Virus record (IMG/VR): IMGVR_UViG_3300031525_000025
Location: 1-30,680 of that record
DNA length: 30,680 nt
Strand: one strand, 5' to 3'
DNA from: a virus
Shown in pieces: positions 1-30,680 of the stretch. Position numbers and translations under genes: made by a program. Each line of letters starts with the position of its first letter. Position 1 is the first letter of the stretch. The notes beneath the pieces are model-generated. The model was not told the origin of the DNA, searched no databases, and worked only from the letters and a program-made list of their open reading frames with translations.

Positions 1-1220
1 AGCTTATCGAGAACGTACGTCGCGAAGATGACACCCCATTTGATAATGTCGGGAATGGAGTCGGCGAACACGTGCCCGATGATTTGTCCCATCTCGCCTA
101 GCGGGCTTTTGATTTGCTGCCACGCCGCGTAAATCTCGTCGAAGATTTCTTTCAGCTGGTTGCGCACGACCGCGGCATTGCCGTAGCCGCCGATCATGTC
201 GAGGAATCGCCCGAGTACGGAGTCGCCGCCTTCGAGGAACGTGTAGAAAGAGTCGAACGCCAAATACAACGCGGTAATTGCGGCCGTGAACACGGCGATC
301 AGCGGGTACTTGAGGAACATCCCGAGCAAGCTTTTCAAGTCCAGGGACGCGGGCGCGAACAGCGCAAACAGCTTGGTCAGCGCGACGATCAGCGCACCGG
401 CGGCTAGCGCCATCAAAGCTGTGCGGAATCCGTACGTGTGCTTGGCCATCGCGATCAGCCACTTCGCCGTTTTGATCGAACCTTCGATCCAGCGGTTGAC
501 CACCGGCAGTAGCTCCGTCACGATCGCGACCGATATCGATCGCCAGCCCATCTTGAGCCGGCGCATTTGATTGTACGTCTCGTGCGCGTTCTCGATGAAC
601 TTTTCGTTGAATCCGCCTCCGAGTTCGTCCACGTCCTTGAAGGCTTGCTTGAGGGCCTCGGACCCGGTCTGCAAGACCGGCAGCAGCGCGGCGCCGTTAC
701 GGCCCAGCAAACGCATGGAGTACGCGGTGCGGAGCGCTTGCGAGTGCGTGCCTTTGAGCTTGTCGGTGAATTCGAACAGCAGCTCGTTGGACGGGCGGAT
801 TTGGCCGTTCGCGTCCCTGATGTTGATTCCGACTTGGCTGAAGACTTTGCTCGCGCCTTTTCCGCCTAATGCGGCTTCGCCGACCGCTCGGTTGAAGAAT
901 CGGAGCGCGATGGCCGTTTGCTGGACCGGGACTTGCATGAGGTCAGCGGCGTAGCTATATTTCTGTAGCTCGTCCGTTGACAGCCCCAGCGCTTCGGCCG
1001 AGTGCTTGAGCCGATCCGCCATCGCGATTTGGTCGTTGATAAAACCCGATATAGCGCGACCGATGAAACCGCCGGTAAAGGCGCCCGCTGCGAAACGCAG
1101 TGCGCGCCCGAATTCGCGAGAGCTGCCGATGGCGCTTTTTATGGCTTTATCGACGGCGTCGAGCTTTTCTTTGCCCTCGACGTCGATACCGAATTTGACG
1201 AAGAGGTCCCGGAGCGCCAT
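1..1220 (-). CDS. Tail tape measure protein, N-terminal part (cut by window edge)
   Basis: The frame is open from an ATG at 1220 to the window edge, giving 406 residues of a longer protein. Tape measure proteins fill the tail tube lumen, set tail length and help DNA pass into the cell. Residues 78-160 show the typical tape measure pattern: LGLSTDELQKYSYAA, then AIALRFFNRA, a Gly-rich stretch, and FSQVGINIRDANGQIR. A Gly/Ala-rich hydrophobic segment lies at 43-60, and strongly hydrophobic segments at about 268-290 and 298-322 are likely membrane-inserting helices, as in other tape measures. It sits 12 nt downstream of the chaperone frameshift product, the conserved tail gene order. The family call is firm; total length is unknown because the C-terminus is outside the window. 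Confidence 0.88.
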   Translation of the reverse strand, partial: MALRDLFVKFGIDVEGKEKLDAVDKAIKSAIGSSREFGRALRFAAGAFTGGFIGRAISGFINDQIAMADRLKHSAEALGLSTDELQKYSYAADLMQVPVQQTAIALRFFNRAVGEAALGGKGASKVFSQVGINIRDANGQIRPSNELLFEFTDKLKGTHSQALRTAYSMRLLGRNGAALLPVLQTGSEALKQAFKDVDELGGGFNEKFIENAHETYNQMRRLKMGWRSISVAIVTELLPVVNRWIEGSIKTAKWLIAMAKHTYGFRTALMALAAGALIVALTKLFALFAPASLDLKSLLGMFLKYPLIAVFTAAITALYLAFDSFYTFLEGGDSVLGRFLDMIGGYGNAAVVRNQLKEIFDEIYAAWQQIKSPLGEMGQIIGHVFADSIPDIIKWGVIFATYVLDK

Positions 1221-1232
1221 GGTGCCGACAGT

Positions 1233-1448
1233 CTATTTTAGGTCCCGCTGGGCGTCTTCTATTTCGTTCAATATGTCGTGGGCGTCGAGGCAGTCCTCAA
1301 AGGACCACTCGGATTCTATTTCCACGAGCGTCCCGTACTTAGCCACGACCGGGCGCCAAATGAAGTAATCGGGGCCTACGGGTTCGCTTTCCGCGGTACC
1401 AGGTTCTGGAGCAGCGACGGCATTCCCTCGCCGCCCTGCAGTTCTCCT
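1233..1448 (-). CDS. Chaperone -1 frameshift extension (gpGT-like C-terminus)
   Basis: This frame has no convincing start of its own. It is entered by a -1 slip on T TTT TTA, after which the next codon begins at 1448. The fused product would be 187 residues: 116 from the upstream frame and 71 from this one. The tail ends EIESEWSFEDCLDAHDILNEIEDAQRDLK-like, acidic and helical; only the final part (from about GPDYFIWRP) looks like conserved protein. It stops at 1233, 12 nt before the tape measure start. In lambda-type systems the extended form binds the tape measure while the short form binds the tube protein. The frame relation is measured from coordinates (start positions 1795 and 1448 differ by -1 in phase). 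Confidence 0.8.
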   Translation of the reverse strand, partial: RRTAGRRGNAVAAPEPGTAESEPVGPDYFIWRPVVAKYGTLVEIESEWSFEDCLDAHDILNEIEDAQRDLK

Positions 1449-1795
1449 AAAAAACTGGCGAAATTGCACTTGATGGATGCCCACAACCACTTTACCATCG
1501 CGCCGTACGCGCCCGCGAAGTGATCGTCGAACTGGTCCTTCAAGAGCAAGCGCGTCGTGTCGGGCTGCCCCTCGGGCGTGAAAGCGGTGACTTTGGCGAA
1601 CGCTTCGCAAAAGTATGCGAGGTTTTCTTCCGTGAGCGAATCCGCGAATTGCTTTACGGCTACGGCCTCGTCGTCGGCGGCGAAGGCGCTCCCCATCTTG
1701 ATCAGCCGGGCGAGGACGGCGCGGCCTTCTTTCGCCCCCAATTGCTGGAGGTGGTAAGAGACGCCCGAGATTACGACGGTTTCGACTTTACGCAT
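1376..1795 (-). CDS. Tail assembly chaperone, short form (gpG-like)
   Basis: A 139-residue protein starting MRKVETVVISG, between tail tube and tape measure, where the tail assembly chaperone is encoded in phages with long tails. Chaperones of this kind coat the tape measure during tail building and are absent from the finished virion. The body is acidic and helical (ADDEAVAVKQFADSL, ENLAYFCEAFAKVTAF). No sequence motif names the family, so the call rests on position, size and above all on the -1 overlapping frame with a textbook slippery heptamer at 1448-1454. The GACTGCCCC element lies 15 nt before the ATG, so this gene may have its own promoter even though the tail tube gene ends just upstream at 1828. 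Confidence 0.8.
   Translation of the reverse strand: MRKVETVVISGVSYHLQQLGAKEGRAVLARLIKMGSAFAADDEAVAVKQFADSLTEENLAYFCEAFAKVTAFTPEGQPDTTRLLLKDQFDDHFAGAYGAMVKWLWASIKCNFASFLGELQGGEGMPSLLQNLVPRKANP
1448..1454 (-). promoter_or_regulatory. Programmed -1 ribosomal frameshift site, T TTT TTA
   Basis: On the minus strand the heptamer TTTTTTA is read as T TTT TTA in the zero frame, the exact X XXY YYZ form. A possible stimulating hairpin follows 12 nt later: GGCGGC pairs with GCCGTC (one G-U) around an 8-nt loop, at about 1411-1435. The zero frame stops 72 nt further on at 1376. Confidence 0.85.
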
Positions 1796-1810
1796 GGCTA
1801 CCCAATACTA

Positions 1811-1819
1811 GGGGCAGTC
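1811..1819 (-). promoter_or_regulatory. GACTGCCCC element, copy 1 (candidate phage promoter)
   Basis: Minus-strand GACTGCCCC followed at once by TAGTAT, a -10-like box, 15 nt before the chaperone ATG. It lies in the short gap after the tail tube stop, so it is not constrained by coding here. Three other copies precede minus-strand genes at 24343, 27778 and 30634. Confidence 0.5.
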
Positions 1820-1827
1820 GCGGAAAA

Positions 1828-2262
1828 TCAGCTCCCGGCGTCGACTCGCGCGAGGTCGCTGCACTCGAGTGACCACTCGCGGGGGGTAATCTTGTTGTCG
1901 TACGTAACGTCCGGGGGTTTGGCAATCCAGCAAGCGGACGCGGTGTAAACGCACACGCCGGAAATACGGTCATTCACGAACATCGGGCCAATGTCGCTGC
2001 CGTTCTTCGCGAGGAGGCCCACGTTCGAAAGCGCCGAGAAAAACGAGTTCCCGGACGAGGTCTGCATGAGCTTGACTTTGATGTTCGCGTGGCGGTTATT
2101 GGTCCGGTTGCGCCCGACCTCGCCGTCCGTGCCCACCACGACTTCGTAGTCCGGCGCGGACTGTTCGATCGTGAGGAACTCGCCCTCATTGAATCCTGAA
2201 TCGATCAGGATCCCCATGAAGGTCATAGTTACCTGAGCCGCATCGTATCTTTTCGTGGCCAT
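1828..2262 (-). CDS. Tail tube protein (DUF3277-like)
   Basis: 144 residues starting MATKRYDAAQVTMTF. In contractile tails the tube protein stacks in rings inside the sheath and carries DNA to the cell. Size and the pattern with an early GILIDSGFNEGEFLTIEQ segment, a central GTDGEVGRNRTNNRHANI segment and a C-terminal WSLECSDLARV fit the DUF3277 family of myophage tube-like proteins, recalled from memory and not searched. The gene starts one base after the sheath stop and runs in the same direction, so the two are almost certainly co-translated. Sheath, tube, chaperone and tape measure follow in the standard order, which strongly supports the assignment. Confidence 0.78.
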   Translation of the reverse strand: MATKRYDAAQVTMTFMGILIDSGFNEGEFLTIEQSAPDYEVVVGTDGEVGRNRTNNRHANIKVKLMQTSSGNSFFSALSNVGLLAKNGSDIGPMFVNDRISGVCVYTASACWIAKPPDVTYDNKITPREWSLECSDLARVDAGS

Positions 2263-2263
2263 G

Positions 2264-3847
2264 TTATGCCGTTAGAACTCCCGTGATCGTGAGTTGGTTG
2301 ACCGCGCCGGCGAGCTGCGCCGTGAAGTTGACGTTCGGCATATTGCGGGCGATTCGATTCAAGGAGCCTTGGGCGGCGACCGTCGGGGCCGTAACCGTCG
2401 GCGCGGGGTTCTGCGCGAGGAAGCCTTTGAAGTTGCCGGTGACGAACTGCGTCAGAACGCCGAGGATCGAACCCTTGATCATGCCCACGCCGGAGTCCGT
2501 GTACGGCACTTTCAGGTTGTTCGCGAGGAGCGCCAGAATCGCGATCTGAATTTGGTTCGTGAGCGCGTCCGTGCCGCGGGTGATATCAATCCACTCGCCG
2601 CCGGGTTGATGTCCGAACAGCGTGAGGTTCAATCCGGCGAGCGTGACGTAAATCGATGCGTTCTTGTTTTCGACCGCGTGCTGCTCATTGGTCGAAAGCG
2701 TATCCACGATGACGTTGGCCAGCGTCTTGAAGGCCCAGTTTTCCGAGCCCGGTACCGTGGGTAGAACCCGCCCAGCCCATGCGGCTGCTGAGAACGACAG
2801 CAACTGAGCGCCCGAGTAAAGTCCGGCGGAGCGGGCGTGGGAAAGCGCTTTTTGCGTGGAGAAGATGTCCGTGGTGACGGAGGTTTGAACGTCCGCGTAA
2901 TCCGTGTTGTTGTACAGGAACAGCATCGGGCCGTTCGACTCGGCGTACGCGGCGGCGCTGGTGATTTCTGCGGCCGAATTGGAGTCAAGGAGCAGGCAAT
3001 ACCAGTTCGAGTCAAAGCCCTGAATGGCCGCGAGGTCCGTAGCGATCCCCGGGTCCGTGGTCGCATCCGTAAGCTGGATGACCGAGCGCGTGATGCTTTG
3101 GAAGTCGTTGAGCTTGCCAGCGGACTGCGTAAAGACCACGGTCGAAGACGAGTGCGTCACGACCCCGACGTTGATAATCGCGGTCGAGGAATACGTCGTA
3201 TTGATCACGTACGTACCGGCGGCGAAGTTTGCGGTGAGCCCCGTGCCCGTAAGCGTCGCGGTGGCCGCGGTCACAACGCCGGTCGCCTGCAACGTGCCGT
3301 TCAGCGTCCAAGAGAACGTCGAGGTCCCTAGGATGCCGCCGAGGGTTATTGTGATGACGATAACCGCGTTGGTCGTGGCCGTGCCGGTCAGGGTGACGGC
3401 CGGGCCGCTGCCGACTTGCACCACCGGGCTGCCCGTGACGGCGAAGAGCCCCGCCATCGTGGTTGCATCCGTGGCGGTCACGCCCGAACACGGCATCGAA
3501 ATCGCGTGCGACACGCCGTCTGAACCGACGACCGTGTACGAATAGGTGTCGGCCGCGTTCGTGTCCGTAAGCAACAGGTCAATGACCTGGGTCGGGGGTA
3601 GCGCGCGTCGGCCGATCTTCCAGAACGGCGGGGCGGGCTGCTGCGCCGCGAGGTTGGCCGCCGCCTTATATGCGGGCTCCGTCAGCGAAAACCCGTCGGA
3701 CACCATCCCCGCGAGCGACGAATATTCGCGCACCAACGTGGAATAGTGGGTGTGGTACGCCGCGATGAGCGGCTCGCCAAATCCCGCTTGGGTCGGCCCG
3801 ACCGCGCTGACCGAGATGGATACGTTGGCTACGTCCGAAATAGGCAT
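2264..3847 (-). CDS. Contractile tail sheath protein (DUF3383-like)
   Basis: 527 residues starting MPISDVANVSISVSAVG, a start typical of DUF3383-type sheath proteins. The sheath contracts to drive the tube through the envelope. The N-terminal part has the FGEPLIAAYHT and YSSLAGM segments; the C-terminal half holds the NWYCLLLDS, NGPMLFLYNN and TRGTDALTNQIQIAILALL segments expected of the core fold. Residues of about 135-255 look like an inserted beta-rich domain (many T, V, G; GGILGTSTFSWTLNG), of the kind that decorates the outside of sheaths. A GGAG ribosome-binding site lies 7 nt before the ATG, inside a 7-codon frame that ends on the base before it. Transcription probably starts from the divergent region at 3884-3906. 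Confidence 0.85.
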   Translation of the reverse strand: MPISDVANVSISVSAVGPTQAGFGEPLIAAYHTHYSTLVREYSSLAGMVSDGFSLTEPAYKAAANLAAQQPAPPFWKIGRRALPPTQVIDLLLTDTNAADTYSYTVVGSDGVSHAISMPCSGVTATDATTMAGLFAVTGSPVVQVGSGPAVTLTGTATTNAVIVITITLGGILGTSTFSWTLNGTLQATGVVTAATATLTGTGLTANFAAGTYVINTTYSSTAIINVGVVTHSSSTVVFTQSAGKLNDFQSITRSVIQLTDATTDPGIATDLAAIQGFDSNWYCLLLDSNSAAEITSAAAYAESNGPMLFLYNNTDYADVQTSVTTDIFSTQKALSHARSAGLYSGAQLLSFSAAAWAGRVLPTVPGSENWAFKTLANVIVDTLSTNEQHAVENKNASIYVTLAGLNLTLFGHQPGGEWIDITRGTDALTNQIQIAILALLANNLKVPYTDSGVGMIKGSILGVLTQFVTGNFKGFLAQNPAPTVTAPTVAAQGSLNRIARNMPNVNFTAQLAGAVNQLTITGVLTA

Positions 3848-3871
3848 TTACGCTCCAAGCCCGATATACAT
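3848..3871 (-). CDS. Possible 7-residue leader peptide before sheath gene
   Basis: ATG at 3871 opens MYIGLGA, and its TAA is followed directly by the sheath ATG. The sheath ribosome-binding site GGAG lies inside it. It may couple translation to the sheath or simply be chance; nothing shows that the peptide itself works. Confidence 0.2.
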   Translation of the reverse strand: MYIGLGA

Positions 3872-3883
3872 TCGCTTGGACCG

Positions 3884-3889
3884 AGTTTA
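3884..3889 (-). promoter_or_regulatory. TAAACT box, minus strand (candidate promoter for sheath operon)
   Basis: TAAACT on the minus strand, 36 nt before the sheath ATG and in mirror position to the plus-strand box at 3901. Together with the flanking base they form AGTTTAG-N9-CTAAACT, a 7-bp inverted repeat. Here a leader with a GGAG site follows, so the box cannot be part of the ribosome-binding signal, which favours a promoter role. Confidence 0.45.
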
Positions 3890-3900
3890 GGCCGAGACTC

Positions 3901-3906
3901 TAAACT
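3901..3906 (+). promoter_or_regulatory. TAAACT box (candidate leaderless promoter for protease gene)
   Basis: TAAACT with six bases to the GTG start at 3913. No Shine-Dalgarno site lies between the box and the start. It forms the right arm of the inverted repeat with 3884-3890. Confidence 0.5.
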
Positions 3907-3912
3907 GGATTC

Positions 3913-4998
3913 GTGCTGCGATACGCGGAGTTTAGAATCGACGGCTCGACGGTTCAGGATATGCCGGACGGCTCTATAAAGGTCGTCGGGCGGTTCGCGC
4001 ATTCGTGCGTCACGGCGTACCGCAATCCGGACGGCTCGGTCCGCAAGGAATATCGGCCCAAGGAAGAGGTCTTCAAACCCGCCTCGATGGCCACCTTCGC
4101 CGGGGCCCCTATTACAATAAATCACCCGGTTATGCCGGACGGCACGCGGCTCGTTACGGCTAATTCGTGGAAGTCGGTGGCCATAGGGCACCTCGGGGAT
4201 AATATCCGCGAGGACGGTGAGCACGTCGCGGCGGACTTCTATATTCGGGACGCCGCCGCGGTCAAGGGCGTGAAGAGCGGGGATTACCGAAAGCTATCGG
4301 CGGGTTACCAAGTGGATTACGACCCCACGCCCACGACGCTGCCCAACGGCGAACGCGTGGACGGGATACAGCGAAATATGCGCGGGAATCACGTGGCGCT
4401 CTGCCCGCCGGGAATGTCACCCCGGGGCGGCCCGTCATGCGAGTTGCGATTGGACGCCGAGGGTAATGAATTGACTGCGCTAAACTCGGGCGTGGATCAA
4501 AACGATATTGACGCCCTCAAGGCCGAAGTCGCTACTTTGAAGAGCGATCTTGACAAGACCCGCACGGACGCCGTCGCCATTACCAAGCTCGAAAAAGACT
4601 TGACCGACGCCCGCGCTGCTTTGGCGGAGTTTACGCCGGAGCGATTGGATGCCATGGTCGCGGACCGCGCGGAAGTTTGCGCCGTCGCCACCGCGGCCGG
4701 GGTTGACCCGAAAGGCAAGTCGACCCTCGCGGTCAAGCGCGCCATCGTGGCCAAGCGCACCCCGCGACTTGCCGAGCGCGTGGACGCGATGGACGCGGCC
4801 TCGCTGGATGCGTGCCTCGCGGTTTACGCCGAGACGCCCCACGCTTCGCTCGCGAGTGCGGTTTCGGTGGTGGTCGCGGATCCGACCCGGACCGACGCCC
4901 AAGCGGACAAGCCGCTGCCGAAATCACACGAACTTTACGAGAAGCACGCTGCGGAGTCGCGGAACGCGTGGAAAAATAAGGGAGACCTCGCTCGATGA
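3913..4998 (+). CDS. Prohead protease with C-terminal scaffold (DUF2213-like)
   Basis: 361 residues from a GTG at 3913. Residues 1-185 match the DUF2213 prohead protease type: FRIDGSTVQDMPDGSIKV, VFKPASMATFAGAPITINHP with the likely catalytic His in NHP, a DYRKLSAGYQVDYD Ser-containing segment and a NHVALCPPG His-containing segment. Residues of about 195-250 form a charged coiled coil (DALKAEVATLKSDLDKTR) and the remainder is helical, as in phage scaffolds fused to their protease. The protein would shape the procapsid and then digest the core. Its stop overlaps the next ATG (ATGA), and decoration and major capsid genes follow. The start is GTG; no ATG alternative retains the N-terminus. An internal start at 4492 may make scaffold alone. 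Confidence 0.85.
   Translation: MLRYAEFRIDGSTVQDMPDGSIKVVGRFAHSCVTAYRNPDGSVRKEYRPKEEVFKPASMATFAGAPITINHPVMPDGTRLVTANSWKSVAIGHLGDNIREDGEHVAADFYIRDAAAVKGVKSGDYRKLSAGYQVDYDPTPTTLPNGERVDGIQRNMRGNHVALCPPGMSPRGGPSCELRLDAEGNELTALNSGVDQNDIDALKAEVATLKSDLDKTRTDAVAITKLEKDLTDARAALAEFTPERLDAMVADRAEVCAVATAAGVDPKGKSTLAVKRAIVAKRTPRLAERVDAMDAASLDACLAVYAETPHASLASAVSVVVADPTRTDAQADKPLPKSHELYEKHAAESRNAWKNKGDLAR
4481..4486 (+). promoter_or_regulatory. TAAACT box inside the protease gene
   Basis: TAAACT with five bases to an in-frame GTG at 4492, the same geometry as at 7313, 8706 and 8981. It falls precisely at the border between the protease domain and the coiled-coil scaffold. Confidence 0.5.
4492..4998 (+). 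CDS. Nested in-frame scaffolding protein (proposed)
   Basis: GTG at 4492 is in frame with the 3913 gene and would give a 168-residue protein starting VDQNDIDALKAEV, which is just the coiled-coil and helical scaffold part. Making scaffold from an internal start inside the protease gene is well known in lambda (Nu3 within C). What is unusual is that a TAAACT box sits 5 nt before the GTG, so a separate leaderless message is possible instead of internal ribosome entry. No Shine-Dalgarno site precedes it. The ratio problem that phages face, much scaffold and little protease, gives the arrangement a clear purpose. This is an inference; the alternative is that the box is chance. Confidence 0.5.
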   Translation: MDQNDIDALKAEVATLKSDLDKTRTDAVAITKLEKDLTDARAALAEFTPERLDAMVADRAEVCAVATAAGVDPKGKSTLAVKRAIVAKRTPRLAERVDAMDAASLDACLAVYAETPHASLASAVSVVVADPTRTDAQADKPLPKSHELYEKHAAESRNAWKNKGDLAR

Positions 4999-5552
4999 CT
5001 GTCATTCAAGGTCAACAGACCTACAATCAGTTTCCCGCATTTGCCCAGCCGGGCATGCTGTCGGATCTGACTTACAACGAAATCCGGATGTTCCCGGCCT
5101 TCGAGGTAATTCAGCCGGGCGTGCTCGTCGAGTTGGCATCGGACGGTCTGTCGTGCATTCAGGCGCAGGAAACCGGCAACACCCCAATCAACACCCAGCT
5201 CGGAATTAGCGTGCTCTTGACAGCTCGCGAGGCCGCGGGCGCTTTCGGTCTGACGCCTTACGGCGTCGGCGGCCCCGCGTACAACATCGGCGATTCGGTC
5301 CCGGTGCTCGTGCGCGGCAGCATCTACGCGGCTTGGTCGGGAACGACTCAGCACGCATTCGGGTCGACGCAGGTCAACTACTACCACTCGTCCACGATCG
5401 CGACGACTCGCGGCGTCTTCACCGACGCGGCATCGTCCGCCACGGTCGGTTCCGAGGTCTCGGTCGCCCCGCACGCCATTCGTCCCCGCCAGGCGCTTCC
5501 GGGCACCGGCAACATCATCCTTCTCGATGTGAACTTCCCCGGCGCTGTTTGA
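4995..5552 (+). CDS. Head decoration or capsid stabilisation protein
   Basis: 185 residues starting MTVIQGQQTYNQFPAFAQPG. The position between protease/scaffold and major capsid genes is where the capsid cement protein lies in phages with this kind of head module. The sequence is Gly/Thr/Ala-rich and beta-prone, with ELASDGLSCIQAQ and YNIGDSVPVLVRGSIY segments resembling cement proteins that carry a small beta domain, and ends in GTGNIILLDVNFPG. The ATG overlaps the preceding TGA, and GGGAG lies about 10 nt upstream. There is no direct motif proof, so another small head protein is possible. Confidence 0.6.
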   Translation: MTVIQGQQTYNQFPAFAQPGMLSDLTYNEIRMFPAFEVIQPGVLVELASDGLSCIQAQETGNTPINTQLGISVLLTAREAAGAFGLTPYGVGGPAYNIGDSVPVLVRGSIYAAWSGTTQHAFGSTQVNYYHSSTIATTRGVFTDAASSATVGSEVSVAPHAIRPRQALPGTGNIILLDVNFPGAV

Positions 5553-5570
5553 TAGGAGCCAACTAGGACC

Positions 5571-6647
5571 ATGCTTTTCAATGAGATTCCCGGCGGATCC
5601 GGACAACGCTTCGACCTGGCGGATTACATCAATCCGCGAGCCCTCGAAGCGGTTTCGGGGCAGCGCTTTGACGCCGCCACCACGGCCTTCTTCCTCCGCG
5701 ACCTCACTGAGGTTTTGGCCCGCACGTACGACGTCAAATACCCGGACCTCAAGGCCCGACAAATCCTTCCGGTTTTCACGGGTATCGACCCCGCGGCCGA
5801 AGGGTACGTTTGGCGACAGTACGACCGCATCGGCGGCGCCAAGGTGATTGACACCTACGGCGACGACCTGCCCTCGACTGAAGTCGTGGCCAACGAGTTT
5901 CAGAGCCGCTGCCTGAGTCTCGGTACGTCGTACCAGTACTCAATTCAGGATCTGCGCAAGGCCCGTATGGCCGGCATTCCCCTCGAGACCCGCAAGGCGC
6001 TCGCGGCCCGGCGCTCGATGGAGCAGGCGATTGAGCAGATCGCTTTCTTCGGCGTGGCTCAGGTCCCCGGCACCTCGGCTTCGCAGGCGATGATGTTCGC
6101 GCCCGCGTCGCAGAACAGCTCGGATCCCCTCGCGATGTACGGCATCACGAACTTCCCCGGGCTCCCCGTCGTGACCGGCACCAACAACTGGACGCTGCCG
6201 TCCACGTCGGTGTCGACCATCGTTTCGGACTTCAACGCCCAGCTGCTGAACATGATTCAGAACAGCAAGGGCATCCACATGCCGGACACCGTCGTGTTTC
6301 CGCTATCGACGTGGTCCAACCTGAATACGATGGCCCGGTCCACCGTGTTTACGGACGACACGGTTCTGCAGTATCTGCAGAAGGAAAACCCCTGGCTCAA
6401 GAATGTGTACTGGTCGACCATGCTGGAGACGGCTGGCCTGAATCAGGCGCAGAACGCGGCCGGCCCGCGCATCCTCTTCATGGAGCGCAACGAGGAAAAC
6501 TTCCAGCTCGTGATTCCGCAGGAGTTCGAGCAGCTTCCCCCGCAAATGGTGAATCTGATGTTCAAGATTCCCTGCCACATGCGCATCGGCGGTCTCCGGG
6601 TTTCGTACCCCAAGAGCGTCCTCGCCTTCGACGGAACGGCTGGTTGA
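5571..6647 (+). CDS. Major capsid protein (DUF2184-like, HK97 fold)
   Basis: 358 residues starting MLFNEIPGGSGQRFDLADYINPRALEA. It matches the pattern of DUF2184 major capsid proteins: an N-terminal arm ending in FLRDLTEVLARTYDVKYPDLKARQILPVF, then YVWRQYDRIGGAKVIDTYGDDLP, a long helix with TRKALAARRSMEQAIEQIAFFGV (spine helix), LNMIQNSKG and PDTVVFPLSTWSNL, and a C-terminal beta part ending MRIGGLRVSYPKSVLAFDG. About 400 copies would build the shell. No N-terminal pro-region of the kind cut from HK97 is obvious, in line with a separate scaffold. An AGGA site precedes the ATG. The assignment is strong from order and pattern. Confidence 0.85.
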   Translation: MLFNEIPGGSGQRFDLADYINPRALEAVSGQRFDAATTAFFLRDLTEVLARTYDVKYPDLKARQILPVFTGIDPAAEGYVWRQYDRIGGAKVIDTYGDDLPSTEVVANEFQSRCLSLGTSYQYSIQDLRKARMAGIPLETRKALAARRSMEQAIEQIAFFGVAQVPGTSASQAMMFAPASQNSSDPLAMYGITNFPGLPVVTGTNNWTLPSTSVSTIVSDFNAQLLNMIQNSKGIHMPDTVVFPLSTWSNLNTMARSTVFTDDTVLQYLQKENPWLKNVYWSTMLETAGLNQAQNAAGPRILFMERNEENFQLVIPQEFEQLPPQMVNLMFKIPCHMRIGGLRVSYPKSVLAFDGTAG

Positions 6648-6650
6648 TCC

Positions 6651-7073
6651 ATGACTGTTACCTCCGGCTTCGGCCAATACCTGGAAAACGCGTGCCTCAA
6701 CTGGTTTCGGGGCACGACTTTCCCCGCGACGGTTGGCGACGTTTACCTCGCGCTTTTCACGACGGCTCCCGTCAACGGCGTAATTGCCGGTTCGACGGAA
6801 GTCTCCGGCAGCTCGTACGCCCGCGTGGCCATCGTGCCGAACACGACCAACTTCGGGGCGCCCTCGGGCGCGGCACCGGCGTCGGCGGTCTCGGGCGCCA
6901 ACTTCGTGTTCCCGACGCCTTCGGGGTCGTGGGGCACGGTCGTCGGCTGGGGTCTTTTCGACGCCTCTTCGGCGGGTAACTTCTTGGCCTACGGCGCCTT
7001 TACCGGCGTGGCGGTCGGCACCGGAGATACAGTCGAGTTCCTCAGCGGAAACCTGACGCTATCGGTGTCGTAA
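6651..7073 (+). CDS. Small virion protein of the phage tail-fibre-like family
   Basis: 140 residues starting MTVTSGFGQYLENACLNWFRG. The pattern YLEN-x-LN-x-FRGTTFPATVGDVYLALFTTAP, TEVSGSSYARVAI, FPTPSGSWGTVVGWGLFDASSAGNFLAYGAF and a final EFLSGNLTLSVS is that of a common small phage family, often annotated as tail fibre or adhesin protein. Such proteins are beta-rich and likely attach to the virion surface. It follows the capsid gene by three bases and is followed after one base by the next gene, so it belongs to the head operon; a head-surface role is as likely as a tail one. The exact role is unknown. Confidence 0.65.
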   Translation: MTVTSGFGQYLENACLNWFRGTTFPATVGDVYLALFTTAPVNGVIAGSTEVSGSSYARVAIVPNTTNFGAPSGAAPASAVSGANFVFPTPSGSWGTVVGWGLFDASSAGNFLAYGAFTGVAVGTGDTVEFLSGNLTLSVS

Positions 7074-7074
7074 C

Positions 7075-7320
7075 GTGGCCACCGACTCCTTTACCTCGTC
7101 GGCGTCCGCGGCATTTACTGGCATCGGTGTTGTTCTTACCGACACCAGCGGCGCGGGCGTTTACACCGCGCACGGTTATTACATCCGTGTCGACGACACG
7201 TACGGCGTGTCGATTTCCAAAGCTCCGAGCTTCGGCGGTGTGCAGGCGGCTTTGACGTTCCCGCAGACTTTGGACAACATGCGGGATTTGGTGGCCGAAC
7301 TTATCAAAGCGGTAAACTAG
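7075..7320 (+). CDS. Hypothetical small virion protein
   Basis: 81 residues from GTG at 7075, one base after the previous stop. The sequence (ATDSFTSSASAAFTGIGVVL ... GYYIRVDDTYGVSIS) is Ser/Thr/Gly-rich and beta-prone with a helical C-terminus (TLDNMRDLVAELIKAVN). I do not recognise the family. Tight packing between structural genes makes it a likely minor virion or assembly protein. Its last codons contain the TAAACT box that precedes the next gene. Confidence 0.6.
   Translation: MATDSFTSSASAAFTGIGVVLTDTSGAGVYTAHGYYIRVDDTYGVSISKAPSFGGVQAALTFPQTLDNMRDLVAELIKAVN
7313..7318 (+). promoter_or_regulatory. TAAACT box before gene at 7324
   Basis: TAAACT overlapping the end of the previous gene, five bases before the GTG at 7324, with no ribosome-binding site between. 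Confidence 0.5.
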
Positions 7321-7323
7321 CCC

Positions 7324-7977
7324 GTGGCCCTTTTAGTTAGGCTGCGCAGTAAATGGGACGAGTGGATCGGCAACGCGGAGATCGATACTCGCGCCACCGG
7401 TTTGGAGAGTCTCGCCGTCGATCAAGTTGCCGCCGACGGGATGGAAATGACCCGGGCGGGTCGCCGATTCATTTGGGGGCCGACCAACGGCGTGACCGGA
7501 CAGGCGCCCGCGACGGCGCTTCCAACGACGACGGCGCAGTGGGTTCTTTGGAACGGGGATCCGTACGACAGCTACGTGATCGATCAACTGGGGGTTCTGC
7601 TGGTCAGTGGGACGGCCGCGGTCGGGACGGTATTACTAGCCGCGCTGGTACAACAGCCCGCAGTGGTCGGCGCACAAGCGACCGGGATGCAAGTGACTTC
7701 GGCGAGCAACGGGGATCACGCCAGCAAAGCGTTGTTCAAAGCGAATGTGACCTTGACGCAGCCGGTGACCCCGAACTGGTGGCCAGCGGCAGCCTTGTAC
7801 AACGTGTCGAGTACGGCGGTATTCACGGTGGGTTGCGAGAACCGGGACTTGCGCGGGCGCTTGATCGTGCCCCCGGGGCAAGGTCTAGCGCTATCCGTGC
7901 TTTCGAGCGGGGCGGGTACGACCCCGTTATTCGCGCCCTACGGGATGCATCACGAGGTCAAACTCGATCTCGAGTAG
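7324..7977 (+). CDS. Hypothetical virion-associated protein
   Basis: 217 residues from GTG at 7324. It starts MALLVRLRSKWDEWIGNAEID and continues as a mixed, beta-rich protein with tryptophans (RRFIWGPTNG, TTAQWVLWNGDPYDSYVIDQLGVLLVSG, NWWPAAALYNVSSTAVF) and a C-terminus with GRLIVPPGQGLALSVLSSGAG and HHEVKLDLE. The PPGQGL...SVLSS section is like the surface-exposed beta domains of phage decoration or fibre proteins. No family is recognised. Its position between capsid and connector genes points to a structural role. The GTG with a TAAACT box 5 nt upstream and no Shine-Dalgarno site suggests a leaderless start. Confidence 0.6.
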   Translation: MALLVRLRSKWDEWIGNAEIDTRATGLESLAVDQVAADGMEMTRAGRRFIWGPTNGVTGQAPATALPTTTAQWVLWNGDPYDSYVIDQLGVLLVSGTAAVGTVLLAALVQQPAVVGAQATGMQVTSASNGDHASKALFKANVTLTQPVTPNWWPAAALYNVSSTAVFTVGCENRDLRGRLIVPPGQGLALSVLSSGAGTTPLFAPYGMHHEVKLDLE

Positions 7978-7986
7978 CCGGCGGTT

Positions 7987-8001
7987 CCGGGATAATCCCG
8001 G
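7987..8001. repeat. GC-rich palindrome CCGGGATAATCCCGG
   Basis: A 15-bp palindrome (7-bp arms around one base) in the gap between two virion genes. As RNA it would form a 6-bp hairpin with a 3-base loop. It may be an operator or hairpin tied to the unusual start of the next gene. Confidence 0.4.
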
Positions 8002-8003
8002 CA

Positions 8004-8702
8004 GTTCTATTCTTTCCGGCGCAAGACAATCTTGCGAGCTCCGCGCTCGCGACGTCGCAAGCGACTACCGCGACGCTATATGTTTCGACCGACGGCGGGT
8101 TTGTTCAAACCGCCCTGGTAGTTGCGACGCCGACGGGAAGTCTCAGCGTATTCGCGTACTTGAATGGCTCGGCGGGCGTTACGACGCAAGCCACTACCGG
8201 TGCGGTGTCGGCGTTCGCTTACTTGGCGGGGTCGAACTTCGTCGATACGTCCGGTACCGCGGGCGCGTTGACCGTCTTTTGTTTGTTCACGGGCGCGGAA
8301 GGCGCGATATTCAACGGCGTCGCTACGCTGACGGTTATCGATCAGTTCGCGTCGTCCGCGGGCGTTGTCGCGTCCGGCACCGCGACTTTGTCTTCGTTCG
8401 CCACTCCGGTCAGCACGGCGTCCGCGGCGGCGTCGCCGGTCGGGGCGCTATCGGTCTTCGCGTACTTGGCCTCCTCGGCGGGCGCGGTGTCGTCTTGCGT
8501 CGGCGTCCCCACTTTCGGTCTCATCGATACGGGCACGGCGTCGGTCGTGACCTCGGCCGCGGGGGTCCTAACGGTGAACGTGCTATTGATCGATAACGCC
8601 GCTGCGGTCATGACGAACACGGCTGTGCTCACGGATTCGAAAAACAACGAGCCTTTTTATATTCTCGATTTTCCCGTGGGTTGCTGGCGGTTGGGCAGTT
8701 AG
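8004..8702 (+). CDS. Tandem-repeat virion protein without a normal start codon
   Basis: 232 residues if begun at GTT 8004. The body is at least six and perhaps eight copies of a unit of about 21 residues: GSLSVFAYLNGSAGV, GAVSAFAYLAGS, GALTVFCLFTGAEGA, GALSVFAYLASSAGA, GVLTVNVLLIDNAAA. Alternating hydrophobic strands and small-residue turns suggest a beta-solenoid or stacked beta domain. No ATG, GTG or TTG lies in frame between the previous stop and the repeats. GTT at 8004 has the spacing (TAATCC plus five bases) that GTG has after TAAACT in its neighbours, and it would align with the start of the related small gene at 8717. The frame is also open behind it, so a -1 shift out of the 7324 gene is possible. 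The C-terminus is FYILDFPVGCWRLGS. Confidence 0.6.
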   Translation, partial: VLFFPAQDNLASSALATSQATTATLYVSTDGGFVQTALVVATPTGSLSVFAYLNGSAGVTTQATTGAVSAFAYLAGSNFVDTSGTAGALTVFCLFTGAEGAIFNGVATLTVIDQFASSAGVVASGTATLSSFATPVSTASAAASPVGALSVFAYLASSAGAVSSCVGVPTFGLIDTGTASVVTSAAGVLTVNVLLIDNAAAVMTNTAVLTDSKNNEPFYILDFPVGCWRLGS

Positions 8703-8705
8703 GAG

Positions 8706-8711
8706 TAAACT
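8706..8711 (+). promoter_or_regulatory. TAAACT box before gene at 8717
   Basis: TAAACT five bases before the GTG at 8717, just after the stop of the repeat protein. Confidence 0.5.
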
Positions 8712-8716
8712 AGAAC

Positions 8717-8974
8717 GTGCCGCATACTGATCTTTTGCAGGGCCAAGCTTTTGCGGCCGCGAGCGGGGCCGGCACGCTTACGGTGTACTTTTATACTTTG
8801 ATTTCGTCGGCGCTGGCGGTTTCATCCGCGGGGGCGGATTTGCCGTACGTGCAGTTCGTCCAAGATTACCCGATCTCCGCGCAATCTATTGTGTTTTTTG
8901 ATACGAGCGTCGAATCGTTCGTCAGTACGATGTCCGCGGTGTCGTCTGGCGTCGGCGTACTCTTCCCGTACTAG
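8717..8974 (+). CDS. Small protein related to the preceding repeat protein
   Basis: 85 residues from GTG at 8717. The section SGAGTLTVYFYTLISSALAVSSAG has the same strand-turn pattern as the repeats in the 8004 gene, so this may be a short paralogue with one or two units. The C-terminus (SVESFVSTMSAVSSGVGVLFPY) repeats the pattern again. Function unknown; a small virion component is likely from the context. A TAAACT box lies 5 nt upstream and no Shine-Dalgarno site is seen at the proper distance, although GGAG lies 10 nt before the start. Confidence 0.55.
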   Translation: MPHTDLLQGQAFAAASGAGTLTVYFYTLISSALAVSSAGADLPYVQFVQDYPISAQSIVFFDTSVESFVSTMSAVSSGVGVLFPY

Positions 8975-8980
8975 GTTCCC

Positions 8981-8986
8981 TAAACT
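8981..8986 (+). promoter_or_regulatory. TAAACT box before connector gene
   Basis: TAAACT five bases before the GTG at 8992. It lies in an 18-base gap between genes, so coding does not explain it. Confidence 0.5.
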
Positions 8987-8991
8987 ACGGG

Positions 8992-9318
8992 GTGGCGACC
9001 CTTTCCCAGTTTCGAGCGGAATTTCCGGAATTCAATGGCGTCTCGGACGGCTTGGTCGCGGCGAAACTTGCTGCGGCGGCGCTGGAAATGGACAATTGCG
9101 TGTGGGGGCAATTCTCTTCTCCCGGGCTTCCGTGTACGAAAGCGGACCAAGGCCAAATGTACTTGGCGGCCCACAAGCTCGCCGCGTCCCCATTCGGGCA
9201 AAACTCCAAGACGGTCACCACGGCGTTCGCGAACAAATCCGGGTACCAGCGGACCACCTACGGCGCCGAGTTCTTCCTGTTGCAGCGCGGTGTAACTTCC
9301 GGTTTCCGGGTGGCATAA
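8992..9318 (+). CDS. Head-tail connector protein (DUF4054-like)
   Basis: 108 residues from GTG. The pattern FRAEFPEFNGVSDGLVAAKLAAAALEMDNCVW followed by GQMYLAAHKLAASPFG is typical of DUF4054 connector proteins, which resemble HK97 gp6 and sit below the portal. The middle and C-terminal parts (NKSGYQRTTYGAEFFLLQR) also fit: members of this family end in a segment where the substrate-free loop GxxYQxTxYGxxFxxL is common. It leads the block of four overlapping neck and tail-completion genes. A TAAACT box lies 5 nt before the start. Confidence 0.78.
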   Translation: MATLSQFRAEFPEFNGVSDGLVAAKLAAAALEMDNCVWGQFSSPGLPCTKADQGQMYLAAHKLAASPFGQNSKTVTTAFANKSGYQRTTYGAEFFLLQRGVTSGFRVA

Positions 9319-9867
9319 ATGTCGGGCCCTTATGTAATGATTTCGGATCGGGATCACGGCGATAAAGCCTTCCGCGCCAAACTAAAAGGTCTCGAAATAA
9401 AAGTCGGGGTGCCGGATACTCCGCGCGATGATGGCACGCCTATGGATGAAATCGGGGCTATACACGAATTCGGGGATGGAAAGATTCCCGCCCGGTCGTT
9501 TTTGCGCGCTTGGGTGGACGAACACGCCGCGGAGGCAGACGCGTGGATTCGTGACGCGGCAACTAAGTATGTTCGTGGTAAAGATGAAACGGATCCGGGT
9601 AAGTATCTCGGCGTCGCGGCACGCAAAATTATTGACTCCATGCGGAAACGCATGGAGGAGCGCATACCACCGCCTCTAGCGCAGGCGACTCTAAAAAGAC
9701 GACAAGGTCGCGGGACTGTGCCGTTGGTCGACAGTCGTCAATTGATCAACAGTCTGACATACGAAATTGCGGTGAAAGGGGAGACCCATCACCCTGACCA
9801 CGATGACGAGCCGGAGACGGAAGAGAACGCGCTCGAGGGCGACGCAGTAGGGGAAGTCGGCGTATGA
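9319..9867 (+). CDS. Tail completion protein (HK97 gp10-like)
   Basis: 182 residues; the ATG directly follows the previous TAA. The markers EIGAIHEFGDGKIPARSFLRAWVDEH and, later, PPPLAQATLKRRQ with PLVDSRQLINSLTYEI are those of HK97 gp10-like or virion morphogenesis proteins that join the tail to the head. The C-terminal 25 residues are acidic (DHDDEPETEENALEGDAVGE) and look disordered. It overlaps the next gene by four bases (ATGA). The function is inferred from family pattern and gene order. Confidence 0.75.
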   Translation: MSGPYVMISDRDHGDKAFRAKLKGLEIKVGVPDTPRDDGTPMDEIGAIHEFGDGKIPARSFLRAWVDEHAAEADAWIRDAATKYVRGKDETDPGKYLGVAARKIIDSMRKRMEERIPPPLAQATLKRRQGRGTVPLVDSRQLINSLTYEIAVKGETHHPDHDDEPETEENALEGDAVGEVGV

Positions 9868-10199
9868 AAAAGCACGGAATCATCCCCGCCGCCGGCATCG
9901 ACTTCACGATTTACACGGGCACTCCGGCCGAGCGCGACGCTTTGAGCGATGCGTACGGGTACTGCGATCACGAGCGTCAAGAAATCACGTTGCGCGCGAA
10001 CATGCAGCCGGCGCTCGCCGCCAACACGCTCTGTCACGAGATCGGGCACGCGTTGTACACGCACTCCGGGGTAGAGGCGTACGTCAAGGCGCAGTTGAAG
10101 GACGGCGTGGACGCGGACGTGTTTCAAGAAACGCTTATCCAGCTTTTGGTCCCCCACTTGGCCCCGGTGTTCGCCGCCGTTCGGAAGCTACGCCCGTGA
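9864..10199 (+). CDS. Small HExxH metalloprotease-like protein
   Basis: 111 residues with a clear zinc protease signature, TLCHEIGHAL: H58, E59 and H62. A possible third ligand is a Glu in FQETLIQLL at about residue 89. The fold would be a minimal ImmA/IrrE- or SprT-like zincin; no other domain is present. The start overlaps the previous gene by ATGA and the stop overlaps the next GTG (GTGA), so it is locked into the neck gene block. It has no signal peptide, so it should act in the cytoplasm or virion. A role in head maturation, in cutting a host regulator, or as a non-catalytic neck component is possible. The motif is certain; the role is not known. Confidence 0.7.
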   Translation: MKKHGIIPAAGIDFTIYTGTPAERDALSDAYGYCDHERQEITLRANMQPALAANTLCHEIGHALYTHSGVEAYVKAQLKDGVDADVFQETLIQLLVPHLAPVFAAVRKLRP

Positions 10200-10738
10200 G
10201 AATCGTCGACCGCGAAGACTTCGCTGCGTTCATCCAGTCCTTGACGGGACTGCAGACCGTGTATTGGGCGACGAACAACATGCCCTACATTTCGGACACG
10301 GACCGGATGTCGGTGGAACTCGAAGTGTTTTCGATACGCTCGCAAGGCGTGGACGAGCATCGGTACGCGCTCAGCCCCGCGGGATACCCGACCGGGCAAT
10401 GGGTCGTGACCGAGGTCGGCAACCGGGAAGTCACGATCACCATGCGCGTGCGGGCGTTCGACGCGAACGTCGACGCCGCCGAAATGCTGGACCAAATCAA
10501 GACCCTCTTGCGCTCGGCCGCGTCGACCGCGACTTTGAACGGGCTCAACTTGGCCTTGGAGTGGGCCGGGCCGTCGATACGGATCAAAGAAGACATCGAC
10601 ACCCGCGCGATAAGCTGCTCCGTCGCGGACTTCAAGTTCGGGGGAATTAGCTCAATTGTCTCGGATTCGGAACTAAACCAGGGCTGGGTCGACACGGTCA
10701 ATACGACCGATATCGTGCCCGGGACGCTCACACCGTAA
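10196..10738 (+). CDS. Neck or tail-terminator protein (gp12-like neck terminator)
   Basis: 180 residues from GTG at 10196. MRIVDREDFAAFIQSLTGLQTVYWATNNMPYI, MSVELEVFSIRSQGVDEHRY and a middle part GNREVTITMRVRAFDANVDAAEMLDQIKTLLRS fit the LIC_12616 or neck terminator group that lies before the sheath gene in many myophages. These proteins cap the tail and bind the connector. In most relatives the sheath gene comes next; here it does not, because sheath and tube lie 6 kb away on the other strand. The C-terminus (NQGWVDTVNTTDIVPGTLTP) is typical. Confidence is moderate to good. Confidence 0.65.
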   Translation: MRIVDREDFAAFIQSLTGLQTVYWATNNMPYISDTDRMSVELEVFSIRSQGVDEHRYALSPAGYPTGQWVVTEVGNREVTITMRVRAFDANVDAAEMLDQIKTLLRSAASTATLNGLNLALEWAGPSIRIKEDIDTRAISCSVADFKFGGISSIVSDSELNQGWVDTVNTTDIVPGTLTP

Positions 10739-10745
10739 GCCGGAA

Positions 10746-13295
10746 ATGCCTGTTTCGAACAACGCTACCGCTGGACCGGCGACGTCCTTCAAGTTCTCCA
10801 ACGTACTCGGCGTGCCGGGTGCGCCGGGAACGCCCGGCGGCGCGGGACCGGCCGGTACGGCGGGCGCGGCGGGACCCCAAGGCCAAGCCGCCTTTACGAC
10901 GCTGACAGCCGGTTTCACGCAGCCGGCGGTCAACGGGGCGGTGGCGGTCACGGTCGCGTCTACGGGGTGGATGGCGCTCGGGATGGGGGTATACATCGCC
11001 ACCGGCGGGTATTACACCGTTACGACGATTTCGACTTCTACCGGGGCGACGTTGACGAATACCGGGGCGACCGGCAACGCGGCGCCCGCGGCTACCATTT
11101 CGTCCCCGCAAGTGGTCACGGCGGGGGGCGCTCCCGGGGCGATCGGGCCGGCGGGTCCGGCGGGTAGTCCGGCGATTGCCTTGTTTAGCGGGTTGGCGGC
11201 CACGGCGGCGCCAGCGTCCGGGCACGGATCCGTAACGCTCGAAGGATATACCGCGCAGGGCGACGCGGGCAACGGCAAGATCGCGATATGGGTTGCGTCG
11301 AGTACGGCGACCCCGAACACGACGACGGTGTCGTACGCGCTGGGCTCCCCTAGCCCGGGGCGTTGGATCATCCTATCCAAAACGATCGATATTACCGACT
11401 TTGGAGCGGTCGGCAACGGACTTACCACCAGTGCATCCGCAAATACGACCGCAATCAACGCGGCGATTGCGGCGTATGAAGCCGCGAACGCGGCGGGGGT
11501 CGGCGGCTACGTCATGTATGCCCCGGCGGGTACGTACTGCTTCGTTCCCCCCCTTACTTGGACGGGTGTCATCGGCGGCATCTTCCGCGGGGATGGCCCT
11601 GGCGCTACGAACCTACAAGCGTCTTCTGGTGCCTACAACTATACGGGCGTGCAAGGCGTTCTCGTTCGGAAGAACTGCCAGTACTTCGACATCCGCGACA
11701 TGACGGTCTCACAAGGAGATTACCAGTCTGCAATCAGCTCCCCGGGCATCACGCAAGGGGCGACGGGTTGTACCATCACCGGCGGCGCGGTCGCCAGCAT
11801 TACCGCGGGTATGCGCGTCACGTTGGCAAAAACGAACGCGACCGCGGCCGAAGTGATTTCGATCGTTTCTAATACGAGCGGCGTGCTCGTCTTTTCCACG
11901 CCAACGCTGTACGCGTACGCCACGAATGATTGGGTACTCGCCGGTTGTCTCGCGGGCGTTGTTGATTACACGGACGGCACGGCGGTTAGCACGCATAATT
12001 CGTGTCATAACGTGCAGGTCGGTTCCACGTCTGGCGCGCAACTAGGGGCGGGCTTTGCGACGGATTGTCTTGGAGGTGGCCCAACCTACGTGACGTCACC
12101 CGTCACCGGCGGTGCGGGCGCGACCGTAACCGTGTACGACGCGTCGCGGTTTGTTCCGGGCTTGGCGGTGCAGTTTTGGACGAATACGTCCACGCCCGCC
12201 GGTTCCTACACGGTGTCTTCGCGTAACCTGGCCACCAACGTCATCACCATGACGGCGACGATCGCCGAAAGCTATTCCGACGGCGCAATCTTGGTCAGCA
12301 AGGCCGATGTCAACAACGACGAGCACGTCTACGATAACTGCACCGCAGTCAACTGCATGCAGGCTTCTTGGCTTATCATCGGTTGGAATAGCGTCAACTT
12401 GAAGCTTCAGAATTTTACGATGTCTCAGAGCTTCGCGGGCATCTCGGCGCGAACCGGTGGGGGCTTTACTTGCGCGTTCGGCACGTGGGAAGCCATCGGA
12501 ATCGATATCGAGTACGGCGGTGTTATGACGCATGCAAGCCGTATCGTAGGCGGTGTGACAGAGACGGCAAGTCAGCTTCTGGTCATGCATTCGGTGGATA
12601 AGGCGCAGGCAGTCATCCTACGGTATTACTCCTATGATAAGCACGGTGGTCCGACCCCACCGGCGAAGCTTATCGACGTCACATGCAGCAACGTGTCTCT
12701 GGACTTCTACGGTTGCGGCTTGGCGTCTGGGGCCTCGGCGGGGCTGAGCATGTCGATTACGGATTTGTTGAATCAGGGGTACGTCACGTTCGCGGGGCAA
12801 TGTTATTCGGGGATGAACGCGTACACGCTCACCGGCGTAACACTCGACGACCAGGGCACGGTGTGGGATCTGGGTTACCCGACGGAAACCCTGACCAACT
12901 CGTATGTTACAGCACGCAACGCGCAATACAGCACCCCTGGCTTGAACGGCGGCACCTCACGTGTAGCGAAGCGTACGGTCACGCTCTCGGGCAGTGTACC
13001 CAACCCAGATATCCCTACCTACGGCGACGCCACACTATACGCGACTGTAGCATCCGGAACTGTCACGATTGACGGTTTTATCGCCGGCATCGAGGGCTAC
13101 CGTATTCGTTTGATCGTCGAAGGCTTCGTGGCGGTGAACGTGCTGAATAACAGTGCGTCCGAAACGACGGCCGCGAATAAGATTCTGACGACCACGGGCC
13201 TGACTCTCAACTTGAATCCTTCGGGCGTCAATGCCTACACCGTAATGGACTTCGCGTATGACAGCGCGTCGGCTCGTTGGAGATTTATGCCATGA
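10746..13295 (+). CDS. Tailspike with collagen-like stalk and pectate-lyase-type beta-helix
   Basis: 849 residues. Two Gly-X-Y collagen-like stretches (about 22-40, PGAPGTPGGAGPAG, and about 125-142, GAPGAIGPAGPAGSP) form stalk segments. At about residue 215 the DFGAVGNG motif, then TTAINAAIAAYEAA and YVMYAPAGTY, marks the start of a right-handed beta-helix of the pectate lyase 3 superfamily. The middle (about 320-690) has the repeating short strands of such a helix, and the last 90 residues form a beta C-terminal domain. Such proteins bind and often cut host surface polysaccharide. The actual substrate and catalytic residues cannot be told from sequence. It overlaps the next gene by ATGA. 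The large size and distinct low-complexity N-terminus suggest a modular protein that has exchanged its tip. Confidence 0.82.
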   Translation: MPVSNNATAGPATSFKFSNVLGVPGAPGTPGGAGPAGTAGAAGPQGQAAFTTLTAGFTQPAVNGAVAVTVASTGWMALGMGVYIATGGYYTVTTISTSTGATLTNTGATGNAAPAATISSPQVVTAGGAPGAIGPAGPAGSPAIALFSGLAATAAPASGHGSVTLEGYTAQGDAGNGKIAIWVASSTATPNTTTVSYALGSPSPGRWIILSKTIDITDFGAVGNGLTTSASANTTAINAAIAAYEAANAAGVGGYVMYAPAGTYCFVPPLTWTGVIGGIFRGDGPGATNLQASSGAYNYTGVQGVLVRKNCQYFDIRDMTVSQGDYQSAISSPGITQGATGCTITGGAVASITAGMRVTLAKTNATAAEVISIVSNTSGVLVFSTPTLYAYATNDWVLAGCLAGVVDYTDGTAVSTHNSCHNVQVGSTSGAQLGAGFATDCLGGGPTYVTSPVTGGAGATVTVYDASRFVPGLAVQFWTNTSTPAGSYTVSSRNLATNVITMTATIAESYSDGAILVSKADVNNDEHVYDNCTAVNCMQASWLIIGWNSVNLKLQNFTMSQSFAGISARTGGGFTCAFGTWEAIGIDIEYGGVMTHASRIVGGVTETASQLLVMHSVDKAQAVILRYYSYDKHGGPTPPAKLIDVTCSNVSLDFYGCGLASGASAGLSMSITDLLNQGYVTFAGQCYSGMNAYTLTGVTLDDQGTVWDLGYPTETLTNSYVTARNAQYSTPGLNGGTSRVAKRTVTLSGSVPNPDIPTYGDATLYATVASGTVTIDGFIAGIEGYRIRLIVEGFVAVNVLNNSASETTAANKILTTTGLTLNLNPSGVNAYTVMDFAYDSASARWRFMP

Positions 13296-14386
13296 TATCC
13301 CGGATCCAAAAGATACTATTCGTACTGCTGCTCAGCACCGGCTGCACGCAAACACATCACACGGTGGGGTCTTCGCCCTACACGCCGACGGTCACGCCGG
13401 GCGTGGACGTCACCGCGGCCGGTACCGTCACGAGCATCAATAACGGCACGGTGCCGAAAGCCGTTACTACGGGTCAGTTCCTCGAAGTCACCGGAACGAA
13501 CCTTTGGGACGCTGGCCCGATCAATTTGGCCAACGCGGCATCGGTTACGGGGGCACTGCCGAACGCCAATCAGGGCGCCCAGACGTTGACGGGGGATGTG
13601 ACGGGAAATACCGGAGCCTCCGTGGTGTCCGGTATCTCGGGAGACGGAGGAAATACTCTTACCGTCGTGCCGGGGATTATTCAGATTGTCAACACGGCGG
13701 CTACGGCCGAGTTCTATCAAGCCCCTCAGACGACTGACGCAGCTGCACCTTCGTTGACTATCAAGTCTAGCGCACCATACCCCGATGCTGGCGGTGCAGC
13801 TAACCAGGCTGCTGCGCCTGTTATCGTCGAGCTTCCAGCCCCAGTAGGCACGGCAGCCTCTACACAATTCGAGGTAAAGGACGACCAGGGCGGGTGGGAT
13901 TGGTGGTTTGGGCCGATGCCATCATCTGGTGGCTATTCCTGTATGTGGGAAGGGTCCGCCACGCCGACTATCTCTAATTATCTGTTGTGCGCGAACGGTT
14001 CAGCAACATACGCACAGACGCCCTTCACATTTACGGCAGCAATTAGTGCTAGCACGACTCTGACCCTATCCGGCGCGTTGATCCTCAACTCGCCGCAGAC
14101 TATCGCATGCTCCACCGGCGGTACGTTCAACGTCGCTGCTAACCCGACCCCGGGGATTGTCGTCACGAGCGGGACGCTGTCCAGCAACTGTACACTCGCC
14201 TTTGCAACGAATGCGAGCACTGGCTTGTATCAATTAGACATGTCCGGCGTGACACTCGGCGCCACGTTCGGTGTTGTGTTCACGAACGGCACCGCGACCA
14301 AGACGTATCTGTCATCGTCCGTCCTGTCGGGCACCCTGGCGACCGTTTGGACGCACGGCACGAACACTTTGGCCGTCAACTTCTGA
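13292..14386 (+). CDS. Lipoprotein with a phage-fibre-like body
   Basis: 364 residues from ATG 13292, chosen because it overlaps the tailspike stop (ATGA). The N-terminus MISRIQKILFVLLLSTGC is a good lipoprotein signal: basic start, hydrophobic core, lipobox LSTG-C. The body is like phage fibre proteins, with LTGDVTGNTGASVVSGISG, Thr/Ser/Gly-rich beta strands and a C-terminal TATKTYLSSSVLSGTLATVW domain. The combination is odd, since fibres are not normally lipidated. It may be anchored to the host envelope after synthesis, for example to mask the receptor against superinfection, or the signal may be a false match and the protein may be a second fibre. The lipobox is visible; the role is inferred. 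Confidence 0.65.
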   Translation: MISRIQKILFVLLLSTGCTQTHHTVGSSPYTPTVTPGVDVTAAGTVTSINNGTVPKAVTTGQFLEVTGTNLWDAGPINLANAASVTGALPNANQGAQTLTGDVTGNTGASVVSGISGDGGNTLTVVPGIIQIVNTAATAEFYQAPQTTDAAAPSLTIKSSAPYPDAGGAANQAAAPVIVELPAPVGTAASTQFEVKDDQGGWDWWFGPMPSSGGYSCMWEGSATPTISNYLLCANGSATYAQTPFTFTAAISASTTLTLSGALILNSPQTIACSTGGTFNVAANPTPGIVVTSGTLSSNCTLAFATNASTGLYQLDMSGVTLGATFGVVFTNGTATKTYLSSSVLSGTLATVWTHGTNTLAVNF

Positions 14387-14392
14387 GGAACC

Positions 14393-14611
14393 GTGCTCGC
14401 CGAACATATCGCAATGATCGGGGTCGGACTCACCGTCCTCGCGGGCTTGGTGCAAGTCGTGCGTGGCATGACCAAAGTCGAGGTCACCGTAAAAACGCTG
14501 TCCGTGGCGATGGTCGAAAATACCAAGGCCACCAAGGAAACCGCCGATAAGTGCGCGTCGATTGATTCCCGGGTCTCCCGCCTCGAAGGGCGCATGGGCA
14601 TCGGAGCCTAA
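14393..14611 (+). CDS. Small membrane protein with coiled coil (candidate inner-membrane spanin or holin partner)
   Basis: 72 residues from GTG at 14393, with a GAGGA site 4-5 nt upstream. Residues of about 6-25 form one membrane helix (IAMIGVGLTVLAGLVQVV). The rest is a charged helix with heptad pattern (VEVTVKTLSVAMVENTKATKETADKCASIDSRVSRLEGR). One N-terminal membrane span plus a coiled coil is the layout of i-spanins, and also of XhlA-like proteins in reverse order. It opens the lysis-like cluster that holds several lipoproteins. No family is recognised. Confidence 0.6.
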   Translation: MLAEHIAMIGVGLTVLAGLVQVVRGMTKVEVTVKTLSVAMVENTKATKETADKCASIDSRVSRLEGRMGIGA

Positions 14612-14614
14612 ACT
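14609..14614 (+). promoter_or_regulatory. TAAACT box before gene at 14629
   Basis: TAAACT overlaps the stop of the previous gene; 14 bases follow before the ATG and they include AAGGAG. If transcription starts 6-7 bases after the box, only part of that ribosome-binding site would be in the message. Confidence 0.3.
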
Positions 14615-14628
14615 ACAAGGAGCTAATT

Positions 14629-14955
14629 ATGACTTTTCCCGTCGGCCCCCTCCCCAACGCAGGGCAAACGATCTCGCTGTCGCAAGTGAAGCCGGTCAAG
14701 TCCGTGCTGTTCACGCACGGCGGGCTCGACCTCGACCTCACAAATACGTACGCAAACGGAGGCTTGGACGGATGCTCGGCCGAGTTTTACTGCACCGTGA
14801 GCGGTAACCTCCTCGCGTCCCTGGTCGGTGATGCCTCGGTCAACCCGGGCGCCCCGCTCGTGCAAACGTACCCCGTGACCGCCGGGCAAGTGATCTACGG
14901 TCTTTTCGTTTTGGCCAAGAGCACCTCGACCGCCAATGGGATCTTTCGCACGTAA
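14629..14955 (+). CDS. Hypothetical beta-rich protein
   Basis: 108 residues with an AAGGAG site 8 nt before the ATG. The sequence (MTFPVGPLPNAGQTISLSQVKPVKSVLF, NTYANGGLDGCSAEFYCTVSGN, TYPVTAGQVIYGLFVLAKS) is beta-prone with Cys residues at two places and ends NGIFRT. There is no signal peptide. It overlaps the metalloprotease gene by 20 bases. It could be a small virion protein associated with the tailspike. I do not recognise it. Confidence 0.6.
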   Translation: MTFPVGPLPNAGQTISLSQVKPVKSVLFTHGGLDLDLTNTYANGGLDGCSAEFYCTVSGNLLASLVGDASVNPGAPLVQTYPVTAGQVIYGLFVLAKSTSTANGIFRT

Positions 14956-15565
14956 GCTGGCCGCCCTGCTATTCCTTATGGCCGTTGCGGGATGCGCGGC
15001 TTGGTGCCGAAGCTCGGGTACGGCGCGCGGAATATACTACACACGGCATCCGGCGGACCGCGTGCAGGTTATTTACGTCCCGGTGTACGCGGACGAGTCT
15101 TTCGATGACCGGGTGCGGGACAACATTCGGATCGCGCTTTGGCATTGGAACCGCACGCTAAACGGACACCTGCAGTTCGTGGTCGCCGACTTGGCGGTAA
15201 AAGACCTCGAAGATAATATTGAAGTGCGCCACCGCATTGACCTTTTGGACATGGGTCTTGAGTTCGTTCCGAGCGGCTTCGACGAAGACACCCCCGGATT
15301 GCTAGGCTTAGTGCGCGGGGCGGATTTGCACGTAATTCATTTGAACGCGGAGGCGGAATATGCGGTGGACCTCTCCGTGGTGGCCATGCATGAAATGGCA
15401 CACACTTTCGGGCTGGGTCATACTCAAGTGCAGGGTTCGCTGCTTTTCCCTATATATTCTGATCAGGCTCCCTGCGTGGACGAAATCACGGCCCAAACCC
15501 TCGCCGCGGTCCAAGGCTGGAACTACCAGCACTTGAACTGGTGCGAGCACCCGGGGGCCCCATGA
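14936..15565 (+). CDS. Matrixin-like zinc metalloprotease lipoprotein
   Basis: 209 residues. The N-terminus MGSFARKLAALLFLMAVAGC is a lipoprotein signal with lipobox AVAG-C (Cys20). Residues 152-162 read HEMAHTFGLGH, the complete HExxHxxGxxH zinc motif of the metzincin clan, with H152, H156 and H162 as ligands and E153 as base. The Met-turn that follows in matrixins (S-x-M-x-P) is here SLLFP at 168-172, with Leu in place of Met. Upstream, IRIALWHWNRTLNG and GADLHVIHLN fit the strand and helix order of a catalytic domain. The protein should be a lipid-anchored protease facing the periplasm or outside. It overlaps the next ATG (ATGA). Targets are unknown: host envelope proteins or exopolymer-linked proteins are possible. 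Confidence 0.78.
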   Translation: MGSFARKLAALLFLMAVAGCAAWCRSSGTARGIYYTRHPADRVQVIYVPVYADESFDDRVRDNIRIALWHWNRTLNGHLQFVVADLAVKDLEDNIEVRHRIDLLDMGLEFVPSGFDEDTPGLLGLVRGADLHVIHLNAEAEYAVDLSVVAMHEMAHTFGLGHTQVQGSLLFPIYSDQAPCVDEITAQTLAAVQGWNYQHLNWCEHPGAP

Positions 15566-15819
15566 AGGCTAAACTGCACGTAGCAAAAGCTCCCCCGTTC
15601 AGGCGCAGCCTGTTCCGAGGAATGGAAATGGTGAATTCGATGAAAGCAATCCATTGGGTACAAGTCGGTCTCGCCGCGGCCATTGCCGCCGCGCAAGCTC
15701 CGGCGGTCGCGTCCGATCCGACGCTCGGCCCTATCGCCCACGTCGTGTCAGCGGTGGCGGCGGTGGTGCTCGGCCTGCTCGGCCCTTACAGCGCTTCGGC
15801 GTTCCAGGCCGCAAAATGA
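15562..15819 (+). CDS. Small two-helix membrane protein (holin candidate)
   Basis: 85 residues from ATG 15562, which overlaps the previous stop (ATGA); ATG 15628 with AGGA seven bases upstream would give 63 residues and a better fit to a small membrane protein. Two hydrophobic segments follow: VQVGLAAAIAAAQAPAV and IAHVVSAVAAVVLGLLGPYSASA, with a short loop carrying an Asp. Size and two membrane helices match class II or III holins, and neighbours include cell wall enzymes. The first segment is very Ala-rich, so a signal-peptide reading is possible. No sequence match to a known holin is claimed. A TAAACT box lies at 15570 inside the 5' end. Confidence 0.5.
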   Translation: MKAKLHVAKAPPFRRSLFRGMEMVNSMKAIHWVQVGLAAAIAAAQAPAVASDPTLGPIAHVVSAVAAVVLGLLGPYSASAFQAAK

Positions 15820-16163
15820 GCGCGCTCAATAAAGCCGCTTTGTACTGCGGCGCGTTGGCCCTCGCGGTCGGCGTGGCGGGCTCCGCGCTACCGGGTTGCT
15901 CCGCTTCCGAAGCCGCGGCCATCGGAGCGGACCTCGAGAACCTCGCGACCAAGGTCGTGTCGGACATGCTCGCCGGCGCGTCTTACGCGACGCTGTTGGC
16001 CGACGTCGGCGCGGGCGGCGCTCAGCTACTCGTGACCGTAATCGAATACGCGGAAGGTGATACGAGCGTCTCGGCCGCCACGCACGCCGCGATCGTGAAA
16101 GCCGCCCCCACGTACCTCGCGCTCGCGAAGGCGTACCTTTCGGCGCACAATGTGGGCCGGTAA
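15816..16163 (+). CDS. Predicted lipoprotein, function unknown
   Basis: 115 residues; the ATG overlaps the previous TGA. The start MSALNKAALYCGALALAVGVAGSALPGC is a long signal with a possible lipobox LPG-C at Cys28. The mature part is a helical Ala-rich region (ADLENLATKVVSDMLAGASYATLLADV, LLVTVIEYAEGD, AAIVKAAPTYLALAKAYLSAHN) without recognisable motif. It lies between the holin candidate and a papain-like protease and overlaps the latter by 14 bases. A role as an envelope helper, for example an outer-membrane spanin subunit or an inhibitor of the protease next to it, is possible but not shown. Confidence 0.6.
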   Translation: MSALNKAALYCGALALAVGVAGSALPGCSASEAAAIGADLENLATKVVSDMLAGASYATLLADVGAGGAQLLVTVIEYAEGDTSVSAATHAAIVKAAPTYLALAKAYLSAHNVGR

Positions 16164-16983
16164 ATACGGCAAAGGCCTCCGCCGCCCCGACCCCTCAAAG
16201 TCTGCGCACCGACTCCACGCTTCGCTACACCCGCGCCTAAATGCGGCAGCGACGCCTAAGGGGTCGGCTGTGCTTACGCCTTGCGCTCGAATGAACCAAG
16301 GGCAAACGGGGACGTGCCACGCCCATTCAGGCTGCGCTTCGGTGTGGTGTGCCCTTACGGCCGCGGGGCAACCCCCGGCGTACGTGGGCAGCCCTAGGAC
16401 GCTGGCGTCGTGCGTTTACGGGGACGTCCGCGCGGCGTCGACTCCGGCGGGCGAACCACTCCCAGTTTTGACCGACGGCGGCGCGGACCTCAGCGACGAC
16501 GCGACCGCGTTGGCCAAGTGGGGCGTGGCGCCTATCCAAGCGCCGACATCCGACGGGCGTTACAGCGACGTAGAAAACGACCCGCCGGACAATACGTTCC
16601 CCGAGGCGGACCCGGCGCAGCTGGAACTCGCGGGTAAAGACTTGATCGCCGGGGAGTACGCCATTCCGGTCGACGCCCAGGCGCCGGTGTTGTGCGCGCT
16701 GGCACTTGATGCGGGGATTCCGATTTGGGTCGGGTTCGAAGTTGACCAAGCTTTCGAGGACGCGACCCCCAGCACGGTAGTCGGCGCTCCCGACCCCGCA
16801 CATGCGCTTGGCGGTCACGCGGTTTATTTGAGCGCGTACCGAACGGCCGCCGACGGTAGCTACGAATTCTTGCTTCAGAACTCTTGGGGATCGGACTGGG
16901 CGGACGACGGAGCCGTGTGGGTATCCGAAGCGTGGCTACTGGCGACGTGGATGCTTTGGCTGCAGTCCGTCAAGGTCGATTGA
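16150..16983 (+). CDS. Papain-like cysteine protease (C1A type)
   Basis: 277 residues. The C1A landmarks are all present: RMNQGQTGTCHAHSGCASVW with oxyanion Gln50 and nucleophile Cys56, GGHAVYLSAY with catalytic His223, and LLQNSWGSDWADDGAVWVS with Asn244 in the NSWG motif. The residue after Cys is His instead of the usual Trp. No inhibitory propeptide and no clear signal peptide are seen: the first 45 residues are basic and low in hydrophobicity, although this section may serve as a short pro-region. Papain-like enzymes are rare in phages. The clustering with a metzincin lipoprotein and a wall hydrolase-like protein points to release from, or entry into, a host with a protein-rich envelope. 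The fold is well supported; the substrate is unknown. Confidence 0.82.
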   Translation: MWAGKYGKGLRRPDPSKSAHRLHASLHPRLNAAATPKGSAVLTPCARMNQGQTGTCHAHSGCASVWCALTAAGQPPAYVGSPRTLASCVYGDVRAASTPAGEPLPVLTDGGADLSDDATALAKWGVAPIQAPTSDGRYSDVENDPPDNTFPEADPAQLELAGKDLIAGEYAIPVDAQAPVLCALALDAGIPIWVGFEVDQAFEDATPSTVVGAPDPAHALGGHAVYLSAYRTAADGSYEFLLQNSWGSDWADDGAVWVSEAWLLATWMLWLQSVKVD

Positions 16984-16984
16984 A

Positions 16985-17161
16985 ATGCGTATCATTACGA
17001 TCGCGCTAATTATACTTTCGGCTTGCGTCCCGCCGGTTTCGCCGACGGTGGACGCGGGCGACTCCGGTCGTACGCCGTGCCAAACGGACGAGCTCATAGG
17101 TCCGTCGCGGATCATCCGCGCGCCGGACAGCTCCGCGTTGTCGGTCCCGTGCGCGCCGTAG
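16985..17161 (+). CDS. Small lipoprotein (candidate outer-membrane spanin)
   Basis: 58 residues, too short for a default gene caller. MRIITIALIILSAC is a compact lipoprotein signal with lipobox LSA-C, followed by a Pro-rich section (VPPVSPTVDAG) and a short polar tail with two Cys. Short Pro-rich lipoproteins in lysis clusters are often o-spanins. It starts one base after the protease stop and overlaps the following hydrolase-like gene by 13 bases in the -1 frame. It could instead be the signal part of that hydrolase, joined by frameshift. Confidence 0.6.
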   Translation: MRIITIALIILSACVPPVSPTVDAGDSGRTPCQTDELIGPSRIIRAPDSSALSVPCAP

Positions 17162-17760
17162 CGGCGGTCCCGGGGGCGACCGGGGTCGACTGCGTTACCG
17201 TGCTGGACGCGGCCCATGCGGTCGCGCTACGCGAGGCGGGGGTCTACTTCGCCGGGCGCTATTTGGGGCACACAACGGCCGCGGAACTCACCTGCATACT
17301 GAACGCGGGGCTGCAGTGCACGTTCGTCGCCGGCTACTCGCGGATGCCCGGGTGGGTGCCTACGCAAGAGGAAGGCGCGGCCGACGGCGCGTTCGCGGTG
17401 GCCAAAGCACAAGATTTGGCCTTGCCGCCCGTTACCACGATTTGGCTGGATCTCGAGACCTGGATCGGCGGGGACCCGGTGGCGTGGGTCAATGCGGCAG
17501 CGGGGGCGATTCAAGCGGCGTCGTTCGAAGCGGGCTTGTACGTGGGTTACAACGACGCGCCCCTATCGCCCTTGGCGTTGTACCACTTGGCGGTCACCCG
17601 CTACTGGAAATCGTGTTCGCGCGTACCGACTCCGGCCACGCGGGGTTTTTGCATGATCCAATCGGACCCTAACGTGCTAGTAGCCGGCGTGCAAGTGGAC
17701 CGCAATGTGGTGCAAGCGGACGCGCTTGGGTGCGTGCCTACGTTTGTCGCCGCGGACTAG
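17149..17760 (+). CDS. Glycoside-hydrolase-like protein (DUF1906/GH25-like), endolysin candidate
   Basis: 203 residues from GTG at 17149. The core follows the DUF1906 glycoside-hydrolase-like pattern: GVDCVTVLDAAHAVALREAGVYFAGRYLG, AELTCILNAGLQCTFVAGYSR, then DGAFAVAKAQDLALPPVTTIWLDLETW with an acidic pair D-x-E at the strand end where GH25 lysozymes carry their acids, and AASFEAGLYVGYND. It would act on peptidoglycan or a related glycan, and it is the best endolysin candidate here. It has no signal of its own at this start; secretion could come from the holin candidate or through fusion to the lipoprotein upstream. In-frame sequence before 17149 looks like shadow. It is the last gene of the plus-strand run and shares CTAG with the convergent strand. 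Confidence 0.72.
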   Translation: MRAVAAVPGATGVDCVTVLDAAHAVALREAGVYFAGRYLGHTTAAELTCILNAGLQCTFVAGYSRMPGWVPTQEEGAADGAFAVAKAQDLALPPVTTIWLDLETWIGGDPVAWVNAAAGAIQAASFEAGLYVGYNDAPLSPLALYHLAVTRYWKSCSRVPTPATRGFCMIQSDPNVLVAGVQVDRNVVQADALGCVPTFVAAD

Positions 17761-17899
17761 TTCCTCGGGTGATCGTTGACGATGCTAAGACGTCTGAAAA
17801 GTCGCCACATCGCGCACCACGGGCGGTGGTAGGCCGAGAACCACACGCTATCGCAAGTACACTTCAATCTAAACCTCCCTCGCGCCGGTTGCCATTGTC
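17761..17899. other. Convergent gap with no clear gene
   Basis: The end of the plus-strand late genes meets the minus-strand accessory genes here. A 29-codon minus frame (GTG 17846 to TAG 17757) and an 8-codon frame after ATG 17897 exist but lack support. The right edge contains one copy of the 47-bp repeat. No clear hairpin terminator is seen. Confidence 0.5.
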
Positions 17900-17931
17900 C
17901 TACAGCTCCTCGGCGCGCAGCGTCGGCGCGA
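17885..17931 (-). repeat. Leader repeat, copy 1 (47 bp)
   Basis: Nearly identical to 19868-19913 apart from one extra G. On the minus strand it runs from the last codons of a gene through GAGGAGCTGTAGGACA to ATG GCA ACC GG, so it is a unit of gene end, stop, ribosome-binding site and start. Its duplication suggests gene gain or loss by recombination at these joints. Confidence 0.75.
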
Positions 17932-18208
17932 CGTCGGGCATTTTTGAAAATGCTTGGGCGTCCAGCGACGCCTCCATGCGCATCGCCGATGCGCGATCGA
18001 CGTAGTACGTCTTGCCCGCAATGCGCTTCGTCCAGAGCCAGAGTGATCCGGGCGTGGACGACGTGTGTCCCCACCCACGAGAGCGCAGGAAAGCGTCGAT
18101 GCGGAAACCGTGTTGCTCTTCCTGCCACCGCGCCTCCGCCACGCTCCCAATAGGCCCAGAGTCGGACCACTCACGTGGCTCTCGCTTCTTTGATGCTTTG
18201 GCCATCAT
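17900..18208 (-). CDS. Hypothetical accessory protein
   Basis: 102 residues. ATG 18208 (or the adjacent ATG 18205) is preferred because GAGGAAAG lies 5-8 nt upstream. The sequence is basic at the start (MMAKASKKREPREW), then VAEARWQEEQHGFRIDAFLRSRGWGHTSSTPGSLWLWTKRIAGKTYYVDRASAMRMEASL, a compact alpha/beta protein with several Trp. No family is recognised. The 3' end lies in the 47-bp leader repeat, so its last codons (RAEEL) are shared with a mini-frame at 19883. Confidence 0.6.
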   Translation of the reverse strand: MMAKASKKREPREWSDSGPIGSVAEARWQEEQHGFRIDAFLRSRGWGHTSSTPGSLWLWTKRIAGKTYYVDRASAMRMEASLDAQAFSKMPDVAPTLRAEEL

Positions 18209-18216
18209 CTTCTCTT

Positions 18217-18237
18217 TCCTCGCGCGCAGCCGCGCGC
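18217..18237 (-). repeat. Ribosome-binding cassette, copy A
   Basis: The 21-bp block reading GCGCGCGGCTGCGCGCGAGGA on the minus strand is identical at 19946-19966; shorter forms lie at 19258 and within the 47-bp repeats. Each supplies the AGG of a ribosome-binding site before a start codon. Confidence 0.65.
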
Positions 18238-18240
18238 CGA

Positions 18241-18576
18241 TCATCTCCACGTTTTCCCAGTAAGCGCCACAATCTGCTTCAGGTCGCTCTCTAGGTTCGC
18301 AAAGTCCACCTCGGACCTCACTGCGTCAAGCTCACCGAGGAGTGCGGAAGCGAGGTCGCATATCGTCTCAAGGTTGCTCTGTAACCGGGCGAGGCAGTCG
18401 TCGCCTTCAGCCGTGCAATGTGATGCGATGCTCACCCATTCGAACGCCGGAATGGTCGCTTCCGCGACGATCGGTGCCTCGTCGCTAGACACGGTTCGCT
18501 TGCGGATACGGACCGAACCGTCGTCGTTTCGCTTGAAGTACCAGCCATCTGTCCAATGAAACTCGTTTATTTCCAC
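18241..18576 (-). CDS. Hypothetical accessory protein with strong ribosome-binding site
   Basis: 111 residues from GTG 18576, fixed by the Shine-Dalgarno AAGGAGGTGAT at 18579-18589, 6 nt away. The N-terminal half is beta-like (FHWTDGWYFKRNDDGSVRIRKRTV) and the C-terminal half a long acidic helix (DDCLARLQSNLETICDLASALLGELDAVRSEVDFANLESDLKQIV). No family is recognised. The ribosome-binding site is within a 14-codon frame that ends inside this gene, so the gene may be coupled to it. Confidence 0.65.
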   Translation of the reverse strand: MEINEFHWTDGWYFKRNDDGSVRIRKRTVSSDEAPIVAEATIPAFEWVSIASHCTAEGDDCLARLQSNLETICDLASALLGELDAVRSEVDFANLESDLKQIVALTGKTWR

Positions 18577-18611
18577 GAATCACCTCCTTGGTGTGTCAAC
18601 CGGATAAGCAT
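18567..18611 (-). CDS. Possible 14-residue leader peptide
   Basis: ATG 18611 reads MLIRLTHQGGDSWK and stops at 18567, ten bases inside the next gene in another frame. GGAGG lies about 5 nt before the ATG. Translation of it would cover the strong Shine-Dalgarno site of the 18576 gene, so it could tune or couple that gene. Chance is not excluded. Confidence 0.3.
   Translation of the reverse strand: MLIRLTHQGGDSWK
18579..18589 (-). promoter_or_regulatory. Near-perfect Shine-Dalgarno site
   Basis: AAGGAGGTGAT, complementary to the conserved 3' end of bacterial 16S rRNA, 6 nt before the GTG at 18576 when measured from GGAGG. It decides the start and shows that the host uses normal Shine-Dalgarno initiation. 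Confidence 0.85.
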
Positions 18612-18628
18612 GGAACCTCCGGGCGGGG

Positions 18629-19009
18629 TCATAGGGTCACCGATAGCGCAGCGACGCAAGCAGGGCATACCAGCGAGAAGCCCCAACCGACGCCCCATTG
18701 CGCAAGCTGTCGCCCTTTGGCCCCGCATCGTTTGCACTCGTGAAATGGAAGAGGAGACGGGGCCGGCGGAATCGGCGACCAGCCAAGCAGCTTTAGGTAC
18801 GGATGCCACGTGCAAGGTGGCAGGCGCGGGTCGTGGGCGACGGATGGTGTCACTGTCCCGTCGTCGGCGATTGTGTGATTCGTGAGTGGCAAGTGTACAC
18901 CGCAGTCTGAGCAACGAACGATAGCCGTCCATCGCGGGGTGTCTCCGAACTCATCGATGAGAGCACGTTGCCATTTACCTCGACCCTTGCCATTGATGAC
19001 TTCAATCAC
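18629..19009 (-). CDS. Zinc-ribbon-like accessory protein
   Basis: 126 residues from GTG 19009, which overlaps the previous stop (GTGA) and has GAGAGAGGAA just upstream. It carries CSDC at about residue 33 and, in the C-terminal third, HECKRCGAKG plus CPAC, i.e. paired CxxC knuckles that would bind zinc. Between them lies a Pro-rich stretch (GWSPIPPAPSPLPF). No named family is recognised. Two neighbours also have Cys pairs, suggesting a set of small nucleic-acid- or protein-binding proteins aimed at the host. Confidence 0.65.
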   Translation of the reverse strand: MIEVINGKGRGKWQRALIDEFGDTPRWTAIVRCSDCGVHLPLTNHTIADDGTVTPSVAHDPRLPPCTWHPYLKLLGWSPIPPAPSPLPFHECKRCGAKGRQLAQWGVGWGFSLVCPACVAALSVTL

Positions 19010-19194
19010 TTTCCTCTCTCCTTCTTCTCCGCGATCAGGTCGGCGACGAGCTTGGGGCGGGTCCAGCGGCTCAACGTGGACGGGTCCAGTTGCCTACGCA
19101 CGCTGCCGCAAAGTTCGCAGTTCTGCCAGTGGTAGCACTTGGCACGGTGCTCGTTCGGGTGCCTGCACCGCGCGAGACGGAGGAGGGCGGTCAT
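19006..19194 (-). CDS. Small zinc-knuckle accessory protein
   Basis: 62 residues, MTALLRLARCRHPNEHRAKCYHWQNCELCGSVRR-like: four Cys and several His in the first 30 residues are arranged as a small zinc-binding unit. The rest is a charged helix (RPKLVADLIAEKKERGK). The ATG overlaps the stop of an 8-codon frame, and its own stop overlaps the next GTG, so translation is probably coupled along the chain. Confidence 0.6.
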   Translation of the reverse strand: MTALLRLARCRHPNEHRAKCYHWQNCELCGSVRRQLDPSTLSRWTRPKLVADLIAEKKERGK

Positions 19195-19217
19195 GGGCGC
19201 ACCACGGTTAGGACCAT
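19191..19217 (-). CDS. Possible 8-residue coupling peptide
   Basis: ATG 19217 reads MVLTVVRP; its TGA overlaps the ATG of the 19194 gene. It follows another mini-frame after two bases. Meaningful mainly as part of the ladder of tiny frames. Confidence 0.2.
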   Translation of the reverse strand: MVLTVVRP

Positions 19218-19219
19218 CA

Positions 19220-19249
19220 TCATCTCCAGTTTCCTTCGTCTCGGCTCAT
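19220..19249 (-). CDS. Possible 9-residue leader peptide
   Basis: ATG 19249 reads MSRDEGNWR, 8 bases after GCGCGCGAGGG of the repeated ribosome-binding cassette at 19258-19272. It shares its first residues MSR with the 19852 gene, so it may be the remnant of a deleted gene that kept its start. Confidence 0.25.
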   Translation of the reverse strand: MSRDEGNWR

Positions 19250-19257
19250 CTCTCATT

Positions 19258-19272
19258 CCCTCGCGCGCAGCG
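19258..19272 (-). repeat. Ribosome-binding cassette, short copy
   Basis: CGCTGCGCGCGAGGG on the minus strand, matching the core of the copies at 18217, 19946 and in the 47-bp repeats. Confidence 0.55.
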
Positions 19273-19273
19273 T

Positions 19274-19852
19274 TCAACCGATTCGTGCCACATACGCACC
19301 GCACCCGCACCCCTGAAAACAGTGCGTAGGCGGCTCGGTTCCGATGCGATGCGTGTGGCCCTCATGGGTGCTCTTCGAGTGCCCGCACCGAGCGCAAGGC
19401 TTAATCCACCTGCGCTCGCTCACGGCCGAGACCGCGGCCTCAAGCGTCACTGAGAACGCATCCACCGACTTGGCCAGCGCGTTGTTCCGAACGTGTGAGG
19501 CCACCCATTTACGCATCCGCGTCCAGCGTTCCGCTGGAGTCTCATGCACACGACGATCGCCAACCCATCGGTCGCCCACCTCGTCATTCTCGTGGGCAAC
19601 CTCTTGCACGAAGATGGCAGCAACGTCTCTCGGCTCCGCTACGGAGCCGATGGCGCATACAGCGCCCTCTTCAGCGCCCTCTTCAAGGATGACGTCGGTC
19701 ACCAGTTCCTTGACTGGCATCGCGTCGAGAGCCGCCAACATCTCGCGCAAGAACGCTTGGCCTCGCTTTCCTGCGAGCGTCCGGTCGACATTGGAGCGCC
19801 AGAGATTGCGCGTGCCGTCTTCGTCGTCATTCGTGTATCCCGATCGGCTCAT
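19274..19852 (-). CDS. Conserved phage hypothetical protein with C-terminal zinc knuckle
   Basis: 192 residues. Residues of about 17-75 (LWRSNVDRTLAGKRGQAFLREMLAALDAMPVKELV ... GAVCAIGSVAEPR) match a pattern I have seen in many phage and prophage hypotheticals. The middle is helical and charged. The C-terminal 45 residues have CARCGHSKSTH and CFQGCGCGAY, a likely zinc-binding tail. The ATG overlaps the stop of a 9-codon frame; AGGA lies 4-5 nt upstream. It lies in the accessory cluster, so a role in the host takeover is possible. The function is not known. Confidence 0.7.
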   Translation of the reverse strand: MSRSGYTNDDEDGTRNLWRSNVDRTLAGKRGQAFLREMLAALDAMPVKELVTDVILEEGAEEGAVCAIGSVAEPRDVAAIFVQEVAHENDEVGDRWVGDRRVHETPAERWTRMRKWVASHVRNNALAKSVDAFSVTLEAAVSAVSERRWIKPCARCGHSKSTHEGHTHRIGTEPPTHCFQGCGCGAYVARIG

Positions 19853-19878
19853 CGTCCTACCTCGCCTCCGGTTGCCAT
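19849..19878 (-). CDS. Possible 9-residue leader peptide coupled to 19852 gene
   Basis: ATG 19878, 12 bases after GAGG, reads MATGGEVGR and its TGA overlaps the next ATG. The same start (ATG GCA ACC GG) recurs at 17897, in the other copy of the 47-bp repeat, followed there by eight codons and a stop. Confidence 0.3.
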   Translation of the reverse strand: MATGGEVGR

Positions 19879-19913
19879 TGTCCTACAGCTCCTCGCGCGC
19901 AGCGTCGGCGCGA
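19868..19913 (-). repeat. Leader repeat, copy 2 (46 bp)
   Basis: Second copy of the repeat at 17885-17931. One base is missing, which shifts the reading frame of the gene end: NRADAAREEL here against APTLRAEEL in copy 1. Confidence 0.75.
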
Positions 19914-19930
19914 TTGAATGCTGATGCCAT
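19883..19930 (-). CDS. Possible 15-residue peptide, likely remnant of a deleted gene
   Basis: ATG 19930 has GAAGGAGAGAGG just upstream, an excellent ribosome-binding site. It reads MASAFNRADAAREEL and stops in the 46-bp repeat. A good start joined to the end of another gene suggests an internal deletion. Confidence 0.35.
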   Translation of the reverse strand: MASAFNRADAAREEL

Positions 19931-19945
19931 CGCCTCTCTCCTTCG

Positions 19946-19966
19946 TCCTCGCGCGCAGCCGCGCGC
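19946..19966 (-). repeat. Ribosome-binding cassette, copy B
   Basis: Identical 21-bp partner of 18217-18237. Confidence 0.65.
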
Positions 19967-19968
19967 TG

Positions 19969-20127
19969 CTATTCACACCGACGTTCATAACACTGATTTA
20001 GCAATCGGTCAAACTTCATCGCTTGGTCCGAGGTCTCGAGCGCTTGACAGTGCGCGCCGACTACATATCCCGCGATAGCGAACGCCGCCGCGAGCCACGC
20101 GAGTAGAAGATGATCGGTCCAAGTCAT
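19969..20127 (-). CDS. Small single-span membrane protein
   Basis: 52 residues: MTWTDHLLLAWLAAAFAIAG then YVVGAHCQALETSDQAMKFD and NQCYERRCE. Residues 7-25 form one membrane helix, followed by a polar helix with three Cys. The ATG overlaps the stop of the 22-residue gene upstream (ATGA), which supports real translation. It is too short for default gene calling. Single-span phage proteins of this size can be spanin, antiholin or superinfection exclusion proteins; nothing here tells which. Confidence 0.6.
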   Translation of the reverse strand: MTWTDHLLLAWLAAAFAIAGYVVGAHCQALETSDQAMKFDRLLNQCYERRCE

Positions 20128-20192
20128 CCCGTACACCCGCGCGCCAAAACGAACGCGAGCCCTACCAACAGACCGAGTACGAAGGCTTTCAT
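20124..20192 (-). CDS. 22-residue membrane peptide
   Basis: ATG 20192 reads MKAFVLGLLVGLAFVLARGC plus two residues, essentially one membrane helix. It is preceded by GGAGG at 13 nt and by a TAAACT box 7 nt before the ATG, and its stop overlaps the next gene by ATGA. It heads the minus-strand accessory cluster. A tiny membrane peptide at the head of a coupled pair might be a membrane toxin, an antiholin or simply a leader. Confidence 0.45.
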   Translation of the reverse strand: MKAFVLGLLVGLAFVLARGCTG

Positions 20193-20199
20193 TATGTGC

Positions 20200-20205
20200 A
20201 GTTTA
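20200..20205 (-). promoter_or_regulatory. TAAACT box, head of accessory cluster
   Basis: Minus-strand GGAGGTAAACTGCACATA directly before ATG 20192. The box is 7 nt from the start codon. It is the only candidate promoter found for the 17.9-20.2 kb cluster. Confidence 0.35.
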
Positions 20206-20300
20206 CCTCCGAATTCACGAATTGCCACAAAAGATACCGGGCCCATGCGCAATTTCTTCGAGCATTCTCTACGGCACGGTTCCTGTATATAGCGGTAGTC
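20206..20300. promoter_or_regulatory. Divergent intergenic region
   Basis: 95 bases between the minus-strand membrane peptide and the plus-strand zinc-finger-like gene. It is less GC-rich than its surroundings. TGTATAT at about 20283-20289 is a plausible -10 box for the 20301 gene, with 11-12 bases to the ATG and no good Shine-Dalgarno site, so that gene too may start near the 5' end of its message. Confidence 0.35.
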
Positions 20301-20657
20301 ATGCAAAACACTCATCGTCGATGTCCGATTCCCGGTTGCAACATGGTCTTCGCGAAAAGCGTGGTCGGTTGGCACACCCACGCGGCCAGTCTTACCGCGC
20401 ACCCGTTTTGGGCCGAGGGCCTTACCAAGGAGCAGCGTAAAGAACAGTTTGTCCTGGAGTTCCCGTACTTTTTCCCGCTCGCCCCGATCTTGAAAGGTCG
20501 TAGCGAACCGCCGGCGCCGCCGGCTTGGTCTTTGCATCAATTGTTCGCACTAACGCGAGACGCCTTGACTCAAATCGAACAGCAAACGGGAGAGTTGCCG
20601 GACGTACCCGCGACGCCGCGGCTAAAGTTCAACCGATACCGCCCGCCTACAACGTGA
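20301..20657 (+). CDS. Zinc-finger-like protein, lone plus-strand gene
   Basis: 118 residues from ATG 20301. Residues 8-35 read CPIPGC, then NMVFAKSVVGWHTH and later LTAH: two Cys four apart and a His cluster 11 residues on, resembling a C2H2 finger. The rest has EGLTKEQRKEQFVLEFPYFFPLAPILKG and a helical segment with ALTRDALTQIEQQTGELPD, ending in a basic tail. Such a finger would fit a small DNA-binding regulator. It is transcribed against both neighbours and its 3' end overlaps the convergent 20647 gene by 11 bases. Codon use is like the rest. In-frame sequence upstream of 20301 looks like shadow. Confidence 0.6.
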   Translation: MQNTHRRCPIPGCNMVFAKSVVGWHTHAASLTAHPFWAEGLTKEQRKEQFVLEFPYFFPLAPILKGRSEPPAPPAWSLHQLFALTRDALTQIEQQTGELPDVPATPRLKFNRYRPPTT

Positions 20658-20976
20658 TCCCCAGCTCCTTCGCGCACGCGATCCAACGCGTGGGGGGCAG
20701 CCCGCGCTTGCCGGGCCGCTCCCCACGCAGCAGGGCCGCCCGTATGCGTGCCATATCGCGCTTGACGGCGTGCGCCGCCAAATAGGCCCGACGCGCCGGA
20801 GGCTTAGCTTGCGGGGGGCGTTGGCGGGGGGCGTTGCCGCGCAGCAGTGTGATGCCATCACGAATCTTTGATCCGTCGGGGGCGCGGTAAAAACTGGCGA
20901 TGACCGCGTGTTCGAAACGCGCTTGGGGTTCCGCGAACTCTTCCGCCACTTCGTCTGCGATATTTTTGAAGGTCAT
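20647..20976 (-). CDS. Hypothetical basic protein
   Basis: 109 residues from ATG 20976, chosen because GGAG lies 9 nt before it; GTG at 21006 would add ten residues. The first half is acidic (MTFKNIADEVAEEFAEPQARFEHAVIASFYRAPDG), the second half basic (APRQRPPQAKPPARRAYLAAHAVKRDMARIRAALLRGERPGKRG). A small protein with an acidic head and basic tail could bind nucleic acid; it might even be the missing small terminase subunit, but no HTH pattern is clear enough to say so. It follows the Ala-rich protein gene in the same direction after 54 bases. Confidence 0.55.
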   Translation of the reverse strand: MTFKNIADEVAEEFAEPQARFEHAVIASFYRAPDGSKIRDGITLLRGNAPRQRPPQAKPPARRAYLAAHAVKRDMARIRAALLRGERPGKRGLPPTRWIACAKELGITL

Positions 20977-20978
20977 GT

Positions 20979-20997
20979 CATGCTTCTCCGGTTCATG
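20979..20997 (-). repeat. CATGAACCGGAGAAGCATG, copy 1
   Basis: A 19-bp element, ends CATG on both sides, one mismatch from 30657-30675. It immediately precedes the ATG at 20976 and holds its GGAG site. A 16-bp version lies in the opposite orientation at 18598-18613. Confidence 0.45.
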
Positions 20998-21030
20998 CAT
21001 TTTCACGAATTTCGCCGTTGAGAGGGGAGG

Positions 21031-22011
21031 TCACGAGAGCGCCGCCATCCGCTTGACTAGGTCGACGAGGCCAGCGTCCAGTTCGTCACGCACCGACGCG
21101 AATTTGTTTGCTCCCCCCGCATAGACCTCCTCCGCAACTTTGCGGGCCGCCGCGTATTGTTCGGAGTATCCACCGCCCGCTTTCTCGACCTTGTGAGCCG
21201 CATCGAAGATGCGCCGATCGTAGGCGGCGTCGGCGTCGGCGTAGGCGGCGGCGGCGTAGGCGGCGTCGGCGGCGCCGGCGGCGTAGGCGGCGTAGACGTA
21301 GGCGGCGTAGGCGGCGGTGGCGGCGGCGGCGGCGTCGGCGGTGGCGGCGGCGTAGGCGGCGGCGGCGGCGTAGGCGGCGGCGGCGGCGGCGTCGGCGGCG
21401 GCGGCGTAGGCGGCGGCGGCGGCGGCGTCGGCGGCGGCGTAGGCGGCGGCATAGTCGGCGTCGGCGTCGGCGGCGTCGGCTTTTTTGTACTTCTCTCGGA
21501 TGCGTTGCCACGCATCCTCGCGAAGCTTGTAGCAGTCATTACATACAGCCACGAGAGCCGGTTGTCCAGCGTCAAGCGAGACCGGCGAATCGACAGGCGC
21601 TAGCTGCGCGAGCGTGTCCGCGCATTTGTGCGCATTTGCCTTTCGCAACAACGCCGGCAACGCTACTCGATACGCCCAGTCTGCGGCCATCCACACACGG
21701 CGTTGTTCGACTGCTTTGCTCGTGCGGGTATTGAGCGGCACTGTTCCAATCGCTCGTAGCACCCGGGTACGCCGCGCATCGGCTTCGGCTCCGCTTCCGC
21801 ATCTGTCATTGAACCGCAGGAGCACATTGCGAATGCTCGGACAGACGCATGAGGGCGCGTCCGACCACGGCTCGCCTGCGCACCACGCGTACAACTCCAT
21901 AATGCACGCGGCGTCCGGCGGTGTCCCGTTGCCGCTCTTGGCGTGTGCACCATACGTCGGCGTAACCTGAATGGCCTTGGCCCACCGCTGCTCAATGCTA
22001 TTGATGCTCAT
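21031..22011 (-). CDS. Protein with long Ala/Tyr/Asp low-complexity helix
   Basis: 326 residues. Residues 1-175 are ordinary: MSINSIEQRWAKAIQVTPTYG, a Cys-containing part (MELYAWCAGEPWSDAPSCVCPSI) with helices, then VAVCNDCYKLREDAWQRIREKYKKA. Residues of about 178-265 are almost purely Ala with Tyr or Asp at intervals (DYAAAYAAADAAAA and similar), predicted as one long amphipathic or all-surface Ala helix. A charged helical tail follows (AAHKVEKAGG, AAARKVAEEVYAGG). The repeat uses almost only GCC, TAC and GAC codons. Function unknown; possible roles are a spacer rod or surface binder. It lies directly behind the terminase gene, where a portal gene would often be, but it does not look like a portal. 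Confidence 0.65.
   Translation of the reverse strand: MSINSIEQRWAKAIQVTPTYGAHAKSGNGTPPDAACIMELYAWCAGEPWSDAPSCVCPSIRNVLLRFNDRCGSGAEADARRTRVLRAIGTVPLNTRTSKAVEQRRVWMAADWAYRVALPALLRKANAHKCADTLAQLAPVDSPVSLDAGQPALVAVCNDCYKLREDAWQRIREKYKKADAADADADYAAAYAAADAAAAAAYAAAADAAAAAAYAAAAAYAAATADAAAAATAAYAAYVYAAYAAGAADAAYAAAAYADADAAYDRRIFDAAHKVEKAGGGYSEQYAAARKVAEEVYAGGANKFASVRDELDAGLVDLVKRMAALS
21221..21480 (-). repeat. 260-bp GCC/TAC/GAC triplet repeat
   Basis: Nearly uninterrupted GGC-type triplets on the plus strand (GCGGCGTAGGCGGCG...), coding for Ala, Tyr and Asp on the minus strand. All changes keep the triplet phase. Such tracts expand and shrink by slippage, so length should vary among relatives. Confidence 0.85.
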
Positions 22012-22030
22012 TGGGTCATGCGTCTCCTAA

Positions 22031-23491
22031 TCAGTCGAGGTCTATGTAACCGAGCTTCTTGCGAACTTTTTCCATCGCCGCGCGCAAATAGCTAGTGTTC
22101 TCTTGCAGGTACAACAAGGCTTGCGTCATCGCGTCGACTTGGTCGTCGTGCTTTCCTCGGGGAAAGGACAACACTTCGGGTATGAATGTAGCGTCAACCC
22201 ACGGGGCGATGGCCGGGTCGGGCAAGAACACGTTACCGGCCTCGAAAAAACCCGAGCATGCAGCTGCTCGCGAATGCTTTCCACCGCGCGGATCAACTGC
22301 CACAAGACCGGGTACCGCTTCCGACAACATTTGTAACACACCTGAACCATTCGCTTTATCCTCGATGAGTACGGTACTTGGTAAATTGCCACACACTTTG
22401 CGCGAACGCAACTCCAAAATGCTTCGTAACGTGGTCGGAAAGGAAAAGTGTCCGTAACTTTGCGCAATAAGGTAGAAGTGTACCCCGCATCGACCCCAGA
22501 CCTGGCCACACACGAAGTCGGAGGTCTCCTCCGCTTTGAAGGCGCAATCCCATGAGCAAACGACGTGATCAAACGTCGCCGGCAACTCCTTGTAGAACTT
22601 CAGATGTTCGCGACGAAACACCGCGCCGCCCTCGGGCACGGGGTTTTGGTCGAGCTGCGCCGCCGCGTTGATTCCCCCGAGGTTACGCCGGATCTCATCC
22701 ACCAAGCGCTTCGGCATGCGTATCGGGTCGAGTAGCTCCCCCACCGCGACCCGCGGGTCCGCGCCCCACTTCGTGGTAGTCTTACGCGACGGGTCGTACT
22801 CGGCGGGCAAGCACACATGCACCGCCCCGCGGTCTAGGAGCGTTTGAGCGAGGTCGCCGCAGTGCAAACGCTGCATGATGCACACGAGCGCGTTGACCTC
22901 GGGCGGCCGGCGCCAGCGCGTGTCGAGCGTACGGTTGAGCCACTCCACGGTATTCTGGAGCCCGACCTTCGTGAGCTCTTCCGGCTTATTAGGATCGTCG
23001 AGTAGTTGCACGTTGGCATGGAAGCCGGTCACTTCGCCTCCGGGGGTCGTGCCGAGCCGAAACCCGCCCTTGTCGTTTTTGATGAGGTCAATAGTCGGCA
23101 CGGTCGGGAGCTTGAAGCGGTCGCCCCAGCGCTGCTGAAACCACTTGGATTGCATGAATTGCAGCGTTTGGCCAGCGTCGCGGCGCACCAGCTTCTGCCC
23201 GTAAGCCGCGTGGATGATCGAGAAGTGCGGGTCGCGCACCCACATCCACGCCGGGAACACCACGCAAGTCAAAGACGACTTGCCGCCGCCCGGAGGCAGG
23301 TTCACCACGAGCTCGCGAATCTCGCCTTTGAAGCACGCTTCGTAATGCTCGGTCAAAAGGCCGTAGTGAAAGTTGTCGACGAAGGGCGACGACGGATAGA
23401 TCGCGGACCAGACCAGCTTCACGAAGTCGTAAAAAGAGCCTTCGAGGCCGGTGACGCGGTCGCACGCGATGAGGTCCGATTCGAGGGTCAC
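22031..23491 (-). CDS. terL: Large terminase subunit
   Basis: 486 residues from GTG 23491, overlapping the previous stop by GTGA. ATPase domain: Walker A PPGGGKSS at 66-73, then IIHAAYGQKLVRRDAGQTLQFM, and Walker B VQLLDDPNKPEE at 161-172. Nuclease domain of RNase H fold: Asp315 in SWDCAF, Glu377 in IEDKANG and Asp450/Asp453 in KHDDQVDA. The enzyme packages DNA into the prohead and cuts it. Length is normal for the family. The following gene is not a portal and no small terminase is recognised next to it. The call is firm from the motifs. Confidence 0.93.
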   Translation of the reverse strand: MTLESDLIACDRVTGLEGSFYDFVKLVWSAIYPSSPFVDNFHYGLLTEHYEACFKGEIRELVVNLPPGGGKSSLTCVVFPAWMWVRDPHFSIIHAAYGQKLVRRDAGQTLQFMQSKWFQQRWGDRFKLPTVPTIDLIKNDKGGFRLGTTPGGEVTGFHANVQLLDDPNKPEELTKVGLQNTVEWLNRTLDTRWRRPPEVNALVCIMQRLHCGDLAQTLLDRGAVHVCLPAEYDPSRKTTTKWGADPRVAVGELLDPIRMPKRLVDEIRRNLGGINAAAQLDQNPVPEGGAVFRREHLKFYKELPATFDHVVCSWDCAFKAEETSDFVCGQVWGRCGVHFYLIAQSYGHFSFPTTLRSILELRSRKVCGNLPSTVLIEDKANGSGVLQMLSEAVPGLVAVDPRGGKHSRAAACSGFFEAGNVFLPDPAIAPWVDATFIPEVLSFPRGKHDDQVDAMTQALLYLQENTSYLRAAMEKVRKKLGYIDLD

Positions 23492-23700
23492 CCGAACCTC
23501 AACGGCGGCCCGACCGGCAACGTGGGCTCGAACGTCTTGATTAGCACGACCGCGTACACGGCCGCGTGGCGCGTAGCGGAAAACACCTTCGCGCGCGAAA
23601 CCGCTTCCTCATACGTGTCGTAGGCCACCAGACCGCCGGGGCGCACCACGATGTACCGCGCGGGGTTACCGTTTTCTAATATCGCGGCTGGACTCGACAT
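23488..23700 (-). CDS. Small hypothetical protein between sigma factor and terminase
   Basis: 70 residues: MSSPAAILENGNPARYIVVR, then DTYEEAVSRAKVFSATRHAAVYAVVLIKTFEP. This is a compact beta-alpha-beta protein of a kind frequent in phages. Its start lies inside the last 35 bases of the sigma gene and its stop overlaps the terminase GTG, so it bridges both. No family is recognised. It is too small for a usual small terminase. Confidence 0.55.
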   Translation of the reverse strand: MSSPAAILENGNPARYIVVRPGGLVAYDTYEEAVSRAKVFSATRHAAVYAVVLIKTFEPTLPVGPPLRFG

Positions 23701-24328
23701 ACTGTTTCGCTGCTTCCTGCAAGTCGGGCCTCCGACCGCGCCAAAAGTCTTTCGTTTCGGTGGGGGTGAGCTTTTTCAAATACCTTCGGAGTGACCGCAT
23801 GTCTCGCACGGAGTCCATAGCGGCCTCCGGCCCGTCGTCGGGGTCGCGCTCGTCGGCGATTTCGTCAAGCTTGTCTTCCCCCACAAAAGTCGCAGACGCG
23901 CGCAAAGAGCGAAGTGCTGCCGCTGGACTGATGCCCACTTCCTCGGGATCAGGGTATCGACCGTAACGGGCAAAAAAAGCTGCAACGGCTTCCTGTTTAG
24001 CACGCGGAAGGTCAGCCGACTTAGGTCTCGAAACGGGCGTCGCGTGACGCACAACCTGCTGCATTTCATGGAGTTGCCACCAATAGCATATCGTGCTGAA
24101 TTCGCCTTTTTTCGGGTCCCACTTGTCGAGCGCGCGGATCACACCGATGCGCGCCGCTTGGTAGATATCGTCCCGCAAGTGCTCGACGTAATAGCGCGTG
24201 GATTGCAAGAAGTCGCGCGCGAATGTCTGCACCAAAGGCTCTTGCGAAACGATCATTTCTTGCAAAAGGCGTGCCCGGGTCACGCCGACCGAGTCTTTCC
24301 ATCGCAACCACGTGTCTAAGAAAGGCAT
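23666..24328 (-). CDS. Phage-encoded sigma-70-family sigma factor
   Basis: 220 residues from ATG 24328; a TTG at 24337 is a weaker option. Region 2 is clear at about 48-95: LRDDIYQAARIGVIRALDKWDPKKGEFST then CYWWQLHEMQQVV, matching the core-binding and -10-melting helices (the usual form being FSTYA-xWWI-xQ). Residues 97-145 resemble region 3 (GRYPDPEEVGISPAAALRSL). Residues 178-219 resemble region 4, with LKKLTPTETKDFW and an HTH-like LQEAAKQYVESSRDIRKR. It would steer host RNA polymerase to phage promoters, probably those of the late genes. It lies next to the terminase and is itself preceded by a GACTGCCCC element. The region 2 match is strong; the sequence is divergent elsewhere. Confidence 0.8.
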   Translation of the reverse strand: MPFLDTWLRWKDSVGVTRARLLQEMIVSQEPLVQTFARDFLQSTRYYVEHLRDDIYQAARIGVIRALDKWDPKKGEFSTICYWWQLHEMQQVVRHATPVSRPKSADLPRAKQEAVAAFFARYGRYPDPEEVGISPAAALRSLRASATFVGEDKLDEIADERDPDDGPEAAMDSVRDMRSLRRYLKKLTPTETKDFWRGRRPDLQEAAKQYVESSRDIRKR

Positions 24329-24342
24329 AAGGCTCAAACATA

Positions 24343-24351
24343 GGGGCAGTC
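24343..24351 (-). promoter_or_regulatory. GACTGCCCC element, copy 2, before sigma factor
   Basis: GACTGCCCC then TATGTT, 14 nt before the sigma ATG. It lies in the 38-base gap behind the 24367 gene, which is not coding except for a possible longer start. Confidence 0.5.
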
Positions 24352-24366
24352 ATGGGATTTCGGGGG

Positions 24367-24546
24367 TCACGGGTAAAAGTCCGCTCCTTCCAACCGCTCC
24401 AACGCCAACGCCTTCGCCTTATAATAAGCCAGCGGCGTGGGCTCGCAACGCCAAAGCGCCTCTAGCCGGCGTTCTACTTCGAGGACACGCTGCAACCAAT
24501 CGGCGGTTTCGTCTTGAACGGCGAATTCGCCCCAGCGCGGGCTCAT
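24367..24546 (-). CDS. Small helical hypothetical protein
   Basis: 59 residues: MSPRWGEFAVQDETADWLQR followed by VLEVERRLEALWRCEPTPLA and YYKAKALALERLEGADFYP. It is mostly one or two charged helices. The ATG overlaps the phosphoesterase stop (ATGA), which fixes the start. Function unknown; short enough to be missed by gene callers. Confidence 0.6.
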   Translation of the reverse strand: MSPRWGEFAVQDETADWLQRVLEVERRLEALWRCEPTPLAYYKAKALALERLEGADFYP

Positions 24547-25319
24547 TTGAGTAACCCCCCGAGCAATGATTTGCCGTGCGCGATTGGCACGTTGATGTGC
24601 AAGAAAGAACCGTTTTTCTGAATAAATTGAACCGCATACCCGTGTGTCCAACTAGTGGGGTTCGTATGCTGGTACAACGGCTGCAGCTTGGCCAAAGTGC
24701 CCGGGCACCACGCGCCATACCCCGCGGACGTCACGGAGCGCTCTACAACGCTCTGACAACGATGCGTGTGGCCGTGTACTACGTTGGCGCAAAAGCGTCG
24801 CAAATGCACCGCCGTGGCGTACTGCGAGGCCGATATGCCGTGGGTAAAGAAACACTTGCCCAGCTTTATTGTGCCCTGAATCGGGATGCCTTGATACATC
24901 AATGCGCGCCGGTAATACCGTATTTCGCGCTCCTTGAGCTTGAGGACTGCGCCGGGCCCATTGCGTTCAATGAAGCCCTCGGCATCCTTGTGGGATTCGA
25001 AAATGCGTGACGCCCAGCGTTCCACTCTCTGCTCGTGATTACCTTCCAGATAGTGATACGCGGCGTCCGGCGCCGCTCGTTGTATCTTGTCGAAAAACAA
25101 GTTCGTTGCGGACACGTCATCTTCATACGACTCGGTCATTTCGTTGGTATATGACCGCTGGTGATCGGTGAAAGTGCCCCCGCAATCCAAATGATCCCCC
25201 AACAAGACTACTTCTTTTGGACACAGACGGCGAATATCTGCAATCACGGCTTGCGCCGCGGGCCAATCAATATGGGCCCCGTGCGAGTCCGGAATCACAA
25301 CCCTAACAAATTCACCCAT
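24543..25319 (-). CDS. Calcineurin-like metallophosphoesterase
   Basis: 258 residues with the metal-binding blocks in order: IPDSHG (10-14, D and H), LLGDHLDCGG (40-47), EGNHEQR (about 92-98), FTHG (about 159) and VHGHTHR (about 184-190). These are the signature of the dinuclear-metal phosphoesterase superfamily. Members in phages act as nucleases, nucleotide or RNA 2'-3' cyclic phosphatases, or protein phosphatases; the substrate cannot be told. GGAG lies 8 nt before the ATG. It lies in the nucleotide and DNA metabolism run, so DNA or nucleotide substrates are likely. Confidence 0.85.
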   Translation of the reverse strand: MGEFVRVVIPDSHGAHIDWPAAQAVIADIRRLCPKEVVLLGDHLDCGGTFTDHQRSYTNEMTESYEDDVSATNLFFDKIQRAAPDAAYHYLEGNHEQRVERWASRIFESHKDAEGFIERNGPGAVLKLKEREIRYYRRALMYQGIPIQGTIKLGKCFFTHGISASQYATAVHLRRFCANVVHGHTHRCQSVVERSVTSAGYGAWCPGTLAKLQPLYQHTNPTSWTHGYAVQFIQKNGSFLHINVPIAHGKSLLGGLLK

Positions 25320-25346
25320 GGTGTTGCTCCAAGTACGCCGTGGGCG

Positions 25347-25601
25347 TCACAGCCCTTCCCCGGGCGCCGCGACGCGGGTTACTTCCGTCGCCGCAATCGC
25401 TTGCTGCAAACGCGTAACCACGCCCACGACTTGATTGACCTCGAGCCGCGCGACGCAATCGAGCAAGACCGTCATCGCCGCGGTCGGCCGCGAGCAATGG
25501 TTCAAGTCCTTGACCTTTTCGACCATCGTTTTCAGTTCCGCCCGGCGCACGCGAACAGCGTTTTCGATGTCTTTGCGTTCGTTTTCTTCGATGATATTCA
25601 T
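25347..25601 (-). CDS. Small coiled-coil hypothetical protein
   Basis: 84 residues from ATG 25601, which overlaps the methyltransferase stop (ATGA). The first half is a charged helix (NIIEENERKDIENAVRVRRA, ELKTMVEKVKDLNH), followed by AAMTVLLDCVARLEVNQVVGVVTRLQQAI, also helical. No family recognised. It may be a small partner of the enzymes on either side. Confidence 0.55.
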   Translation of the reverse strand: MNIIEENERKDIENAVRVRRAELKTMVEKVKDLNHCSRPTAAMTVLLDCVARLEVNQVVGVVTRLQQAIAATEVTRVAAPGEGL

Positions 25602-26341
25602 GTGTCCGTGCCTTTCATTGAGCAAAGCCCCAACGCTTGTTCATCGGCAATCTCGGGGTATCCGGCCGCGACCGTCAGCCGGGCGCGGGCCCGGTCACAC
25701 CACGCCGGATCCGAGTCCCACCCGACGTAATTGCGGCCGAGTCGAACGCACGCCTCACCGATCGCCCCAGAGCCGCAGAAGGCATCGAACACGGTCTCGC
25801 CGCGGTTGGAAAATAGGGCCACGAGTTTCAAGCACAAGTCCGGAGGCTTCTCGTTCGGGTGCCGATCTTTTTTACCGCGCGTCCCGTTGCACCGCCAAAT
25901 ACCGTACGACCCTCGGCCATTCCAAGCCTTCTTGACCGCGTACGAGTGCAGCAGGGTGATCCCCTCGTACGCGGTCGCCGGCCGGTCGACGGTCAATTGT
26001 CCCATCGCGTTGCATTTGTACCAAATACACCCGCGGACGTAAGCTTCCCTCGCCGCCATCTTATACAACCCGAAGTCTTCGACCGCGCTGAAAATTACGG
26101 ACCACCGGCGCGCTACGCGCGGGCACTCACGGGCCAAAATATCAAGACCGGCCGCCGACTGTGGCGCGAAGTCCAACTCATACTTCGGCACGTTCTTGGT
26201 CCCGACCAACGACCCCGAACAGAGATTACCTTGTACGTGCGCGTTGTAGGGCGGGTCGGTGATGACCACGTCGACGTCCCCGGCTTCCAGCTCTTGGAAA
26301 GCGCCGTAGGAATCCGAGACGCATTCGATCGCGTAGGTCAT
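25598..26341 (-). CDS. DNA methyltransferase, beta-class (N6-adenine or N4-cytosine)
   Basis: 247 residues from ATG 26341, overlapping the previous stop by ATGA. The catalytic motif IV is DPPYN at 29-33, and motif I (SAM binding) is FDAFCGSGAIGEA at 185-197, followed by GRNYVGWDSDP. Catalytic motif before SAM motif is the beta-class order. HPNEKP at 161-166 is also typical of this group (motif X area). The enzyme would methylate an exocyclic amine in phage or host DNA, likely to block restriction. No restriction enzyme gene is next to it, so it is an orphan. It lies in a coupled run with the deoxyribonucleotidase gene. Confidence 0.88.
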   Translation of the reverse strand: MTYAIECVSDSYGAFQELEAGDVDVVITDPPYNAHVQGNLCSGSLVGTKNVPKYELDFAPQSAAGLDILARECPRVARRWSVIFSAVEDFGLYKMAAREAYVRGCIWYKCNAMGQLTVDRPATAYEGITLLHSYAVKKAWNGRGSYGIWRCNGTRGKKDRHPNEKPPDLCLKLVALFSNRGETVFDAFCGSGAIGEACVRLGRNYVGWDSDPAWCDRARARLTVAAGYPEIADEQALGLCSMKGTDT

Positions 26342-26880
26342 ACCGCCCCGCGCATATGAATGCGGCGAAGGATGGCCGCATAATCCGGCACCCATTCGAT
26401 GTTTGGAGTCGACACCGCTCGCACCCACGGCCGGGCCAAAAGGTATGCGGTGCCTCGGGGATGTGCGGCGGCCCACTTCACGGCATTGTCGGTCGAATCT
26501 TCGATGAGAAAATCACCGGCGACGAGTTCCTTGTGCGCCGTGTGTACGGTCTTATCGATGTAACCCTGCAACCATTGCTCGCGTTCGTGGACCCACGTCC
26601 GTGAATGTTCATACGGTCGCGTGACCCCCACCACTTCTCCGCACTTTTGCAACGACCCGAGAAATGCCGGTGCGCCGGGATACCACGGCATTGACGCCAC
26701 GAAGCCCGGCGACCGCATGGCCGCATCGACGACGCCTTGTTCGTCCGGTGACAGCGTATCTTGGAAGCGATACGTCGTGATATCCTTCGGGTAGCGATCG
26801 AAGCCATGCACGCGCAGTACGGAGCACAAAGCCCCCACCAGGTCCGCCACCACGCCGTCTATGTCGACTAGAATGCGCAT
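26338..26880 (-). CDS. 5'(3')-deoxyribonucleotidase-like HAD hydrolase
   Basis: 180 residues from ATG 26880. Motif I is ILVDIDGVVADLV (Asp6 nucleophile, Asp8 acid). Later come VVGVTRPYEHSRTWVHEREQWL in the motif II region (Thr in GVTRP) and GDFLIEDSTDNAVKWAA as motif IV (ED-x3-N). This matches the NT5C type of deoxyribonucleotidase, which removes phosphate from dNMPs; T4-like phages and others carry related enzymes. It is sandwiched between the MazZ-like gene pair and the methyltransferase, which supports a nucleotide-pool role. Two bases separate it from the upstream gene. Confidence 0.8.
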   Translation of the reverse strand: MRILVDIDGVVADLVGALCSVLRVHGFDRYPKDITTYRFQDTLSPDEQGVVDAAMRSPGFVASMPWYPGAPAFLGSLQKCGEVVGVTRPYEHSRTWVHEREQWLQGYIDKTVHTAHKELVAGDFLIEDSTDNAVKWAAAHPRGTAYLLARPWVRAVSTPNIEWVPDYAAILRRIHMRGAV

Positions 26881-26882
26881 CG

Positions 26883-27239
26883 TCAATTCACCTGAATGGC
26901 GTCTTTGGCCAAAGGATATTCCGCAAAGAAGATCGCTCCGTCCTTGCACATGATTAGAACGTACGTGTGTCCGGCGCGCGCCGGGGTCTTCATGCGTGCC
27001 AGGGTGTTGACGAGTTCCGGCGCGCTCTTCTCGAGCATTGTGTACAGATCCGAGCGCGGAGCATAATAAGCCGCAGCGGTTTTACGCTCTTCATCGGGTT
27101 CCAAAACCAAGACACCGTCATACATGTGCGTCTTGAGGCGCCCTTCATTGGCCAAATCGTCGACTTCTTCGAAAATCCACGCGAGACCTCTATGTCGAAG
27201 TTCGTCGGCGATGTCGGTACGATTGGTCGTGTCTGTCAT
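26883..27239 (-). CDS. Hypothetical protein in the nucleotide module
   Basis: 118 residues from ATG 27239 (ATGA overlap with the MazZ-like gene). MTDTTNRTDIADELRHRGLA, then WIFEEVDDLANEGRLKTHMY and DGVLVLEPDEERKTAAAYYAPRS form a helical and then beta part; the C-terminus HTYVLIMCKDGAIFFAEYPL is a beta hairpin. No family is recognised. Its place between two nucleotide enzymes suggests a link to the same pathway. Confidence 0.6.
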   Translation of the reverse strand: MTDTTNRTDIADELRHRGLAWIFEEVDDLANEGRLKTHMYDGVLVLEPDEERKTAAAYYAPRSDLYTMLEKSAPELVNTLARMKTPARAGHTYVLIMCKDGAIFFAEYPLAKDAIQVN

Positions 27240-27646
27240 CGGGACCCCCGAGAAATAGGTTTCGACAAGCGTTTTTCTTCGAGCACCTGTAAAAGTGCCA
27301 GCGCCCGCCACGCCAGGGCTTGCGCGTCCTCGTATTCCATGGTGGCCGCGTCCAGAGTGTCGTAATCGAGCAAATGTCGCGCGATACAATCCGCATGGTC
27401 GGGTGACTTATCGCGGGACCAGTGCAACGGCTCGCCAGGATTATGCTTATCGTTACCGCGTTTGGACACCCGGGCCACCGCGGCGAGCGCCAGCGGGAAG
27501 TAGTTCATCACGCCGGAGAAGATCGGGATTTGCTTACGGGCTTCGGAGTCGGTGGGGAGGACGGGGGCATCGCGACGTTCCAACTCACAAAACAACTCAT
27601 ACTTCGGGTCACGTTGTATGGCGGCGGGTCGGATGACGGTGCTCAT
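27236..27646 (-). CDS. MazZ-like dATP/dGTP pyrophosphohydrolase (DUF5664-like)
   Basis: 136 residues from ATG 27646, which overlaps the upstream stop (ATGA). The conserved core reads IFSGVMNYFPLALAAVARVS, then GNDKHNPGEPLHWSRDKSPDHADCIARHLLD and ALAWRALALLQVLEEK. HNPGEPLHW is the hallmark I associate with the dATP/dGTP diphosphohydrolase family (MazG-like fold) found in many phages and as MazZ in phages whose DNA carries 2-aminoadenine. The enzyme splits dATP or dGTP to the monophosphate. Alone it does not prove base Z; PurZ and DatZ would have to be found elsewhere. The neighbouring deoxyribonucleotidase could act next on its product. Confidence 0.8.
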   Translation of the reverse strand: MSTVIRPAAIQRDPKYELFCELERRDAPVLPTDSEARKQIPIFSGVMNYFPLALAAVARVSKRGNDKHNPGEPLHWSRDKSPDHADCIARHLLDYDTLDAATMEYEDAQALAWRALALLQVLEEKRLSKPISRGSR

Positions 27647-27759
27647 AACCATACCGCGGATACGACCGAATAGACCAGCCACAACCAGTCGGCCGCGAGA
27701 ATCCCCACCAAACAGAAGAACACGCCATCCGCGATATCCGCGATTTCCTGTTCACTCAT
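27643..27759 (-). CDS. 38-residue membrane protein
   Basis: ATG 27759 reads MSEQEIADIADGVFFCLVG then ILAADWLWLVYSVVSAVWL. One or two membrane helices make up nearly the whole protein. It starts two bases after the polymerase stop with GAGGA 6-10 nt upstream, and its own stop overlaps the MazZ-like ATG. The tight packing on both sides supports it as a true gene. A GACTGCCCC element lies 18 nt before the start, inside the end of the polymerase gene. Confidence 0.65.
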   Translation of the reverse strand: MSEQEIADIADGVFFCLVGILAADWLWLVYSVVSAVWL

Positions 27760-27761
27760 GC

Positions 27762-29777
27762 TTATTCCTCAATTACTGGGGCAGTCCACGGGATTAGCCG
27801 ACCGTCGGTCCCATACACGGGTTCGGCCTTTTTGGACCACACCGACATCAACTGTGGGGTAAGCCGAACCGGCACGCGCCCGAGGTATACATTCGCCCCC
27901 GCCATCATAACCCTTCCGAGTTCCACCGCGGCTTCGGGGGCAACTGCTTCGGCGCTTTCGATAATCAGCTCATCATGAACAAACGCCACCACCCGAGAGC
28001 CGTACAGCGCGGACCCCGGTTCGACGTAACACGCGCGCGTCACGCGCCACAACGCCTCCTTGGCCGCGTCCGCACCCAGCCCTTGGAACCGCCCGTTGCA
28101 CAAGGCGGAGTACCGCGAGCCGCCGCGCAACCGCTTGGTGAACAAGTGGATTTCAGTCCCTAACTTGTCCGGGTTGTTCGTGGCCATCGAAGCGAGGCGG
28201 AAGAACTCGTTCATCTCCGGGAAGCGCTGGAGCCACCGGGCTTTGTACTGCCGGGCTTCCTCGATGGTAATGTGCACACCATAGGACGCCTTGGCGTATA
28301 GGGCGAACTTCTCCGCGCCGAGACCCCCCGGCAAACCGAAGTTCAACGCCTTCGCGCGCTGACGCCACTCCTTCATTTCCGGGTCGTGCGCCTTGTGTCG
28401 AGCGAGCGCGTCGTCGTACGTGACACCCATCAGGTCGGCCGCCATGGCCAGGTGGACGTCTTGGCCGGCGTTGAGCGTGTCCGCCAAGTGCGACCACCCT
28501 ATGACCTCGAGACACCACGCGGCGAGCGTGTGGAGCTCCAAGCCCTCGAAGTCCGCTTGCGCGAACACGGTCCCCTGGCGCGGACGGAAAGCCTCGCGGA
28601 TGCCGTGGCCGCGGTTGATCGCTTGGATGTTCGGCTTCGTCGCGCGCGTGCGACCGGTCTCGGCCAAGCCGTAACGGGGTTGAATCGGTACGTCGCAACC
28701 CGCGCGGAGCATTTCGATGTCGTTGGACAAGGTTTTTCGCACCCTTTGAAATCGGGAGTACTTGCACACCGCGTCCGCGGCGTCGCTCAAGTTGTCCAGG
28801 TCCCCGTCTTCCTCCGGATCGAACCGCGCGCACGCCTCAGCGGATAGCGACACCGCGCCCTTCTTGGTCGCCATCGTCGGCACGCCCGCTTCTTCGCATG
28901 CCCGGATCATCCACTCGCGGGCTACGGCAATGGTGGCGGACCCGTCTGGCTTGACGATACCCAATTGCTGCAACTCGAACGTGAGCCCCGCGAACTCCGC
29001 CTCGAGCACGACGGCGAGCTTTTCGACGGCGTCGGCGTCGGTGTACAAACCCCAGCACGACGACAAGTGCAGCGCGAACGCGGCACGCGCCTGGCGGAAT
29101 TGATCCGAGTACAAGTCCGCGTAAAAAGTGCCGGCGCTGTCTTGCGCGTCTTTGAGCTGGTACGTGTTCGTCGCGTCAGCCAACGCGTACTCGGTAGCTT
29201 CCGATACCGTCGACGCCAAAAGCCCCGCGCGGTCTTCGTCGGTCGGTATGGCGATCGCCCATTCGGGCCACCGAGCGGCGCGACCGTCCGCCATGAAGTG
29301 CATTGCATACTCCGGCCACTCTTCGACATTCGGCACTTGATCGAAACACCGGTAAAAAAGCCGCCACCCCTCCTTTTTGAGGTTACGGCCAAAGTGCCGG
29401 CGAATGCAATCCGCCAAGGAGTATTTGACCGGCAGCCATTCGTCCCCTACCTGTTCCCGGCGAAAAGTGCCAACCGCGATGCGCAACAGCTGTTCGCGCA
29501 GCATCGTGTCCGTAATCTCGTCCCGGTCGTACTTCGCGAAGATGAGCGGGAGCAGGTCCGGCCACTGCGCCGCGATAACCCCCATATCGTAGGCCACATT
29601 GTGACCGACTAGCGTGTCCGACCCGCGAAGCCACCCTTCAACCGTTGCCCGCGCACGGTCCCGGTGGAGGATTTGCGGCGAGCCGCCGTCGACGGACCAT
29701 TGTACGCACACCAGCGGGGGCGCCATACAGCCCGGCTCGATGAGCCAAGTCTCGGAGTCGAACGAGATTACGGACAA
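27762..29777 (-). CDS. DNA polymerase I-type (family A) with 3'-5' exonuclease domain
   Basis: 671 residues from TTG 29777, chosen because GGAGG lies 5 nt upstream; no ATG or GTG is available in the true frame. Exonuclease: SFDSET (Asp7, Glu9), TLVGHNVAYDMGVIA and YALADATNTYQL, the DEDD set. Polymerase: motif A FAQADFEGLELHTLA, motif B RQRAKALNFGLPGGLG, motif C VAFVHDELIIE. The segment GLAETGRTRATKPNIQAINR before motif A is the usual TGR-type DNA-binding loop. Motif B has Pro-Gly where Pol I has Ile-Tyr, a variant I recall from some phage enzymes. There is no 5'-3' nuclease domain. It replicates the phage genome. A terminator-like hairpin lies just upstream, so expression may depend on read-through. 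Confidence 0.92.
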   Translation of the reverse strand: MSVISFDSETWLIEPGCMAPPLVCVQWSVDGGSPQILHRDRARATVEGWLRGSDTLVGHNVAYDMGVIAAQWPDLLPLIFAKYDRDEITDTMLREQLLRIAVGTFRREQVGDEWLPVKYSLADCIRRHFGRNLKKEGWRLFYRCFDQVPNVEEWPEYAMHFMADGRAARWPEWAIAIPTDEDRAGLLASTVSEATEYALADATNTYQLKDAQDSAGTFYADLYSDQFRQARAAFALHLSSCWGLYTDADAVEKLAVVLEAEFAGLTFELQQLGIVKPDGSATIAVAREWMIRACEEAGVPTMATKKGAVSLSAEACARFDPEEDGDLDNLSDAADAVCKYSRFQRVRKTLSNDIEMLRAGCDVPIQPRYGLAETGRTRATKPNIQAINRGHGIREAFRPRQGTVFAQADFEGLELHTLAAWCLEVIGWSHLADTLNAGQDVHLAMAADLMGVTYDDALARHKAHDPEMKEWRQRAKALNFGLPGGLGAEKFALYAKASYGVHITIEEARQYKARWLQRFPEMNEFFRLASMATNNPDKLGTEIHLFTKRLRGGSRYSALCNGRFQGLGADAAKEALWRVTRACYVEPGSALYGSRVVAFVHDELIIESAEAVAPEAAVELGRVMMAGANVYLGRVPVRLTPQLMSVWSKKAEPVYGTDGRLIPWTAPVIEE
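27778..27786 (-). promoter_or_regulatory. GACTGCCCC element, copy 3
   Basis: GACTGCCCC then AGTAAT, 18 nt before the 27759 start. This copy codes for part of the polymerase C-terminus (WTAPVI), so coding and signal coincide. Confidence 0.45.
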
Positions 29778-29792
29778 GGGCGCCTCCAAGTG

Positions 29793-29825
29793 AAAAGGGC
29801 GACCCCCTTTCGAAGGCCGCCCTTT
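29793..29825 (-). terminator. Terminator-like hairpin between two replication genes
   Basis: Minus strand: AAAGGGCGGCC, a 10-base loop, GGTCGCCCTTT and one more T, i.e. an 11-bp stem with one mismatch and a short U-run. It begins 18 bases after the stop of the 30412 gene and ends 15 bases before the polymerase TTG. The A-run on the far side makes it work in both directions in principle. The U-run is short, so it may weaken and not stop transcription. Confidence 0.6.
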
Positions 29826-29842
29826 CTCATTACGGTACGGAG

Positions 29843-30412
29843 TTACTGCGCCGCCATCGCGTCCGCTTCCGAGAGCGCTTCCGCGGTCGGGGCGAAGGTG
29901 TGGAGGGTGAAGTCTCCCTTGTCGTGCATCGGCACTTGCGAGGGCGCGAAGCCCTTCTTGCGCTTCAGCGACGTCTGAAGATGAACCTCCGACCCCGCGA
30001 GGCAATTCTCGTTCGCGGCCTTGTTGAGCCAAGTGTCCTGATTCGGCTTGATTTCCTTCGCGATGTAAGCCGCGTGCTTGACCGAGTCAAGACCGAGCGC
30101 GGCGTACAAAAACGCGATGCAAGAGGGGTAAGCGGTACCGGGCTCTTTCAAGCTTTGGTACCAAGAGTACTTGCCGCCCACGCGAACCGTATCGGGCAAG
30201 TTCGAAGAGAGCACGGACAATTCCGCAATGAAGGCGCGGTCGCCGGTGCGAGTGGTGACACCTTTCGTAGCGTCGATGCGCAGACGTCCGATGAAGTTGA
30301 TCGGGAAATTCGGGTACTTCAGGGACGGCTCCATCCCGTCCGAACCTTTGAAGTACAAGACGTTCCGGGTGGGAGCGTGATTTCCGAGGAGCGTGTTATT
30401 CGGTAGGGTCAT
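29843..30412 (-). CDS. Replication-associated protein, possibly single-strand DNA binding
   Basis: 189 residues from ATG 30412, with a purine-rich AGAAAG site upstream. The middle reads NFIGRLRIDATKGVTTRTGDRAFIAELSVLSS then VRVGGKYSWYQSLKEPGTAYPSCIAFLYAALG. This beta-barrel-like pattern (extended strands with VxxGxxxSWxxSL) occurs in phage proteins next to family A polymerases that are thought to be OB-fold or SSB-like. The C-terminus is acidic (AEALSEADAMAAQ), as in many SSBs. It is followed by the terminator-like hairpin and the polymerase. Assignment by context and pattern only. Confidence 0.5.
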   Translation of the reverse strand: MTLPNNTLLGNHAPTRNVLYFKGSDGMEPSLKYPNFPINFIGRLRIDATKGVTTRTGDRAFIAELSVLSSNLPDTVRVGGKYSWYQSLKEPGTAYPSCIAFLYAALGLDSVKHAAYIAKEIKPNQDTWLNKAANENCLAGSEVHLQTSLKRKKGFAPSQVPMHDKGDFTLHTFAPTAEALSEADAMAAQ

Positions 30413-30620
30413 TGTTTTCTTTCTGCGTGAGGTTAGGGGTGGGTACGACTTCGTTAGTGTAGGCGTCAAAAGCGGCGCCCGCACCGGAGAGTCTACGTTC
30501 GGCTGAGTCGCGAGTCAAGCGCCCGCGGGTAGTGACCCACTGCTTGGCAAGCGCATGATAGGGCGACGACGGATTGCGGGCTTGAGCTTCCAGGTACTGA
30601 TTGAACGAGATTTGTTGCAT
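30396..30620 (-). CDS. Small hypothetical protein upstream of the SSB-like gene
   Basis: 74 residues from ATG 30620: MQQISFNQYLEAQARNPSSP, then YHALAKQWVTTRGRLTRDSAERRLSGAGAAFDAYTNE and an acidic tail. The frame is open to the window edge and an ATG at 30674 exists, so a longer protein is possible; the shorter one is preferred because the GACTGCCCC element lies 13 nt before it. It overlaps the next gene by 17 bases. No family recognised. Confidence 0.55.
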   Translation of the reverse strand: MQQISFNQYLEAQARNPSSPYHALAKQWVTTRGRLTRDSAERRLSGAGAAFDAYTNEVVPTPNLTQKENNDPTE

Positions 30621-30633
30621 TGGTCTAATTACC

Positions 30634-30642
30634 GGGGCAGTC
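30634..30642 (-). promoter_or_regulatory. GACTGCCCC element, copy 4
   Basis: GACTGCCCC followed by GGTAATT, 13 nt before ATG 30620 and preceded by AATTACCAC. Upstream similarity to copies 2 and 3 (AAT-C-CC) extends the match beyond the core. Confidence 0.5.
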
Positions 30643-30656
30643 GTGGTAATTCGAAC

Positions 30657-30675
30657 CATGCTTATCCGGTTCATG
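30657..30675 (-). repeat. CATGAACCGGATAAGCATG, copy 2
   Basis: A 19-bp element one mismatch from 20979-20997; here it lies just upstream of the fourth GACTGCCCC element. The part AACCGGATAAGCATGG also occurs on the plus strand at 18598-18613. Confidence 0.45.
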
Positions 30676-30680
30676 GTCCA

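Follow-up and report, generated by a model that had tools for sequence, protein, structure and literature searches.

In the 30,680-nucleotide stretch of viral DNA analysed here in full (the window), the hexamer TAAACT can be read with good confidence as a single-element late promoter, placed so close to GTG start codons that leaderless messages would result, with one copy acting as an internal promoter for a scaffold domain and a phage-encoded sigma factor as the likeliest reader. On the plus strand, TAAACT is found at 3901, 4481, 7313, 8706 and 8981, separated by 6, 5, 5, 5 and 5 bases from a GTG, which confirms exactly the coordinates and spacings of the five sites given in an earlier note on this DNA. 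The features concerned are as follows.

3884..3889, minus strand: divergent TAAACT box; the tail sheath ATG at 3847 follows after a 36-nt leader containing GGAG
3901..3906, plus strand: TAAACT box, N6 to GTG 3913 of the head protease-scaffold ORF
3913..4998, plus strand: head maturation protease (DUF2213) with a C-terminal scaffold-like domain, GTG start
4481..4486, plus strand: internal TAAACT box, N5 to the in-frame GTG 4492
4492..4998, plus strand: putative separately initiated scaffold-like protein of 168 aa, starting MDQNDIDALKAEVATLKSDLDK, with a coiled-coil-like start
7313..7318, plus strand: TAAACT box, N5 to GTG 7324, overlapping the upstream stop codon
7324..7977, plus strand: virion-region gene without a PHROG match, candidate leaderless GTG start
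8706..8711, plus strand: TAAACT box, N5 to GTG 8717
8717..8974, plus strand: small virion-region gene, candidate leaderless GTG start
8981..8986, plus strand: TAAACT box, N5 to GTG 8992
8992..9318, plus strand: DUF4054 virion structural protein (Pfam 3.3e-10; PHROG 302), candidate leaderless GTG start

Five occurrences of TAAACT-N5/6-GTG stand against 0.33 expected in the window; none of 100 dinucleotide shuffles reached five and the maximum in 1000 first-order Markov sequences was three. Since any hexamer might have drawn a reader's notice, all 4096 were scanned over the sense zone of positions -40 to -1 before 47 curated starts, with coordinates off by 1-2 bases in a few cases. TAAACT ranked first for concentration upstream of starts, with 6 of its 11 copies in this zone, which covers 2.7% of positions (p=1.5e-7, or ~6e-4 once corrected for 4096 tests), and the best hexamer without overlap to TAAACT reached p ~4e-4 in the same scan. 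A chance cluster that merely caught the eye might be suspected with 4096 possible hexamers in a 31-kb window, the more so as TAAACT includes a stop codon and is hence favoured at gene junctions; the first rank after correction makes this explanation practically negligible, and it was rejected on finding the pattern again, built from other hexamers, at the homologous genes of further phages. Six of the 11 copies in the window are off the N5-6-GTG rule, two of them lying antisense within a gene at 3934(-) and 4633(-), and the replication half (20.2-30.7 kb of the window) is devoid of TAAACT. Sense copies at 3889(-), 14609, 15570 and 20205(-), missed in the earlier note, lie near further starts; beyond the divergent box listed above, these are:

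14609..14614, plus strand: TAAACT box at a gene junction, N14 to ATG 14629 with AAGGAG; a weaker candidate, because a transcript starting 6-7 nt downstream would cut the Shine-Dalgarno site
15570..15575, plus strand: candidate TAAACT box at the junction before the ATG cluster 15622-15640, leader with GAGGA
20200..20205, minus strand: candidate TAAACT box, N7 to ATG 20192 of a 22-codon ORF

In related contigs of uncultured tailed phages, these genes have boxes arranged as in the window, the letters of the box varying between lineages and being mostly uniform inside each lineage. TAAACT itself had appeared unenriched in the first relatives, and the lineage-specific boxes emerged upon reading the upstream regions of homologous genes. 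They fall into the following lineages.

TAAACT: the window, G015, G016, G017
TAAAAT: G001, G004, G006, G007, G008, G010, G019
TAAACC: G011
TAGAGT/TAGACT: G002, G012
TACCTT/TATCTT: G037, G039, G046

The protease-gene homologue has its own box in G001, G002, G003, G004, G010, G011, G012, G016, G017, G019 and G046. Across 13 records, 30 of 103 copies of TAAAAT and TAAACT stand at N5 before the RTG of an open ORF; for the 73 remaining permutations of these letters the figure is 23 of 2148. The outgroups G013 and G014, serving as a negative control, have ordinary Shine-Dalgarno hexamers (AGAGGT, AGGAGA) in place of the box. A scan by the protease protein alone gave zero matches, as did a nucleotide search of isolated phages with the window; in protein searches the best identity was about 30% for the capsid and 38% for the terminase, and alignments of these two proteins against 84,980 genomes, in search of the host, found zero relatives.

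A logo pooled from 89 box sites has C directly before the box in 79 and G at -2 in 58, and upstream of this GC no position exceeds 0.15 bits when a shared -35 element is sought. The 89 sites hence present a single promoter element near -10 without a -35, and the absence of a -35 element claimed from the window gains strength from the comparison. Among 44 GTG starts, 40 lie at N5-6 (N5 in 29, N6 in 11), while the spacing to ATG starts is spread across N5-N13; the homologues of gene 8992 have CTAAAAT-N8-ATG (L001) and CTAAACT-N12-ATG (L003). Since the box stands 5-6 bases before GTG, the messages probably begin on the start codon itself, a start at or near the GTG having been proposed in the earlier note, and this is made more plausible by the relatives, whose lineage-specific boxes keep the spacing at the same genes. 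The boxes are chiefly at virion genes, and the comparison similarly favours the assignment to late genes.

Alternatively, UAAACU could be a translation signal, an alternative Shine-Dalgarno or S1 site at N5 from GTG, in line with the constant distance to the start codon and the lack of a normal Shine-Dalgarno site at box starts. In the window no Shine-Dalgarno match was found at four of the five starts, whereas start 8717 has AGGA, lying upstream of the box, where it would stay untranscribed. A translation signal is nevertheless very unlikely, as the hexamer becomes fully different across lineages (TAAACT to TACCTT) and is extended by the upstream GC, and the spacing to ATG is loose. This explanation was rejected because related boxes are also placed 14-38 nt ahead of genes with leaders, many of these genes having their own Shine-Dalgarno site, the divergent sheath gene included. 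Divergent box pairs recur at the sheath/protease junction of G001, G002, G003, G004, G011, G012, G016 and G017, and in these eight records the divergent box is followed by a 17-36 nt leader to the sheath gene, with an SD-like site in all. GTG starts lie close to the box, and ATG starts and leaders with a Shine-Dalgarno site are found at greater distances downstream; with the sheath gene read via such a leader, this argues for a promoter rather than a ribosome site.

Inside the ORF 3913..4998 (Pfam DUF2213, 1.7e-34; PHROG 530 head maturation protease, 3.5e-65), the box at 4481 precedes the in-frame GTG 4492 and, as judged from sequence, would act within the gene as a promoter of the scaffold domain, whereas the earlier note had taken it for an ordinary gene start. 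The same box occurs at the protease start and at an in-frame internal start in 11 records, G003 and G007 have a looser TANNNT at both, and the internal in-frame start is kept in 13 records. It might be argued that the internal site stems from a peptide, L-N/K-S-G-V, conserved where protease and scaffold meet, with no promoter involved, as the encoded residues are alike in several records. This is improbable to a high degree: the residues differ (LNSGV, LKSGV, LKSFV, LKYDSM, LNPGM), the internal box follows the promoter letters of each lineage, including the different hexamer TACCTT in G046, and shuffling of synonymous codons gave p=0.009 for the window and p=0.0007-0.07 per record. Summed over 11 records, log10 p=-22; because the records are related, p-values that assume independence come out too small.

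As for the protein reading this promoter, the window encodes the following.

22031..23491, minus strand: terminase large subunit (PHROG 38, 5e-80), gene-order anchor near the sigma gene
23666..24328, minus strand: phage sigma factor and candidate box reader, in which region 2 but not region 4 is recognisable

Sigma70_r2 (9e-8) is the sole Pfam match of this protein at E<=1, its best PHROG is 351 (5.8e-15), and its C-terminal end is modelled as a single long helix from a shallow alignment. In the sigma of the window, G003, G004 and G005 alike, Pfam gave Sigma70_r2 alone and no region 4 at E<=1, and region 2 without recognisable region 4 is as expected for a -10-only promoter. Orthologs are present in most longer relatives that have boxes, and none was found in G037, a box-bearing 35-kb fragment. 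The sigma link drawn in the earlier note is therefore plausible as regards domain content, and the phage sigma may be taken as the likeliest reader of the box, with the host sigma as a rival.

The host primary sigma could read the boxes as the TANNNT -10 of leaderless genes in the style of Actinobacteria or Deinococcus-Thermus, with the phage sigma acting otherwise, a possibility that we regard as doubtful but serious. In Deinococcus TANNNT lies 6-7 bp before the ORF (PMC12340547), in M. tuberculosis it occurs without a conserved -35 (PMC3898074), and every box variant except TAAACC matches it. G009 has a general TANNNT excess at N5-6 (22 vs 7.9) with free inner NNN, and in G017 (9 vs 5.3) and G007 (11 vs 6.4) other TANNNT are mildly overrepresented at this spacing, as a host sigma reading TANNNT would give likewise. 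Against this, the window has one other TANNNT at N5-6 before an open RTG versus 6.3 on average at the control spacings, which means that the inner bases matter and are not free there, as they are for host sigma-70. Furthermore, the inner bases and the upstream GC are fixed separately in each lineage, and the location chiefly at virion genes also speaks against the host sigma.

With the phage sigma as reader, the system is best filed as a variant of the T4 gp55 / phiEco32 gp36 type of late transcription. T4 late genes are leadered. T4 gp55 and the window sigma both have region 2 without (in the latter, without recognisable) region 4 and would serve late virion genes, while the 8-bp TATA box of T4 contrasts with a GC-TAAACT-like box abutting GTG starts, and T4 late activation involves the sliding clamp gp45 and the co-activator gp33. 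T4 late promoters have a single ~8 bp element in the -10 region, no -35, and are read by gp55 (PMC2988020). The parts of the phiEco32 accounts consulted describe middle/late promoters of gp36 with tAATGTAtA, the absent -35 being ascribed to a region-4-less phage sigma (PMC4331800, PMC8948821); as far as these parts go, the single element and the sigma without region 4 are shared, the motif and genome type are different, and neither a leaderless arrangement nor an internal scaffold promoter is mentioned. Leaderless genes of Deinococcus-Thermus and Actinobacteria have a -10 a few bases before ATG/GTG, usually with no conserved -35 (PMC12340547, PMC3160421, PMC3898074). They share the box-near-start layout, but their element, a loose one, is recognised by the primary sigma of the host, whereas in these phages each lineage has fixed inner bases and the genes are virion genes. 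In lambda C/Nu3, the 3' portion of the protease gene gives the scaffold as a separate product, without a change of frame. An in-frame scaffold made apart from the protease is likewise predicted here, unlike lambda apparently from its own internal promoter and with a leaderless start. Lambda Nu3 is a scaffold (PMC3224144).

Mechanistically, C-TAAACT would be the usual context of the promoter, at which polymerase with a sigma touching the -10 region alone would open the DNA, and RNA would start ~6 bases beyond the box. With GTG at N5-6, the RNA would start on GTG or within one base of it and be translated leaderless; with the start codon farther off, the same box would yield a short leader that in many cases contains a Shine-Dalgarno site, as for the tail sheath. 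The box within the protease ORF would give a second message from the in-frame GTG encoding the scaffold domain alone, and therefore scaffold could outnumber protease. We lean slightly towards the broader view that an uncultured family of myovirus-like phages drives its virion genes from one-box promoters that are fused to the start codons of leaderless GUG messages and read by a region-4-less sigma, with box and sigma drifting together at fixed positions and the internal box setting the scaffold-to-protease ratio by transcription.

Physiologically, if this holds true, the phage's own late promoters would place the 5' end of the message on the start codon, thereby combining leaderless translation with one-box phage sigma promoters, both of them known themes. 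The arrangement would imply a host translating leaderless GUG, which E. coli translates poorly (PMC3898074). For annotation, the box may pinpoint GTG starts in these phages as well as internal genes that would otherwise be overlooked, and the promoter variants that homologous genes naturally offer, together with their matching sigmas, form a series that could inform how region 2 reads the -10. At the same time, the internal box predicts a transcriptional route to an excess of scaffold over protease.

The window covers part of the genome of an uncultured, contractile-tailed phage. Its genes from 3913 onward encode the head protease (DUF2213), a cement protein, the major capsid protein, a DUF4054 protein and others; the tail sheath and one more structural gene lie leftward on the opposite strand. 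Further right, the minus strand carries the genes for terminase, sigma factor and DNA polymerase A. An earlier note proposed that TAAACT placed 5-6 nt before GTG starts marks candidate leaderless late promoters, and re-scanning found the coordinates of its five sites exactly right. These five TAAACT-N5/6-GTG sites, N denoting the bases between box and start codon, compare with 0.33 expected; none of 100 shuffles reached five, and across 1000 Markov sequences the count was at most three per sequence. Because one hexamer could have been picked out of many, all 4096 hexamers were scanned for presence within 40 bases upstream of 47 curated starts, and TAAACT ranked first (p=1.5e-7 uncorrected, ~6e-4 corrected). 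Further sense copies lie near other starts at 3889 (minus), 14609, 15570 and 20205 (minus), and none of the window's 11 copies falls in the replication half (20.2 to 30.7 kb). Other TANNNT hexamers, the loose host-type -10 element, occur at N5-6 once vs a control mean of 6.3, and hence the inner bases of the box appear to be read.

Relatives were drawn from IMG/VR by searches with the capsid, the terminase, the minus-strand structural gene (1828-2262) and the sigma factor. Upstream of homologous genes they carry a box of the same kind at the same positions, whose letters differ by lineage: CTAAAAT-N5-GTG repeatedly in records G001, G004, G006, G007 and G008, CTAAACC in G011, CTAGAGT/CTAGACT in G002 and G012, and TACCTT/TATCTT in the more distant G037, G039 and G046. 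In this distant group (loci L145, L147 and L155), CTACCTT/CTATCTT stands mostly N6 before ATG/GTG. Unbiased hexamer scans ranked a record's own box top or near-top in G000 (the window), G001, G004, G007, G011, G037, G039 and G046, and not in several short fragments or in G002, G003 and G012. Across 13 pooled records, 30 of 103 copies of TAAAAT and TAAACT stood at N5 before an open RTG (ATG or GTG), vs 23 of 2148 for the remaining 73 orderings of those letters.

In 89 pooled sites, C directly precedes the hexamer in 79 and G stands one base before that C in 58. No position upstream of this GC exceeded 0.15 bits, hence the box has no -35 element, which bears out the earlier note on this point. 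GTG starts lie at N5 (29) or N6 (11) in 40 of 44 cases, unlike ATG starts, which are scattered over N5 to N13, with seven sites of record G009 among these counts. In T4 late promoters, about one helical turn separates the 8-bp box from the transcript start downstream of it (PMC2988020), and by analogy a box at N5-6 would put the first RNA base on or beside the G of GTG. Of the leaderless late-promoter reading, the box position, the lack of a -35 element and the use at virion genes stood, and the transcript start at GTG is what we infer from T4. The boxes putatively also drive leadered genes such as that of the tail sheath, which is transcribed away from the protease gene and whose leader of 17-36 nt holds a Shine-Dalgarno-like site in eight records; such boxes make it unlikely that the hexamer is chiefly a translation signal. 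At the sheath/protease junction (window 3884-3906 and homologues), many records have back-to-back divergent boxes only ~5-35 bp apart, so two polymerases could hardly bind together.

The site at 4481 is indeed a box-N5-GTG, not at an ordinary gene start as had been supposed, since it lies inside the protease ORF before an in-frame GTG at 4492. In 11 records (G000, G001, G002, G004, G010, G011, G012, G016, G017, G019 and G046) the box typical of that record is present twice, once where the ORF begins and again ~190-210 codons later at an internal start in the same frame; the internal position holds the looser TANNNT forms TATACT in G003 and TACAAT in G007. Internal box letters differ between lineages and match within each. 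Synonymous-codon shuffling gave per-record p values from 0.0007 to 0.07; the summed log10 p of -22 overstates independence as the records share ancestry. The C-terminal part of the ORF opens with a coiled-coil-like stretch and would be a scaffold, after the protease-scaffold gene plan of lambda C/Nu3. An antisense TAAACT pair within this gene (3929-3934 and 4628-4633, minus strand) has no fitting ORF and is unexplained. Downstream, in 7978-8702, frame 8004-8702 looks coding without ATG, GTG or TTG near its beginning, for which a sequencing error, an unusual start or a -1 frameshift from gene 7324-7977 are candidates; upstream of it, TAATCC-N5-GTT resembles box-N5-GTG with an altered start codon. 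Judged by its sequence, the box is promoter-like, with a fixed position, lineage-specific letters, no -35 element, placement before virion genes and a second occurrence within the protease ORF.

A candidate reader of the box is encoded in the window:
23666-24328, minus strand, phage sigma factor (Sigma70_r2, 9e-8)
Sigma70_r2 was its sole Pfam match at E<=1, and its AlphaFold model (pLDDT 75) resembles solved sigma factors. Orthologs occur in G003, G004, G005 and G007, with Sigma70_r2 matches in G017 and, weakly, in G046. Seven aligned sigma sequences, read by eye, all stop within the would-be first part of region 4, and a sigma without region 4 would fit a promoter without -35, the same argument as is made for phiEco32 gp36 (PMC8948821). 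In G009 (48060 bp, locus L009) region 4 is still weakly matched by the ortholog, at a sub-threshold 0.032, and generic TANNNT stands at N5-6 before RTG 22 times besides the top hexamer TAGCCT, vs a control of 7.9, with no single fixed box; conjecturally, G009 may have kept a host-like arrangement that is ancestral.

A second motif, GACTGCCCC, has exactly four exact copies in the window:
1811-1819, minus strand, GACTGCCCC
24343-24351, minus strand, GACTGCCCC
27778-27786, minus strand, GACTGCCCC
30634-30642, minus strand, GACTGCCCC
Each lies 13-18 nt before an ATG and is followed by an AT-rich NRTaaTT-like stretch, and the genes behind them include the sigma factor and a tail chaperone. The motif may represent a second class of promoters or operators (early/middle), and no enrichment of it was seen in relatives. 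Elsewhere on this strand, GGCGGCGTAGGCGG-type tandem repeats at 21237-21480 form a low-complexity stretch within ORF 21031-22011.

As far as sequence can tell, the box system would work like the late transcription of T4 gp55 and phiEco32 gp36, and it likewise resembles the leaderless TANNNT genes of Deinococcus-Thermus (PMC12340547) and Actinobacteria (PMC3160421, PMC3898074). A literature search of partial coverage found no description of phage late promoters abutting GTG starts. Since leaderless translation in E. coli is strictly AUG-dependent, whereas M. tuberculosis uses ATG and GTG alike in leaderless and leadered genes (PMC3898074), the host of this phage probably belongs to a leaderless-tolerant group.
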